Below, piece by piece: positions 1-64,000 of a DNA stretch of 64,000 nucleotides; positions within the stretch are counted from its first letter, which is position 1; each line of letters starts with the position of its first letter. Under the pieces are notes generated by a model. That model was not told the origin of the DNA, searched no databases, and saw only the letters and a program-made list of their open reading frames with translations. Source of the stretch: Algoriphagus machipongonensis (GTDB lineage: Bacteria > Bacteroidota > Bacteroidia > Cytophagales > Cyclobacteriaceae); assembly GCF_000166275.1 (NCBI RefSeq), contig NZ_CM001023.1, forward strand, positions 2,855,001 to 2,919,000, written 5' to 3'. The position numbers were made by a program, and so were the translations under genes.

Positions 1-1421
1 TTTCGAATCATTTGCATTTGCCCTCGCTTCCGGTTGCGATGAGCTTCTAAAAACTCAGCATAATCTGGAAGTTTGCCATTTTGCGAATACTCCACATAAA
101 TCTGACTTGGCTCTTGCTTTCCTTTCCCCGTCAATGAAGGCAATAATGAAACACCATCAGTCCTAATCGGCGCTGATGCCCCTGAGACATCGGCAAAAGT
201 CGGCATCCAATCGTAGGAAATACTAGGAGATGTGATCACAGTTCCAGCTTTAATATGGTTAGGCCAAAAAGCAATCGTAGCAGTACGAAGTCCTCCCTCA
301 TACACATCACGCTTGATACCATCAAAATCAGCGAAGTTATTAAAGAACTCAGGAGTATATTTCATATACTCTTTAGGAAGATAAGACTCCGTAGATGGTC
401 CATTGTCCGAAGTAAAAATCACCAAGGTATTCTCTGCTATGTTTAGATCCTTAAGCAACTGTAATAAATCCCCAACTTGATCATCAATCCGTCTATTGAC
501 AGTAGCATATCTCTGGTAAGTTAATGGCCATGCAATCTCAGGAGTATCAGGGTCCTTGTCATGATCATAGGTGGCATTGGCAAATTCAGGATAGATAAAT
601 GAATCCACTTCCCCAGAAGCAGTATTGGTCATTTCCCCAGGAGTACCAAGCCATTTCATCCCACCATTCAATCCGCCTCCAGAAGGATATTCTTGAGTAG
701 GCAATTCCAATACTGCATGTGGTGTGTCGTATGCCAAGTACATAAAAAATGGTTGTTCTGAATTTTCCTCCTGATGAGAAATAATATAGTTCTTGGCTTT
801 GGCAGTAAATAAGTCTCCAGTATAACTTTTTTCTAAACCTGCTACAATTTCATATCCGTCATATACTTCTTTGCTTCCTCTGTAGATTCCTTCTACTGGA
901 TAATGTTCATGACCGTCAGCATGTCTGATATAGCCGAAATAATGGTCAAAACCTTTCTTTAATGGATGGGCCGGCCAATTAGGTGCCTCCCCTTTCCCCT
1001 GCAGCCCCCATTTACCAATCGCTATAGTTTCATAACCCACAGTTTTAAGTATGTCTGCAATGGTATAATTTTCTCCGATTTCTTTATCAAATTGATTATT
1101 TCGAACATGAGCATGACCTTGATTGACTCCCATTAGAATGGATGCTCTGGACGGTGCACAGACAGGTGCTGCTGTATAATGGTCAGTTAGCATAGCACCT
1201 TCTTTAGCCATTTTATCCAACATGGGAGTCATAATCCAGGGCTCACTACGATCATTTTGAGCTTTCCTTTCATTCTGAAAAAAAACTCCAATATCACCAT
1301 AGCCTAAATCATCCACGAGTATAAAAATAATATTAGGCTTTTCTTCTTTCTCTGCAAAGACAGGAGTCAGAAGTATAAAAAACAGCAGAAGTGATAGGCT
1401 TAAATTGTAATTCTTTTTCAT
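1..1421 (-). CDS. Sulfatase (S1 family), 3' end beyond the window
   Basis: Secreted formylglycine-dependent sulfatase that should remove sulfate esters from a glycan. The ATG is the complement of 1419-1421 and is followed by a hydrophobic signal peptide (about residues 1-23). The metal-binding NIIFILVDDLGYGD segment follows at about residue 30, and the maturation motif CAPSR has its Cys near residue 88, which is the residue expected to become formylglycine. The reading frame stays open to base 1, so the C-terminus lies outside the window. It is transcribed in the same direction as the SusC/SusD pair upstream but is separated from SusD by a strong terminator at 1557-1593, so it probably has its own promoter. 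Sulfatase family membership is clear; the substrate cannot be read from the sequence. Confidence 0.92.
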   Translation of the reverse strand, partial: MKKNYNLSLSLLLFFILLTPVFAEKEEKPNIIFILVDDLGYGDIGVFFQNERKAQNDRSEPWIMTPMLDKMAKEGAMLTDHYTAAPVCAPSRASILMGVNQGHAHVRNNQFDKEIGENYTIADILKTVGYETIAIGKWGLQGKGEAPNWPAHPLKKGFDHYFGYIRHADGHEHYPVEGIYRGSKEVYDGYEIVAGLEKSYTGDLFTAKAKNYIISHQEENSEQPFFMYLAYDTPHAVLELPTQEYPSGGGLNGGMKWLGTPGEMTNTASGEVDSFIYPEFANATYDHDKDPDTPEIAWPLTYQRYATVNRRIDDQVGDLLQLLKDLNIAENTLVIFTSDNGPSTESYLPKEYMKYTPEFFNNFADFDGIKRDVYEGGLRTATIAFWPNHIKAGTVITSPSISYDWMPTFADVSGASAPIRTDGVSLLPSLTGKGKQEPSQIYVEYSQNGKLPDYAEFLEAHRNRKRGQMQMIR

Positions 1422-1556
1422 GATCAAGTTCAATTGAGAAATGTGAGCTAACAATAATTATGGAATTGTTAAGATTTAATTTTTGGTAAAACTTACTTAG
1501 CCAAAAATGGGTGACATAAGGTATCAAAAAAGGTAATAGTCATACCATAGTTAGAT

Positions 1557-1593
1557 AAAAGCCCTTCGATCTACCTAGATCGAAGGGCTTAAA
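1557..1593 (-). terminator. Rho-independent terminator after susD
   Basis: A perfect 15-bp inverted repeat (1559-1573 with 1576-1590, AAGCCCTTCGATCTA and its complement) is followed on the minus strand by a short T-run. It lies just downstream of the SusD stop codon and upstream of the sulfatase, so it probably ends the SusC/SusD transcript. Confidence 0.85.
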
Positions 1594-1608
1594 ATAAAGT
1601 TATCAGAC

Positions 1609-3387
1609 TTACCAGCCTGGATTCTGCTCAAGACTAGGGTTAAGGGCAATCTCTTCAGAAGGTACAGGATATAGATATTGATAATCTTCCCATGCTGGCG
1701 GATTGCCATTGAAGAATTGAATATATCCTTCTTCTGCTCCTCCTTGAATCGGAATTCTATTATTTACATCAGCACCTACAATCCAACGTCCAAGCTTAGG
1801 TGAATTCGTATAATCCATTTTTTTCCATCTTCTTAGGTCATCGAATCTAAAGCCTTCTGCCATCAATTCAATTCCTCTTTCACGTCTTATCTCCCATAGG
1901 ATCGGATCAACTTCTGGGTCCCTGGTTGGATCAAAATCAGCAGTAATTTCTCCCACCATCAAAGGTGCAACGTTACCTCTTTCTCTTAGCTTATTGATCG
2001 TCATATCAGCAACACTCTGATTAAATTCTCCTAGCTCCCACTTAGCCTCAGCATAGTTAATCAAAACCTCACCCATTCTAAAAATAGGAGCATCGTTGTA
2101 ATCATTGTTCTGAATGTCATGAAGACGATTATAGTACTTAAACAATTTATATCCAGTTCTGGAAACGTTGTAAGGATCACCTTCATTGAAATCCCTGAAG
2201 TGAGGAGACACTCTCAAAATGTAACCTGCATGATTTCTGGAAGGCAATACTTTCTGATTTGGCACAGAAATTCCATCCATAAAATCAATATACTCTCTAT
2301 CTTTTGGGTCATCAGAATGCTCCCAAGCTAAGCGGTCACCAGAAACTGGTTTCACTCTAAATGGCGGGGTAATAGTATAGAGCATTCTCAAGTCCCTACC
2401 TCTAAATTCAGCATAGGGGTCCTTGTCTGTTTCGAAATTTGGACTATTCCAAATAGTCTGACCGTCTTGCATCAAATAGGAATCAGCCCCTCTTTTTGTG
2501 ATATCCCAGTTTCCTGCTGAATTCCTATGCCTTGAAGTTAAGTAATGTGTCAAAATGCCATTATCATATCTTTGGAAAAGCAAAATACCTGAAACCCCAT
2601 CTAATGACTCACTATTAAACACCTCGTTATAATTGGGATGAAGGGTTGGATTATTAGTGATAAGCTGTTCAGAAGCTTTCACTGATTCTCTAAGGAAATC
2701 ATCTCCTCCTGAAAGTCCATGATATTTTCTCCAAGTTCCTTCAAACAATCCAAATCTGGAAATTAAAGCTCTAACGACATCACTGCTGATGGTGTTGGTT
2801 CCTACTCCATTGGTACCTGGCTCAAAGATATTATCTACAGCAAACAACAAATCATCCATCATATTACCAGCGACTTCTTCTCTTGGACTTCTTGGAGCAT
2901 ACAATAGTTCATCTTCGTCAGTCAAAACTCTGTCTATCCATGGCACATCTCCATAAGCAGAGATTTTGGAATAGTAATCATATGCTCTGAAAAAATAACA
3001 CGTCGCTCTCCAGTGATTTTTCTCAGCCTCTGTCATATTAGACTCTTCCAAATTATCAAGCATAATATTGACTCTTCTAACAAAGGAAAAATCCCAAATA
3101 GATGAAGAAGTCGGGATGGTCTGTCTTCCCCAAATCCAAGAAGATCCTTGGCTGGTGTTGTTTTGCATCATCAAATCTGCATCCCAATCACTATTTACCT
3201 TCCCTAGATTGTAACCTGGAAATATTGTATAAAAACCATATGCGTAAGTTTGAGAAACCTGAAAATTTTCAAAAGCATTATCCTCAGAAAATGCCAATTC
3301 TGGCTTTTTGTCCAAAGTAGCTTCTATACAACTAAACGTCAGAAGTGCTACAGAAAGACCTAAACCTATATTTTTTATTAAATTCAT
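1609..3387 (-). CDS. SusD/RagB family outer-membrane glycan-binding lipoprotein
   Basis: Surface lipoprotein that caps a SusC-type TonB transporter and captures oligosaccharides. A lipoprotein signal peptide ends at Cys20 (TFSC). The N-terminal half carries the family's TPR-like helices, including the HWRATCYFFRAYDYY segment and the usual 'YGDVPWI' motif. The C-terminal part has the conserved IRRERGIELMAEGFRFDDL block and the family ending YLYPVPSEEI...NPGW. At 592 residues it is a normal full length. It lies 12 bp downstream of susC on the same strand, which is the standard operon order. Family assignment is firm; the ligand is not known, although the nearby sulfatases suggest a sulfated glycan. 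Confidence 0.97.
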   Translation of the reverse strand: MNLIKNIGLGLSVALLTFSCIEATLDKKPELAFSEDNAFENFQVSQTYAYGFYTIFPGYNLGKVNSDWDADLMMQNNTSQGSSWIWGRQTIPTSSSIWDFSFVRRVNIMLDNLEESNMTEAEKNHWRATCYFFRAYDYYSKISAYGDVPWIDRVLTDEDELLYAPRSPREEVAGNMMDDLLFAVDNIFEPGTNGVGTNTISSDVVRALISRFGLFEGTWRKYHGLSGGDDFLRESVKASEQLITNNPTLHPNYNEVFNSESLDGVSGILLFQRYDNGILTHYLTSRHRNSAGNWDITKRGADSYLMQDGQTIWNSPNFETDKDPYAEFRGRDLRMLYTITPPFRVKPVSGDRLAWEHSDDPKDREYIDFMDGISVPNQKVLPSRNHAGYILRVSPHFRDFNEGDPYNVSRTGYKLFKYYNRLHDIQNNDYNDAPIFRMGEVLINYAEAKWELGEFNQSVADMTINKLRERGNVAPLMVGEITADFDPTRDPEVDPILWEIRRERGIELMAEGFRFDDLRRWKKMDYTNSPKLGRWIVGADVNNRIPIQGGAEEGYIQFFNGNPPAWEDYQYLYPVPSEEIALNPSLEQNPGW

Positions 3388-3399
3388 TATCTTAAATTT

Positions 3400-6300
3400 T
3401 TAAAATGTCACATTAACTCCGATAGAAACCTTTTTAATAAATGGATAATTACCTCCATTACTGATTCCAGTCAAATCTGCGTCTAGACCATTTGGTAAGT
3501 GATCAAAATTCAAGAGGTTTTCTCCTGACACATACATTCTAAATCGAGTGATTTTAAGCTTATCTAACAACTGATCGTTTAAAGTATATCCAACAGTGAT
3601 ATTCTGTAATCTGAGATATGCTCCGTTTGATAAGTATTTGGATTGAACTCTTCTGCTGTTTCCATAATTACCACCACCATTAGGATAGTTTCTTGGATAA
3701 AAAGCATTTGTATTTTCAGGAGTCCAATAATCCAATTGGTGGTTGTAAATTGTTGTAAACTCAAAGGTATACGGGAAAGAAACTGGATTATCTATCCAAA
3801 CATCCCGCTTGCCAATTCCTCTGATCAAAAAGGAAAGATCAAAATTACGATAGGACATATAGCCATTGAATCCAAATTCCATTCCTCTAGTTGAATTTCC
3901 AATAATCGATCTATCTCCCGGATCATCAAGCGTACTATTGCCAGTAAAAATCTCTCCATCACCATTCAGGTCTAGATATTTGATATCTCCTGGATTTTGA
4001 TTGACACCCCTATAAGATGGCACCCCATCTTTTAACTCTCCATTAAGTAGATTATCATCTAAGGATCCTTCCACAAAATCATCAACAGTGTAAAATCCAT
4101 CTGTGGTAAATCCCCAGATTTCATTGATATTTTGACCTACATAATATTGGCTTAATAAACCAGCTTCATTCTGGAAACGGGTGATCTCAGTGTTATTATT
4201 GTAAAGGTTGAATCCAAGGCTATAATTAAACTTATTTAAGTTTTCACGCCATTTGATATCCAATTCCCAACCAACGGTTTTTAAATCTGCCACATTTTGA
4301 AGTGGCGCAGTAGCTCCAATTACACTTGGCAATTGAGATCCTGCCGCGAGCATGTCAAGTGTCTGTCTATTATACCAATCAAAGGTGGTAAACAATTTAT
4401 TTTCAAATAATCCAAAATCGATACCAACGTTGGTAGTTCTTACTCTTTCCCAAGAGTAGTTTGCACTCACTAAGCCTGGTGCACTTAAACTCACCGCTCT
4501 CACCCCAGTATCATTGTCTATCCAGCCAATATTTGATGAATTCATGGTAGGTAGATAAGGATAATTGCCCCAAGTATTTTCAACTGCCTGATTACCTATT
4601 TCTCCCCAAGAACCTCTTAATTTAAGTTCAGTAATAGCACTTGCAATACCAGCCATAAATGGTTCTCGGCTTATTTTCCATGCACCGGATACGGATGGGA
4701 AAAATCCAAAACGATTTCCCTCTGGGAATCTTGACGACCCATCATATCTTCCATTTACTTCTAATAAATACTTTTCATTAAACTGGTAATTTGCTCTACC
4801 AAAAAATCCTACAATTCCATAATCCGTGTAGAAATCGCTCACGTTCACTACACCTGTTGCAGTGGAAAGTCCTGGGTTAGATGGAGAAATCAACTCTTGT
4901 CTAGAAGCATTAAACCCTTCATTGACTGAGACCTGTTGATTCATACCTACCATAAAATTTAAGGCATGCTCGCCAAAAGATTTATCATACTTACCATAAA
5001 GATTCATAGCATGATAATTTCTCTTATTAGAACTCGTGAAATAGGATGATGCTCCAGGATTATAAGGAGTAATCGAGAGAGTTGCTGGATTAATCATTGT
5101 TGGAGTAAATGACGGTGAGCTTATCTCATTTCTGCTTTTTTCAAAAGTATACTCAGCATTAAACTCCATCCCAGGCATTGGCTTATAAGTTCCTCTTAGA
5201 AAAAAGCGGATTACTTCTTCAAAATTCTCACGCTCTGGCGAATTCTTAATCCTATTAGCAGGTGTCGCAAAAGGAATCTGCTCTCCTCCACCTAAATCAT
5301 CACTACCAATCGGCGTGGCAGAATGATAATTAATAGCACTATAGTATAGGTTACTCCAGCTGCCTCCTAATGGGCCTGTTCTCAATCCATTTTTATAGAT
5401 TGTGTTAAGGGTAGTACTAAATTTTGGGCTGAACTGTGTAGTAAGATCAACATTTGCCGTATATCTAGTGTAGCTATCCTTATCGGTTACCATGATTCCA
5501 TCTTCGTCATTAAAACCAAGCGAAACTCTGTAAGAGGTATTTTCACTTCCACCATTAACAGATATATTATGAATTTGCTCAAAACCATTTGCTCCTAAAA
5601 ACTCTCCATAAAGATCGTTTTCCCTCGTATAATACCTTAGTCCATTTGGATCTGTAATATATCCATCTGGATAGGCACTTGGATTTGAATTATATTCATT
5701 AATATACCCTATCCAATCAGAGACATTCTGACCTGTCCAATAAGTCTGCTGTCCCCAATCATCTAAGGCGGTTACAAAATCCAGTGGCGAGGCTTTTTCA
5801 GGTAGTGTGCTTGGTCTTGTAAAACCGAAATTATTGGAATACTCAAGCTTCATTGGTTGTTTAAGGCCACCCGTCTTTGTAGTAATCAAAATCACTCCAA
5901 ATGCAGCCTCTGCCCCATAAATGGAAGCTGCTGATGCATCTTTTAGTACGACCACATCTTCAATATCACGTGGATTAACATCATCCAAACTCATCGGAAC
6001 ATTATTCACCAATACAAGTGGAGTACCTCCATTGATGGAGGTAAACCCTCTAATATTTATGTTAGTACCTGAACCTGGCTGTCCACTTCCATAAGTAATT
6101 TGTAAACCTGGAACTGTACCTTGAAGCGCTTTAGCAGCGTCAGTAACTGGCCTATCACCAAGAACCTTATCCATTTTTACAGAAGTTACCGCACCTGAAA
6201 TATCCTCTCTTTCTTTACTACCAAAACCTACTACGACTACCTCATCCAAACCAGCAAAATCTTCTTCCAATACAATATCGATTCGATCTCTAGCTCCGAC

Positions 6301-6606
6301 TTCTACTTCTTGCTTTAAGTATCCGATATAACTAATCACCAATACAGCACCCTCATCAGGTACCATTAATGTAAAGTTTCCGTCGATATCTGTTACTGTT
6401 CCTTGAACACTCCCTTTAAGCAAAATATTGGCTCCTATTATTCCCAACCCATCAGTTTCTGAGGTAACTGTACCTGAAATCTGACGTTGCATTTGATCTT
6501 GGACATCCTTAAGTAGTGTATTGGCAGAAGCAGCAAAATTTACTGACATCCCCAATAAGAACACTATCATTAGGCGAAGATTTAAATTATGTAAACTTTT
6601 ATCCAT
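3400..6606 (-). CDS. SusC/RagA family TonB-dependent transporter
   Basis: Outer-membrane beta-barrel that imports oligosaccharides together with the SusD protein encoded next to it. A signal peptide (about residues 1-28) is followed by a carboxypeptidase-D regulatory-like domain (about 40-125, QISGTVTSETDG...), then the LDEVVVVGFG segment and the plug with IYGAEAAFGVILITTKTG. The remainder is a barrel ending in the typical C-terminal strand (VSIGVNVTF). No signalling N-terminal extension (STN/secretin-like domain) is visible. This is notable because a FecR-like remnant sits directly upstream at 6681-6855: transporters of this shape are often controlled by sigma/anti-sigma pairs, but the anti-sigma gene here is broken. 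Full length, 1068 residues. Confidence 0.97.
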   Translation of the reverse strand: MDKSLHNLNLRLMIVFLLGMSVNFAASANTLLKDVQDQMQRQISGTVTSETDGLGIIGANILLKGSVQGTVTDIDGNFTLMVPDEGAVLVISYIGYLKQEVEVGARDRIDIVLEEDFAGLDEVVVVGFGSKEREDISGAVTSVKMDKVLGDRPVTDAAKALQGTVPGLQITYGSGQPGSGTNINIRGFTSINGGTPLVLVNNVPMSLDDVNPRDIEDVVVLKDASAASIYGAEAAFGVILITTKTGGLKQPMKLEYSNNFGFTRPSTLPEKASPLDFVTALDDWGQQTYWTGQNVSDWIGYINEYNSNPSAYPDGYITDPNGLRYYTRENDLYGEFLGANGFEQIHNISVNGGSENTSYRVSLGFNDEDGIMVTDKDSYTRYTANVDLTTQFSPKFSTTLNTIYKNGLRTGPLGGSWSNLYYSAINYHSATPIGSDDLGGGEQIPFATPANRIKNSPERENFEEVIRFFLRGTYKPMPGMEFNAEYTFEKSRNEISSPSFTPTMINPATLSITPYNPGASSYFTSSNKRNYHAMNLYGKYDKSFGEHALNFMVGMNQQVSVNEGFNASRQELISPSNPGLSTATGVVNVSDFYTDYGIVGFFGRANYQFNEKYLLEVNGRYDGSSRFPEGNRFGFFPSVSGAWKISREPFMAGIASAITELKLRGSWGEIGNQAVENTWGNYPYLPTMNSSNIGWIDNDTGVRAVSLSAPGLVSANYSWERVRTTNVGIDFGLFENKLFTTFDWYNRQTLDMLAAGSQLPSVIGATAPLQNVADLKTVGWELDIKWRENLNKFNYSLGFNLYNNNTEITRFQNEAGLLSQYYVGQNINEIWGFTTDGFYTVDDFVEGSLDDNLLNGELKDGVPSYRGVNQNPGDIKYLDLNGDGEIFTGNSTLDDPGDRSIIGNSTRGMEFGFNGYMSYRNFDLSFLIRGIGKRDVWIDNPVSFPYTFEFTTIYNHQLDYWTPENTNAFYPRNYPNGGGNYGNSRRVQSKYLSNGAYLRLQNITVGYTLNDQLLDKLKITRFRMYVSGENLLNFDHLPNGLDADLTGISNGGNYPFIKKVSIGVNVTF

Positions 6607-6680
6607 AGTATGTTATTATCATTTGATTTATTAATTACAATTTTCAGGTTATTACTCATTTATTTTTTAATGATTTCCAT

Positions 6681-6855
6681 TTATACAGCATCCTTTTTGA
6701 TTCTATATTTATAATTATTTGGGTAGCTCAGGACTTCCAGCACATTATTTAAAGTCTGTCCTTCTTTAAATTTGCCCATTCCCTTAGCTTCAGAAATATT
6801 TCCTTTTACTTCGAGTTTCACTCCGTACCTTCTTAGAAATCGACTGAACACTTAG
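6681..6855 (-). pseudogene. 3' remnant of a FecR-family anti-sigma factor (DUF4974-like end)
   Basis: Translating the minus strand gives about 55 residues ending at a TAA (complement of 6681-6683): VFSRFLRRYGVKLEV, then ...GKFKEGQTLNNVLEVLSY..., then YKYRIKKDAV. This matches the usual C-terminal domain of Bacteroidota FecR-type anti-sigma proteins: a YGV.. strand, a 'GxF..g.tL..vLe.L' helix, then a 'y.Yri' strand. An in-frame stop lies just upstream (about 6856) and no FecR or sigma-factor core is present, so this is a decayed tail. Such genes normally sit immediately upstream of susC, exactly as here. Assigned by recalled family pattern, without alignment. Confidence 0.7.
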
Positions 6856-7043
6856 CCATATTTAGAAAGCTTCATTCTCGAAATATATGGATATTATTTT
6901 CTTTAAATGAAATAAATTTTCACATCATGAAATTTATTTATGGTTTGGTTTTTTTTTATTTTGAATGGTAATTTTTTCACCTTCTAAAAAACTAGAAACA
7001 TGACGAGCTATTTGGATTTCCAATCCAAACGAAATGTGTAACC

Positions 7044-7073
7044 AAAAAAAAGCCCCGATAAAACGGGGATTTT
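7044..7073 (-). terminator. Orphan minus-strand terminator
   Basis: CCCCG (7053-7057), a six-base loop and CGGGG (7064-7068) form a hairpin. On the minus strand it is followed by a run of T residues (complement of the A-run at about 7044-7051). No intact minus-strand gene ends here, so it may be left over from a lost gene. Confidence 0.6.
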
Positions 7074-7367
7074 GAAACTCTTAAATCGCTCTGTAATTAT
7101 CTAATTATTCTTTGTAAGTTGATGGGTTAATTTCTACCCCTTCTAGGAGTAGAATAGGTATCTAAGCTTAGTCCGCGATAGCTATCGGGAAAACTACGCT
7201 TTTTTATTCTTCAGGAATTTGTAATTCCGATATTAAAATACCTTAGAAAGGCTATGAGGGTAATGTCTATAAACTTATCGCTGCAATGGGTAGGTTCAAT
7301 CTTCAAAATTCATTTTTAGCTAAATTGGACGATATTACATTTACCCAACCTATAACATTAAAAATTT

Positions 7368-7889
7368 ATGAAAAATCCCCTATTACTAATTTTTGGTATT
7401 GTTGCTGGAATGATGATCAGCTTTACTGCCCACTCCCAGTCTAATTTCAGCAGTAATTTAATTGGTTCAGGTGTGGTGGTATCTGACCTAGATCGTTCCT
7501 TAGAATTCTACATAGATGGAATCGGTATGGTCCAGGCATATACCTTCACCATCACCGAAGAGTTTTCCAAACGTTCGGGCCTTTCAAATGGTGTGCCCGT
7601 CGAGGTAAGTGTCCTAAAATTAGAGAATAGCCCAAATGCAAATGAATGGAAGCTAATGAGCTTTGGCAATGAACAATCTGAATCTAAACCAAAGTATATC
7701 CAAGATGGAACGGGCGTTCAGTATATCACCATCAATGTTAAAGCGCTGAACCCGGTGATCAAACGATTAAAAGAAAAAGGTGTGAAATTATTGGGAAGTA
7801 CACCTACACCATTAAATGAAAACTTACATTTTGTTTTGGTACAGGATCCTGATGGAATCTTTATTGAATTGATAGGGCCATTGGAATAG
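7368..7889 (+). CDS. Secreted VOC-superfamily (glyoxalase-like) protein
   Basis: A 173-residue protein with a signal peptide (about residues 1-24, ending AHSQ) and a single vicinal-oxygen-chelate fold. The N-terminal betaalphabeta unit begins GSGVVVSDLDRSLEFYIDGIGM, and the C-terminal unit ends with the typical 'VQDPDGIFIELIGP', where the Glu is the usual metal ligand. VOC proteins include glyoxalases, dioxygenases and resistance proteins; the specific reaction cannot be inferred. Export is unusual for glyoxalase I, so a role in the periplasm on a small molecule is likely. The next gene begins 19 bp downstream on the same strand, so the two may be co-transcribed. Confidence 0.85.
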   Translation: MKNPLLLIFGIVAGMMISFTAHSQSNFSSNLIGSGVVVSDLDRSLEFYIDGIGMVQAYTFTITEEFSKRSGLSNGVPVEVSVLKLENSPNANEWKLMSFGNEQSESKPKYIQDGTGVQYITINVKALNPVIKRLKEKGVKLLGSTPTPLNENLHFVLVQDPDGIFIELIGPLE

Positions 7890-7908
7890 CCCCTAATATT
7901 TTGATATC

Positions 7909-8616
7909 ATGGGCGGTTTGAGGAGAAATAGGAAAAACCGGAACTATTATCCAGGATATTTTCGTGCAAAACTTATGGCCGGGGATGTCATTTTGAAGGA
8001 ACATGACATTCAGATTACTACTGACGGCTGGCTGTCAGTTTTGACTGCTCCATGGGGTGAAAAGCCACTATATTTACGGAAAGATGAAACTGAGAAAGAA
8101 GGACAAGTGGAAGTATCCAAAGCTCTACTAGAAAAGTACGGAATTGAGTTATTTCCTGATTTACCAGAGATTCGGTTTTATAATCAAAAAGACATCAGCG
8201 GTTTCACTACTGATAACTTTGAGTTTGAAACAGAGGTAAAATCCGGATTTTCGGATGGAAAGGCAGCTTGCCAGCGGGTAGACATTTATTTACAAGGAAA
8301 AGAGGATATTTTGATCCTACCAATTTCCAGACCCGAGTGCGTAGGTGAATTGTTTCTTGCAGCTTTTGGTTTAGGAGTTTCCAGTCAAACTGAGGACCTG
8401 AGTGGATTTGGAAGTGATCTAAATGATTGGGTAAAAGTAAAAGTGATCTGCGTTAATAAGCAAATCAGCTTTTACATCAATGAAAAGCTAGACTTTGAGA
8501 TAGAGGTTCCAAACAATCCTGTGGATATCGTGGGGGTGCAATATCGCTTTGAAGGGCCGGGAGCTAATAGAAATACCCGATTGAAATCAGGAGAAAAGGA
8601 AGTAAGTTTTGATTGA
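7909..8616 (+). pseudogene. Probably 5'-truncated concanavalin-like/PKD-associated protein
   Basis: An open frame of 235 residues starting at ATG 7909. After an odd basic N-terminus (MGGLRRNRKNRN) it reads directly into YYPGYFRAKLMAGD, a beta-strand segment that, as I recall the family, normally lies in the middle of longer Bacteroidota proteins after a helical or HTH region and a PKD-like fold. The remaining part (about residues 95-230) is a beta-rich jelly-roll-like domain with 'DNFEFETEVKSGF' and 'INEKLDFEIEV', as in laminin-G/concanavalin-like folds. There is no signal peptide or transmembrane helix. I therefore suspect that the 5' part is lost. It could alternatively be a small intact cytoplasmic protein; confidence in the truncation is moderate. 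Confidence 0.5.
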
Positions 8617-8842
8617 TTTCGCGTTTCTACGAAGTCATAATTTTCTTGGAAATGGTGAGGATTACAGGGTGTGAATAAAGGAGCAAAAAACTCTCTAAAA
8701 GTGGAATGAAGAGGTCAAAAATCTTGGTCAAAAAAACCGTCACCATACACTTTTACAAATAGAATAACTGTATGTTGCGTTTTGAAACTACACTACGTAT
8801 AATTAAAAATTATAATTTCTTTGTAAAAAGGTCTCAAAACCA

Positions 8843-9352
8843 ATGTCAACTTTTAACAAATCTTTTCTTTTGAAAACAAACCTTTTAGCATTTATCCTTA
8901 TTGCCACATTGATTTTTAGTTGCAAAGATGTGGGGGAACCATCTCCTAACTCTAGAATTGAAGGAACATATCAGCATTCATTGCAAGGAAAATTTGGATG
9001 GGAGGATAAAGAGTATAGATACGTAAATATCCTTAAGTTTAAACCTGATGGTACAGTAAATGGTGAGAATTATACTACAGAGGTCGGATCAGATGAAATA
9101 CTAGGGTACAGGGGCTATTTTTCTGGATTTTACTCTATTTCAGAAGGAAAAGTCACTATATCCTATGATGAGATATATAGATTGGATTATACAGATATAA
9201 CTTATGTGGCAAAGGAGAGTTTGAGCCTAATACAAAATGAAGATAATTCAGTAGAATATTTTATTTCTGAGGATTTTTCCAAACTTTTTAGTTCAAAATC
9301 ATGCCAACCTAATGAAAACTGTGCAATATTTGTTTATGAAAAGGTAGATTAA
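8843..9352 (+). CDS. Hypothetical lipoprotein
   Basis: A 169-residue protein with an N-terminal hydrophobic stretch and a lipobox ending at a Cys near residue 27 (LIFSC). The mature part begins KDVGEPSPNSRIEGTYQHS and continues as alternating beta strands (lipocalin-like 'GTY....' pattern), including 'YVNILKFKPDGTVNGENY', which is common in small Bacteroidota lipocalin-like lipoproteins. No catalytic motif is visible. It stands alone, with 226 bp before and 328 bp after it. The function is unknown. Confidence 0.75.
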   Translation: MSTFNKSFLLKTNLLAFILIATLIFSCKDVGEPSPNSRIEGTYQHSLQGKFGWEDKEYRYVNILKFKPDGTVNGENYTTEVGSDEILGYRGYFSGFYSISEGKVTISYDEIYRLDYTDITYVAKESLSLIQNEDNSVEYFISEDFSKLFSSKSCQPNENCAIFVYEKVD

Positions 9353-9680
9353 CTGCCCCCTTCTCGACGAAACCCTAATTCTCTAGGTCTTGGATTGATT
9401 TTTTCCCAACAATTGTCGGGGATTCAAGCCTGATTTTCTTACCATCAAGTACATATGTCGGAATGCAATTGGTTTTTTCAAAAAAAGTGAATGCCCTTTA
9501 AATTCTAAAAAAACAACCCTTCTCAAGTCTATAGAAAGGTTTTCTATTCCCAGAATCGTACTGCTACCCTCCTCCTATTGTATAAGGATATACCCTCTTT
9601 GACCTTATAAAGCTAGACAGAGCGGTTGTACAACTAATCACTTTGATCTATTTTTACAAAAGACCTAAACCCATTAACCT
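9353..9680. other. 328-bp intergenic region
   Basis: No convincing gene, hairpin or repeat is seen, apart from a possible Bacteroidota-type promoter at 9626-9656 ahead of the hydrolase gene. Confidence 0.5.
9626..9656 (+). promoter_or_regulatory. Possible Bacteroidota-type promoter of the double hydrolase gene
   Basis: TTG at 9626-9628 followed after 20 bases by TATTTTTA at 9649-9656. This resembles the -33 TTTG / -7 TAnnTTTG arrangement of Bacteroidota, one base off at the end of the -7 box. It lies 24 bp before the ATG. Pattern match only. Confidence 0.35.
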
Positions 9681-11516
9681 ATGAAAAAAACTTTTCTATT
9701 TACCCTACTCCTATGCTCTGGACTGACGATTGCTCAGGCACAACAAGGAACCAAAGAGCGTGTCAAAGTACATAGCAAAGCACTGGAGGGTAACCTGATT
9801 GGAGACCCTGCAGACCGTGACGTAACCGTCTACCTCCCTCCTTCTTATCAAACTGACCCAGACAGACATTTCCCTGTTCTCTACATGTTGCATGGATTTA
9901 CCGACACAGATTCCCAGTGGTTTGGTTGGGAGGATCACTGGATCAATCTTCAGGCGGTGATCGAGCAGTCACTTGGCGCAGGTATTTCCAAAGAAATGAT
10001 TGTGGTGATGCCCAATGCCTACAATAAATTTAGAGGAAGCATGTATGCAAGTTCGGCAACTGTTGGCGATTGGGAAACCTTCGTTACCAAAGAACTGGTA
10101 AGCTACATTGACTCCAACTACAGAACCCTAGCCAATAAGTCCAGTAGAGGACTTGCCGGACATTCTATGGGTGGCTATGGCACACTTCGTTTGGGAATGA
10201 AATATCCTGAGGTTTATTCAGCAATCTACGCTCTAAGCCCTTGTTGCATGGATGGCGGAGCAAGTACTGATCCTGAGTTGATCTCCAAATTGGAGAAATT
10301 AACTCCAGATCAAATCAATGACGTTTCTTTCTTTGAAATAGCGGCTTTGGCTACCTCAGCGGCATTCGCCCCTAACCCTCAAAACCCACCTTTCTATCTA
10401 GACCTGCCAGCGAAAGATGGATCGCCAAGAGAAGACATTATCAATAAGATCACAGCCAACCGCACGCTCACCATTATTGATCAATATATTCCTAACTTGA
10501 AGAGGCTTAAAGCCATTGGAATGGATGCAGGGACCGAAGATAGAGGTATCAGCTCAGCTACTAAAAAGCTACATGATGTATTGGATTCCTATCAGATCGA
10601 ACACCTTTTTGAAAGCTATGAAGGTGACCATCTCAACCGTATCGCAGAGCGTATTGAAACCAAAGCCTTGCCTTTCTTTTCAGAACACCTTGTTTTCCAG
10701 AAGAGCACGGTAAGCGAGATCATTGAAGATGGAGGTACCGGTGAGTACCCTGCATTAATGACATCTGAAACCAGCCTTCCTACACATACCATCTTTAGGC
10801 CTCAAAACATAGAGGCTTTTGGTGGATCCAATAAACTTCCTGTGATCGCCTGGGGTAATGGTGCATGTTTCGATTCCCCTTGGGAGCATGTCAACTTCCT
10901 CAATGAAATTGCTTCCCATGGCTTCTTGGTAGTTGCGATTGGAACTATGCCTAAACAGACGGATGTTCGCTCCAAGTCACAAAAACTCTTGGATGCCATC
11001 GATTGGGCAATTGCTCAAAATAATGACCCTACAAGTCCTTATTTTCAAAAGATCGATACAGAACAAATTTCAGTTAGCGGTATGTCTTGCGGTGGGCTGC
11101 AAACGCTTGAAGTTGCGGATGATCCAAGAGTAAGCACGGTGGGTGTATTCAACAGTGGCGTTTTGGGGAATCCTGGAGGTGGAATGCCCGGCATGCCTCA
11201 GGTTACCAAAGATCAATTGCAAAATATCAAAGTCCCTACCCTTTACTTACTAGGTGGAGAATCCGACATCGCCTATGGTAATGGAATGGACGATTTCAGT
11301 CGAATCAATCATATTCCTGTTTTTGTGGGAAACCTGGATGTAGGACATGGCGGTACCTATGGACAGCCACATGGTGGAGAATTTGCTCGGGTAGCTTTGA
11401 ACTGGTATCTATGGCAATTGAAAGGTGATGAGGAAGCAGGAAAGCTTTTCTCGACAAATCCTCCAGGCCTTTCGAAATGGGAAGGATGGGTTGTAGAGAA
11501 GAAAAATATGGATTAA
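9681..11516 (+). CDS. Secreted protein with two alpha/beta hydrolase domains
   Basis: A 611-residue exported protein (signal peptide about 1-20, AQAQQ). The first domain (about 25-335) is a CE1/esterase-D type hydrolase: [14 protein letters not shown] oxyanion region, nucleophile elbow GHSMGGYG with Ser162, and a candidate catalytic His317 (GDH). The second domain (about 340-605) is a chlorophyllase/dienelactone-hydrolase-like fold with [10 protein letters not shown], nucleophile elbow GMSCGG (Ser469), and a His-containing loop near residue 559 (VGHGG). Both domains keep their apparent nucleophiles, so it may be a two-activity esterase. It is likely to release acyl groups or cleave esters on polymers in the periplasm or medium. 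The substrate is unknown. It is followed by a lipoprotein gene 85 bp downstream. Confidence 0.85.
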
Positions 11517-11537
11517 GTTATTAAAACCTATCAAATG

Positions 11538-11580
11538 GCCTCTATTACCTGCAATATGTAGATAGTAGAGGCTACTTTTA
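11538..11580 (+). terminator. Possible weak terminator
   Basis: GCCTCTA (11538-11544) and TAGAGGC (11566-11572) form a 7-bp stem with a long loop, followed by a short T-containing stretch. It is weak and could be chance. Confidence 0.3.
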
Positions 11581-11601
11581 AACCTAACACTTTTTGACAC
11601 A

Positions 11602-12114
11602 ATGAAAAGAACTGGAATACACGCTCTTCTTTTGATTCTATTGGTTTTTGCAGGATGCAAAGACGAATCAGAATCTCCAAATATGAGTGTCGAGCGCTAT
11701 GTTGAGCTCTTGAAAGCAGGAAAATACGAACATTGGCAGTTACCAAATTTTTCCTCTAGTGATATCCCAAAACTGTTGACTTTTAGAAATGAGAAGCAAA
11801 TCATAGAAGGTTTCCCTGTGAATACCCTTTCATCCTACTTGACCCTAGAGTGTACTCTGGGTGTTTACGTTCTATGGACGATCGAATCCATTCGAGCTAG
11901 ATCAATTGGAAGTAAGTTTCTAATGGGTACTTTTCCGTCTCAAAACCCCGTAGTCAAGGACAGACAATCTTTAGAATTCGTTGAACAAACTGACCTAATT
12001 CAACAGAAAATAGCTGACTCCTATTTCGACTGGTGGGAACCAAATAAATCAAAGGATTTTTCAGAATTCAATCAAATTGACCCCTTAGAAAAAACCAAGT
12101 TTAGGTGGCATTAA
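11602..12114 (+). CDS. Hypothetical lipoprotein
   Basis: A 170-residue protein with a lipoprotein signal peptide ending at a Cys near residue 19 (VFAGC). The mature region includes 'MSVERYVELLKAGKYEHWQLPNFSSSDIPKLL', which reads as a small helical module, and 'LWTIESIRA', a pattern I associate with a family of uncharacterised Bacteroidetes lipoproteins. No enzyme motif is visible. It ends shortly before the convergent serine hydrolase gene. Exported lipid-anchored protein of unknown function. Confidence 0.7.
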   Translation: MKRTGIHALLLILLVFAGCKDESESPNMSVERYVELLKAGKYEHWQLPNFSSSDIPKLLTFRNEKQIIEGFPVNTLSSYLTLECTLGVYVLWTIESIRARSIGSKFLMGTFPSQNPVVKDRQSLEFVEQTDLIQQKIADSYFDWWEPNKSKDFSEFNQIDPLEKTKFRWH

Positions 12115-12173
12115 CTCAAATACTGAGCTTTAAATCAAACTAGATCCGTCTTAGGAAAACCTCTATCAAAAAC

Positions 12174-13469
12174 CTACTTATCCTCTGCCTGATAAAACAC
12201 ATCCATCAAAGCAGTTCTAATATTTAAACCATACAATTTCTGATGGTCTCTAGAAGGATAAACCCTGTTGGAAAGGAAAATATATGTGATTTTATTGATA
12301 GGGTCGGCCCATACAAATGTTCCCGTAAATCCTGAATGTCCAAAGCTTTCTGGGCTAGCTAAAGGAGAAGGATAAGCTTCTGACAAAGGAAGCTCCGAGT
12401 TATTCAAAAGCGGTTTATCAAACCCTAACCCTCTCCGATTGTCATTTTCTGGAAATTGGACTTCGGTAAACTCCTTAACGGTTTCAGCTGAAATCAATTG
12501 TTGGCCATTGACCAACCCATAATTTTGATAAAACAGCATCAATTTGGCTAAGTCATCCGCCGTACCAAATAAGCCTGCATTTCCCGAAACACCTCCTTTT
12601 AAAGCTGCGTTTTCATCATGCACCCATCCTTTTACCAAGGTTTTTCGAAAAAGTGAATCTACTTCAGTGGGGACAATCGCATTATCATAATTTTTTTTCT
12701 CGGGAAGGTATCCTAAAGTATTTGCACCTATAGGTTGGTAGAAATTCTCCTCCAAATAGCTTTGATAGTCTGTACCCGTAATTTGCTCGATCAATGTGGG
12801 ATAAATCAGAAAAGTGAGTCCCGAATACAGGTATTTCTTTTCGTCAGAAACTTTGGATCGATTGATCATTCGGTTCATCTTCCGCTCAAAGCGATCCTTG
12901 ATATAAATTCCATCGTATGCTTGCGCATGAAACCGTTTATCGGAAGTATCATGTACAAATCTTTTTTTGATCTTACCATTCTTCCGCACCACCTTATTCA
13001 AAAACACGATGTATGGCACCAAACCCGCCTGATGGGCTAAAATCTCCCGGAGTGTCAGGACTTTTTTATCCTTTCTGTGTCTCCATGGCTTCCAATAGGT
13101 GCTGAATGGTTCATCCAGATCCAACTTCCCTTCATCCACCAATTTCATTATAGCCGGTAAGGGTCCAGAAATTTTGGTAACAGAAGCTAAATCATACAAA
13201 TCGTTCAGGGCTACAGCCTGCTTCTGGTCATAGGTATGAAAGCCATAGGCCTTGTGAAAAATTACCGTATCGTTCTTTGCTACCAAAACTTGGGCTCCAG
13301 GAAAGCCCAAGCTATCCATGCCCATTTTCATTATGGAATCCACTTTTTGATTGATGTACTCTTCATCAAACCCAAAATCGGAAGGGTTGGCCTGGATCAG
13401 CTCTCTCTGAGCAAATCCAAGCTGCATGACAAAAGTGATCAAGAAAAACGATAATGCTGTTTTTTTCAT
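12174..13469 (-). CDS. Secreted serine hydrolase, class C beta-lactamase/PBP-like
   Basis: A 431-residue protein with a signal peptide (about residues 1-20). It carries the penicillin-recognising motifs: SVTK at 96-99 (SxxK, catalytic Ser96 and Lys99), YSG at 215-217 in place of YxN, and HSG at 378-380 in place of KTG. This set is typical of the large esterase/peptidase branch rather than of resistance enzymes. It may therefore act as a peptidase or esterase on cell-wall or other small substrates. The length is normal. It converges with the lipoprotein gene and is about 200 bp from the start of the next gene, so it is probably transcribed alone. Confidence 0.9.
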   Translation of the reverse strand: MKKTALSFFLITFVMQLGFAQRELIQANPSDFGFDEEYINQKVDSIMKMGMDSLGFPGAQVLVAKNDTVIFHKAYGFHTYDQKQAVALNDLYDLASVTKISGPLPAIMKLVDEGKLDLDEPFSTYWKPWRHRKDKKVLTLREILAHQAGLVPYIVFLNKVVRKNGKIKKRFVHDTSDKRFHAQAYDGIYIKDRFERKMNRMINRSKVSDEKKYLYSGLTFLIYPTLIEQITGTDYQSYLEENFYQPIGANTLGYLPEKKNYDNAIVPTEVDSLFRKTLVKGWVHDENAALKGGVSGNAGLFGTADDLAKLMLFYQNYGLVNGQQLISAETVKEFTEVQFPENDNRRGLGFDKPLLNNSELPLSEAYPSPLASPESFGHSGFTGTFVWADPINKITYIFLSNRVYPSRDHQKLYGLNIRTALMDVFYQAEDK

Positions 13470-13670
13470 TGGGAGTAGGTTTATCCAAAAATATGGAAAA
13501 ATCTTGCGCTTAATAAAGGCTTCGTATAGACAATTCCACCGATCAAAAAATAAACTCCAAACTTAAGAAAGGTTGACTTCATTACTCCGACTAGTAGTTA
13601 AAGGCATAGTCCAAGTTCCACATGGTGGCTTTAGCAAGTTCCACCACTTTCACATATCATTTAGCTCACT

Positions 13671-15566
13671 CTACTTATATTCAAAATTATTAGGGATCAA
13701 TCCCAAACTACCTAAGAAATCCTTGCTTGCCGCTGAGGTGTTATAAACCACATCTTCATTTTCATAAACTTCCGTGACCACCTCGATAAAAGGTTTTTTG
13801 TAATCTGAATAAATCAGAAAATTGATCGCAAGCAATGAGAGATGTGAGTTGGTACTCTTCACATACTTTTTAAGAATTTCTTCAGCCTGAGAATCTTGAT
13901 CCAATTCATATAGCAGAGAAGCTATAGTTATTGAAACTGGAGCGTAATCATCTGTTAAAGCCTTTAAAAGTTTATCCTTATTGGCTTTCAACAAGTCTAA
14001 ATTTTGAGACCTCAGACCTAAAGCCGCCCAATACCTCTGAATTTCATTTTGGCTTTTCAAAAATTCCAGCTGTTTTTCCATCACTTCCTGACCTTGAAAA
14101 CCAGATAGCTTGGCCACTTGATAAATATCCTCAAAAGGGTAGCTTTCACTGCTTTGACGAAATTGATAGGGTGAAGATTTCTCGGAAATATTCTCCAACT
14201 CCATTTCTGGTAAAAAAAGTACATCTCTTCGTTCCAAAATATGAGATTCCAGCGATGCTCTCATCTCCAACAATTTGGATTGATATTCTTCCTTGCCTGC
14301 AAGGTTTATCGTTTCCCATGGATCGTTTTCAAGATCATAAAGTACTTCTGGAGCCCTTGCTTCGAAATGGCTCTTTTGTAAGGCATTGAGGTTTCCCTCA
14401 GCCAAGTCTTTTCGCATTTCCTGCTTGATGTCTCCTATTTCCATATACCTGATATATTTATTCTCAGGCATATAAGTCATGTAATTCCTTGAATACACAA
14501 ATCGTCCATCCGTTACAGTTCTTACCAGATCAATCCCATTATCAGATCTATCGGATGAAAGAAATAGCTTTTCTACCTTCTCATCTCGATCCTGTCCTAT
14601 CATTATTCTGCCTTTTAGATAATCTGGGACAGGAGCTCCTGCTAAACTAATTAGGGTTGGGGCCAAATCTTCAAAGCTTATAAGCTCCTCAGTAACTGTC
14701 TTTGTCCCCCAAGGAGACAGATCTTCATATTTCGGAGGAAACCAAACAGTAAAAGGAACCCTATATCCATAATCTATTCCATTTGTTTTACCCCTTGGCA
14801 TCCCTTCCCCATGATCTGCATAAATAAAAATGATGGTTTCATCTAAGAGACCATCTTCCTCCAAGCGACTTAAAAGAGCTTTGATTTTATTGTCTGTGAG
14901 CTTTAAACTGTTGTATACACGCGCCATTTGTTTACGCATATTTGGGCTATCCCGATAAATGGGAGGCATTTCAAACTCATTTTCTCCAATTCTTTCCTCC
15001 TCTGGTAATTTCTCTAACACATTTGCTAAATACCATTCATAGGGATGTGTCATGGTGCGGGATTGATGGGAATCCGCAAAATTAAAAACAGCGAAAAAAG
15101 GTTGGCCTTCCTTCCTGTTCCACCAACCTGCTTGACCTGAACTTTCATTCCAGGCTTCTTCAATAAAGGCTTCTACATTCCCAACATTATAATCTGTTTT
15201 ACTATTATTCGTCACATAGTAACCGGCTTGCTGCATATAAAAAGGAAAACCTTTGATCTCAGAGGGAATGGCATAATTGCTTCTATGGTTACCTGTTCCC
15301 AATTCATAGGTTTTTACTCCTGTGATAATGGTAGACCTACTGGGAGAGCAAACGGTGCCCGTGGAGAATGCATTTAAAAACTGAACTCCTTCTCTAGTAA
15401 ACTTATCCATGGTAGGTGTACTGGCATGCTTATTACCATAACTGCCAATAAATTGAGGCGAAGTATCTTCAATCGTTATCCAAAGTATATTAGGCTGTTG
15501 TGCAAAGCCCATATTAGAGCTAAAAAACCCGAGGAATAGGCAAATCACTAATTTGTTCAATCTCAT
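13671..15566 (-). CDS. Sulfatase with C-terminal HEAT-like region
   Basis: Exported sulfatase of 631 residues: signal peptide about 1-22 (GFAQQ), metal-binding N-terminal segment PNILWITIEDTSP, and maturation motif CSPSR with Cys73. A second metal-site segment 'IFIYADHGEGMPRGKTNG' lies near residue 250. Beyond about residue 490 the protein changes to short repeated helices (LSGFQGQEVMEKQLEFL..., YWAALGLR..., VSITIASLLYELDQD...) that look like HEAT repeats, a tail also found in some heparan-N-sulfatase-like family members. It stands alone between divergent or unrelated genes, with 367 bp upstream. The sulfated substrate is not evident. Confidence 0.93.
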   Translation of the reverse strand: MRLNKLVICLFLGFFSSNMGFAQQPNILWITIEDTSPQFIGSYGNKHASTPTMDKFTREGVQFLNAFSTGTVCSPSRSTIITGVKTYELGTGNHRSNYAIPSEIKGFPFYMQQAGYYVTNNSKTDYNVGNVEAFIEEAWNESSGQAGWWNRKEGQPFFAVFNFADSHQSRTMTHPYEWYLANVLEKLPEEERIGENEFEMPPIYRDSPNMRKQMARVYNSLKLTDNKIKALLSRLEEDGLLDETIIFIYADHGEGMPRGKTNGIDYGYRVPFTVWFPPKYEDLSPWGTKTVTEELISFEDLAPTLISLAGAPVPDYLKGRIMIGQDRDEKVEKLFLSSDRSDNGIDLVRTVTDGRFVYSRNYMTYMPENKYIRYMEIGDIKQEMRKDLAEGNLNALQKSHFEARAPEVLYDLENDPWETINLAGKEEYQSKLLEMRASLESHILERRDVLFLPEMELENISEKSSPYQFRQSSESYPFEDIYQVAKLSGFQGQEVMEKQLEFLKSQNEIQRYWAALGLRSQNLDLLKANKDKLLKALTDDYAPVSITIASLLYELDQDSQAEEILKKYVKSTNSHLSLLAINFLIYSDYKKPFIEVVTEVYENEDVVYNTSAASKDFLGSLGLIPNNFEYK

Positions 15567-15933
15567 AATATTTGTTACTACACAAAAACTTTCAAGAGGA
15601 GATACTCCAAGTTCACATTGAGGAGAATCAATAATGTTTTCTTTAAAGAAAGACTCTATTTTTTTCCTAATATGAAAATTTTTATCTAAAAGTTAATTTA
15701 CTTTTTCACATTTCTTATCAACGGAATAAAGAGGATTCTTTCCTATAATTAAAAAATTGCCAACAAAAACACGCTTGCAGATGCTGATCAGCTTCAATGT
15801 TTTCATTCTTAACACCTAGTATCCTGCTTTGCATGTTATTTTTGACACTTTCCTATTTTGAAAAATCAAGCTAGCATTAACGAAAACAGGACTTTTTGAT
15901 TACATTTCTAATCCTTTTGACCAGCTGATTTTC
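15567..15933. other. 367-bp divergent intergenic region
   Basis: This is the spacer between the divergent sulfatase and TauE-like genes. It must contain both promoters, but I could not place convincing -33/-7 boxes. No open frame or hairpin of note. Confidence 0.5.
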
Positions 15934-16692
15934 ATGATCACCATAGAATTCCTCCCTTATATTTTTTTCATTATCGCATTGTTTTATAGTTCGGTGGGTT
16001 TTGGTGGAGGCTCTAGTTACCTCGCTATTATGAGCTTATTTCTGACAAATTTCTATGAGATCAGATCCACCGCCTTGATTTTGAATATCTGTGTAGTTAC
16101 CATAGGCACCCTTCTATTCATCCGAAACAAGGTTTTTGATATCAAACTGTTTTGGCCATTTTTGGTATCAAGCATCCCTCTAGCCTATTTTGGAGCACAA
16201 TTACGTCTTTCTCAACAAGCTTTCTTCCTAGTTCTAGGGGCTTCTTTAATTCTTTCCGGCCTAGCAATGGTGCTACGGTATATACAAGCCAAATTAGTTT
16301 CTCATGAATTCAGCCTAGTGAAAAAGTTAGGACTCGGGGGAAGTGTTGGTTTGTTGGCTGGAATTTCCGGAATCGGTGGAGGAATTTTTCTAAGCCCAAC
16401 ATTGAATCTGTTGAATTGGGCCAACCCAAGAACTGTTGCATCCTTAGCCTCCGTTTTCATTTTAGTCAATTCCATTTCCGGGCTTGTGGGCTTGACGGTG
16501 GCCGATACCTTTCAGGTAGACCTGGATTTAATCTGGAAATTGGTTTTAGCGGTAATTCTTGGTGGAAGCATAGGTTCTTACCTTTCAAACAAGAAATTCA
16601 ACCTGCGATTTTTGGGTGGCTTGACAGCCGTGCTCGTCATATATGTTGGATTGAGACTGGTATTGATGCATGGTTTTGGGATTAATATTTAA
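15934..16692 (+). CDS. TauE/SafE family membrane permease
   Basis: A 252-residue integral membrane protein with about eight hydrophobic segments. It contains the paired family repeats: 'YSSVGFGGGSSYLAIMSL' near residue 20 and 'GLLAGISGIGGGIFLSPTLNLL' near residue 140. TauE/SafE proteins export sulfite, sulfoacetate or related organic anions. Given the neighbouring sulfatase, sulfite or sulfate-derived anion export is plausible, but this is inference. Full length for the family. Confidence 0.9.
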   Translation: MITIEFLPYIFFIIALFYSSVGFGGGSSYLAIMSLFLTNFYEIRSTALILNICVVTIGTLLFIRNKVFDIKLFWPFLVSSIPLAYFGAQLRLSQQAFFLVLGASLILSGLAMVLRYIQAKLVSHEFSLVKKLGLGGSVGLLAGISGIGGGIFLSPTLNLLNWANPRTVASLASVFILVNSISGLVGLTVADTFQVDLDLIWKLVLAVILGGSIGSYLSNKKFNLRFLGGLTAVLVIYVGLRLVLMHGFGINI

Positions 16693-16915
16693 GATCCATT
16701 TTTCTGATTTTAGAATTTTCTAAAGCTTTATAAACCCAGATCCATCAATTAAAAGATTCTTGTTTTTCTGATAATTACGACAGCATTCATTACACTCCAA
16801 ACTTAAGAAACGTCCAAATAACTAGGCTGTTACGAATAATTGTTTATATTAAATATACCAGCCGGGCCTAAAAAATTGTCTTTGAAGACTTTATTTAAAA
16901 TTAGGGTTATTCACC

Positions 16916-17323
16916 ATGCGCAAAATAGATACATGCATTTCGTATTTCTTTTTTGCTTCTATTTTACTGTTTATTGGATGTAGTAGTCCAAAAAAAAGAA
17001 CAATGGAAGTTAATGCTTCCGCCTACAATTCAGTGAAATATCAAACATCCAACGAACCCAACCTCACTGCCTTTGGAGACACCTTAAAGAGTGGTATGAA
17101 GGCGATTGCCATTTCTAGAGATTTATTGGATTCTGGATTAAATCATAATATGGAGGTCAGCATTGAAGGTTTGGAAGGAACCTATTTAGTTCTTGATTTA
17201 ATGAATCGTAGATGGACAAAAAAAATAGATCTCTATATGGGAACTGATGTAGAAAAAGCAGAAGAATGGGGAAATCAAGAGGTCACTATAAGCTGGTTAC
17301 CTCCGAATAATAACTCAGATTAA
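16916..17323 (+). CDS. 3D-domain (double-psi barrel) lipoprotein
   Basis: A 135-residue protein with a lipoprotein signal ending at a Cys near residue 22 (FIGC). The mature part has the features of the 3D/RlpA-like double-psi beta-barrel: 'VNASAYNSV' at the start, 'LTAFGDTLKSGMKAIAISRDLLD' in the middle, and the Asp-containing 'VLDLMNRRWTKKIDLYMGTDVEKAEEWG' near the end. Such domains occur in cell-wall lytic transglycosylases and in small lipoproteins. It converges with the last gene of the eCIS operon and shows no functional link to it. Confidence 0.8.
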   Translation: MRKIDTCISYFFFASILLFIGCSSPKKRTMEVNASAYNSVKYQTSNEPNLTAFGDTLKSGMKAIAISRDLLDSGLNHNMEVSIEGLEGTYLVLDLMNRRWTKKIDLYMGTDVEKAEEWGNQEVTISWLPPNNNSD

Positions 17324-17421
17324 ACTATTTTTTTTTTAATATGTTTTTTATCCACTTGGAGCTACTATTAAATGTAAAACCTCCCAAATAATTAATAGGG
17401 AATCAGTAATTCCTCAAAGTC

Positions 17422-18729
17422 CTAATTCGAAATTTTTCCTTCTTTGAGTAATTCCTTTTTGATCCCCAAAAGCAAGTCTTCCTCTTCAATAATTTCCTTT
17501 TTCTTACTCAATGTTTTGAGGCATGCAAATTGAATTACATTCACAATATTAGCCCCTGTGAGTTCGTATTTTTTCGAAATCAAATCCAACTTTATCCCCT
17601 TACCCAACTTTGCCTTGAGTGGAATATTTTTTTGCCAAAGACTTAGTCTTTCTGCAGAACCCGGATAAGGAAACTCAATAATGCTTTGAAACCTTCTCGT
17701 GAATGCGGAATCAATGTTACTTTTGAAATTTGAGGCTAAAATTACTAAGCCAGGATGATTTTCAATCCGCTGAAGGAGATAGGAGACTTCCTGATTTGCG
17801 TATTTATCATGTGCATCCCTCACATTGGTTCTTTTACCAAACACCGCATCTGCCTCATCAAAAAATAAAATCCAGTTTTTATTGGCAGCCTTATCAAATA
17901 ATGAGGAGATGTTTTTTTCTGTTTCTCCAATGTATTTTGAAGTAACCATCGATAGGTCAATCCTATAAACATCCTTCTTGGTATATTTACCCAATAGGCT
18001 AGCTGTCAGAGTCTTTCCTGTTCCCGGAGGACCGAAAAACATCACTCTAAATCCAGGTTTAAGGCGCTTGCCCATTCCCCAATCATTCATCAATTGTTGC
18101 TCATGTTTTAACCATTCTTCAATTTCATGAATTTGGTCCAATGTCTTAGAGTTTAAAACCAAATCTTCCCATTCTAACTCTGTCTTAATAAGTTCAGCTG
18201 GAAAGTTTATCCCAAGTTTTGGTTTATTGACTGTACCTGTAGTAAAAAGCTCAGCGTACTCAGAATCCATCAATAAAGCTCCAGACCATTCTGGGTCCGT
18301 TCTACCTACTTCTTCCAAATAAAGAATTCCCTTCTTAAATAATTCTGACTCTTGAAAGATGGGAAAATATTGTCTTCGGGTATTGGGATCATTTCCTGCC
18401 AAAACATACAAAGCTGTTTCCCCTGTGGGAATGATACCACGATGATTTTTTGATTTCACTCCGCCAAACTCAGGGAACTCCCCTCCTTTTGGAAAATAAT
18501 CCTGAATAATCCGGTTAAAAAATCCAGGGTCAACATGAGGAGTCAAAGCCAGCACCAAAAGCAATAAGTTTTGGTTTTGAATCTGATGCTCAAAAATAAA
18601 TTTGCCCAAAGCATCTTCCTTGTTAAGGTGAAGGTTCATCTGGGGTTTTTGCAGGCTATCCACTTTCCCTAGTTCAAAGTCCAGCCGAGATCTTATGGCA
18701 ACATTCAAAAATTTTAACAACTCATTCAT
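17422..18729 (-). CDS. eCIS-associated AAA+ ATPase (Afp15/Pvc15-like)
   Basis: A 435-residue AAA+ ATPase and the last gene of the injection-system operon. Residues 233-240 form Walker A (GPPGTGKT) and 287-292 Walker B (ILFFDE). The region after 300 contains the arginine-rich 'NFKSNIDSAFTRRFQSIIEFP' sensor and arginine-finger segment. The N-terminal about 200 residues are a helical region of the type seen in Afp15/Pvc15 proteins. In related systems this ATPase is conserved and is thought to assist assembly or cargo loading; the exact role is not established. It lies 82 bp after the TPR gene and converges with the 3D-lipoprotein gene. The assignment rests on motif and position. Confidence 0.93.
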   Translation of the reverse strand: MNELLKFLNVAIRSRLDFELGKVDSLQKPQMNLHLNKEDALGKFIFEHQIQNQNLLLLVLALTPHVDPGFFNRIIQDYFPKGGEFPEFGGVKSKNHRGIIPTGETALYVLAGNDPNTRRQYFPIFQESELFKKGILYLEEVGRTDPEWSGALLMDSEYAELFTTGTVNKPKLGINFPAELIKTELEWEDLVLNSKTLDQIHEIEEWLKHEQQLMNDWGMGKRLKPGFRVMFFGPPGTGKTLTASLLGKYTKKDVYRIDLSMVTSKYIGETEKNISSLFDKAANKNWILFFDEADAVFGKRTNVRDAHDKYANQEVSYLLQRIENHPGLVILASNFKSNIDSAFTRRFQSIIEFPYPGSAERLSLWQKNIPLKAKLGKGIKLDLISKKYELTGANIVNVIQFACLKTLSKKKEIIEEEDLLLGIKKELLKEGKISN

Positions 18730-18811
18730 ATTCTGCTATCTATTCAAAAAATATAACCTTCTTATTTTCTTTCATTTAACATTACTCATCCCACAAAATC
18801 AGTCCATTAAA

Positions 18812-19681
18812 CTAGTTTAGTTGTTTTTTTATAAGTTGGGAATAATGTTGAGCTTTTTGATAAGAAGGGTCAATCTTAAGTGCTTTTTCAAACAGTTGAG
18901 CGGCCATTTCCAATTGATTGATACTGAACATCACAACCCCTTTTTCAGTAAGGATTTGTTTATGATCGGGATAGAGCTTCAGAAGGAAATCCAGGTGATA
19001 GAGTGCTTGCTCAATCTCAGACATGGCCATGTAATTTATTGCTAAATAGTGGCGAAAATCCAATTGATCAGGAACTTCTGCTAATGCTTTTTTTAAAGCT
19101 TTTTCTGCTATTCCATAGTTTTTTTGAAGGTGCTCGACTCTGCCAATTTGAAACCAGATTTCAGGATTTTGGCTTTTTTCAGAAACTGAATAAAGAATCT
19201 CCAGTGCATCTTCCAACTGGTTCTGAAGTATTAAAACCTTTGCGTATTCCAGTAAATACTCAGGCCTGGCTTCAATTGCAATGACTTTATTCCAATAGTT
19301 TTTCGCTAGATCATAGTCTTTTTGGTGGGTAGATAATCGAGCTAAACTTATCCAGGCGCCCATGGAATCAGGGTGCTTTTGAGTGGTATCAAGGTATTTT
19401 TGTTTGGCTTCCTCCACCTTGCCCATCATGGCTAGTGTATTTCCTTCATTTATTAAATAGCTAGCCTTATCCTCAATTTTGATCGCCTTTTTAAAATAAT
19501 TTAAAGCTGTTTCAAAATTTTTTTTCTGATGATACAAAAGCCCCATATTGTTCAACAAAGAGCTGTTTTTTGGATCCAATTGAAATGCATCCTTAAACGA
19601 TTTTTCAGCTTCATTCAATTTGCCCTCCAAAAAAGATTTTGCTCCTTGATTATTGAGCTCTATAGCTTTACTCAATTCCAT
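18812..19681 (-). CDS. TPR-repeat protein in the eCIS operon
   Basis: A 289-residue protein composed almost entirely of tetratricopeptide repeats, about eight of them, with the usual helical pattern (for example 'NSSLLNNMGLLYHQKKNFETALNYFKKAIKI' and 'FRHYLAINYMAMSEIEQALYHLDFLLKLYPDH'). There is no signal peptide or transmembrane helix, so it is cytoplasmic. It is not a core structural protein of Afp/PVC-type particles. It begins 9 bp after the larger DUF4157 gene and precedes the ATPase gene, so I infer a role in handling or loading the cargo. The inference rests on position alone. Confidence 0.85.
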   Translation of the reverse strand: MELSKAIELNNQGAKSFLEGKLNEAEKSFKDAFQLDPKNSSLLNNMGLLYHQKKNFETALNYFKKAIKIEDKASYLINEGNTLAMMGKVEEAKQKYLDTTQKHPDSMGAWISLARLSTHQKDYDLAKNYWNKVIAIEARPEYLLEYAKVLILQNQLEDALEILYSVSEKSQNPEIWFQIGRVEHLQKNYGIAEKALKKALAEVPDQLDFRHYLAINYMAMSEIEQALYHLDFLLKLYPDHKQILTEKGVVMFSINQLEMAAQLFEKALKIDPSYQKAQHYSQLIKKQLN

Positions 19682-19690
19682 ACTTTTAAT

Positions 19691-22600
19691 TTAATCAAAT
19701 AAGTCGTTTTTAACATCCCTAGCCAGTCCCTTAGCCATATTAACCACATCCAGATCAGGGTAGATCACTTCAATATCATCAAATGACATATCAAATGGTT
19801 CTCCTTCTCTATATTCCACAGGGAACACGATCCCAAACTGGATATCAGGACCCCATTCGTATGAGGCTAAATTATGCCTCCAAGTTTCCGAGACCGACAG
19901 GAATCCTACCCCCAAGCTTGCCCTAGCGAATGCATTTAATTCAAATGTGAATTTCGGATTCACAGTGATTCTACCTTCAGCATCTATAGCCAAGCCTGTT
20001 TGAGGACTCCAATTCACATCTACAGATGCTAATGCTTCTCCCTCTAAACCTAATTCACCTGCTAGTTCAATTCCACCTGTCAAGCTTGCTATTCCCGCAC
20101 TTACTCCAAGACTCAAGTCCCCGCGAAGTGTTAATCCGGCATCTGCAGGTATTCCAAATTCACCATGACCAGCAACCGTGGTTTCCTCTTCATGCTCAGG
20201 ATTATAAGTAATCTCAGCAGACATATTTCTCAATTCTCCCGGACCAAAACCTGCTGAGAAGTCAAGCCCTCCACCAATTTGCGCAACCAAGCCAATACTT
20301 CTAGGCCCAAGCGGAATAGCAAAAAGTGGGATTTCGATGGTTGGAACAGTGAATAGATTTCTATTGAATTCCCGTCTACTGAAGACCTCATAGCTATCGG
20401 CATCAAGTCTGGCAGTAACTTCAATCTCCCCTTCTGGTGTAAACTTCACTCCCGCTGTGGCTGCCAACCAAGGCGTCAACTGAAGGGTTAATGTTCCACC
20501 TCCATAAACACTAAAGTTTTCATCTGGCTCCCCAGTAGGCTCTCCATCCTCGCCAATTGCCCTATTGGTTGCTCCCACTTCTATCGTACCACTAAGCATT
20601 CCTCGCTCATAGGAAGCTCTACCTTCAAGGGTTATCACTCCGTTTTCATAGGTAACAGACAATGAAGAAGAAATGCCTGGAATATCGGGTTGAGCAGTAC
20701 CAGAAACAAATACACTGTACTCTTCATCACCCTGTGCTTTAGAAACCCGAGCTTCCACATTTCCTCCTGTGATCCCGGGTATATCGCTACTCAGATCAAA
20801 ATTACCGCCAATGGAAAAACCTTCCTCACCGTACTGAATAGACATTGAACCACGTTCAATACCGGGTATATCAAGCTCAGCTTCACCTGTGGCACTGAAG
20901 TTATTTTCGCTATAAGTAGCATTGATAGTGGCAGATTTCACTCCTCTGACCTTGCCTTCGGGAATCCCAATTTCCCCTCCTATGGTCCAGATATTATCCT
21001 TGTATTCTACATTAATTTCTGCTGGATCAAAAAGCTCAGAATCAAAGTTAAAGGCACCTTCCAGTTCGAAACCACCTCCCGTTGATGCAGAAGCACCAAT
21101 ATGTCCTTCACCTACTTGGTCGATACCAAAGTTTACTTGGCCTTGAATTACAAATCCGTTTTGGATCCCATAACCTAAAGTTAAGCTAACATCAGAAACT
21201 GAGAATGGTGCTGGCATGTCAAGATCACCACTGGAAAAGACCTTTTGTAACATGACATCATCTTCTGTGATAACGATTTCTACATTAGATCTTGAAATAA
21301 ATGGTACTGATGGTAATAAGGTCCCAGAACCGATTAATCCAGAATCAGTTATCATCAAATTGTCAATGGAAAATGGACTTAATAAATCAAATTCAGCATT
21401 GCTATTATTGAGGAAATTCTTTAAGTCTTGAGAATCTAAATAGCCAGCATAAGTAGTTCCTGGCATTTTATAAATAGGCCAGTTAAAAAATTCCGGTAAC
21501 ATTAGAATTCTTCGATCTCCTTTTCTGAATTTAAAGGGTTTTCCTCTTAGATGACCTTTTTGACCACTTTCAATTTGAGGATCAAATTGCATTGATTCTA
21601 CATTGAAAAATTTCCCATGCATGGTTAGACGGGGCCTAAACAAATTTGAAGAAGCAGCTTGGGTAATTAAATTTGGATCATTCCAGTCTAGTTTAGTTCG
21701 AGCATTAAGATTATCACCCCAGTAGAGGACATAACTTGAACTTGATCCAATTTGATTCTCTAAGTTAAGGCTAGCCGGATGAGGATCAAATGGCAACGAT
21801 GGGTTGGGATCTGGGTCCTGAAAATCATAAATGCTTATTGCTCTTCTACCCTTTTCTCTATCAAGTAATTTTTGAACATGATCGCCACTCTCAATTTTTC
21901 CCTTATCCCAAATTTTTATATTTGGTGGATCTTGTCCTTGACTGAAACTCCTGTAATGGATATCGTAATTTGGTTTGATGTTTCGGTCTATCGTTCTATT
22001 ATTAATTCTTGAAGTATTGACCCCTCTGGCATTTAGTGCATTTTTTAAATCTTCATCTGCTCCAATTAAGCTAATCAAAGTTCTATTTACGTTTCCCTTG
22101 ATAAGATTACCCGATTCACGGTTAGCTTCTTTTGATAATAAGTGAAGGTTATCTATACCACCGGCAGTCCTAACCCTTGGCCAGCCTTTTAATTGTAATT
22201 CTTGTTTGTGGTCAATTTGGTAAATTTCCTTTTCACCGCTTGGGTCATCCCAAAATGGAACTTTTAAATTTTCTGCCAATAAATTAGGATCACCATTTCT
22301 TTCAAATTTTTTGGTTCTTCCTCCTGATCTTACAGATGTTGTAATTCGATACAACTGATCATTTTGTAAACCTCCATTTAATAACTTTTCTGCTGCCCCA
22401 GTGCTAGCTATGGAATCCCATTCCCCAGCTTGATTGGGGTCGTTTTCCTCTTCTCTACCTCCTCCGCTGAATTCTCTAGCCCGAAAATTATTATCCCCAG
22501 ACATGAAGGTTTGTTTAAAACTTGGTATAGGAAGGTTATCAACATATATTTTTGGAGGGTTTGTGGTGAAATCGAAATTATCGCCTGATTGGGCAATTTC

Positions 22601-23377
22601 ATCTTCCTCTCCCTCCTTCTGCACCATCTTTCCTTGAATAGCCCCACTACTTCCCTGCTGTATGGTATGGGTCAGTTCATGAGCGAGAAGATTTTGACCC
22701 GCTGAACTTCCAGGATCGTACTTTCCCTCATTAAAATAAATATCATTTCCATGAGTAAATGCCTGCGCTCCCAGTTCTTGACTCATCTGTACGGCAGAGC
22801 TATCTGTATGAACTTTTACATCCGAAAAATCAGCCCCGAAGCCACTTTCCATTGAGCTTCTGATACTTTTATCCATCTCAGTGCCCCCAGTCCCTAATTT
22901 TATCTGACTCTCAAGTTGAGGTGAAACGCTACTTTCTTGATCTGATTTAGCTTGAAGACTTCCCGTATTGTTTTCATCTTCCTCATCCGATCCAGCAACC
23001 GAATTCATTTGAACTTCCTCATCCTCCTTCTTTTGGAGTTCTTCCTCCTCTTCTTTCTCTTGAACTTGCTCCTCTTCTACTTTAGCTTGAACAACAGGGG
23101 TTATGGTTTCGGCCAGGGGTTTTTGTTTGCCTTCTGTTTCTGAAGTCTCCTTTGTTTGAACATCTTCTTCTTGTTGGGATTGAACTTGATGATCTGCTTT
23201 AGAAACTGGGCTACCTCCATTCATTTCACCCACCACCTGCTCAGCCATTTGATCAGCTTCGAGTTCGTATTTATCTCCAGGTTGGCCCACATTCAACTTG
23301 GCCTGAAAAAAGTCATCAGGCTGCTTTTGGGCTGAAGCCCCATTATTGTCAGACGTCTTGGAGTTGAAAGACTTCAT
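19691..23377 (-). CDS. DUF4157 eCIS cargo candidate with HNH-like patch and long beta-repeat tail
   Basis: A 1228-residue protein with a modular plan. Residues 22-50 carry the leader motif shared with the neighbouring 498-residue protein (DDFFQAKLNVGQPGDKYE, then EADQMAEQVV). Residues 50-160 are acidic, Gln/Glu-rich and low complexity. Residues about 168-241 are the DUF4157 domain, including GFGADFSDVKVHTD and HELTH at 233-237. Residues about 385-425 contain 'YQIDHKQELQLKG' and 'IDNLHLLSKEANRESG', which resemble an HNH-type nuclease core (Asp389-His390, Asn410, Asn419). Residues about 690-1190 are repeated beta strands such as 'DIPGITGGNVEARVS' and 'DIPGISSSLSVTYENG'. DUF4157 proteins are known companions and cargo of eCIS. 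The nuclease assignment is tentative, and the beta tail is unidentified. Confidence 0.85.
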   Translation of the reverse strand: MKSFNSKTSDNNGASAQKQPDDFFQAKLNVGQPGDKYELEADQMAEQVVGEMNGGSPVSKADHQVQSQQEEDVQTKETSETEGKQKPLAETITPVVQAKVEEEQVQEKEEEEELQKKEDEEVQMNSVAGSDEEDENNTGSLQAKSDQESSVSPQLESQIKLGTGGTEMDKSIRSSMESGFGADFSDVKVHTDSSAVQMSQELGAQAFTHGNDIYFNEGKYDPGSSAGQNLLAHELTHTIQQGSSGAIQGKMVQKEGEEDEIAQSGDNFDFTTNPPKIYVDNLPIPSFKQTFMSGDNNFRAREFSGGGREEENDPNQAGEWDSIASTGAAEKLLNGGLQNDQLYRITTSVRSGGRTKKFERNGDPNLLAENLKVPFWDDPSGEKEIYQIDHKQELQLKGWPRVRTAGGIDNLHLLSKEANRESGNLIKGNVNRTLISLIGADEDLKNALNARGVNTSRINNRTIDRNIKPNYDIHYRSFSQGQDPPNIKIWDKGKIESGDHVQKLLDREKGRRAISIYDFQDPDPNPSLPFDPHPASLNLENQIGSSSSYVLYWGDNLNARTKLDWNDPNLITQAASSNLFRPRLTMHGKFFNVESMQFDPQIESGQKGHLRGKPFKFRKGDRRILMLPEFFNWPIYKMPGTTYAGYLDSQDLKNFLNNSNAEFDLLSPFSIDNLMITDSGLIGSGTLLPSVPFISRSNVEIVITEDDVMLQKVFSSGDLDMPAPFSVSDVSLTLGYGIQNGFVIQGQVNFGIDQVGEGHIGASASTGGGFELEGAFNFDSELFDPAEINVEYKDNIWTIGGEIGIPEGKVRGVKSATINATYSENNFSATGEAELDIPGIERGSMSIQYGEEGFSIGGNFDLSSDIPGITGGNVEARVSKAQGDEEYSVFVSGTAQPDIPGISSSLSVTYENGVITLEGRASYERGMLSGTIEVGATNRAIGEDGEPTGEPDENFSVYGGGTLTLQLTPWLAATAGVKFTPEGEIEVTARLDADSYEVFSRREFNRNLFTVPTIEIPLFAIPLGPRSIGLVAQIGGGLDFSAGFGPGELRNMSAEITYNPEHEEETTVAGHGEFGIPADAGLTLRGDLSLGVSAGIASLTGGIELAGELGLEGEALASVDVNWSPQTGLAIDAEGRITVNPKFTFELNAFARASLGVGFLSVSETWRHNLASYEWGPDIQFGIVFPVEYREGEPFDMSFDDIEVIYPDLDVVNMAKGLARDVKNDLFD
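22106..22213 (-). other. HNH-like nuclease patch within the large DUF4157 protein
   Basis: Encodes residues about 389-424: Asp389-His390 (QIDHKQEL), Asp409-Asn410 (IDNLHLL) and Asn419. The spacing of about 20 residues between the DH pair and the N, then 9 to the final N, fits the betabeta-alpha-metal pattern. Tentative, by eye only. Confidence 0.45.
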
Positions 23378-23413
23378 TTATTCCCTATCAATTTTTATAA
23401 ATTCATCTTGCTT

Positions 23414-24910
23414 TTAATTTCCCAACTTCATTAAATCGATAAAACTGAATACATCTACCTTATTGAGCTTTTTATCATTTAAGTTTTTCTTAATCTGATC
23501 AATTTGATCGGGATTGGTTTTATCTAGTTTTTGGTCTGCATCGGCCATACTATAGCTTGGGTGCCCTCCACCTCTCCACATCATATTATCTTTGTTTTGA
23601 ATATGATGTAATTTCTTGATCAAATTCCCCAGTAATCCAGCTTCATCCCTTTTTTCCATCAAATGTTTTAAGCCTGCTGTATGCCCCACCTCATGTGGAA
23701 TAGTATTTTTATCTGATCCAGAAATCATTCCTGGAGTGTGCTTTTCATTTAAATACACAATGGTTCCATAGAATGGTCCCCTTCCATAAGTACCCTTTAC
23801 TTTGGGATGGGAATCATCTAAAACCACCATTAAATGCTCCTCAAAAAAATTAAGGTCTGTCAACTTATTAATCACCCGAATATCTGCGCTGGTACTCACA
23901 TCATATAACACGTCGATTCCTAATAACTTCTTTCTTAATTTACCTTGATAACTATTCTCAATTTGGCTTTTCGCAGCACTGGCAAGCCCTGATGTGTTTA
24001 AGGCCGCATTCGAACTTTTATTAAGAACTGCAGCTTTAAATTTTAAATTTAAATCAGCCTTGATAGTCGTCCCGTCATAGGACTTATACGTTTCATTTTT
24101 AGCCCATTTTCTTTGCACTTTCCTTTGCACCATTCCTTTTTGTTGAATGGTATGAGTCAATTCGTGAGCTAACAGACGTTTCCCATTCTGGCTTTCTGGT
24201 TGATATTTACCAGAATTAAAATAGATATCATTTCCATGGGTAAAAGCTTGTGCATGGATTTGCTTACTCATATCATTCGCTCTGGCATCATGATGGATTC
24301 TTACCTGACTAAAATCAGCACCAAAACCACTTTCCATTTCATTTTTAATGGACTTATCTAATGCTTTCCCAGAACCTTTGCTTTGATTTAAGGTAGTTTC
24401 AATTGAATTAGCCCTTTTTTGGTGATTCAAATTGTTAGCCTCGGACTTTGTTTGAAGCGCCTCCTCTTCTTCCTCAGCTTGTACAGCTTCCTCCTCTTCT
24501 TGTGATTGTACAGCCTCCTCTTCTTCCTGAGACTGTATCGCTTCTTCCTCCTCTTGGGATTGAACAGCTTCCTCTTCCTCTTGAGACTGGACCACCTCTT
24601 CTTCTTCCTGAGCCTGAACTGGTTCCTCCTCCTTCATATCCTGCTTTTGAACTTTACTAATGGATTCAGAAATTGGTTTTTGCTGTACCTCCTCCTCCTC
24701 AGCCCCTTTGGATTGAATTGGGTCAGTGGAAGAAGTTTGATTTACCACCTTATCAGCCATGGCATCTGCTTCTTGCTCATACTTATCACCCGGCTTTCCA
24801 GTTTCAAGTTTTGCCTGTACGCCAAAAAAATCCTTTGATTGATCATCGGATTTCATTGAAACCTGATTATTACTTAATTCTGGCTTATGTTTTTTCTTCA
24901 ATTCTCTCAT
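23414..24910 (-). CDS. DUF4157 eCIS cargo candidate with C-terminal metzincin-type metalloprotease
   Basis: A 498-residue protein. Residues 27-56 hold the same leader motif as the neighbouring 1228-residue protein (KDFFGVQAKLETGKPGDKYE, then EADAMADKVV). Residues about 99-152 are six tandem copies of a nine-residue QSQEEEEAV-type repeat. The DUF4157 domain follows at about 183-257, with GFGADFSQVRIHHD and HELTH near 249-253. The C-terminal half holds HEVGHTAGLKH at 406-416, a zinc-binding HExxHxxGxxH motif, followed about 27 residues later by 'DNMMW', a plausible Met-turn. This is the pattern of metzincin proteases. Adjacent to the tape measure gene, it is an excellent candidate payload. Export and loading are inferred from family association. 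Confidence 0.88.
   Translation of the reverse strand: MRELKKKHKPELSNNQVSMKSDDQSKDFFGVQAKLETGKPGDKYEQEADAMADKVVNQTSSTDPIQSKGAEEEEVQQKPISESISKVQKQDMKEEEPVQAQEEEEVVQSQEEEEAVQSQEEEEAIQSQEEEEAVQSQEEEEAVQAEEEEEALQTKSEANNLNHQKRANSIETTLNQSKGSGKALDKSIKNEMESGFGADFSQVRIHHDARANDMSKQIHAQAFTHGNDIYFNSGKYQPESQNGKRLLAHELTHTIQQKGMVQRKVQRKWAKNETYKSYDGTTIKADLNLKFKAAVLNKSSNAALNTSGLASAAKSQIENSYQGKLRKKLLGIDVLYDVSTSADIRVINKLTDLNFFEEHLMVVLDDSHPKVKGTYGRGPFYGTIVYLNEKHTPGMISGSDKNTIPHEVGHTAGLKHLMEKRDEAGLLGNLIKKLHHIQNKDNMMWRGGGHPSYSMADADQKLDKTNPDQIDQIKKNLNDKKLNKVDVFSFIDLMKLGN
24452..24616 (-). repeat. Tandem 27-bp repeat encoding QSQEEEEAV-type units
   Basis: About six near-identical 27-bp units in the N-terminal part of the 498-residue DUF4157 gene, encoding QAQEEEEVV, QSQEEEEAV (three copies), QSQEEEEAI and QAEEEEEAL. 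The copies differ by single substitutions, so the array is old enough to have drifted but still in frame. Such arrays can expand or contract. Confidence 0.9.
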
Positions 24911-24959
24911 GACCCGCTGGATATACCCTTAAAAAACAATGCTGTGTTTTGGCTTTATT

Positions 24960-26573
24960 CTACCATTCCACAAATAACAATTCTTTCCGCCAAGGAAATT
25001 TCACCAAGCTAATGGACCATGGGACTTGATCTAGTAAAATGTCCTGAGCTTTTCTCTCAACCACCATTTTATGATGATTACCCTGGAGACTAATTTTTCC
25101 CCTTCTACACAGAAACTCTGATCTAAGTGTATCTGCGCTAGTACTTTTTAATGCTTTCCAGTGACCTAATACATCAGAAAGCAATTCTTCAGCAGCTTCC
25201 TTCATATCATCAGGTAAGACCACATTTCTTTCCAGAGGTTGATCAAAAGGAATATTGCAGCAATATTTTTCAAATAGCAACTCATGATCAAAAGCCTCTT
25301 CCTCCTTCGTTGCTAAAAAATGTAACAGATGAACAGCAGTGTTTTTATCTTTCAATCGATTATCCTCACCTATCAATCCAACATTCTTAAAAAATGGCTT
25401 AACGAAGGAATGAATCAAAACCAAACCAGCTTGACTTACGAGAATTCCTTCATCCAAAATTGAAGTTTCCTCATCTTGGTGATCATCATTAATTTCCTTT
25501 TGTGGTTCTTCTATTGTTGAATCTTTGGTTTTCCAAGCATCTAAAAGCGCTGTCTGATCATTTTTAGAAATAGTGGCTTTTTTCCATTTGCCATCTTTTC
25601 CAAGCAGGCTAAGCTTTTGATTGAAAACAGAAAAGGAATCTTCTACTGATTGATATTTTTCACCATGAAAATCCTTGGCAAATTGATGCATTTCATTCAG
25701 TAGGATCTGTATTTTCTGAAAATTATAAGGATCGTTTTGAACTGCCTTTTGCCAGAAAGAATTAACCTGAGTAATAAATTCTGTCTTATAGCTTTTATTG
25801 GAAAGGAGTTTCCAATTCAGTGTCCAAAATTCATTTTTCAATTTGTTTTCTGGTACTGATTTTATCCAGGATTTATAAATTTTGCTTTGCTTCAATCCGT
25901 TGGTAGTATTAGCAAGCTCCATAAATAAAATTGATAATTGTGCGTCAGAAAACTGCTTGATAAAGCGCGCCAAAACCTCTTTTTGTCCAGCAAGCTCGAT
26001 TAAATATTTCCTAAAAATCGGCTCCTCCAGAAGGTATTTAATGTCTTTTAAATTGTCCCATCCCTTGAAGAAATTAGTCTTTTCATTTTCTCCAATCCAC
26101 CAAGGAAGCCTTCCATTTTGAAGTACATATATGATAGTGTTAATCTCTCTTGAAGTACTAGAGTCGAGATTTAAACGCTCACTTTCTGTTAAACTTTGGT
26201 CAATAATAGATTTGGGAACAGCCCCTTCCTGGGCTTCCATCTCCACAACTTTACTCTCCAATTGTTTAAGCTGCTGCTCTAACTGAACTTTGAACTGATT
26301 TAATAAATGATCTAGCACCAGCTTATTTTTAGTTTTACCGAAGCTATCGATCAAATCTTTTTGGCTTTTTAGATCAATTTTTAAGGAGGGGATCTGTAAA
26401 TGCTTATTAGAAACTTTTTGACTGATCATTTCGAGGTACTCCTCCAGTACTGGGAATAACTCTCTCTCTAAAAATGAAGAAACATGATTTTTGATATGAA
26501 AAGCAGTTTCTTCATCTGAAGTATGGAATTCGACCATCACCTTGTTGACAATATGTTTCTTTACTTGTTCCAA
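24960..26573 (-). CDS. eCIS tape measure protein (Afp14-like)
   Basis: A 537-residue mostly helical protein. The N-terminus (VMVEFHTSDEETAFHIKNHV) and the C-terminal block with 'LVLIHSFVKPFFKNVGL', 'AVHLLHFLATKEEEAFDHEL' and the closing 'VPWSISLVKFPWRKELLFVEW' match the conserved ends of the contractile-injection-system tape-measure family. In Afp-type particles this protein sets the length of the tube. Its short length, compared with tape measures of long-tailed phages, predicts a short to medium particle. It follows the fibre-like gene with a 4-bp gap and precedes the first cargo candidate. Confidence 0.88.
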   Translation of the reverse strand: MEQVKKHIVNKVMVEFHTSDEETAFHIKNHVSSFLERELFPVLEEYLEMISQKVSNKHLQIPSLKIDLKSQKDLIDSFGKTKNKLVLDHLLNQFKVQLEQQLKQLESKVVEMEAQEGAVPKSIIDQSLTESERLNLDSSTSREINTIIYVLQNGRLPWWIGENEKTNFFKGWDNLKDIKYLLEEPIFRKYLIELAGQKEVLARFIKQFSDAQLSILFMELANTTNGLKQSKIYKSWIKSVPENKLKNEFWTLNWKLLSNKSYKTEFITQVNSFWQKAVQNDPYNFQKIQILLNEMHQFAKDFHGEKYQSVEDSFSVFNQKLSLLGKDGKWKKATISKNDQTALLDAWKTKDSTIEEPQKEINDDHQDEETSILDEGILVSQAGLVLIHSFVKPFFKNVGLIGEDNRLKDKNTAVHLLHFLATKEEEAFDHELLFEKYCCNIPFDQPLERNVVLPDDMKEAAEELLSDVLGHWKALKSTSADTLRSEFLCRRGKISLQGNHHKMVVERKAQDILLDQVPWSISLVKFPWRKELLFVEW

Positions 26574-26577
26574 GAAA

Positions 26578-29500
26578 TTATACCATTAAAGTCAATTGAT
26601 TTTGTAAGCCATTTTTCAGGTAAGGAACACTATCAAAAACTTCTAACAATTCTTCATAGATACCGGGGATTTCATCATTTACATCCCATTTGATACTTGA
26701 TCCCTGTAATTCTTTAAAGTCAGAGGTTATTCGGCTTACAATCGCATCAAACTGAAACTCAGCACCTCTTTCAATCAGGACTTCTTTGTCTTGACATCTA
26801 ATCAATGTATAGAATAATTGAACAAAGGTTTTGTACAGATCTTTCATTGGAAGTACTCCTGGTCCATTATTTGAATTCATCTCCATTATGTAAGAAATTA
26901 ATGGTGGATAATGATTCGAGAAAATCTGCATCAGTTGTTTATTCTGCTCATCCCCACCGGCTAAGTATAGACTTGAATTTTTGACTATTTCAGCGAAACC
27001 AATAATGTCAGCACCATTATCATTCTTAATTCCATTAATTGCCTGAGTGTAAGTTTGCTGTCCCCAGTCATCTATTTTTTCAAAATCCGGACTTTCCATG
27101 AACCTCGATATCCTCAAATTCTGATCTGAAAGCCATTTCTCACCTATATCTGTACATGTGTCGACTGAACCCGATTGTAAAATTATTATTGATACATTAG
27201 AACTTGCTTCTTCGCATAGATTGCTAAGTATAGCAAGAACGGAAACCTTTAATGAAGTTACTGAAGCAGGGAAAGTTTCGGTATAAGAGCTCTCTGAAGT
27301 ACCTGCTCGGTCCTTATCATTTATTGACCAGATATACTCTCTTACTGAAGAAGGTGGATTAGTAATAGTTAGGGTAACTGTTTTTGAATTATTTGTTGGG
27401 TTATTAACCGCTGAGGTTGTAAATGCAATCACTGGAGTTTGATACACTCTTACGATCAAGTCCGTTTCCTTACCATTTACCCTAAACCTTAAATCCTTTT
27501 CCAGATCTATATCTTCAATCAGGATTGGGTTAAATACAAATCCATTTCCATTTTCTCCGGGTTGAACTCCCGGACCAGTCACATTTCCGTCATCTGGAAC
27601 CACTCCAAATGCAACAGGTTCAGTACTTTGGTCCCTACAGAATTCATTTGGAGTTAAGGTTAGATCAACTTCCTCTTCCTGTTCCTCAAAAACAATTTCT
27701 CCAGTAACTCTATTTGGGCAAGCACCATTTTCAGGAGTAATAGTCAATGAAACTGAAATTTTATTTTCAGCATTTACAGGTAAAGAAAAAGTCTTTTTGG
27801 GTGCTACCTCAGTAGAAGAAGTACCATCTCCGAACTCCCATAAATACCCTGCATTATCAAATGAAGGAGAGGCAGAAAATTCAATGCTAGGATCACTTAC
27901 CGGGCCATCTGGTAGATTTAAGACAAATGTAGGAGCTTGTAAAACTGTTAACTTAGCATCTGTAGGTTCATCATTTACCAAGAATGATATAGCTTCTCCA
28001 AGCATCTCTTTAGGAAATGCTCCAGGATCAATGCTAATAGATCGACCTGAGATAATTACACCCGCCACATTATCTACCACTGTCACTTCTCCATCCACAG
28101 GTATCACCTCAAAGCTGATCTCCTCTTGCTCTAAACCTAGGCAATAGGTTTCGGTATTAAGGTTTAAGAAAATAACTGGACGCGGAACGATGAAGTTAAT
28201 TGGATTGCAATCTGAACAGCATCGATATGGGAGCATAAAATCTGCTATGACCGTTTTGTCTTTTAAATTACTCTTAAGATTCCTACTCTTCAATACATCT
28301 AAACCATGCAAACTAGATTTATCTCCTGATAGCTGTTTTCTAAAAATTTCAAGATCCTTTTCCAAGTTTTTAGGATCAGTAAAAAGATTCAACTCCTTAC
28401 TGATTTCATTCAAATCAATCGTCTTTGAAAAATCTCCATAACTATTTTCTGCAACACTTATTTCCTTAAACCCAGCAATTGAAATCCCTCTTTTACTCAC
28501 ACGGGTAGGTCGTGTGTAATAGACCATCACAAAAGTTCCTCCCTTACTTACTCCAGCTCTATGATCTAGACCAGGATGGTGTTCATGAAAGTTTGAAAAC
28601 TGTAATTGCTCAAGGATGTGTTTCTTTCTAGCTTCAATTTCTGCCTGAAGAATTTTCAGTTTATTTGCGGCACAACAAACAGATGTAAAATACAATGCGC
28701 GGGACTGCAGGCTACTTTTCAATCTATCATTGATAGAAAGTTTTTCCACTCGCTTGCTAAACTCGTCTAGTTTCTCACACAAACTTTCAATAGAAGTCTC
28801 ATATTCAACAATATAGCCACTATCTAATTCAAAAAGTCTTTCAGGTATATAGTTAGAGATATCGTAGGATGCAGCAATAATTTCTATGGGCTTGTCCACT
28901 AAAGCAACTTTTTCATCTTCTTGGATTTGAAAATCTTTTAGGTAATTAGCTACCTCTTTTTCTGCCTCAACTTTAATTTCATTGTACCCATAGTAAACTG
29001 GCATTTCAGCAGTGAAGACTGGTTGGAATACAAATCCAAGAGATTCCTCCTCTTCTTTCACATTTTTTATAACGCTTTCCCGAATGCTTTTACTATTCTC
29101 AGTTTTGTAATCCTGAGTGGACTCAAATAAGTAAGGATACAGTCTTTTAGCTTCTGCTAAAGTGATTTTCTGATTTTTTATCAAAATTGCCAATTGCTCC
29201 AAAGTCATGGTATCACTCTTTGAAGTTGGTTGATAAACCTTGGATGTTTCTTTAATTGAAGCTACTTCGGATTCAGATTCAGCTGCTGCATTTTCCTCTA
29301 AAAGTTCCTTGATTTTTAAGGAGGTGAAAAATGAGGTTATCTTCCCTGTAACACAACTGATCTCATCATTCCATGCATCAAGCAATACCATTAAATCTTC
29401 AAAGTGACACTTATAATCCTCCATTCTTATGGAATCCAATGCCTCATTTATGGAAACTGCTTTTACATCAAAATCCAGGTTGTACTTATAAACCAAATCC

Positions 29501-30909
29501 TGAATTTCAATCATCGCTTTTTCGAAGCCTTGCCCCTGATGTCCTTCTATCCTATAAAAATCATTTTCGTCAGTATCTATTTCTAATGGTTCTATCGTAA
29601 TTCCTGTCTCTTCATCCTTTTGCCTTACATAACTGGTAATATCAGAATTGAACCCCATTCTAGATTTTTCAAAACTCCAATTATTCAAAAGGACACTGTT
29701 CGCTTTGTAATAAAAAGGGATTGCCTTATCTCCTAAATCTCCGCTAAATACTGAGGGAGTGATATTGATATCCGTCACAGGAGTATGGAAAGTGGATAAA
29801 ATCAACCGTAGTCTTTCCAATAATAAATGAAGTTTATTGGTGACAGAAGTATCTCCAGTAATTGGGGAGCTGTAAAACCCATGTCGGTATTGCTCAGTTC
29901 CAACAGATGGAATGACCCTTCCTAGCATCAAATGTTTTGGGAATGCATTGATATCAGGTAGACATGTAGCATTTAGCTTGAAAAGGGTTTCGATTATTTC
30001 ATGGTAGGTACTAATGACATCCCTCAGCCAATCATATTGATACTGGAAAAAGTTAACATAGGTGGAACTGGGTTTCTGCTGGAAAATTTTGAGTGCTTGC
30101 TCTACATTCACATTTACTCCCAAGAATTCAGATATACTGTTCAAGCCATCAGAAAGCTTTCCAATATCAGCTCCCATAATCGCGCTGTAATAACTGTCTT
30201 CTAATTTTTGCAAATCTTTAGTATTTGCCTTGGACAGCAACACCTTTTGTAATTTGACTTTCTTTAATTTTCCATAAAGAGTTTTAATATCAAGCTTTTG
30301 GTAAACTCCATCATCTGCAAGCAAGTGCTTGGCCCCTGCCACATCTGTGAGCAATACTCTTAAATGAGCAACCTGCTCTACCCCTTGATTATCACAGTTT
30401 ATTCCACTACACAAATCCGCCTCACGAGCATAGGTTTCCAGGTATAAAACCGCTATTTTATCAACCAGACCACCTATTTGGGAAATGGGTTGATCCGTCT
30501 CGTTGGCTTTTTCCTTAGGTACTAATTCCCATAAATTGATTTTGCTTTCTCCTAAATTGAATTTTTCGTAATGGCTGTTTTCATCGTTAAAATCCCGAAA
30601 ATGAGTATAGTCTACGAATTCTTCTACTATCCTAAGACCAGGAGAATCTTCTTCAGCAGCCTCTCTTAAAAGTTTCAGCAAATCTCCATCTGTGGTCACT
30701 CCTATGCCTTGGGAAACACGAATAATGGTACTCGTGGGCCTGCTGATCTTAAATCCACAGACGATTCCGACTCCATTCAAAAAAACACGCGTCAATCGGT
30801 CCTGGTCTTCAAAAAAAGCTATAGACTCATTTAATTGAGTATGAGTCAATACCTGATCCACTTTGTAAGTGTGGTATTGGGTTGTGATTGTACTTAGTTT
30901 ATTAGCCAT
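26578..30909 (-). CDS. Large PKD-containing putative eCIS fibre/receptor-binding protein
   Basis: A 1443-residue protein occupying the position of afp13/pvc13. The N-terminal about 600 residues are a conserved helical region (VLTHTQLNESIAFFEDQDRL, GVGIVCGFKIS) that I associate with Bacteroidota eCIS proteins. A middle segment carries 'HHPGLDHRAGVSKGGTFVMVYY'. Residues about 1000-1075 contain a PKD-like domain (SASPSFDNAGYLWEFGDGTS). Another beta-rich, PKD/Ig-like part follows at about 1150-1240, and a helical C-terminal domain spans about 1245-1443. There is no signal peptide. PKD and Ig-like domains often bind surfaces, so a baseplate-attached or target-binding role is plausible. It is not assignable to a known phage fibre family. 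Confidence 0.7.
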   Translation of the reverse strand: MANKLSTITTQYHTYKVDQVLTHTQLNESIAFFEDQDRLTRVFLNGVGIVCGFKISRPTSTIIRVSQGIGVTTDGDLLKLLREAAEEDSPGLRIVEEFVDYTHFRDFNDENSHYEKFNLGESKINLWELVPKEKANETDQPISQIGGLVDKIAVLYLETYAREADLCSGINCDNQGVEQVAHLRVLLTDVAGAKHLLADDGVYQKLDIKTLYGKLKKVKLQKVLLSKANTKDLQKLEDSYYSAIMGADIGKLSDGLNSISEFLGVNVNVEQALKIFQQKPSSTYVNFFQYQYDWLRDVISTYHEIIETLFKLNATCLPDINAFPKHLMLGRVIPSVGTEQYRHGFYSSPITGDTSVTNKLHLLLERLRLILSTFHTPVTDINITPSVFSGDLGDKAIPFYYKANSVLLNNWSFEKSRMGFNSDITSYVRQKDEETGITIEPLEIDTDENDFYRIEGHQGQGFEKAMIEIQDLVYKYNLDFDVKAVSINEALDSIRMEDYKCHFEDLMVLLDAWNDEISCVTGKITSFFTSLKIKELLEENAAAESESEVASIKETSKVYQPTSKSDTMTLEQLAILIKNQKITLAEAKRLYPYLFESTQDYKTENSKSIRESVIKNVKEEEESLGFVFQPVFTAEMPVYYGYNEIKVEAEKEVANYLKDFQIQEDEKVALVDKPIEIIAASYDISNYIPERLFELDSGYIVEYETSIESLCEKLDEFSKRVEKLSINDRLKSSLQSRALYFTSVCCAANKLKILQAEIEARKKHILEQLQFSNFHEHHPGLDHRAGVSKGGTFVMVYYTRPTRVSKRGISIAGFKEISVAENSYGDFSKTIDLNEISKELNLFTDPKNLEKDLEIFRKQLSGDKSSLHGLDVLKSRNLKSNLKDKTVIADFMLPYRCCSDCNPINFIVPRPVIFLNLNTETYCLGLEQEEISFEVIPVDGEVTVVDNVAGVIISGRSISIDPGAFPKEMLGEAISFLVNDEPTDAKLTVLQAPTFVLNLPDGPVSDPSIEFSASPSFDNAGYLWEFGDGTSSTEVAPKKTFSLPVNAENKISVSLTITPENGACPNRVTGEIVFEEQEEEVDLTLTPNEFCRDQSTEPVAFGVVPDDGNVTGPGVQPGENGNGFVFNPILIEDIDLEKDLRFRVNGKETDLIVRVYQTPVIAFTTSAVNNPTNNSKTVTLTITNPPSSVREYIWSINDKDRAGTSESSYTETFPASVTSLKVSVLAILSNLCEEASSNVSIIILQSGSVDTCTDIGEKWLSDQNLRISRFMESPDFEKIDDWGQQTYTQAINGIKNDNGADIIGFAEIVKNSSLYLAGGDEQNKQLMQIFSNHYPPLISYIMEMNSNNGPGVLPMKDLYKTFVQLFYTLIRCQDKEVLIERGAEFQFDAIVSRITSDFKELQGSSIKWDVNDEIPGIYEELLEVFDSVPYLKNGLQNQLTLMV

Positions 30910-30920
30910 GACGGTAAAGA

Positions 30921-33722
30921 TTAAAGAGTTCCCAAATTCGTTTTTCCAAGAATTAATTTGCCATCCAATTCTTCTTCCTCATCCTCACAATCGTATAGTC
31001 GACCTGTGGGATAAATAGTATGAAGCCCAGTAAGAGAGCTTGTCATTTCATTTAATACTTGATTGTATTTATTCATTGATGCTATAAAGCCTTTCCTCTT
31101 ATGAATATCAGTCAATTCAAAGAGGTAGTTCTTATAGGCTTTTTCAAAAATCTCCAATTGATTTTCCTTGAAAATCGGGGTCTCTGGATTCTCTACATCT
31201 TCTTGAAAAAGCTCTGGTTCTTCTCCTTTTCTGTAGCCTATCCAGCAGATTTTTGCTACGATATGTGCAGGCAGTTCTTCTCTGATTAGATTTTCGAGGT
31301 AGTCCCTAAAGTCCTTATTTGCAAAACGATAAGTAAACCCTGGCAAGACGATGCTTACCCTAAAGGAATATGGGTCAATCATTTTACAGTTCTCGTAATC
31401 ATCTGAGCAAAAAGGAAGAAAATTTCCTTCGATGTATTCTTTTCCAGCATCAGTTTGCATTGCTAAATACTCAGGATCAAGTGGGCTCGGACGTAGTAAA
31501 ATATGCTCTACTAAATAGATCCCTTCTTCTGTAAACGTATACTTAATAAAATTCAAAAGTGAAATTGCACCAAGAACGGCCTGAGTTCGATCTGGATAAT
31601 AGGTATACTGTTTTGCAACAATGAAATCAGAACTTGACTCAGAGTCAATTACAGGATTGATTATGTCAAAACTGAACTTATTTGAAGTGGCGGCTTTATG
31701 AAAATGGAAACTTCCAGCTTCATTTTCATTTCTAAAATTAACTTCTAAAAGCTTCTCTAAATCACTTAATGGGGTTTCCAGTATTTTGAGAATTGCAAAG
31801 TACATCTCATTACCTGCTGAATTATAAGTAGGATACGAAGTTGTAGCTGATAACAAAACCTTCCCATTTTCATCTCTTATCCTCCAGCGATAAACCCAAT
31901 TTCCATCTACATGTTCGTACCGATAAATCTCAACAGCAGTATCAGATAAATTTCTTCTACTATAATCTTTAACACCTACCAGTTTCGAAATTCTCTTTTG
32001 AGCTCCTGATACATTTAGCGTATCCCAAAGATTGTCATTGCTTTGCTCATAAAAATTAAATCCCTCTCCTCTTTCTCTACTGATCTCTTTGTATTCTCGA
32101 AGGAAGCTTTGCTTGTCCTGTAGCACAATCTCATCAGTACTTTCACCATAAAGGAATTTCATTAAAAATGCATAACTGCTAAAGTTCTCCGCAAATCTGG
32201 CGATCAAGTGATCCATCAATTGGTTCCTTCTCTCAATGGTATCATCTAACTTTCCTATAAGCGATTTGGTTAGCTCCTCATCATTTTCAAGTAAAGTCGG
32301 GTCTTTAAACAACTCCTCTACATCTTTAATGTCTTTTATTGCTTGCGTGAAATAGGTAAAACTAGGGCCTTGATCTAGGGAGAGTAAGGATTTTATCTTT
32401 GAAAGGTGTTCGAAATAGGAAGCTAGAATCTGATCAAAAAACAAAAGGTATCCTTTTAACTGTCTTGCCAGAACAGCCCTTTTTACACCCAATTTTGGAG
32501 GTAATCCTATATCACTGATTCCATACGTTTCGGGAAATTCATGTTGAATAGAGCTGTATTCTCCCCAGTCAGCGAAGGTTCCCTGAGGAATTGCAGGCTC
32601 TAAATCATCCTTAGCTTTTAAATCATTTTCAAGCCTGGAGGCTAAAATTTTAGATTTATGATTATCGACTCTTACAGGATTAAGATTAATAGGTAAAATG
32701 CCTTTAAAGTAATTGATCGTTGTCTTTTTACAGAGTTTAGGTTTCTTATTTTCTGGAATGCAGATTACCCATTGATTATTTTCGATCCCATCATTTTCAT
32801 CACAATTCCCAAGAGTGATTTCCTTAACTATTTTCACTCCATCAATCGACATGATGATATTGATAATATCAGACAATCGCACTTCTTTCCTGAGTTCGGA
32901 TGCTTTTAGTTCAACCGTATCAATAAATCCATTTTCTAAAAAAGGACCTTCAAAAATCTCATCCATAGTGTACCCTTTATCCACCATTTGTTTTAAAGAA
33001 TAATGGCGGGGTGATGGAGCCAAATAATCCTCAATGGCAATCAAGATCTGAGCATGAATGAGCTCTTCATCTGCCTCAGGAGCCACCTCAACATTGGCAC
33101 ATACTGAGATCGGTTCAGTAGCTACTTTTTCAACTTTTATTAAGTCTTCGCATAGATTTCTATTTGCATGAAACTTGGTAAATACCGCTTTTTCAAGTGA
33201 TTCAGAAAGCACCTTGTCAGCATCCTCAGTTTCTACTAAAATTCTATACAAGCCCTTTAGATCAAACTGTGCTTTTTGGTTTTCTTTTAAATCTTCCCAT
33301 ATAGTTTTCTCATAGGATAACTTTTGATTTTTTAGGTCTGCAAAAACAGTCACTCTTTCTCTTTTTATCCAACAGTTCTTTATGCCTTCTATATCAATGA
33401 ATAATTTTCTAAGGTCCAATTCACTGGTTGGTGCGGAAGGCAAAATCTCTTGAACTTTGTAAAATTGTCCTTTGACCCCTCCTTCTTCATTTGCTATTAA
33501 ATCCTCTATCGGTATGTTGATCCTGTTACCAAGGTCTGAAATCGCATAGCAAAGAACCTCAAGCATGGTAATACCAGGGTCATGGGTATTATAATCCGTC
33601 CAAAAATTGCTTCCCAGCTCTTTGATATAACGAATCCCTTCTTCTCTCAAAAAATGGAAATCCAGATCGTCTTTGGAAGACATATCTTTAGGAATGCTGA
33701 TATGCTTATTTAATGTTGACAT
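30921..33722 (-). CDS. eCIS baseplate wedge protein (Afp12-like)
   Basis: A 933-residue baseplate protein. The N-terminal motif 'LGSNFWTDYNTHDPGITMLEVLCYAISDLGNRINIP' is typical of Afp12/Pvc12-type wedge proteins. The bulk is alternating helix and beta with no transmembrane segment. It begins inside the end of the baseplate-J gene (13-bp overlap with the preceding ORF), which points to translational coupling. It should pair with the upstream baseplate protein to build the wedge around the spike hub. Assignment is by motif, length and order. Confidence 0.9.
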   Translation of the reverse strand: MSTLNKHISIPKDMSSKDDLDFHFLREEGIRYIKELGSNFWTDYNTHDPGITMLEVLCYAISDLGNRINIPIEDLIANEEGGVKGQFYKVQEILPSAPTSELDLRKLFIDIEGIKNCWIKRERVTVFADLKNQKLSYEKTIWEDLKENQKAQFDLKGLYRILVETEDADKVLSESLEKAVFTKFHANRNLCEDLIKVEKVATEPISVCANVEVAPEADEELIHAQILIAIEDYLAPSPRHYSLKQMVDKGYTMDEIFEGPFLENGFIDTVELKASELRKEVRLSDIINIIMSIDGVKIVKEITLGNCDENDGIENNQWVICIPENKKPKLCKKTTINYFKGILPINLNPVRVDNHKSKILASRLENDLKAKDDLEPAIPQGTFADWGEYSSIQHEFPETYGISDIGLPPKLGVKRAVLARQLKGYLLFFDQILASYFEHLSKIKSLLSLDQGPSFTYFTQAIKDIKDVEELFKDPTLLENDEELTKSLIGKLDDTIERRNQLMDHLIARFAENFSSYAFLMKFLYGESTDEIVLQDKQSFLREYKEISRERGEGFNFYEQSNDNLWDTLNVSGAQKRISKLVGVKDYSRRNLSDTAVEIYRYEHVDGNWVYRWRIRDENGKVLLSATTSYPTYNSAGNEMYFAILKILETPLSDLEKLLEVNFRNENEAGSFHFHKAATSNKFSFDIINPVIDSESSSDFIVAKQYTYYPDRTQAVLGAISLLNFIKYTFTEEGIYLVEHILLRPSPLDPEYLAMQTDAGKEYIEGNFLPFCSDDYENCKMIDPYSFRVSIVLPGFTYRFANKDFRDYLENLIREELPAHIVAKICWIGYRKGEEPELFQEDVENPETPIFKENQLEIFEKAYKNYLFELTDIHKRKGFIASMNKYNQVLNEMTSSLTGLHTIYPTGRLYDCEDEEEELDGKLILGKTNLGTL

Positions 33723-36700
33723 TCTTCTTCATTATTTAAGGATATGCTTGAGCAATTTTGAGTGATGGGAGTTACAAGATGCTCCTTTGCAGATACAAGA
33801 ATAGATTTGGGGTTACTTGGTTGGATATACTCTTTCTCTGTTGTTTCAATAAAAATGGGGTTGCAAGGAGATGAACCAGCTTGACGCTTTAACAATCTCA
33901 AATCAGTGATATAATCAACATAAGTCAATTGCTCCAAGTAATGAATCATTTGGCTTCTATGTAAAGTCACTCCAAATTCCACCGAGCTTTCCTGATCATA
34001 AGCCCAAGGAGAAAGGAATTTCTTGATATCCTCTTTCACCTTGGTTAAATAAAAACTGACATCCAGCCCCTCTCTAAATTTTACTTTTACATCCACCTTG
34101 ACTTCCTCATAATTGGGATTGATTACTTTAGCTTGCACGTGAAATGAATTAAGTTCATTAACAAATGCTGCTACATCGTTTAATGTGCCTTGGCTAACTC
34201 TAGGCTGATAAATATCAAAGACTGATTGCTGCACCGTATCTGGAACCAAGATCAAAGTAGCATTCCCCGGAGATTGGAATGAAGAGGAACAAGTATGGTT
34301 CAGGCACTTTACTTTATAGACTTTTGGAAATTTCTGAAGAATTAGGTGTTCATAATCCCAAAGTGTAATAGCTCTTTTTTTATGCCTTAAACGCTCACTT
34401 ACTCTTCTATAATAATCCTCATCGGATTCTTGAGCCTTACCTTTTGTCGATGGATAGGGCTGTTGAATGGATTTAATCCAGCTCAGCCGCTCCTGCAGCT
34501 TGCTGATTGTCTCGGCAGGCAATCCCTTTTCCAAATGATTCCCTGAACTGCCCTGATCCTCAAAAACAGCTTCTACAGCTTGAGCATGAATGTTAATGAG
34601 CTGGCTTACCACATCAAAAGGTTTTACCATACTAGCCTTTATCCAATGATAACCAGGAGGTAAAACTGTATTATCAAGGTTTGCTTGTTTGGGTATGGAA
34701 AACTGAAAAATTCCCGACTTTAAAAATCTGGGAGTTTGGTTTTGAATGATCTCACCACTTTGAAAATCCTGCCATTGGTTTTGGCTTAAGTACTGCCATT
34801 TTATTTTTTGATTTCCGGTAAAAATATCTGTGATGTCTGGGTTTTCACTCCCTTCCAAAAACTGAAGTAATAGGGTTACCTGTTGAAGGTTTTTACCATT
34901 TTCCAAACCAATATACAGCTCGCCCCCATGGCAATAATCAGGTACTAGATATAATGAATTATCGGTATCCCCCGGAGTAAAAACTTGTTGAAAACCAAAG
35001 GGCATTTCATGAATGAGGGAAACTTGGTTTTCTGAACTACTAGAGCTAAAATCAATAGATGAAATAGCGGTATATCCCAACACTAAATTTTCAGCTAAAG
35101 GGGCATAGGGCTCATTAGGCAACAATTCTATGGTAGGGTCTGTATCTTTTGATATTGCAACCAAAGTAAAATAATGGGCATATTTTTCATGGAGAAAAGA
35201 ACGTTCTAAGCTTATTTTCAGCTCTTTTTTTAACCCACTTTCCCATACCCCATTTTCAATTTGAAACTCAAAATCGGATTCATACCCTCCACCCGATTTT
35301 TCAGAAAATAATTGGTCAGAATCATTTGATGATTTCGGGAAGCTCTTCACAGAAAAATAATCCATATCAGATACCAGAGGTTCATCATCTCCAATAGTGT
35401 AAGCTGAATAGTGGTTAACCAAATTTTCTGGCAAATTCAGATAATCCATTTGATAGGATATGGCTGTTACCGGCTTTTCCATTGCCTCTGGATACTTGAC
35501 AATAAATGATGAACCTTTTATGGGGCGTGGACCAAATGGAAAAAATGGTTTTTGGGGATTTAAAACTCCCAGATCATTTTCTAGCTGAACACTCGTTATA
35601 TCGCTAACCTCAACAGTTATTTTCAGATCCGTTAGTACATTCTCATTAAACAATCGATATAAATTATAGCCTTCTTTTTCATTGGTTTTAAACAAGACCC
35701 TCAGTAATGGTTCGTCTACTTCATAACTTCCCTCATGGAGTTCTGTCTGATAGGGAACTACTGCGGGTTGCTCACTATCAAGAGTCAATGAAAGCTTCAT
35801 TTTTTTTGAGCCCGAATTTATCCCACTGTCACTTTTAAGAGTCATAGGAAGGCCTGCGATCCATCCTTTCTCTCCTGTTAGCTCGATGGACATCGCCTTA
35901 TTTAATGCAGTATAATCTTCCCCATTTGGCAAAATGGGTTTATTGAAAGTAAACTCCAGAATAATATCCCGAGTACCTTCAGATAGTTTTAACAGTTTAC
36001 TGGATATAGAACACCCCAATCTCGCTTTAGGAAGTGCTGGGAGTACGGTAGAAGCATTGCAAATTTTGGTATAGCCAAAAGGCCACCATTTTTCAGAACC
36101 TTTGGGAAAATCTTCCCCTAAGCCATCGAATGAATTTGCCATAGGAGCCATGACAAAAGTACCTGTACTAATTGGGGTATTTAATTCTTTGATTTCCTCT
36201 TTTTCTACCGAAATCTCATTATACAAGCTTTTCAGCTGGCCAACCTTGGTTTTATTGAGAACCGTTTCAAAAGATGTCAGGTAAGTGTTTTTCTTCCCAG
36301 TATCGTCTTTACCACCATCTACTTCAGTTCCTTCATCAAGCTTTTCCTGAGACACGTTTTTTGCCAGCTCAAAAATTAAGAATACATGATCTGGACTTAA
36401 AGCTTGCTTTTCAAGATGAAGTATTTCTTGATAGTAAAAATCAAGATGCCTTTTGGTGAGTTGATTAAATCGCTTTTTACTGGTTTCTAATAATTTCAGA
36501 AAGGAAACAAAAAGGGTCAAATGTGGAGTCAGCTTTCCAGATTGATCATATGCTGCGAGAAATTCCTCAATATTTCCCCTCAGTTTCTCGAAATCATCTA
36601 AATTCTCAATATCACTGATTAAGGTCTTATCCGAAACTATAGTGGAAAAGAAATTCCTCCAGTCTCCTAAGGGTTCATTTGCTAAATCACTTGGAAAAAA

Positions 36701-36862
36701 ATGAATTTTTCTAGCAAAATTAAGGGCAAAAATCAACCAATCGCTCAATTCAAAATCCTGCAATTGAACACTTTCAGGAGCCAGTTTAGGGTCAAGGAGA
36801 TCCCTCCTTCCCGTTCCGTCTCTTTTTAGTGTAGTGACAATATGATTGCAGTTTTCGCTCAT
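33710..36862 (-). CDS. eCIS baseplate protein, J-like (Afp11-like)
   Basis: A 1050-residue baseplate wedge protein. The C-terminal third carries the baseplate-J signature 'YRRVSERLRHKKRAITLWDYEHLILQKFPKVYKVKCLNH' and 'VDVKVKFREGLDVSFYLTKVKEDIKKFLSPWAYD'. The N-terminal part is a large helical and beta extension as in Afp11/Pvc11. It starts 10 bp after the gp25 gene and overlaps the Afp12-like gene by 13 bp. These proteins form the wedge that links the hub to the sheath. Family and order agree. Confidence 0.9.
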   Translation of the reverse strand: MSENCNHIVTTLKRDGTGRRDLLDPKLAPESVQLQDFELSDWLIFALNFARKIHFFPSDLANEPLGDWRNFFSTIVSDKTLISDIENLDDFEKLRGNIEEFLAAYDQSGKLTPHLTLFVSFLKLLETSKKRFNQLTKRHLDFYYQEILHLEKQALSPDHVFLIFELAKNVSQEKLDEGTEVDGGKDDTGKKNTYLTSFETVLNKTKVGQLKSLYNEISVEKEEIKELNTPISTGTFVMAPMANSFDGLGEDFPKGSEKWWPFGYTKICNASTVLPALPKARLGCSISSKLLKLSEGTRDIILEFTFNKPILPNGEDYTALNKAMSIELTGEKGWIAGLPMTLKSDSGINSGSKKMKLSLTLDSEQPAVVPYQTELHEGSYEVDEPLLRVLFKTNEKEGYNLYRLFNENVLTDLKITVEVSDITSVQLENDLGVLNPQKPFFPFGPRPIKGSSFIVKYPEAMEKPVTAISYQMDYLNLPENLVNHYSAYTIGDDEPLVSDMDYFSVKSFPKSSNDSDQLFSEKSGGGYESDFEFQIENGVWESGLKKELKISLERSFLHEKYAHYFTLVAISKDTDPTIELLPNEPYAPLAENLVLGYTAISSIDFSSSSSENQVSLIHEMPFGFQQVFTPGDTDNSLYLVPDYCHGGELYIGLENGKNLQQVTLLLQFLEGSENPDITDIFTGNQKIKWQYLSQNQWQDFQSGEIIQNQTPRFLKSGIFQFSIPKQANLDNTVLPPGYHWIKASMVKPFDVVSQLINIHAQAVEAVFEDQGSSGNHLEKGLPAETISKLQERLSWIKSIQQPYPSTKGKAQESDEDYYRRVSERLRHKKRAITLWDYEHLILQKFPKVYKVKCLNHTCSSSFQSPGNATLILVPDTVQQSVFDIYQPRVSQGTLNDVAAFVNELNSFHVQAKVINPNYEEVKVDVKVKFREGLDVSFYLTKVKEDIKKFLSPWAYDQESSVEFGVTLHRSQMIHYLEQLTYVDYITDLRLLKRQAGSSPCNPIFIETTEKEYIQPSNPKSILVSAKEHLVTPITQNCSSISLNNEEECQH

Positions 36863-36872
36863 ACTTTACTTT

Positions 36873-37295
36873 TTAAATATTAGTACCCTCTTCTAAATAA
36901 AAAGGATAGACCATGTTCTTTCTGGAATTGGTTGCTCTGACGATGTATTGAAGGTGGATAAGAAGCTCACCTTCTATCTCATTGCCCTGAGTGATATCAA
37001 TTTTCTCAGGATCAATTCTAGGCTCATGGTATAGAATCGCATTTTTTATCAGCTCAATAACATAGGTTTTGAGGGTTCGATTGATTGGGCTGAACAACAG
37101 CTCATCCAGATTACACCCATAGGTGGGTTGCATGATTCGCTCACCGATTTTGGTACTGAAGAGAATCTCCAGGCTTTTTTGAATATCCTCCACACCCGAG
37201 GTGGTTTTCACCTGCCCAATACTCGTTTCAAATTCTGGTGGAAATCCCCAACCTGTACCTAAAAAATCTTTACTTTTTTCCATCATCTCATCCAA
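36873..37295 (-). CDS. eCIS baseplate gp25-like protein
   Basis: A 140-residue protein with the hallmark GPW/gp25 domain: 'IQKSLEILFSTKIGERIMQPTYGCNLDELLFSPIN' and 'IDITQGNEIEGELLIHLQYIV'. It nucleates sheath polymerisation at the baseplate in T4-like and eCIS machines. The start codon lies within the end of the PAAR gene (8-bp overlap), so the two are translationally coupled. In Afp the order is gp25 then PAAR; here PAAR comes first. Confidence 0.95.
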   Translation of the reverse strand: MDEMMEKSKDFLGTGWGFPPEFETSIGQVKTTSGVEDIQKSLEILFSTKIGERIMQPTYGCNLDELLFSPINRTLKTYVIELIKNAILYHEPRIDPEKIDITQGNEIEGELLIHLQYIVRATNSRKNMVYPFYLEEGTNI

Positions 37296-37578
37296 TTAAA
37301 ACTGTGAATTCGCCTAAGACTATACTACCTCCATGGGCGGTTGAATCACCTAATCTTGCTGCTGGCATTCCTCCAATCAAAACAGATGATGACCCCATGA
37401 CAATGCTATCTGGTGGACCCGTACAAGTAGCCATGTCCCCCACTCTGGCAGCTGGCATTCCTCCAATCAAAACGGTGGGTTCACCCGGGGGCATAATAGG
37501 ACCTCCTACATGAGGGACAACCCCTGTTACCATAGGACAAACATGCATATCGGTAGCTCTTGCTGCTGGCATTCCCAT
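37288..37578 (-). CDS. PAAR-repeat spike tip protein
   Basis: A 96-residue protein made of three copies of a GGMPAARxxD-type unit: GMPAARATD at the start, GGMPAARVGD near residue 39 and GGMPAARLGD near residue 69, separated by Gly/Pro-rich strands and by Cys/His residues that may bind metal. PAAR proteins form the sharpened cone on the VgrG spike. The three-repeat composition fits a small conical tip. It starts 57 bp after the spike gene and overlaps the gp25 gene by 8 bp. Confidence 0.93.
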   Translation of the reverse strand: MGMPAARATDMHVCPMVTGVVPHVGGPIMPPGEPTVLIGGMPAARVGDMATCTGPPDSIVMGSSSVLIGGMPAARLGDSTAHGGSIVLGEFTVLIG

Positions 37579-37635
37579 CTTTATTGGTTTATCTAGTTAA
37601 AATTTTATTCAAGTTGTAATTCACTCTATTTCTTA

Positions 37636-39381
37636 TCAATTAATCTGAACAAGCGAGCCTTTCAGAACTGCAACAGCGCTTGTACTAACTTCAGCCCCCG
37701 CTGAACCTTCGGCTTTGAATTCTGCATTCGCTTTGATGTTGACATTAGTACCTTCTAGATTGATATCACCAGAAGCTTTCAAATTCATATCCTTGGCGGA
37801 CTCCATGGTGATTCCATCACTATCCATTACAGTTTTGTTTCCGTTTTGATCTTCAATGGTGATACTACCTGCATCATCATCTAAAGTCACTAGGTTTCCT
37901 GTTGGGGTTTCAATTTGGAGGATGGACTTTTCATCATTAAAAATCATTTTAATGCCAGATCGGGTTTGAATTCCCTTTTCATGATTATCATTTGAAGCTT
38001 CTATAGGATTTGGATTGGCGCTGCTATGGAGCATTCCCAAGACAACTGCATCATTGGGATCCTCATTGATGAAGCCTACAATTACTTCATCTTCAATTTC
38101 TGGCCTAAACGTTATCCCTCGTTCATTTCCAGCGTCTGGAAAAGCCTGTCTGCACCAAACTCCCTCTTCTTCATTATTGATGATGGGAATTTTTACCTTG
38201 ATCCTATCCTCACCATCTGGATCCTCCAAATCAGTCACCAAACCCACATGAAGACCGCTGATTGCTGCGGTAAGTCCCGCTGCAGGAGGCGTATGAATAT
38301 TTGACTCTGATTCAGAAAACCATTCCGGGTTCAAGCCAAATTGCGCATCTACAGTCCAATTACCTTCTGAAATTTGATGGTTAACCCCTGTGATAAAGAC
38401 TTTTCCATTAAATCGATCACCTACCCCTTCCAATAGCAAATTTACTCCGGGTTTAACCGTTGGTATACCTTGAAATTTTATCCTACCTCTCGTTTTTGCC
38501 AATTGCTGAAATGTCCATTTCGCATTAGCCCATTCCTGCAAACTGCCATCTTTTTTACTTCCTCCATGGCGCAAGACTTCTTCTTCTTGGTCGAATAAAC
38601 TTGCAAGATCTGAAGAGCTAATATTTCCATTGGTTTCCAGTGAGGGGTCTACACCTTCTTTCTCAAGTAATTCTTGATCAGACATGTTCCATGCTTGTGA
38701 AACCACTTTAGGTAGCTGATTTCTTGCATCCATTTCAGCATCAAACTCTAATATGGTGGCTCCAAAAGTAACCGTCTCCAGAGCTTCCGAACTCAAATCA
38801 GGTTTTTGAATGCTTACCTTTCCATCGTCAACTAAGCAAAGTAGCCCGTTAGCTTGTAGCCTCAACATCATAAAATCCCAATCCGTCACATCGTATTGAA
38901 CTAGTTCAGTATGTTGGTTTTCTGTTGATGCTACATCTGCCTCCAATCCATGGTTACTAATCAACTCTTCCAAAATATCTGAATCGCTCAGCTCATAGAA
39001 ATATTTACTTTTCCTTCTGAGAGTCATTTTCACAGCCATATCTCGTGACTCCACGATTAGGATGGATTGATTATTTCTGATTTTCAGGTTTTGACGAATG
39101 ACTACTCCCTTAAAAATGGTTTCATCATCTGAATGGTATCCTACCGTAATTTCGATTTCCTTTCCAGGAACAAAATGATCTGAATTACTTACTTTAAAAT
39201 CTCTTTCAGCAGCATCTCCATCTAAGATAACCAAGCGTGCGGTGGGGATTCGGTTCACCTCTTTCGTAACCTGTATGCTTTTCACTTGATAGGTTCCAGG
39301 AATTTCACTCCCATCAATCAAGATTTTATGGGTTACTCTGTCCACACTTTGGCTTGTCTCTATGGTACCGCTGTTATTCAT
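37636..39381 (-). CDS. VgrG/Afp8-like spike protein
   Basis: A 581-residue trimeric spike subunit. The N-terminal half (about 1-330) is the gp27/hub-like fold with 'SIQVTKEVNRIPTARLVILDGDA'. An OB-type domain follows at about 370-450 with 'GLVTDLEDPDGEDRIKVKIP' and 'GNERGITFRPEIEDEVIVGF'. The C-terminal end is a beta-prism made of short repeats such as 'GNLVTLDDDAGSITIEDQNG' and 'DMNLKASGDINLEGTNVNIK'. There is no C-terminal effector extension. The stop codon of the LysM gene directly abuts its ATG. Confidence 0.95.
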   Translation of the reverse strand: MNNSGTIETSQSVDRVTHKILIDGSEIPGTYQVKSIQVTKEVNRIPTARLVILDGDAAERDFKVSNSDHFVPGKEIEITVGYHSDDETIFKGVVIRQNLKIRNNQSILIVESRDMAVKMTLRRKSKYFYELSDSDILEELISNHGLEADVASTENQHTELVQYDVTDWDFMMLRLQANGLLCLVDDGKVSIQKPDLSSEALETVTFGATILEFDAEMDARNQLPKVVSQAWNMSDQELLEKEGVDPSLETNGNISSSDLASLFDQEEEVLRHGGSKKDGSLQEWANAKWTFQQLAKTRGRIKFQGIPTVKPGVNLLLEGVGDRFNGKVFITGVNHQISEGNWTVDAQFGLNPEWFSESESNIHTPPAAGLTAAISGLHVGLVTDLEDPDGEDRIKVKIPIINNEEEGVWCRQAFPDAGNERGITFRPEIEDEVIVGFINEDPNDAVVLGMLHSSANPNPIEASNDNHEKGIQTRSGIKMIFNDEKSILQIETPTGNLVTLDDDAGSITIEDQNGNKTVMDSDGITMESAKDMNLKASGDINLEGTNVNIKANAEFKAEGSAGAEVSTSAVAVLKGSLVQIN

Positions 39382-40068
39382 TTACTTCTGTTTTTGAAGG
39401 GGTGGGAAAATCAATTCTGTACCTGTTTTCAATCTTCGAAAGTTGGTTAGGCCATTGGCTTTAGCCACTTCCAAATAATATTTTGAATCACCATAAATTC
39501 GATAGGTCATTAAAGGAAGTGTATCTCCCTCTTTTACCGTTCGGTAATGACTCATATCCGGAGATTGATTATTCTCTTGGGCAGTTCTTAATTCCTCCTC
39601 TACAAACTCTCCGATCTTGGTCGTTGCCATGGCTCTAATAGGTGTACCATCAGGTCTAAAGAGCTTATATTCAATATCCATCTCCTTTAAGTAGCCTTTA
39701 AACAAAAGGCTACCCCAGGTAATCATCAGGTAATTGGGTTTATGTTTTTCCCCATTGTAATCGTATACCACTTTTTTAAAGTGATCTATGTCATTTATGA
39801 TCCCGTCCTCTGTTACTTCATAACCTGCAATGACTCCCGTTCGATCAAACAAAAAATCGAATTCCAGTGTCTGAGGAAGTATTTTGTTGAATCGTATAGG
39901 CGCTGAGCTAGTCCCTGAAGCCTGATCTTCGTTTTGCTCAACCCTGTATTGAAACTTGTATTTTTCGGGATTAAGCAGCGTTATGAACTCTCCATTCTCC
40001 ACTTCATCGGAGAATTTGGAATCCTTATAGGCTACAATTCTTAGCTTTTCCAGTTTACCTTCACTCAT
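39382..40068 (-). CDS. eCIS hub adaptor with LysM domain (Afp7-like)
   Basis: A 228-residue protein. The N-terminal part (about 1-165) is the tube-to-baseplate adaptor fold of CIS tube-protein family members, including 'LPQTLEFDFLFDRTGV'. The C-terminal part (about 175-225) is a LysM domain, 'YRTVKEGDTLPLMTYRIYGDS' then 'FRRLKTGTELIFPP'. Afp7-type proteins connect the tube to the spike. It begins 3 bp after the DUF5908-like gene stop and ends exactly at the start of the spike gene. Confidence 0.92.
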   Translation of the reverse strand: MSEGKLEKLRIVAYKDSKFSDEVENGEFITLLNPEKYKFQYRVEQNEDQASGTSSAPIRFNKILPQTLEFDFLFDRTGVIAGYEVTEDGIINDIDHFKKVVYDYNGEKHKPNYLMITWGSLLFKGYLKEMDIEYKLFRPDGTPIRAMATTKIGEFVEEELRTAQENNQSPDMSHYRTVKEGDTLPLMTYRIYGDSKYYLEVAKANGLTNFRRLKTGTELIFPPLQKQK

Positions 40069-40071
40069 GAC

Positions 40072-40230
40072 TTATCGCTCTTTTTGGCTTTTTAAAACAT
40101 CTAGAACCTGCTCGACACATTGAGCAACGAGCTGTTGCTTATCTTCACCAGAAGAAGCCCCTCCTCGACCTGCATTATTACTATCATCCACAGTAATTTT
40201 TATATGCAATTCTTTAATTTCTATAGGCAT
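40072..40230 (-). CDS. 52-residue DUF5908-like eCIS protein
   Basis: A small gene between tube protein 2 and the LysM hub. Translation gives MPIEIKELHIKITVDD, then a glycine/serine linker (AGRGGASSGED) and the tail 'KQQLVAQCVEQVLDVLKSQKER'. This fits the short DUF5908 proteins that occupy the afp6/pvc6 position. The ATG (complement of 40228-40230) shares one base with the TGA of tube protein 2, which supports translational coupling, and the stop lies 3 bp before the LysM start. The N-terminal strand and C-terminal helix separated by a flexible linker suggest it binds an assembly partner. The role is not established. Confidence 0.85.
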   Translation of the reverse strand: MPIEIKELHIKITVDDSNNAGRGGASSGEDKQQLVAQCVEQVLDVLKSQKER

Positions 40231-40673
40231 CAGACAATCGTTTTGAAATAGTTATAAGACAGTTCTACAGATTCAATGGCCATTTTACTTTCCTGAGCAT
40301 TAAAGTCCTCTACACTCCATTTTACAGGATAGGCATGAACGACATTCCAAGTCATCAATGGCTGGTGCTCTTCATTTAAAAGTTTTACGGTAAGGTCAAT
40401 TGGCTTAAACTCAAAATCCTCTATTGCGTCCCTACACCAAGAAATCACCTTTGAATCAACCAATACCCCTCTTTTCAACACCAGATTAGGATACTTGGTC
40501 TTCACCGGAAACTTATGCTTAAACCTATTTTCTCCTCCCTCTGCAAACTCCTCCGTGTCAATATCCACTGAGAGCCCAGAAACAGACTGAAATTCATGGT
40601 CATTATTTTTAGCATCGATTCCGGTGAATTCAACCAGAAAATGAAAACTTGAAGGGGGATAATATGTAGCCAT
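40230..40673 (-). CDS. eCIS inner tube protein 2
   Basis: A 147-residue gp19-like tube subunit, with the family layout 'SSFHFLVEFTGID', 'EFQSVSGLSVDIDTEEFAEGG', 'TKYPNLVLKRGVL' and 'VKLLNEEHQPLMTWNV'. It is a clear paralogue of the tube protein encoded 6 bp upstream. In Afp/PVC systems the second tube protein (Afp5/Pvc5) forms the first ring, adjoining the spike; that role is likely here because of its position next to the hub gene. Its stop overlaps the start of the small DUF5908-like gene by one base. Confidence 0.95.
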   Translation of the reverse strand: MATYYPPSSFHFLVEFTGIDAKNNDHEFQSVSGLSVDIDTEEFAEGGENRFKHKFPVKTKYPNLVLKRGVLVDSKVISWCRDAIEDFEFKPIDLTVKLLNEEHQPLMTWNVVHAYPVKWSVEDFNAQESKMAIESVELSYNYFKTIV

Positions 40674-40679
40674 GGAGTA

Positions 40680-41108
40680 TTACTCGTTTTGAATGACTAA
40701 ACCTTCATGTGCCAATTCCATCGATTCAATAGCAACCTCGTTTCCGTCGCCTTTTAAATCTGTGGATTGAACTTTTAAAGGCCAGGCATTTTTCACTTTC
40801 CAGGTTACTACCGGTTCATGTTCTTCGTTCAACAAACTAATGGTAAGATCTCGTCTCTCCACTTTGTTTAAGTTGATCGTGTTATACCATTGAAAGTATT
40901 CATTGTCACTTTTAAAGGTTCCTCTTTTCAAGGTGATATTTGAAAACTTCTGCATTCCCGGCATTTTTATTTTGCTGTATTCAGGACTGGCTCCGTGACG
41001 ATATTCTATGATTTCTGTTTCTAGGTCAAGACCTGAAACTTCGGTAAATCCGATTTTTGTTCCTCCCCACTCTACTGAGAAATGGAACTTGGATAATGGA
41101 TAGCTCAT
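40680..41108 (-). CDS. eCIS inner tube protein 1
   Basis: A 142-residue gp19-like tube protein with 'KFHFSVEWGGTKIGFTEVSGLDLETEIIEYRHG', 'FSNITLKRGTF' and 'ISLLNEEHEPVVTWKV'. It should be the main repeating subunit of the tube shaft (Afp1/Pvc1 role). It follows the sheath gene after an 82-bp gap; that gap could host internal regulation or processing, as tube protein is normally needed in large amounts, but no hairpin is obvious. Confidence 0.95.
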   Translation of the reverse strand: MSYPLSKFHFSVEWGGTKIGFTEVSGLDLETEIIEYRHGASPEYSKIKMPGMQKFSNITLKRGTFKSDNEYFQWYNTINLNKVERRDLTISLLNEEHEPVVTWKVKNAWPLKVQSTDLKGDGNEVAIESMELAHEGLVIQNE

Positions 41109-41190
41109 GATTGTTAAATTTTAATATTGAGATAAAGATTTTGATTTTAAAAAGCAGCAGACCTCCAAAAGTCTAGGTCAAGCTGCTTTA

Positions 41191-43269
41191 TTAAGACTCT
41201 TGCATTTTGTGAGAAAATTTCAAAATGATAAACTCTGCTGGTCTTACGACCGCCAATCCTATTTCAACATTCATGTTTCCTTCCAATATGTCTTGGGCTG
41301 TCATGGTTTGACCAAGACCTACTTTTACATAAAATGCATGCTCAGGTTTCGCTCCTGCTAAAGCTCCAGCTCTCCATTGAAGAATAAGGAAGTTTTCAAT
41401 CATTGCTCGAACCCTCACCCAGGTATTCCCATCATTTGGCTCAAAGACAAACTGTTCAGTAGCTTTTTTAATAGATTCTTCCGCCATGTTAAAGAACCTC
41501 CTTACTGAAATATATCGCCATTCATTGTCATTTCCGGCTAGAGTTCTCGCTCCCCAAACCAAGGTTCCTTTTCCTACAAAGGATCGAATCGCATTCACTG
41601 ATTTACCTGTTCCATGAACGTTCATTGATTCCTGCTCTTCATGAGAAACAGTGACACTAGGCTTGGACACATAATTCAAGCCTATGTTGGCTGGTGATTT
41701 CCAAACACCTCTATCGTTATCTACCCGGGCATAGGCCCCAGCCATAGATGAACTTGGAGGCAAAGTCACTTTATGACTATTGATCTCTAAAAGAATAGTA
41801 TTATAAGTTGCATTGTCTAATGGCTCAATATCACTTAAAAGTCGGCCATTGAGTTTTCCATTGTTTACATCGATTGGTTCAGCAGCGCTTACAGCTGCAA
41901 TGATATCGTCCAACCTAGTTCCTATATTCGCAAAAAGGTCCAATGTAACGCTAGCTGTTAAGCCAGTATTTACATCATAAGTCAATAATTTTTCAAATTC
42001 GGCAGAAAAATTCAGGGCATTGATTGAGAGGACATTTTCTACTTTTGTATTAGTATCTGCTTGTTTGATCTTGATTAAAAGATCGGAGAGATTTTTAGCA
42101 ACAGACTCAATTTTATCTGCACCTTCAAAGTCCTCATTAAAAACATCCAAAGCATCTGAAATAGCTGTTTTTATGGCATTATCTTCTTCAGAGGAAGCAA
42201 TGGCTGAATTGACATCTTTGTTTATCTCTTCTTTGGCATCAATAAGCTCATTGAGCGTAGACAATACTGATTCAACAAGAGAGGCAAAATTTGCCACCTT
42301 AACAGAATTGGTAGTGAAAGTCCCATCAATATCAAATCCATCAACATCGTCATACATGAAGCCCACTGCATCCGAAATTTCTCCAGATATATCAGGCAAA
42401 GACAAGTCTCTCAAGTCATCTAATATGGCATCTATAAAAGTGGGGCCATTTACCGCATTCAAATTATCCAGTGCTGTAGCAATAGCATTAGGATTATAAG
42501 ACAGGTGCTGAATGACGATTTCATCTGCGCTGTATTGATAGTTGAGAATTGTTTGAACAAAAGGATAATATGCTGCACCATATTTCAGGTAATCTTTTGT
42601 CAAATTGATTCCATTTCTCAAAGCGGGAATAGGATCAAGATCTTCTACACCATCATTGTAAGTTTGGTCTGAGTAAGTATCCAAAATGGTAAACCTATCC
42701 TGCAGATCGTTGCATTGCATTAATGCACTATTATACAGAGAGTAAAACTCATCGTCTGTAGGCAAATTCGTGGCATCCGGAAATAATAGTAAGGTAGGTT
42801 CATCTTCCTTTCTAATCACAGCAAGTCCACTTTCTAAGTCACTGAAATTAATGGTCGGTGGAGTTTCGGAATCGCTCCAATCATCATAAACTCCCGTAGA
42901 TACGATATAACATGGCCCACCTCCATTTGCAAAATACATCTGAAGGGAATAAAACATGAGGTAAGGAGATTTAAATGTAGGTTCCGGTACATTTATCGTC
43001 CTATTCTCGGCACCTTCAATCAAAGTGTCAGTCAGCTTTACTGTAATCCCTTGTTCATTCTGAGCTCCTCCATAATAGGTAGTGAAATCGAGCAACGATG
43101 AAATCCTCTTCGGCTTTAAAATTAAATCATCTGAATCCACAGAAGGTTTCGTTCTTGCAAACTGCGTATACCCTATAAAAGCTGGGATTGCGGTTTCTAC
43201 TTGTGCTACAGAGGGGGGAAATTTGGTTATTTCCTCTATATAGACACCTGGTGTTTTATAAGTTGCCAT
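41191..43269 (-). CDS. eCIS contractile sheath protein with large internal insertion
   Basis: A 692-residue sheath protein and the only sheath gene in the cluster. The N-terminus (TPGVYIEEITKFPPSVAQVETAIPAFIGYTQ) and the C-terminal half with 'VTLPPSSSMAGAYARVDNDRGVWKSPAN', 'LVWGARTLAGNDNEWRYISVRRFFNMAEESI' and the closing 'MNVEIGLAVVRPAEFIILKFSHKM' are typical. Between about residues 245 and 500 there is an additional acidic, helix-forming segment of roughly 250 residues that ordinary Afp or PVC sheaths (around 350-480 residues) do not have. It probably sits on the outer surface, but this cannot be shown from sequence. Confidence 0.95.
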   Translation of the reverse strand: MATYKTPGVYIEEITKFPPSVAQVETAIPAFIGYTQFARTKPSVDSDDLILKPKRISSLLDFTTYYGGAQNEQGITVKLTDTLIEGAENRTINVPEPTFKSPYLMFYSLQMYFANGGGPCYIVSTGVYDDWSDSETPPTINFSDLESGLAVIRKEDEPTLLLFPDATNLPTDDEFYSLYNSALMQCNDLQDRFTILDTYSDQTYNDGVEDLDPIPALRNGINLTKDYLKYGAAYYPFVQTILNYQYSADEIVIQHLSYNPNAIATALDNLNAVNGPTFIDAILDDLRDLSLPDISGEISDAVGFMYDDVDGFDIDGTFTTNSVKVANFASLVESVLSTLNELIDAKEEINKDVNSAIASSEEDNAIKTAISDALDVFNEDFEGADKIESVAKNLSDLLIKIKQADTNTKVENVLSINALNFSAEFEKLLTYDVNTGLTASVTLDLFANIGTRLDDIIAAVSAAEPIDVNNGKLNGRLLSDIEPLDNATYNTILLEINSHKVTLPPSSSMAGAYARVDNDRGVWKSPANIGLNYVSKPSVTVSHEEQESMNVHGTGKSVNAIRSFVGKGTLVWGARTLAGNDNEWRYISVRRFFNMAEESIKKATEQFVFEPNDGNTWVRVRAMIENFLILQWRAGALAGAKPEHAFYVKVGLGQTMTAQDILEGNMNVEIGLAVVRPAEFIILKFSHKMQES

Positions 43270-43281
43270 AGTAAAAAAGGT

Positions 43282-44136
43282 TTAAATGAATATTTCTGAA
43301 TAATTTTTGGTGGGGGTTATCTTAATCCTTCGTGCATCTGGATTTGGGAATACATATTTTTCAAAATGAGCAGGAGGACTAATGAAATCCGACTTTTTGT
43401 CCAATAGGATAAAACCGAATTTGGTCAGTGGATAGTCCTTTTTGGTTTCAGTTTCGAAATCGTCTTTTAGGTTAATATATTTCCAAGTAGATTTTCTGTT
43501 GCTAAAATGAATCTTAAAATGAGGCAGGGAGTTTTTTAGAGTGCCGTCATTGTTTATTAAACTTAAAACTGGCGTATCTCCTTTCATGTAGATTTGTATG
43601 ATCCCCAATACACCACCTCCTGGATTTAAATGGGCTTCCTCCAATAGATGCTTTTTATTTTCACCTTCATACAGATATTCTTCTCCCACGGTACCGCTTT
43701 GATTTATTCGGTCAATAGGTTTGAAAGTAAAAGCTTCTGGAAGTACCGGAGTCTTATTAGAAAAATATAAAAGCTGATCAGCTAAATCCAGATCAGTATA
43801 ATTTCCAAAATATTGATCTTTCAAGCTTAACAAAAACGTCATTGACTCGTCCTCATAAAGCTCGTTAAACGGCTGATTTTCTGTACCTGACTCCACTTTA
43901 ATTGCAAGTATTATTGAATCATTAAAGGATTTAAAAAAGATCTTATTCCCTCTCATCATATGAGATGTTTTTTGGCTTGGATAGATCTCTAAAAAATCTT
44001 TCCAGTTATATGATTTCAGTTGAGTTTTTGACTCTTCCTCATTCATACTGCTAAAATCTTTTTCACCATCATTCAAAAAATAACTATGAAGGATATCCAG
44101 TTTTAAAAACGATCTGAAGCTTGATGAAACCTGCAT
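43282..44136 (-). CDS. Unrecognised eCIS protein
   Basis: A 284-residue protein with no motif I recognise. It has no signal peptide. The sequence is beta-rich with segments such as 'NKIFFKSFNDSIILAIKVESG', 'GGGVLGIIQIYMKGD' and 'FKIHFSNRKSTWKYINLKDDF'. It sits 3 bp after the DUF4255 cap/terminator gene and 12 bp before the sheath gene, so it should be made with them. Because these neighbours act at the distal end of the tube and sheath, a role in capping or closing the particle, or as part of the terminal collar, is the simplest guess. This rests on position only. Confidence 0.75.
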   Translation of the reverse strand: MQVSSSFRSFLKLDILHSYFLNDGEKDFSSMNEEESKTQLKSYNWKDFLEIYPSQKTSHMMRGNKIFFKSFNDSIILAIKVESGTENQPFNELYEDESMTFLLSLKDQYFGNYTDLDLADQLLYFSNKTPVLPEAFTFKPIDRINQSGTVGEEYLYEGENKKHLLEEAHLNPGGGVLGIIQIYMKGDTPVLSLINNDGTLKNSLPHFKIHFSNRKSTWKYINLKDDFETETKKDYPLTKFGFILLDKKSDFISPPAHFEKYVFPNPDARRIKITPTKNYSEIFI

Positions 44137-44139
44137 AAA

Positions 44140-44733
44140 TTATAGCGTTTCGTAGTTTCTGTGAATATTCGTAATCACTCCTTCTTCAGAAGTGGTAGCA
44201 TCTCGATCTATGACTATTAGATTCAACTTATAAAAAACCGAGGGGTATTGTCTTCCTCCTAAAGTCCCCCAGATATAATTGAGCTCTTCAAAAGTTGGAG
44301 TAAACAACTCCATAGTGAATCTGAAATTTTTAACATTTTCCATTTCTTCCAAGTCCCGATCAAAGCTGGTATTGGATTGCGTAAAAACACTTTTATGTTG
44401 GAAAAATTCTAAAATCCTACTGAGATCACTTAAGGACTTTTTATAACCTGTCCTGTTCGCACAAAAAATCAAAAACAAGTTAATATTGAGTTTAGGGTTC
44501 TTATAGGTAACCTTCGTTCCTTCTAAAACATTATTGGGGAAATTTTTCATCGTGACCTCTTCCCGTAAATTAATCATAGAAAGGATCACCTTATTTTGGA
44601 GTTCTGTGGCAACGTCTTGTTGGGAATCAATCAAGGCGACGTTATTTAAAACCACCTCAGAATCCTCCATTTCTAATCCCTTAAAATTCTGGTTCACCTC
44701 ATCCGTCAATATTTTTAAAACTTCAAAAATCAT
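44140..44733 (-). CDS. eCIS tail terminator/cap protein (DUF4255, Afp16/Pvc16-like)
   Basis: A 197-residue protein with the DUF4255 pattern: N-terminal 'MIFEVLKILTDEVNQNFKGL', 'QNKVILSMINLREEVTMKNFPNNV' and 'TFEELNYIWGTLGGRQYPSVFYKLNLIVID'. This family (Afp16/Pvc16) caps the sheath and tube in eCIS particles and ends assembly. It is the first gene of the operon, with the start codon as the complement of 44731-44733 and the 507-bp regulatory region just upstream. Afp-type clusters usually place this gene last; leading the operon is unusual but seen in some Bacteroidota clusters. Confidence 0.9.
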   Translation of the reverse strand: MIFEVLKILTDEVNQNFKGLEMEDSEVVLNNVALIDSQQDVATELQNKVILSMINLREEVTMKNFPNNVLEGTKVTYKNPKLNINLFLIFCANRTGYKKSLSDLSRILEFFQHKSVFTQSNTSFDRDLEEMENVKNFRFTMELFTPTFEELNYIWGTLGGRQYPSVFYKLNLIVIDRDATTSEEGVITNIHRNYETL

Positions 44734-44855
44734 GGATCAAGAATGCGTTAAGTTTAAATATTCATTTAAAAATTACACCCGAAAAAAGATCGGTTCACTG
44801 ATATTCTAATTAGCTACACTAAATAAATCAGCATACCACCTTAGGTTACAAGCTT

Positions 44856-44865
44856 TCCAATTGGA
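44856..44865. promoter_or_regulatory. Palindrome upstream of the eCIS operon
   Basis: TCCAATTGGA is a perfect 10-bp palindrome about 123 bp upstream of the first eCIS gene, inside a longer near-palindrome. It may be a regulator site; chance is also possible. Confidence 0.3.
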
Positions 44866-45033
44866 GAAAATTCACCCCAATTTCAATAAAGCACAACACC
44901 TAGAACTAGTCTTCATCACGATTGAAAAAACCTAGGGATTTTTTCATCAGGTCAAGCCATTTACTGAAAAATTGCTTATTCTTTCAAAAGAAATTTTTAA
45001 AAATCAATCATTTTAGAATGCATTTTTTCTGGT

Positions 45034-45066
45034 GCAAAAAGTCTTTTGCTTTGTACGAATGCAAAA
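45034..45066. promoter_or_regulatory. Nested inverted repeats, candidate operator
   Basis: Three half-sites GCAAAA (45034), TTTTGC (45044) and GCAAAA (45061) form two overlapping inverted repeats: a 16-bp one with a 4-base centre and a 23-bp one with an 11-base centre. They lie about 175 bp before the PAS-LuxR start and 300 bp before the eCIS start. The arrangement is a candidate binding site for a dimeric regulator; it is not proven. Confidence 0.35.
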
Positions 45067-45240
45067 GTGATTGATTACCTGAATTTTTAAATGAATTCAC
45101 TTTAAATGTATTGATTTTCAGTATTTTAAAAAATACTCAAAATTAAGTAATTTAGTAGTCCTATTTTTAGGTCATTCATATTCAGAACTTTATAAATCTT
45201 ATTATTTAAATCTAAAATTTTCAATTACATTTTTTTCGCC

Positions 45241-46005
45241 ATGATTCAACCTAGTGACATCAAGCAGTTTATTGCCAAATCGGAGAGCAATAATTTTTGC
45301 AGGCAAAATCAAAATCCAGACAACCTCCTTGATATCAAATCCTATTTAAAAAAATCCTACCATACCTGTCTTTTAATAGACCATAGCACCATGGATTTTT
45401 TGTTTGCAATCAATGAAAGAGGCTACTTCAAAAATAATCCAGATGAAATTGTGCGATTAGGTTTAAACGCTGCATTGGAATTAATTCATCCGGATGATTT
45501 GCCTAGACAATCCCAAATTTTCTCGGATTACCTAAAAATTTATAACTCAATCCCTATGCATGAAAGAAAGTCCTTTACTTTTTGTAATGAGTTTAGATGT
45601 AGAGGAAAGGATGATAAATACAGATGGTTATTGCAATCTGTTAATTTTATTTCCACAAATGAGAAAGGTGCCCCAACTCTTTCATTTAGTAGCTATACAG
45701 ATATTACAGCTATGAAAATTGGGGATTGCATGAATCTATACGTAGGAAAATATGATTCTTTAGGCGAATATAAAATCAGAAATACTTGTAAATACCCTTT
45801 AAAAAACGACTTGAGAATGCTTTCATCGAAGGAAATCAAAATTTTGAAGATGATCAGTGAGGGTATGCTTAGTAAACATATTGCAGAAAAATTAAACCTA
45901 AGCTTTCATACCATCAATACGCATCGAAGAAATATGTTAAAAAAAACCAAATGCAATACCTCCAGTGAAATGGTAAATCTTGCAAGAAACTGTGGCGTTA
46001 TTTGA
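45241..46005 (+). CDS. PAS-domain LuxR/FixJ-type transcriptional regulator
   Basis: A 254-residue cytoplasmic regulator. Residues about 65-155 form a PAS domain with 'ALELIHPDDLPRQSQIFSDYL' and 'EFRCRGKDDKYRWLLQSVNFI', the fold-3 pattern in which the C-terminal part binds or senses a small ligand or redox state. Residues about 190-250 form a LuxR-type HTH (LSSKEIKILKMISEGMLSKHIAEKLNLSFHTINTHRRNML). There is no phosphoacceptor receiver domain. It is divergent from the eCIS operon across 507 bp, so it is the best candidate for a local regulator of the injection system. The role is inferred from position. Confidence 0.88.
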   Translation: MIQPSDIKQFIAKSESNNFCRQNQNPDNLLDIKSYLKKSYHTCLLIDHSTMDFLFAINERGYFKNNPDEIVRLGLNAALELIHPDDLPRQSQIFSDYLKIYNSIPMHERKSFTFCNEFRCRGKDDKYRWLLQSVNFISTNEKGAPTLSFSSYTDITAMKIGDCMNLYVGKYDSLGEYKIRNTCKYPLKNDLRMLSSKEIKILKMISEGMLSKHIAEKLNLSFHTINTHRRNMLKKTKCNTSSEMVNLARNCGVI

Positions 46006-46031
46006 GGTTAATAAAACTCATTTTTTTTATT

Positions 46032-47531
46032 TTATTTAATGAGTTCATCAAATAAAATAGGTTCCCCTTCCCAATACCAAACACCGTCCTTTTCATATAA
46101 AATCCTATGCTTACTCCCTTCTGCCAATGGGGCGCTTGTCTTAGGCAACCATTTGGAGAGCTCTGCTTTCAACTCTCTATATTCATCTAGATAGGCTAAG
46201 TTTGACCATTCCTCATCGTCTCTATAATGATCGTACAATTCTTCTGATCCATCCGCATACTTAATATATCGCCACCTTTCTGTTCGCACTGCGTTATTTC
46301 CAGGGTTATGGGTTGTAATTGCAGGCTTTGTTCTTTTAGCATTGGCATCTTCGAGCTGTGGTTTCAAACTGATTCCTTCAACTGCATCATTTTTAGATAG
46401 GAGCGCCATTTCCACTAATGTTGGGTAAATATCCAAAAGCTCCACAGGCTGCGAGGATATGGCTCCTTTTGACACTCCAGGACCAGCGAATATTAAGGGA
46501 ACATGAGTGGATCTTTCCCAAAGAGAATTTTTACCAGTAATATCCTTTTCTCCTAAATGATACCCATGGTCAGACCAAAAAACTATAATGGTATTTTCCG
46601 TCAGGTTATTTTCCTCCAATGCATCCAAAACTCTCCCCACTTGAGCATCCATAAAACTTATTGTTGCTAAATAGGCCCTTACTTTATTTTCCCATTCTTG
46701 GTTTGCGATAAGCCATGAAAGCCTAGGTTCAGGTAAATACCAATGTAAATTCCATGCAAAATCTGGTATGTCATTTCTATCTCCAAATGGTGCCAATGGG
46801 AGAATTATTTCATCTTTCGGGTAAAGATCAAACCACTTTTGAGAGGTGTAAAGAGGAACATGCGGTTTATTGAAACCAACTGCTAGGAAAAAAGGATTGC
46901 TATCTCCCCCTTTACCGATTTCATTTATTTGCTCTACCGCCCAAGATGCAACTTTATAATCATCCATTATAGAATCATGCTCCACTGGATATATTCCCCA
47001 ATCAATCAGCGGATGATCAATCATATCCAAAGGGGCTTTAACAATCTTAGAGGGAGGAAATGGTCTATGTCCCCCATCGGGTCCCCAGTCCTGAAACTCT
47101 ATCGCTCTTTCTGTTGGGGTAATTCCACCATGAAAAATTTTCCCGGTGGATAAGGTTCTATATCCTCTCTTCTCAAAATATTGAGGAAGAGTAACCACCT
47201 CTTTTGTTCTTTCTACCTCTCTATGCCTGGGTGCCAATCCATAAATCCCGGTGGTGGTAGGTCTTAATCCTGTAAGAATACTTACTCTGGATGGATTACA
47301 TAGTGGTGCTTGAGCATGTGCATTAGTAAATAATGTCCCTCTATTTGCTAGGCGGTCAATATTGGGCGTTTTGACTTGAGGATGCCCATTTAACACTCCA
47401 ATCCAATCATTCAAATCATCGCTAGCAATAAAAACTATATTCGGAGAATCACTTTTTTTATCGTTTTGGGAAAAAGAATTCGAAGTATTAAATACAAAAA
47501 CGAAGAATAATAGCTTTAAATAATATTTCAT
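46032..47531 (-). CDS. Sulfatase (iduronate-2-sulfatase-like)
   Basis: An exported 499-residue sulfatase: signal peptide about 1-22, metal-binding 'PNIVFIASDDLNDWIGVLNGHPQVKTPNIDRLA', maturation motif CNPSR with Cys78, and 'IIVFWSDHGYHLGEKD' near residue 320. The 'LNDW....NGHP..KTPNID' pattern is typical of the iduronate-2-sulfatase-like subgroup, which acts on varied uronate and other sugar sulfates. It is cotranscribed in direction with the sulfatase-rhamnosidase fusion upstream (186-bp gap). It converges with the PAS-LuxR gene, 26 bp between stops. Confidence 0.93.
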   Translation of the reverse strand: MKYYLKLLFFVFVFNTSNSFSQNDKKSDSPNIVFIASDDLNDWIGVLNGHPQVKTPNIDRLANRGTLFTNAHAQAPLCNPSRVSILTGLRPTTTGIYGLAPRHREVERTKEVVTLPQYFEKRGYRTLSTGKIFHGGITPTERAIEFQDWGPDGGHRPFPPSKIVKAPLDMIDHPLIDWGIYPVEHDSIMDDYKVASWAVEQINEIGKGGDSNPFFLAVGFNKPHVPLYTSQKWFDLYPKDEIILPLAPFGDRNDIPDFAWNLHWYLPEPRLSWLIANQEWENKVRAYLATISFMDAQVGRVLDALEENNLTENTIIVFWSDHGYHLGEKDITGKNSLWERSTHVPLIFAGPGVSKGAISSQPVELLDIYPTLVEMALLSKNDAVEGISLKPQLEDANAKRTKPAITTHNPGNNAVRTERWRYIKYADGSEELYDHYRDDEEWSNLAYLDEYRELKAELSKWLPKTSAPLAEGSKHRILYEKDGVWYWEGEPILFDELIK

Positions 47532-47717
47532 TTCTAATCATTCATTTTAACCCTAATTACTATCAATCTAAAACTTGCAAAACAGGCCAATCACAGCTAA
47601 TTCTACTTCTCAATTTTAGGGAAACACCCCACTTTTGCTCTATATTCTATAGGGTGAGTAACAAGATTTTCTCTTCTTTTCTTTTTGAAGAATATTGAAA
47701 TTGGCATACTTCAAAAA

Positions 47718-50700
47718 TTAAAAGGAATTGACTTTCAATAAGATGGTATGCTTACCCGGCTCGAGTCTGATTGATCCAAATGCAGTGGCAACTTTTTCAC
47801 CATTATGAATCACATCCCTACCCTCCAATTCAAATAAAGAAAATTCAGCCACCATATTTGCCGGTATTTCTACTTCATAGGTTTGCAATCTTGCATTGTT
47901 GAAAACATAATCTGCCTTAATGGATCCCAAAACAGTGGGAACTTCAATAGAGCTTGATTTCAGCGTACTCATTTGTGGCATGATTTGAGCAACTCCAAAA
48001 CCAGGAATTTTAGGCTTTATACCCCATAAACCACGAGGGATAATATTGGCAGGAACAGCTCCCCATGGATGGTTCCAATCCAGATTATTTTTGTATTTAT
48101 TATCCCAGGCTTCAAGTGTAATTGTGGAACCCAGTCGTATCATATTATACCAACTCCGGTCACTTTTATTCACCAAAAGTGATAATGCATAATCTTGCTC
48201 TCCCGCTCGGTAGAGTCCATCCATTAAGTACTGCGAACCATAAACACTGCATGCCATTCCTCTGGATTTGATGAATTCCAAAACGGACTCTTTAAACTCC
48301 TCAGGTACCATCCCAAAAGCTAAAGGCATCATGTTAGCATGTAAGGAAGCATGATCTGTACCGATTCCATCCACATATACCCCTTTCTCAGAATCAAACA
48401 TTTGCTCATTGAGCGATTTTTTCACTTTGGCAGCCCGGTATTCAAATTCCAGCGCTTCCTGCGGTTTCCCCATGATTTGGGCAAATTCCGCCATGATTCT
48501 CATATTCTCGTAATAGAAAGCATTTATCACAGTATTGTATGGCTTAAAGACAAAACCGTCTTGCTCTCCCATAGTTACTTGTCCATTGAACTCGGGTGGA
48601 GGCCAATCCACAATGTCCGCCAATGGCTTACTATAACCTTCTTTAAACCCAAGTTTCAACATATATTCATGATCTACTTTGGTAGAAGTGATTAGACCAT
48701 CCTCATTTGCCAACTCATAGAGTGTTTTATATTTCAGAGGCTCATAGTATTTCTTAATAAGCTCCGTATTTCCGGTGTACATGTAGTCTGCATAAAACAT
48801 CATTGCCACATGTTGCTGCCACTCGGTGGGCCAGGTAGGATGCTTCATAAAGTACTCAATCGTCCTTCTGGCCATGGCGTACTCTGCATCCACTCCATAA
48901 TGACTGAGTTGGTTTATATAAGCATCTGATTCATAAGGAATCCTTTCTCTATCTCCATCCACATAGAGTCCATTAAAAGAGGTTGCCTTGATGGTATATT
49001 TACATAATTCCCAGACTTGGTTGAGAATATCATCTGAACTTATAAAATCGCTTACCTCTTCGTCAAAATAAGTGTGATAAGCCAACTGGGTAAAGTCATC
49101 TGTTTTTAACTCACCCTTTGCTCCTTCAACTTCAGCATATCTAAACGGCATCAATACTGGAGTTCCCTCCGGCAAGGGAAGAGCCATACCTGGAAGTGTA
49201 TTTCTGCTATCCTTTTTTAAGGGCAATTGATAACTTATTTTCCCTGGCTCAACGGGCACAGCTATTTCTTGATATCGGATATGGCTTTTTGCAGGAGGAT
49301 TCTTATTGACCCTCTTTCCATCTGCCATTTCGCCAATTCTAAAAATCAACGTATCAGCCTGATCAGTTTCGTAATTAATTTCCAATGTGGCAAAAGCTGC
49401 TTTACCAAAATCCATAAAAAACACCTCATTATTTTTTTCTAAAACCTTGGGATGGATTTTAGACACATCTTGAATATTGGCCGTAGAAAGCATGACATCA
49501 TCATTTTCAGCAATTGTAAATTGTTGAGGTACTGAATAATCAACCAAGCGATTTTCTTCATCCCAAATCCTAACTTTCCAATAATATGTCTTGCCACTTT
49601 CCAGAGGATTCCCTTTGTATTCTACATTAGAAGAGCTCCCTGATCTTATTTGGCCACTATTCCAAACATCCCCGGTATTTGTCTCGATTAGCTTTTCACT
49701 GGAACTGACTAATATTTGATATGCGGATTGGCTTTTAGAATAGTCTGATACTTTCCATCCAAATTCCGGTTGAGTGTCTAAAACTTCAACAGCATTTTGT
49801 GGCTTTCGGATGAGTTCAACAGTAAGGTTAGATGGGGCTTCTCTGAATTTATTGCCAAACTTACTTATCAGTTCGTCAGTTTTAGAGCGAAGTTTTATCG
49901 CTATGTCCTTATATTCTGGATCATCTATCAGGTTATTTATCTCCTTAGGGTCATCTACTAAATGATAGAGCTCTTCTACTTTCTTGTCATTGACATATCG
50001 GAAATATTTCCATTCCTCAGTTCGAACTCCTTCACTGGGTGGGATATTTTCAAACTCCCATATATGCTCAATCAGAATTGTATCTCTACCGATTTTCTGG
50101 CTTTTCCCTTCCACTATAGGCATCAGGCTTTTCCCTTGCCAACTTTCGGGAGTTTCCACCCCCGCTAAATCAGCAATTGTGGCAGGCACATCAATATTGA
50201 GTACCATATCTTTAATATCTTGATGATTGCCTGAACGTGGGTCATAAATAATCAAAGGAACTCGAATGGAGTTATCATACATCAACCATTTTCCAGCCAA
50301 TTGGCGCTCGCCAAGGAAATACCCGTTATCTCCCATCACAATGATTACTGTATTTTTATCCAGTCCTTTTTCCTTAAGCTTTTCACGGATTTTGGCAATT
50401 TCCAGATCAATACCTGAAATCATACGGTAATATCCTTTCAAACTATGCTGATACTTCTCCTCTGTATCGTATCTCCATGTCCATCTTAATCGATTAAACC
50501 CATCTCTAACAAATTGGGGTTGAGCTTGAAAAAATTCATCTTCTCCCAAATCAGGGCCTGGAATTGTCGTATTCTGAAGTAAGGGGTCGGTTGTGGTTTG
50601 CCAAAAGTATTGATCGGGTGCACCATCATGAGCATGAGGAGCACTGAAGCTTAAGGATAGGCTAAATGGTTTATCTTCAGGAGCCTTATCTATAAAGTCA

Positions 50701-51242
50701 AGCGCCTTTTGTCCAGTATATCTAGTCAAGTGAACAGTATCTCCTGCTATAGTTTTGAAGTAATAGCCTCTTTTATCGGGATATTGATTATTTCTATCAT
50801 AAGACTCATATTCGTCAAACTGATTATTTAGATTATCATATCTCACCCCATATTTCCCAAAAAAAGCAGTATAGTAGCCGCTATTTTTTAAGATAGTTGG
50901 ATAGGATTCTTCCATGTATTCAGCTCGGATATTTCCCGTTTGAAAATTGAAATTATGGGCTCGCTCATATAAACCTGTAAATAAACTCGCCCTACTGGCA
51001 GCACAAATGGGAGTAGTCACTATTGCTGTTTCGAAATAGGTTCCAGATTCCGCTAGCCTATCCATCTCTGGTGTTTGAACAAATTGATTTCCAGCATAAC
51101 CCAAAGCATCAAATCGCTGATCATCCGTTAGAATAAAAATAATATTAGGCCTGTTGAGGGGTGATTTTGTTTCCTGAGAAAATACCTTTGTGGCATTAAA
51201 GGGAATATAAAAAAGGCAGATTATTGCTATGAATTTGTTCAT
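47718..51242 (-). CDS. Bifunctional sulfatase - GH78 alpha-L-rhamnosidase
   Basis: A 1174-residue exported fusion. The signal peptide is about 1-22. The sulfatase half (about 30-460) has '[20 protein letters not shown]', maturation motif CAASR with Cys80, and '[21 protein letters not shown]'. A fibronectin-like segment (about 475-580, '[22 protein letters not shown]' and '[21 protein letters not shown]') precedes a GH78 catalytic module (about 730-1090) that includes '[24 protein letters not shown]' and '[12 protein letters not shown]'. A C-terminal beta domain follows. A similar sulfatase-GH78 fusion is known in the ulvan-degrading cluster of the flavobacterium Formosa agariphila (P36). It would desulfate and cleave rhamnose residues of the same polymer. 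Confidence 0.93.
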
Positions 51243-51567
51243 TAAATTGGGTAATTAATAATTGACTCAGTAAAATCAACCCCCATCAAAAAAGGATGAC
51301 TTGATGATTCTCTAAGATAGATTTTTGGAATTAAAGTAGTATCCTGTACCCTAGTGTATATTCAAGTAAGACCAAGATTAAGCTATGCTTGGTAATAAAA
51401 ACTAAAAAAAATCAAACCTGATGATTGTGTCATTGTACATTGCTAGATCATCAAAAAAAGCCACATATCGCTAGAATTATGGGATATGTGGCTTTTTCAA
51501 AAAATTCTTTTTTGCTCTACTTTTCATATCAATGTAAAGCAGAAATGAATTCTATAATGCTTTTGCA
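51243..51567. other. 325-bp gap between the esterase and the sulfatase-GH78 gene
   Basis: Contains the strong hairpin at 51452-51498, which ends the upstream esterase transcript, and the promoter region of the fusion gene. No open frame or other structure was seen. Confidence 0.7.
51452..51498. terminator. Bidirectional-looking terminator downstream of the esterase
   Basis: GCCACATATC (51460-51469) and GATATGTGGC (51483-51492) form a perfect 10-bp stem flanked by A-run and T-run, so it could work in either direction. The esterase stops at 51568, so on the minus strand it lies about 70 bp past that stop. Confidence 0.85.
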
Positions 51568-53282
<1,715 letters not shown>

Positions 53283-53741
53283 ATGGCAGAATATAATCTA
53301 AAAATTAACGGCAAAACCCTGAGCGTAGACGTGGACCCAAGCACTCCTATGCTATGGGTATTAAGAGATCATCTTGATATGGTTGGGACTAAGTTTGGTT
53401 GTGGTATTGCTCAATGTGGAGCCTGCACCATACACATGGATGGTGCTGCTGTTAGATCTTGTCAACTTCCTATATCTGCTGCTAAAGATTCTGAAATTAC
53501 TACGATTGAAGGAATTTCTGAAAATGGGGATCACCCCGTTCAAAAAGCTTGGTTAGAACACGATGTGCCTCAATGTGGCTATTGCCAAGCAGGCCAAATC
53601 ATGTCTGCGGTAGCTTTGCTAAAAGAGAACCCACGCCCAAGTGATGAGGATATTGACAATGCCATGAATGGGAATATCTGCCGTTGTGGAACTTATACTA
53701 GAATCAAAGCAGCTATCAAAACAGCCTCTAAAATAGCCTAA
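53283..53741 (+). CDS. (2Fe-2S) subunit of an isoquinoline 1-oxidoreductase-like molybdenum hydroxylase
   Basis: A 152-residue small subunit. The plant-type ferredoxin cluster uses Cys40, 45, 48 and 60 ([10 protein letters not shown]..). The second helical cluster uses Cys98, 101, 133 and 135 (CGYC and CRCG). The protein transfers electrons from the molybdopterin subunit to an acceptor. It ends 11 bp before the large subunit gene and carries no leader of its own, so it is probably exported with the TAT-bearing partner. Substrate: an N-heterocycle or aldehyde, not determinable here. Confidence 0.93.
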
Positions 53742-53752
53742 CCCCAGAGATC

Positions 53753-56023
53753 ATGACATCGATAAATAAAAAAATAAATAGAAGATCATTTCTGAAAGTG
53801 TCTACACTTGCAGGAGGTGGAATGATGCTAAGCTTTAGCTGGTTGGCAGGATGTAAACCTACTCCTGAACAAGTGTTAACCATGCCAGATGAATGGTTTG
53901 AGTTAAATAGCTATATCAAGATTGGAGAAAATGGTGCTGTCACCTTATTCAACCCCAACCCAGAGTTCGGATCCAATGTTAAAACTTCTCTTCCTATGCT
54001 ATTAGCGGAAGAATTGGATATAGACTGGAAAAATGTTTTCGTAGAACAAGCAGATTTTTATCCAGAAAGATTTGATCGTCAATTTACAGGAGGAAGTCAG
54101 GGAATTCGTTCGGGTTGGATGCCACTTAGAACTGCTGGTGCCACAGCAAGACAATTAATAGTAAATGCAGCTGCCCAAACTTGGAATGTCCCTTCAACAG
54201 AAATCACGACAAATAACGGAAATGTAGAACATAAAGGCTCTAGTAAAAAGGCGGGATATGGTGAAATGGCTTCTTTAGCTGGAACCTTAGAAGCTCCAGA
54301 CCCTGAAACCATTAAACTAAAAGAAATATCTGATTTTAAGATTATAGGAAAATCCAAAAAGAATGTTGACGGTAATAAAATCGTTACCGGAAAAGCCATG
54401 TTTGCAATAGACCATAAAGTAGATGGAATGAAGTACGCAGCCATCGTACATCCTCCAGCTTTTGGAATGCAGCTTAAATCATTTGATAAAAGTTCGGTCA
54501 CTTCTATGCCTGGAATTCAAGATGCATTTGAGGTGAAAATATTCAAGGATGATTATGGCCGCAACTTCTTTGATACCACGACTTTCCCAATAATTATTGC
54601 CATAGTCGGTAATTCTACCTGGGAAGTTTTACAAGCAAAGAAAAGCTTGAAAGCCGAATGGGAAAAAGCACCAGAAAGTACTTACCCGATGGCAGGAAGA
54701 GGTGGACAAAATATGGACATCAAAGTACCTGGAGGATTGGAAAATTCCAGTACGCACAAAGCTAAAATGGCAGAATACATTTCCAAGCCAGGCAATGTAT
54801 TAAGGAAAGATGGAGATCCTGAGGGAGCATTTAAAAAGGCAGCAAAAGTACTGGAAAGGACTTATACAGCTCCATTTTTGGCACATAATACCATGGAACC
54901 CATGAATTGCTTTGCTGATGTCAAAGGAGATAAAGCTGTTATTTATGGACCAACTCAAGCCCCTGATTTAATAGCTAATACCTTGTCTGCCAGCCTTGGC
55001 ATACCAAAAGAAAATATCCAGATAAATCTTGCCCGAATGGGCGGAGGCTTTGGTAGAAGAGCCTACAGCCACCATATGACGGAGGCTGCTTTGATTTCCC
55101 AAAAAATCCAAGCACCAGTAAAAATGGTCTACACCCGTGAAGATGATATGAGTGCAGGCGTTTATAGACCTACCTACTCTGCCACTTATAGAGCTGCTTT
55201 GGATGAAGAAAATAACCTTCTGGCACTACACGTAAAAGCTGGAGGGATTCCAGAATCACCTATTCATGCCAATAGATTCCCCGCAGGAGCTTTGGACAAT
55301 TACCTGGCCGAGGGATGGCAAATAGAATCCAATATTACCATCGGTGCATTTAGAGCTCCCCGATCTAACTTTATTGCTGGCGCTGAGCAAAGCTTTTTGG
55401 ATGAATTAGCAGAAGAAATGGGCAAAGATCCCATTGAATTCCGATTGGAATTGCTAAAAAGAGCTGAAACCAATCCCGTAGGTGAAAATAATGACTATGA
55501 CCCTAAGCGATATGCAGGAGTACTAGAATTAGTTAGAGAGAAATCCAACTGGTCAAATGTACCTTCAGGAATTTCCAGAGGAGTTTCTGCTTATTTCTGC
55601 CATAATTCTTATGTCGCTGAAGTGGTAGACATCACCATTAAAGACCGACAACTAGTAGTTGAAAATGTTTATGCCGCTGTGGATTGCGGTATCGTAGTAA
55701 ACCCTGATGCAGCAGCTAATATGGGTGAAGGTGCGATTGTAGATGGAATAGGAAATGCTTTCTATGGAGAAATGGCATTTGAAAATGGTGTTCCGGCCAA
55801 GAAAAACTTTGATACGTATCGAATGATTCGACATAAAGAAGCTCCGAAAAAAATCGAAGTGCATTTCGTAGACAGCAAAGAAGATCCAACTGGGCTAGGC
55901 GAACCTCTCTTCCCTCCTGTTTTTGCGGCGTTGGGTAACTCCCTATATAAGGCCACTGGGAAACGCCTTTATGAACAACCCTTTCAACCTCAACTTCTAG
56001 AAATGGAGAATTTGAAAATGTGA
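53753..56023 (+). CDS. Molybdopterin-binding subunit, isoquinoline 1-oxidoreductase/xanthine dehydrogenase family
   Basis: A 756-residue catalytic subunit with a twin-arginine signal (NRRSFLKVSTLAGGG) and a Cys after the hydrophobic stretch (LAGC), so it may be a lipoprotein exported folded by Tat. It has the family segments 'GGGFGRRAYSHHMTEAALIS' (molybdopterin binding) and 'IGAFRAPRSNFIAGAEQSFLDELA', and the catalytic Glu is likely Glu717 in 'GLGEPLFPPV'. It is cotranscribed with the (2Fe-2S) gene. Known relatives hydroxylate isoquinoline or aldehydes; the substrate here is open. Confidence 0.93.
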   Translation: MTSINKKINRRSFLKVSTLAGGGMMLSFSWLAGCKPTPEQVLTMPDEWFELNSYIKIGENGAVTLFNPNPEFGSNVKTSLPMLLAEELDIDWKNVFVEQADFYPERFDRQFTGGSQGIRSGWMPLRTAGATARQLIVNAAAQTWNVPSTEITTNNGNVEHKGSSKKAGYGEMASLAGTLEAPDPETIKLKEISDFKIIGKSKKNVDGNKIVTGKAMFAIDHKVDGMKYAAIVHPPAFGMQLKSFDKSSVTSMPGIQDAFEVKIFKDDYGRNFFDTTTFPIIIAIVGNSTWEVLQAKKSLKAEWEKAPESTYPMAGRGGQNMDIKVPGGLENSSTHKAKMAEYISKPGNVLRKDGDPEGAFKKAAKVLERTYTAPFLAHNTMEPMNCFADVKGDKAVIYGPTQAPDLIANTLSASLGIPKENIQINLARMGGGFGRRAYSHHMTEAALISQKIQAPVKMVYTREDDMSAGVYRPTYSATYRAALDEENNLLALHVKAGGIPESPIHANRFPAGALDNYLAEGWQIESNITIGAFRAPRSNFIAGAEQSFLDELAEEMGKDPIEFRLELLKRAETNPVGENNDYDPKRYAGVLELVREKSNWSNVPSGISRGVSAYFCHNSYVAEVVDITIKDRQLVVENVYAAVDCGIVVNPDAAANMGEGAIVDGIGNAFYGEMAFENGVPAKKNFDTYRMIRHKEAPKKIEVHFVDSKEDPTGLGEPLFPPVFAALGNSLYKATGKRLYEQPFQPQLLEMENLKM

Positions 56024-56043
56024 TTTAACCAAAACTAATAACC

Positions 56044-56073
56044 AAACCAGCTACTAAAATGGCTGGTTTTTTC
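56044..56073 (+). terminator. Rho-independent terminator after the molybdenum hydroxylase genes
   Basis: AAACCAGC (56044-56051) and GCTGGTTT (56062-56069) form a stem followed by a T-run. It sits 20 bp past the stop codon of the large subunit. Confidence 0.8.
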
Positions 56074-56235
56074 ATTTAAAATAAGAGTGAAATCCTCACA
56101 CAAGAAATTACTAGCACAGAAGTTTGTGACACTAAAACCTTTGCTAATAATCTTCTAAACTTCAAATTCAACAGAACTCCATTTTCCAATTCTTGGTTAT
56201 CTTACCTCATAATGAAATTTCAAATCCTTCTATAA

Positions 56236-56667
56236 ATGGCTGATCCTATCAAAAAAGAATATTCCAATGGTGACATTACTGTTACCTGGGAACCCCATAA
56301 ATGTATCCATTCCAAAAAATGTGTCAGCGGTCTTCCTGAGGTTTTTGATTTCAATAGAAGACCTTGGATTAAGGCCGAAGGGACTAGCTCAGAAAATATT
56401 GCCACACAAATTGACAAATGTCCAAGTGGAGCTTTAGGATACTATTATCAAGGAAATGAAAAGGAGGAACCTACAGAAGCCGGCAATTCGAAAAATGTGG
56501 AGGTTAGTCCAAATGGACCATTACTAATATTTGGTAAGCTAAAGATCAAAACACCAGAGGGAGAATTAGAAAAAGATTCAAAAGTCACCGCTTTCTGTCG
56601 GTGTGGAGGCAGTAAAAACAAGCCATTTTGTGATGGAACCCATCAAAAAATAGATTTTCAAGGATAA
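56236..56667 (+). CDS. Iron-sulfur fusion protein: YjdI-type mono-cluster domain plus CDGSH domain
   Basis: A 143-residue protein. The N-terminal domain (about 1-70) has the YjdI pattern with Cys23, Cys29 and Cys62, 'KCIHSKKCV...FDFNRRPWI...DKCPSGAL', which probably holds an iron-sulfur cluster. The C-terminal domain (about 85-143) is a CDGSH domain with Cys121, Cys123, Cys132 and His136 (FCRCGGSKNKPFCDGTH), which binds a labile 2Fe-2S cluster. Such domains sense redox state or shuttle clusters. It starts the cluster with the KefF- and KefC-like genes on the same strand (15-bp gap to the next). Confidence 0.92.
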   Translation: MADPIKKEYSNGDITVTWEPHKCIHSKKCVSGLPEVFDFNRRPWIKAEGTSSENIATQIDKCPSGALGYYYQGNEKEEPTEAGNSKNVEVSPNGPLLIFGKLKIKTPEGELEKDSKVTAFCRCGGSKNKPFCDGTHQKIDFQG

Positions 56668-56682
56668 ATTATTCCAATAGCA

Positions 56683-57258
56683 ATGCGAAACATCCTTATC
56701 CTTTTTGCTCACCCTAAATTTGAACATTCAGAGGCTAACCAGGCGATGATTGATTCGATCAGCAATCTGGAAAATATTGAGATCAGGGACTTGTACGAAC
56801 TATACCCAGATTTTAATATTTCTATTCAAGAAGAGCAAGAAGCCCTTTTTCAGGCAGATGTAGTTATATGGCATCATCCTATTTATTGGTATTCCTGTCC
56901 TCCATTATTAAAACAATGGATTGATTTGGTTTTGGAATTTGGTTGGGCATACGGTCCCGGTGGAGTTTATTTAAAAGGAAAATATTTATTGAATGCGGTA
57001 ACTTCTGGAGGTTCAGATTTTGCCTATTCCAGAGAGGGCAGAAACGAACACCCACTTATTGATTTTTTACTGCCTTTTGAGCAGACCGGAAAACTTTGCC
57101 TTATGGAATACCTGGCTCCATTTCATTTATCCGGCACCTTTAAAATTACCGACCCTGAATTACAAGAAAAGGCAAAAAACTATAGAGAATTTATCCTGGA
57201 ACTTCGTGATTCAGAGACAATCCAAAGGCCACTAAGACCAAGCCCCTCCACGATATGA
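56683..57258 (+). CDS. KefF-like NAD(P)H flavodoxin-type oxidoreductase
   Basis: A 191-residue quinone-reductase-like flavoprotein: 'ILFAHPKFEHSEANQAMI' (FMN phosphate site), 'ADVVIWHHPIYWYSCPPLLKQWIDLVLEFGWAYGPGG' and 'LLNAVTSGGSDFAYS', all typical of KefF/DT-diaphorase-like enzymes. It overlaps the antiporter gene by 4 bp (ATGA), so the two proteins are probably made together. KefF-type proteins stimulate KefC channels during electrophile stress. Role by family and context. Confidence 0.92.
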   Translation: MRNILILFAHPKFEHSEANQAMIDSISNLENIEIRDLYELYPDFNISIQEEQEALFQADVVIWHHPIYWYSCPPLLKQWIDLVLEFGWAYGPGGVYLKGKYLLNAVTSGGSDFAYSREGRNEHPLIDFLLPFEQTGKLCLMEYLAPFHLSGTFKITDPELQEKAKNYREFILELRDSETIQRPLRPSPSTI

Positions 57259-59159
57259 ATGGATTTTTAGCAAACGCCGTCATTTATATTATTGCCGCGA
57301 TCATTTGCGTCCCTTTGGCAAAAAGATTGGGAATGGGATCGGTTTTGGGCTATTTATTGGCTGGAATTCTTATTGGCCCCTATTTGCTTGGATTTATTAC
57401 CAATGAAGGTCAGGGCCAAGATATTATGCATGCTACGGAATTTGGAGTAGTGATGATGCTGTTTCTGATCGGGCTGGAATTAGAGCCTAAAAACCTTTGG
57501 AAAATCAGAGATTTAATCATTCGCATTGGACTTTCTCAGGTCTTAGTTTCCGCAGCATTGGTTTTTGTAATTGGATTATTGATTCCCATTCAATGGCAAA
57601 TTTCATTAGCTATCGCACTTTCCATGGCGCTTTCATCTACTGCGATTGTGCTTCAATCTCTAAAAGAACGAAACGAAATGAATTCCCCTTTAGGAAAAAT
57701 GTCCTTTGGAGTTTTGCTGATGCAGGATATCGCTGTGATTCCAATTTTGGCAATCTTACCCTTATTGGTCGTAACAGTTCCTGAAATATCTGGTGAGCAT
57801 ACAGATGGAATGCATGGGCTTATTGATAGTCTCCCTGGTTGGGCTCAAACTTTATCAATTTTTGGAGCTATAGGAATCGTGGTTCTTTTGGGAAGGTATG
57901 GTTTTGGCCCCCTCTTGAACTTTGTAGCCAAAACCAGGTTAAGGGAATTATTCACAGCATCAGCATTATTGATCGTTGTTGGTATTTCTTACCTAATGGA
58001 AATAGTTGGGTTGAGCCCCGCTCTTGGTGCTTTTTTAGCAGGTGTAATCCTAGCAAATTCTCCTTATAGACATGCTCTTGAATCCGATTTGGAACCATTC
58101 AAAGGACTCTTACTTGGACTCTTCTTTATGGCTGTGGGGTCTACCATTAACTTCTCCCTAATTTTCAATGAGGCCAGTACCGTATTCGCAATCACATTCG
58201 GCATCATCCTTTTAAAAACTCTGGTTTTATTGGTTTTAGGAAAAGTCAAAAAACTACAATTTTCCTCAAATTTAAAGTTTGCAATAGGACTTTCTCAGGT
58301 AGGAGAATTCTCCTTTGTTACCTATGCTTTTGCGCAGCAGCTAGGGATTTTCGATCAGTCTCTTACTGATACATTAATGGCTGTAACAGCCCTTAGCATG
58401 ACCATTAGCCCGATTTTGATGTTAGTTTTTGATAAGTTCATCATCCCCTTGATGTCCAAGAATTCAGAAAACAAAGAAGGAAAAATGGATAGCTTCCAGG
58501 AAAAGAACAAAGTGATTTTAATAGGCTTTGGACACTTCGGATCAACACTTGGAAGATTTCTTAGAGCAAGCGGTGTGGAAGCGACAATTTTGGATTCAGA
58601 TCCTGAAAGAATAGAATATTTAAGAAAAATGGGTTTCAAAGTCTATTTTGGAGATGGTACCAGAGCAGAATTATTGCAATCAGCTGGGGCTGAGGATGCC
58701 GATATTTTGATATCAGCCTTAGACAATACAGAGTACAGTATTAAGCTAGTGGAGCTTTGCAAGCAGGAATTCCCTCATCTGGAAGTAATGATCCGTGCAA
58801 AAAACAGGTACGACGCATTTGAGTTGATGGATAAAGGCGTTACCAATATTTATAGGGAACATTTGGATACCTCCATCAAAATGGGAGAAGATGTTCTGAA
58901 AAAACTAGGTTTTAGAGCTCATACTGTTCACCGTATGGCAAAGCAATTTCATGATTATGATGAGGAGGCTCTAAAAGTACTGGTTAAATTCAAAAACAAT
59001 CAAAAAGAATACATTTCAAGGAGTAGGCAACAGATCGAAATGCAGGAAAGTCTTCTCTCCGGAGAACTGATGAAGAAATTTTCTGTAAATGACCATGCTT
59101 GGGACAGTGATGGGATCAAAGAAGCAGAAAACACAAGTCAGGATAATTCCAAACAATAA
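57255..59159 (+). CDS. KefB/KefC-like CPA2 cation:proton antiporter
   Basis: A 634-residue membrane protein: about 12 hydrophobic helices in residues 1-395 including 'SLKERNEMNSPLGKMSFGVLLMQDIAVIPILAI' (CPA2 core), then a cytosolic RCK domain from about 415 with 'KVILIGFGHFGSTLGRFL' (GxGxxG nucleotide site) and 'VYFGDGTRAELLQSAGAEDADILI'. Paired with the KefF-like gene (overlap of 4 bp), it is likely a potassium-efflux/proton system responding to electrophiles or to glutathione-type ligands. The C-terminal tail beyond residue 560 is hydrophilic. Confidence 0.93.
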   Translation: MNGFLANAVIYIIAAIICVPLAKRLGMGSVLGYLLAGILIGPYLLGFITNEGQGQDIMHATEFGVVMMLFLIGLELEPKNLWKIRDLIIRIGLSQVLVSAALVFVIGLLIPIQWQISLAIALSMALSSTAIVLQSLKERNEMNSPLGKMSFGVLLMQDIAVIPILAILPLLVVTVPEISGEHTDGMHGLIDSLPGWAQTLSIFGAIGIVVLLGRYGFGPLLNFVAKTRLRELFTASALLIVVGISYLMEIVGLSPALGAFLAGVILANSPYRHALESDLEPFKGLLLGLFFMAVGSTINFSLIFNEASTVFAITFGIILLKTLVLLVLGKVKKLQFSSNLKFAIGLSQVGEFSFVTYAFAQQLGIFDQSLTDTLMAVTALSMTISPILMLVFDKFIIPLMSKNSENKEGKMDSFQEKNKVILIGFGHFGSTLGRFLRASGVEATILDSDPERIEYLRKMGFKVYFGDGTRAELLQSAGAEDADILISALDNTEYSIKLVELCKQEFPHLEVMIRAKNRYDAFELMDKGVTNIYREHLDTSIKMGEDVLKKLGFRAHTVHRMAKQFHDYDEEALKVLVKFKNNQKEYISRSRQQIEMQESLLSGELMKKFSVNDHAWDSDGIKEAENTSQDNSKQ

Positions 59160-59411
59160 GCCCTTTTGGCATTTTATATAGGATAAAAATGTCTTCATTA
59201 GAAACTTGGGATCAAAGAAAATCTTCAAAGCCTTCCATTAAGAACCTCTTAATTTTTAAAAGTTAAGCCCCAGAATTTGATTTAAGTCATGATTTTTTAA
59301 TGTACATACAATAAATACACCGACATTGAACTTTTTGTTTTGGTTTAGCATTTGACCTATGTAAATCCCAAAAATGATTCTAAAGACTAAACCAAAAATA
59401 TATAAATTATC

Positions 59412-60044
59412 ATGGCTTTATTAAAAGACTTAGAGTGGAGATATGCCACTAAAAAATACGATCCTAGCAAAAAAGTATCTCAAGAGGATGTAGACAAAAT
59501 TGTGGAGGCTGCAAGATTGGCCCCAACTTCATCAGGAATGCAACAGTTTAGAGTTTTCGTCATCTCCAATCAGGAATTGAAAGACCAAATGGTAGAAATT
59601 GCCTTAGGTCAACAAATAGTAGCTGATGCCTCACATGTATTGGTGTTCGCTTCCTGGGATGAGTACACGGAAGAAAGAATTGACTCTATTTTTAAATTGA
59701 CAACTCAAGAAAGAGGATTGCCTGCGGATAAATTTGTGGATTATACCAACAGGTTAAAAGCAGTTTACTTGAAACAAACACCTGAAGAAAATTTTACTCA
59801 TACAGCTAAACAAGCATACATAGGATTTGGCTTGTCAATAGCTCAAGCGGCAGAACTAAAAATTGATGCCACTCCAATGGAAGGCTTTAATAGTGAGAAG
59901 CTTGATGAACTACTTGACTTACGTTCAAAAGGTCTTAAGTCAGTCTTAATGCTTCCAATAGGATATAGAGATGAGGAAAATGACTGGCTTTTACCCATGA
60001 AGAAAGTAAGAAACCCTAAAGAGGAGTTTGCTATAGAACTATAA
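59412..60044 (+). CDS. NAD(P)H-dependent nitroreductase (NfsB-like)
   Basis: A 210-residue cytoplasmic flavoenzyme. It has 'ALLKDLEWRYATKKYDPSKKVSQEDVDKIVEAARLAPTSSGMQQFRVFV' (FMN-binding, nitroreductase signature) and 'GLKSVLMLPIGYRDEENDWLLPMKKVRNPKEE' at the C-terminus. It should reduce nitro compounds or quinones with NAD(P)H and may help in oxidative stress handling. It is preceded by a 252-bp gap and followed by the inverted-repeat element. Confidence 0.93.
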   Translation: MALLKDLEWRYATKKYDPSKKVSQEDVDKIVEAARLAPTSSGMQQFRVFVISNQELKDQMVEIALGQQIVADASHVLVFASWDEYTEERIDSIFKLTTQERGLPADKFVDYTNRLKAVYLKQTPEENFTHTAKQAYIGFGLSIAQAAELKIDATPMEGFNSEKLDELLDLRSKGLKSVLMLPIGYRDEENDWLLPMKKVRNPKEEFAIEL

Positions 60045-60050
60045 ATAATA

Positions 60051-60182
60051 GGGCTGTCTCAGAATGCAGATTGTCACCTTGAGCACCTGCCTGCGGAAAG
60101 TAAGAAGTCGAAATGTCTTTTGATTGGATATCAAGCTTTCCACTCCACTCATGCTACCAAATGGTAGGCTTTTGAGACAGCC
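60051..60182. repeat. Small inverted-repeat element, also able to act as terminator
   Basis: A 132-bp element with perfect 10-bp terminal inverted repeats, GGCTGTCTCA (60052-60061) and TGAGACAGCC (60173-60182), the latter followed by a T-run. It contains a smaller hairpin CTACC-AAAT-GGTAG (60153-60166). The interior text 'GTCACCTTGAGC ... GTCGAAATG' resembles a dispersed repeat I recall from other Bacteroidota genomes. It fills most of the gap between convergent genes. MITE-like origin is inferred. Confidence 0.6.
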
Positions 60183-60187
60183 TTTTT

Positions 60188-60901
60188 TTATTCAATCGAA
60201 GATTCATCTACCAGCACCCGAACATTCGGGTGTAGCCATAACATGGAAGCCGGTAACAGTGGGTCAATTTCTTTTTTAAGCAAAGAATTAAAAGCCTCCT
60301 TCTTTCCTTTCCCTGTGATAAAAAGAATAATCATTTTTGAGGCTAAGATATTCCCAATTCCCATTGTCATTCCTTTTGACAAAGGAATCCCCACAGATTG
60401 AATCATCCCGCTAGCCAACGTCTTTTCTGAAAGTGAAGCGACATGGCAACTGACATTTAACTTATCTGCAGGTTCATTTAATGCGATATGCCCATTTTGT
60501 CCTATTCCGAGAATACAAATATCAATGGGCCCTTTTTCGATTAATTCAGCCTCTACTCTATCACATTCCATTTTTGGGTTTTTAGCAAGTGAGTTGAAGG
60601 AAATACACCGATCAGCGGGAAGGTTAATTTTCTGAAGGAGTTTATTCTGGATATCATATTCGGAAGTGAACTCAGAGCCTTCTGGCAATCCCACCCATTC
60701 GTCTAGTTTTATAACATTCAGTCTATCAAAGAATTCTGGGTTACTCAGATGCTTTTGTGCCATCAACTCATAAAGACCAGATGGAGATCCCCCACTGGCA
60801 GCACAGAACAATAAATCGGGTTTTTTGGCTATTTCTAAATGAACTAAGTCCGCTGCTTTTTTACTCATGGTAGAAAAATCTGGACTGTATTGAATTTTCA
60901 T
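60188..60901 (-). CDS. Glucosamine-6-phosphate deaminase / 6-phosphogluconolactonase family protein
   Basis: A 237-residue NagB/SOL-type enzyme. It holds 'DLLFCAASGGSPSGLYELMAQKHLSNPEFF' (sugar phosphate loop), 'NVIKLDEWVGLPEGSE' and 'DICILGIGQNGHIALNEPAD', the latter being the classic signature. NagB converts glucosamine-6-phosphate to fructose-6-phosphate and ammonia. The sequence cannot distinguish NagB from related isomerases or lactonases for certain, but the NGHIALNEP form favours NagB. It converges with the nitroreductase gene. Confidence 0.87.
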   Translation of the reverse strand: MKIQYSPDFSTMSKKAADLVHLEIAKKPDLLFCAASGGSPSGLYELMAQKHLSNPEFFDRLNVIKLDEWVGLPEGSEFTSEYDIQNKLLQKINLPADRCISFNSLAKNPKMECDRVEAELIEKGPIDICILGIGQNGHIALNEPADKLNVSCHVASLSEKTLASGMIQSVGIPLSKGMTMGIGNILASKMIILFITGKGKKEAFNSLLKKEIDPLLPASMLWLHPNVRVLVDESSIE

Positions 60902-61169
60902 TTTTAGGGTTTATTATTTTGTAGTTAAAAGGAAAACTTACTGATAATATTGTGATTATTAATTTTTCAAAATATACAAAAGGCGTCCATTAAATTAAAC
61001 TTTTCTAATCCTGAAATTTTATTATTTCAAGACTACATCTTTTACCCTTTGGTTTTCAGATAATTATTCAGGAAATTAAAGCATAAAATTCCCTTTGAAT
61101 TGACTCATACATCTTTCAGCTGATCTGGGTCTTTAATTTTTCAATTGCTAGTTTTTAAACCTACAATCA

Positions 61170-62210
61170 ATGGTCACGCATTACATTATTACGAATCGAG
61201 AAGTAACTTCCAGAAAAAGCAGTAGCTACATTTCTGTCAATGAGAAAGAGTTTATGAGAATGGATGGAGATGAGGAAGCAAGGCATAATTTACGTTATGG
61301 AACCGTCAGCTTTGACCCTAAAAAAGCGAAGAAACTCAAAGACTTTAAAATACAAATCATCCCAGAGGTAGAGGAATCTACCTTGATTAAATACACCGAT
61401 GGGGCAACAGTAAGTAAAGCCAAGTTTCCTTCAGGACAGATTTTTGACGAATTATACAAAGCTGGTGCAAAGGCAAAATCAAGAGAAGATATTTTGGTTT
61501 TTGTTCATGGTTTTAAATCTGATTTAGAAACCGCTATGCAAACCCTAGCCGAGCTCCACAAAAAATATGTAGAGCCCGAAGACTCCCCCATTTGCCACAT
61601 TGTCTTATTTACCTGGCCAGCAAAAAAACACATGCTGAAATATAGATCTGATGCCTATGATGCAGCGCAATCTGGATTTGCTTTGGCAAGGTCCATGGCA
61701 AGCTTAAGGGAGTACTTCAGAGAAAAACTAGTCAAAGACAAAAAGCCCCTTTGCGAGCAAAAAATCCATCTATTGTGCCATAGTATGGGGAATAGAGTGT
61801 TGGAAAACATGATCGCAGGTCTTGCAGACATTGGAATGGAGCTTCACTGTCTCTTTGGAGAAATCATATTAGTGGGTTCGGATATTGACTACGATGCACT
61901 GGAGAGACCCAAGCCAATGTATAGATTAATTGACCTTGGAGAACGGATTCATGTTTATTTTCATAATAAAGATCAGGCTTTAGGAGTTTCTGAGGTTACA
62001 AAAAACGCCTTTAATAGACTCGGAAGATGGGGTGCAAAAAACACCCTAAGTCTACCAGATGATATTTATCAATGCGATGTTACAGATATTGAGGATGACA
62101 AAGGCTTACTTCATGATGTCATCCATCATTGGTATTACACCAATTCAGACTCTGTAGTTAGTGATATTACAGCCGTATTCTGGGGAAGAAACTCAACCTT
62201 CAACTTTTAA
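61170..62210 (+). CDS. Cytoplasmic alpha/beta hydrolase (DUF900-like)
   Basis: A 346-residue protein without signal peptide. An N-terminal region of about 90 residues (MVTHYIITNREVTSRKSSS...) has no recognised family. The hydrolase part begins 'DILVFVHGFKSDLETAMQTLAELHKK' (about 108), then 'HIVLFTWPAKKHMLKYRSDAYDA' and the nucleophile elbow CHSMGN (Ser205). This is the layout of DUF900-type hydrolases. It ends 2 bp before the start codon of the M19-like gene, so the two form an operon, and I infer a linked function. Substrate unknown. Confidence 0.85.
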   Translation: MVTHYIITNREVTSRKSSSYISVNEKEFMRMDGDEEARHNLRYGTVSFDPKKAKKLKDFKIQIIPEVEESTLIKYTDGATVSKAKFPSGQIFDELYKAGAKAKSREDILVFVHGFKSDLETAMQTLAELHKKYVEPEDSPICHIVLFTWPAKKHMLKYRSDAYDAAQSGFALARSMASLREYFREKLVKDKKPLCEQKIHLLCHSMGNRVLENMIAGLADIGMELHCLFGEIILVGSDIDYDALERPKPMYRLIDLGERIHVYFHNKDQALGVSEVTKNAFNRLGRWGAKNTLSLPDDIYQCDVTDIEDDKGLLHDVIHHWYYTNSDSVVSDITAVFWGRNSTFNF

Positions 62211-62212
62211 CT

Positions 62213-63889
62213 GTGGCTATGAGATTTTCAGATTTACATTGCCACAACCATATGCGCGCGCATTTTTGGATGCAGGAGCAGCGCAAACGATTTGAGAGAA
62301 AAGGCGAATTCAGTCCTTGGACTGTGATTGCATCCAATAGAAAAGGTTATCTCAAAGGAAAAATGGGGGCCTCTTACAGTCAAACAGATCTCGTAAAAGC
62401 TTGGAATGGCAATCTTCGACTGACATTCAATTCCCTCTATCCACTTGAAAAACCCTTTGTGAAAGGATTTAAGCCGAAAGTTGGAGACGATAAATGGACT
62501 CGGTTTTTGATTGCTTTTGCTACTTCTCATAAACTTCCATTCAGGGATTTTATCCAAACCATGTATATGAGGATTCCTGATGATGCCGTGGATTACTTCC
62601 AATCGACTGCCTATGATTACTGGGATTCTTTAAATCGAGAGATGAGATTTGTCACCAAAGACTCAGGAAAAAGGATCAAAAGGAATGAGGTTTTTACTCC
62701 TGGATTGGCTAGGAGGATTTTTGAATCCGAAAAGAAGCGTAGAAACAACTTTCCCAGGGAGATGCTTGCTACAAATGCCTGCTACCATATCCCAAAAACT
62801 CCCAAAGATCTAAGAGCCTCCGTTGAGGATGATTCTGAAATCACAATGGTACTCACAATAGAGGGTTCACATGCCTTGGGCACAGACAGAGCCAGCATCG
62901 CTGAAGTTTCAAGAAGAGTTCAATATATCAAAAACGAATGGCCAATTCCCGTCTTCTTTATCACCTTTGCACATCATTTTGACAATAAACTGTGTGGTCA
63001 TGCCCACTCAATCCCTGATCAGGGTAAGGCTTTATTAGATCAGTCAGCTAACCTGAATGCCGGTTTTAATGACAATGGAAGAAGGATCTTGCGAGAATTT
63101 CTTGGTTTGAATAAAAAACTGGAAAGAGATTCCAAATACGGTTATAGAATTTTGATCGATGTAAAACACATGAGTGCCAAATCCAGAAAGGAATATTATG
63201 AGGAGTTTGTGATTCCCTGTATGGAAAAGGAGGATGTGATCCCTGTGATAGGCTCTCACTGCGGCTATTCCGGCAGAAAAACCCTAGAAGAGCATATTTC
63301 CTTACAGGACAGTGAAAGGGATGAGTACACTGAGCTTTGCGGAGATGAAAGCCACCTTAGTGAAACAGAAAGAAAACAGTTAATCAAAAATCAGCCCTTA
63401 GGGAAATTCAATGCATGGAATATCAATCTCTGTGATGAAGATATTAGGATGATTGTAAAAACTAAGGGGCTATTTGGGCTCTCGTTTGACCAAAGGATCT
63501 TAGGAATCACTGATAAGGATAAAGACAGTAAAAGAAATGGCATTCAATTGCTTTGGGAGAATATTGAAGGAATTGTAAAAAGTGCCTATTCTAATGAAGA
63601 TTTTACTGAAGAGGAAAAACTACAAGTTTGGCAATGCATTACCATTGGTACAGACTTGGAAGGACTCATAGACCCGGTAAGCCCCTATCCTACAGTTTTG
63701 GAATTTGAGGTATTTGCTGGAAACCTGATTTTTGAAATTGAAGAATCTCGTAAAAACCTAGAATTAAGCTATTTATCACACCTCACTTCAATAGATGATG
63801 TAAGAAAATGCGTAGAAGATTTTTGCTTTAACAATGCTGCTGCTTTTGTAAAAAAGCACTATCCATCCAAAGAAAGTATGGAGCAATAG
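62213..63889 (+). CDS. M19-type (membrane dipeptidase-like) metallohydrolase
   Basis: A 558-residue metal-dependent hydrolase. It opens with 'RFSDLHCHNHMRAHFW' (metal-binding HxH) and later has 'RILIDVKHMSAKSRKEYYEEFV' and 'VIPVIGSHCGYSGRKT', which parallel the M19 'IDLSH..' and 'PVIASHS' strands, then 'KGLFGLSFDQRILG'. It is longer than common M19 enzymes (about 350-450). The start is either GTG at 62213 or ATG at 62219, both right after the stop of the hydrolase gene. No signal peptide, so it is cytoplasmic. Confidence 0.8.
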   Translation: MAMRFSDLHCHNHMRAHFWMQEQRKRFERKGEFSPWTVIASNRKGYLKGKMGASYSQTDLVKAWNGNLRLTFNSLYPLEKPFVKGFKPKVGDDKWTRFLIAFATSHKLPFRDFIQTMYMRIPDDAVDYFQSTAYDYWDSLNREMRFVTKDSGKRIKRNEVFTPGLARRIFESEKKRRNNFPREMLATNACYHIPKTPKDLRASVEDDSEITMVLTIEGSHALGTDRASIAEVSRRVQYIKNEWPIPVFFITFAHHFDNKLCGHAHSIPDQGKALLDQSANLNAGFNDNGRRILREFLGLNKKLERDSKYGYRILIDVKHMSAKSRKEYYEEFVIPCMEKEDVIPVIGSHCGYSGRKTLEEHISLQDSERDEYTELCGDESHLSETERKQLIKNQPLGKFNAWNINLCDEDIRMIVKTKGLFGLSFDQRILGITDKDKDSKRNGIQLLWENIEGIVKSAYSNEDFTEEEKLQVWQCITIGTDLEGLIDPVSPYPTVLEFEVFAGNLIFEIEESRKNLELSYLSHLTSIDDVRKCVEDFCFNNAAAFVKKHYPSKESMEQ

Positions 63890-63914
63890 GCAGCATCAAT
63901 CTTTCAATTGACTT

Positions 63915-64000
63915 TTATCTTTCTTGAGTTAATGTAAAGACATTTTCTTTTTCGAGTCCCCTAACCTCGTGCTCCACAGTGACAGGAATTTCATAAATAT
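63915..64000 (-). CDS. 3' end of a gene running beyond the right edge
   Basis: On the minus strand one frame stays open from the edge to a TAA (complement of 63915-63917), giving about 27 residues (IYEIPVTVEHEVRGLEKENV, then FTLTQER). The alternating polar/hydrophobic pattern looks coding and beta-like. Too short to assign; it converges with the M19-like gene. Confidence 0.45.
   Translation of the reverse strand, partial: IYEIPVTVEHEVRGLEKENVFTLTQER

Follow-up and report, generated by a model that had tools for sequence, protein, structure and literature searches.

Polymorphic toxins of the PVC/eCIS type carry an N-terminal eCIS core followed by variable toxin domains, nucleases among them; in the portions of the literature available to us, the toxin is placed at the C-terminus, often behind a very long linker, and an adjacent immunity gene is frequently absent (PMC3482391, PMC8213781). 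These linkers may exceed 1,000 residues according to the accessible part of Geller et al. (2021, PMC8213781). The available sections of the published work (PMC3482391, PMC8213781, PMC11297309, PMC13277306, PMC13314943, PMC12210884) treat the eCIS core as a marker and describe toxins at the C-terminus, long linkers and immunity genes that are often missing.

The closest described system is AlgoCIS, which ranks among the best-resolved contractile injection systems and is without a known target. The available sections of PMC8894135 describe a pair of DUF4157 cargos named Cgo1 and Cgo2, the former with two HExxH motifs; both are reported inside the tube lumen, and Cgo2 is presented as lumen-carried and lost on contraction. 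Filled particles amount to about 96% in the wild type, about 37% in the Cgo2 mutant, about 38% in the Cgo1 mutant and about 7% in the double mutant. The same sections assign Cgo2 no function; the HNH assignment, the cassette exchange, the analysis of the tail and the link to a TPR protein described below come from the present analysis.

Among the matches listed for AlgoCIS or Cgo2, only PMC8894135 contains both words, and the term “HNH” is absent from the main text of PMC8213781 and PMC11297309. Within the one literature library searched, we found no HNH assignment for Cgo2 and no exchange of a central cassette. Going by their titles, the other uses of “Cgo2” belong to materials and other fields. 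A study by Rocchi and colleagues from 2019 reportedly concerns a nuclease effector.

The effector gene within the AlgoCIS cluster

The open reading frame of the effector, P0001, is genuine and encodes its 1,228 residues from an ATG (Table 1). The large frame described in the original prediction is present, with its leader and core domain, its HNH-like patch and its tail rich in beta structure, and its strand is minus. At E ≤ 1, Pfam yields a single match, to eCIS_core (PF13699, residues 168-243, E 1.3e-32), which reaches 112 bits against a cut-off of 22 and identifies the domain as an eCIS core; all 47 related proteins that match the core retain its HExxH motif. The gene lies inside an eCIS cluster, on the same strand as the structural genes, as an eCIS cargo would, and the surrounding minus-strand genes encode a sheath, two tube proteins, a spike, gp25, baseplate J, a tape measure, a cap and an AAA ATPase.

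Table 1. Features of the effector locus; positions refer to the window, that is, the whole 64-kb stretch of DNA that was analysed.
Feature	Position	Strand	Remarks
Effector gene P0001	19691..23377	-	1,228 aa; presumed Cgo2 (ALPR1_12690) of AlgoCIS
Leader, residues 1-160	22898..23377	-	Glu-rich, net charge -23; common to Cgo1
eCIS core domain PF13699 (formerly DUF4157), residues 168-243	22649..22876	-	HExxH present
Exchangeable central cassette, residues ~252-732	21182..22624	-	borders ~240-260 and 723-743
HNH-like active-site patch, residues 386-440	22058..22222	-	D389, H390, N410, N419
C-terminal amphipathic beta-module (predicted), residues 736-1228	19694..21172	-	
TPR protein, 289 aa	18812..19681	-	next gene downstream of effector; co-varies with beta-module
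AAA ATPase, 435 aa	17422..18729	-	co-varies with eCIS core of effector
Partner cargo P0002, 498 aa, presumed Cgo1 (ALPR1_12695)	23414..24910	-	eCIS core and second HExxH
AlgoCIS structural genes (tape measure, baseplate, spike, tubes, sheath, cap)	24960..44733	-	

Judged by its protein matches, the locus is the AlgoCIS of Algoriphagus machipongonensis. The tube protein equals the solved AlgoCIS structure 7adz at 142 of 142 residues, the baseplate protein (1,050 aa) matches 7aeb over positions 1-1050 with 2,400 bits and is identical throughout the printed alignment, and the sheath (692 aa) matches the AlgoCIS sheath over positions 1-692 with 1,544 bits. The genome encodes only two eCIS_core proteins, which lie side by side in this cluster. 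Because the neighbour, P0002, carries the two HExxH motifs of Cgo1, we infer that P0001 is Cgo2, and the tag ALPR1_12690 is assigned to it on the same grounds. Leader and core of the two proteins align with 41% identity over 274 columns (E 8e-49), which bears out the earlier suggestion of a paralogous cargo pair with different warheads. The original prediction had also considered attachment to, or delivery on, the outside of the particle; this idea falls because PMC8894135, in its available sections, places both DUF4157 cargos in the tube lumen.

Exchange of the central cassette and its HNH-like site

Residues 255-700, used as a query, retrieved 14 proteins, and residues 700-1228 retrieved 283, of which the best 120 were listed. 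The collected set comprised 123 proteins, reduced to 121 by excluding the second cargo, P0002, and P0037, which lacks a core and has an incomplete tail, and to 117 by excluding four without the core segment in the identity, type and conservation counts. The alignment shows homologous middles in 121 of 122 proteins carrying the tail, and unrelated warheads between constant ends are thereby ruled out. Identity along the 117 proteins resolves into three blocks: positions up to about 250 follow the core, positions from about 260 to 740 follow the HNH region, and the remainder follows only the tail, most clearly beyond residue 900.

Grouping the middles of these 117 proteins at a threshold of either 0.40 or 0.42 gives 17 types (13-20 types at 0.35-0.50), and tails up to 98% identical bear middles that are 19% identical. 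Mapped onto the tail tree, cassette type requires 57 changes, where the minimum is 16 and shuffled types average 79.9; on the core tree it requires 69, against a shuffled average of 80.0. In tree tests with 36 sequences in all, from which L021 and L030 were excluded as truncated at the N-terminus, the tail tree is rejected for the middle region by 2,315 log units, and the margin exceeds 2,200 for each of the tail, TPR and AAA trees. When the six largest types are taken one by one, the middle does vary with the tail (Spearman 0.26-0.93); the overall non-correlation is therefore not mere saturation.

The cassette border can be seen directly in a pair of Cyclobacterium loci. The DNA of C. roseum (L011) and C. 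salsum (L012) is 91.7-94.8% identical in three pieces totalling about 22.6 kb, and what fails to match is the effector block encoding residues 252-732, together with a 450-bp stretch of the other cargo; identity between the two middle regions is 26%. Over about 10 kb to each side, none of the genes changes along with the cassette; a neighbouring type-specific immunity gene is therefore absent from this pair.

An exchangeable warhead is, with high confidence, the reason for this pattern. The homology of the middles would also be expected if the region merely evolved fast in place, without exchange, but the identities between middles are bimodal, with a trough near 0.40-0.45, and the types are scattered across the tail tree. 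The abrupt border within DNA that is otherwise 92-95% identical refutes such in-place evolution for the Cyclobacterium pair, and we give it almost no weight for the family. The cassette profile, run against 395 sampled Bacteroidota genomes, gave eight matches at E ≤ 1e-5: six strong ones, each in a protein that bears the tail as well, and two that are weak and short. Neither the exchange of the central cassette nor the TPR gene after the tail had been noticed in the original prediction.

That prediction had placed an HNH-type active site in the patch, to be abandoned if close homologues lost the D389-H390/N410/N419 pattern. The pattern is kept: W376, H390, Q395, N410, N419 and G423 are present in 117 of 117 aligned homologues, and at position 389, 114 of them have D and 3 have E. 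G362 and the same six residues are invariant in 42 of 42 sequences from several phyla (41 loci plus P0001, including Nitrospira, Anaerolinea, Novosphingobium and Kangiella records), so that the catalytic D-H, N, N/H pattern of HNH nucleases is conserved. We take the patch of P0001 to be of the HNN subtype. A profile of the 42 cassettes matched six PDB sequences at E ≤ 5, namely three Cas9 entries, two Cas8f-HNH entries and one AAA protein, with E-values of 0.22-0.84. Both printed alignments to Cas9 chains bring D-H, N and N into register.

Similarly, 17 of the 42 cassettes hit Pfam HNH with E-values of 0.1 or lower, down to 5.7e-4, and 9 hit the NCBIfam IscB family, down to 0.0016; each other family is matched by one cassette. 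P0001's own cassette matches neither Pfam HNH at E ≤ 0.1 nor the other families tried. The AlphaFold2 model of the HNH region (mean pLDDT 86.3) contains a strand at 386-390, a strand at 411-415 and a helix at 416-440, which is the beta-beta-alpha order anticipated for the patch. A fold search of the domain with VIA-align against 11 chains gave no match, and hhalign to cellular HNH proteins aligned on the motif, but not significantly and no better than the controls. The weak profile scores and the lack of a significant match in these fold and profile-profile comparisons would fit an HNH-like fold retained for structure or binding, without nucleic acid cleavage. Against this, the motif residues are precisely the constant ones while the rest of the cassette drops to about 20-25% identity, and related modules in other effectors carry nucleases, which makes a purely structural role improbable. 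From the kept residues, the weak but convergent HNH matches and the strand-strand-helix order of the model, the cassette domain is likely an HNH-type metal-dependent nuclease, and cutting activity on DNA or RNA would follow from that assignment.

The C-terminal beta-module and its TPR neighbour

The tail had been described as a repeat-built region spanning residues 690-1190 that might form a beta-solenoid. Its richness in beta structure stands, as it is nearly all beta in the AlphaFold2 model (pTM 0.46). A single unit throughout is ruled out: repeats at a lag of 27-33 are detectable within residues ~785-925 (best diagonal 41.3 versus a mean of 22.9 and a maximum of 38.1 in 50 shuffles), and “DIPGI” occurs in three copies only, at 836, 865 and 898. 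As for the regular parallel coils of a solenoid, this short array is the only repetition observed, and the solenoid reading finds no support here. Among the structure matches listed, none is a solenoid; they are membrane beta-barrels, such as VDAC, Tom40, OprD and LptD, and lipid-binding sheets, such as ApoB100 and MTP, all of them poor fits (rmsd 10-24 Å on the barrels), and closure of the tail into a barrel is only putative.

The module has long strands with one strongly hydrophobic face, and its strand residues alternate between hydrophobic and polar as in transmembrane beta-barrels. Its amphipathic windows score 0.37 versus 0.10 when shuffled. This value exceeds those of 39 other proteins of the window (maximum 0.23; 40 of the 49 open reading frames were used, nine overlapping ones being excluded) and the range of 0.11-0.26 seen in 21 of the organism's own outer-membrane barrels, drawn from 44 barrel places. 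We predict from the model a beta-meander, amphipathic in character, that is similar to membrane barrels or lipid-binding sheets. A membrane role for it is a tentative proposal, to which we give somewhat less than even odds.

A related module sits mid-protein in seven other effectors, four of which have C-terminal nucleases. In the large eCIS_core proteins of L051, L068, L071 and L072, a related beta-module (E 1.5e-25 to 1.2e-29) is joined to a nuclease (PF13930 or WHH), as would be the case in P0001; there, however, the module is central and the nuclease C-terminal, whereas P0001 has a central putative nuclease and a C-terminal module. No TPR homologue was found in these four loci.

Directly downstream of the effector, the TPR gene is the next gene in 41 of the 48 loci with a downstream open reading frame. 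HNH and tail occur in one frame in 49 loci, of which 42 were carried forward together with P0001. The TPR and AAA correlations used 37 loci plus P0001, after removal of L023, L043 and L057, where the next gene is not TPR, and of other loci without the AAA ATPase or the tape measure. The TPR protein correlates with the tail at a Spearman coefficient of 0.82 and with the middle at 0.10; the partial Mantel coefficient between TPR and tail is 0.77, and 0 of 999 permutations were as high. For the AAA ATPase and the tail, the coefficient is 0.48. Its position directly downstream might suggest that the TPR protein confers immunity to the nuclease, but it tracks the tail rather than the cassette and is 93% identical between L011 and L012 despite their dissimilar middles. 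We have rejected this role on that ground and regard it as very improbable. That the TPR protein is a chaperone of the tail appears to us about an even proposition.

Two further readings concern the tail itself. The module could be a shell or zymogen clamp that keeps the nuclease inactive in the producer, in the manner of Rhs/TcB-TcC cocoons, and not be membrane-active. Long strands with one hydrophobic face are compatible with this, the available sections of PMC8894135 report no growth effect of Cgo2 alone, and no neighbouring gene is exchanged with the cassette in the Cyclobacterium pair, so that protection may be built in. An Rhs-type shell is absent among the structure matches listed, which is no exclusion by itself. 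The related module precedes C-terminal nucleases in other effectors, and a clamp must therefore enclose different domains from either side; we consider it rather unlikely. The lumen location of Cgo2 (PMC8894135, available sections) and the nearly constant length across the family would also suit a tail that is only a spacer filling the tube. Filler, however, needs neither 66-89% identity over more than 500 residues nor the alternation of hydrophobic and polar residues, and the probability of a mere spacer is very small.

Proposed mechanism and comparison with known toxins

Building on the gene, its domains, the identity of the locus, the conserved residues, the cassette exchange and the co-variation, we propose, with a probability of roughly 0.6, that Cgo2 is a lumen cargo of three modules with separate histories. 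The Glu-rich leader and the eCIS core, which co-vary with the AAA ATPase, would serve loading; residues ~252-732 would form an exchangeable warhead cassette with an HNH-type metal-dependent nuclease; and residues 736-1228, which co-vary with the adjoining TPR protein, would form a large beta-meander of amphipathic character. In the producer, the TPR protein may keep the beta-module soluble while the eCIS core and the AAA ATPase steer the effector into the tube. Once the particle has fired, the beta-module might insert into or coat the target membrane, and the membrane-bound module would bring the nuclease to its nucleic acid. The membrane role is the boldest part of this proposal.

A more speculative extension, which we hold to be doubtful, is a cargo with its own translocon, in which the TPR-solubilised beta-module forms a barrel or lipid-coating sheet and passes whichever HNH warhead is fitted. 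If true, warheads could be exchanged without an immunity gene, and the beta-module would be what appears in other eCIS toxins as an unexplained “long linker”. The nuclease assignment with named residues makes the function of Cgo2 directly testable.

Individual parts of P0001 resemble other systems. The HNN-type HNH domains of Cas9, Cas8f-HNH and IscB share D-H, N and N with the cassette but differ in having an RNA guide and another context, whereas the cassette is without an RNA guide. Beta-barrel proteins are exported to the outer membrane; the tail of P0001 would instead be delivered as cargo.

As in classical polymorphic toxins, a variable domain is exchanged by recombination behind a conserved delivery part. 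The toxin, however, is not C-terminal, since the cassette is central and followed by about 500 conserved residues, and no adjacent immunity gene is exchanged with it in the one Cyclobacterium pair with flanks of about 10 kb that are 92-95% identical. With the PVC/eCIS toxins, as presented in the available parts of Zhang et al. (2012) and Geller et al. (2021), P0001 shares the N-terminal eCIS core and a variable toxin; it differs in its central warhead, in drawing all warhead types from one superfamily, and in the conserved C-terminal module behind them. P0001 is ordinary as an eCIS cargo and new in its kind of modularity, which combines a mid-protein exchange of the likely nuclease with a C-terminal module that has its own probable chaperone. 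An exchanged warhead in the centre departs from the C-terminal rule of polymorphic toxins, and the conserved module with its probable chaperone offers a concrete candidate for the role of the long linkers in eCIS toxins.

AAA ATPase and history of the locus

The AAA ATPase of the AlgoCIS cluster was compared with its counterparts in four eCIS loci (L007, L009, L014 and L015), representing Echinicola salinicaeni and three other Algoriphagus. Identity was 0.80 to Echinicola salinicaeni versus 0.47 to the three Algoriphagus loci, a pattern suggesting that the eCIS locus has been transferred.

eCIS core domains and Cgo1-like cargos in other genomes

Arrangements of the eCIS core in other loci include an array of adjacent ORFs and single ORFs with two core domains; in the L044 ORF, the second core forms the extreme C-terminus. 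Among the Cgo1-like cargos of Cyclobacterium, the C. salsum copy contains a stretch of ~150 aa, carrying the second HExxH, that is absent from the C. roseum copy.

Coordinates of the features (L-numbers denote eCIS loci, each in its own coordinates)
Feature	Location	Details
AAA ATPase	window 17422-18729 (-)	435 aa
Cargo (inferred Cgo2)	window 19694-23377 (-)	1,228 aa
Aureisphaera galaxeae array	L070:6038-22839	nine adjacent eCIS core ORFs, ~17 kb
Doubled-core ORF	L044:9632-14629	two eCIS cores
Doubled-core ORF	L056:8948-15211	two eCIS cores
C. roseum Cgo1-like cargo	L011:9653-10549	298 aa
C. salsum Cgo1-like cargo	L012:9653-10999	448 aa

Charge of the cargo and the tube lumen

The inferred Cgo2 is strongly acidic, with a charge of -23 in the leader and -51 in the tail, even though the AlgoCIS tube lumen is itself described as mostly negative in the legend of Extended Data Fig. 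5 of PMC8894135.
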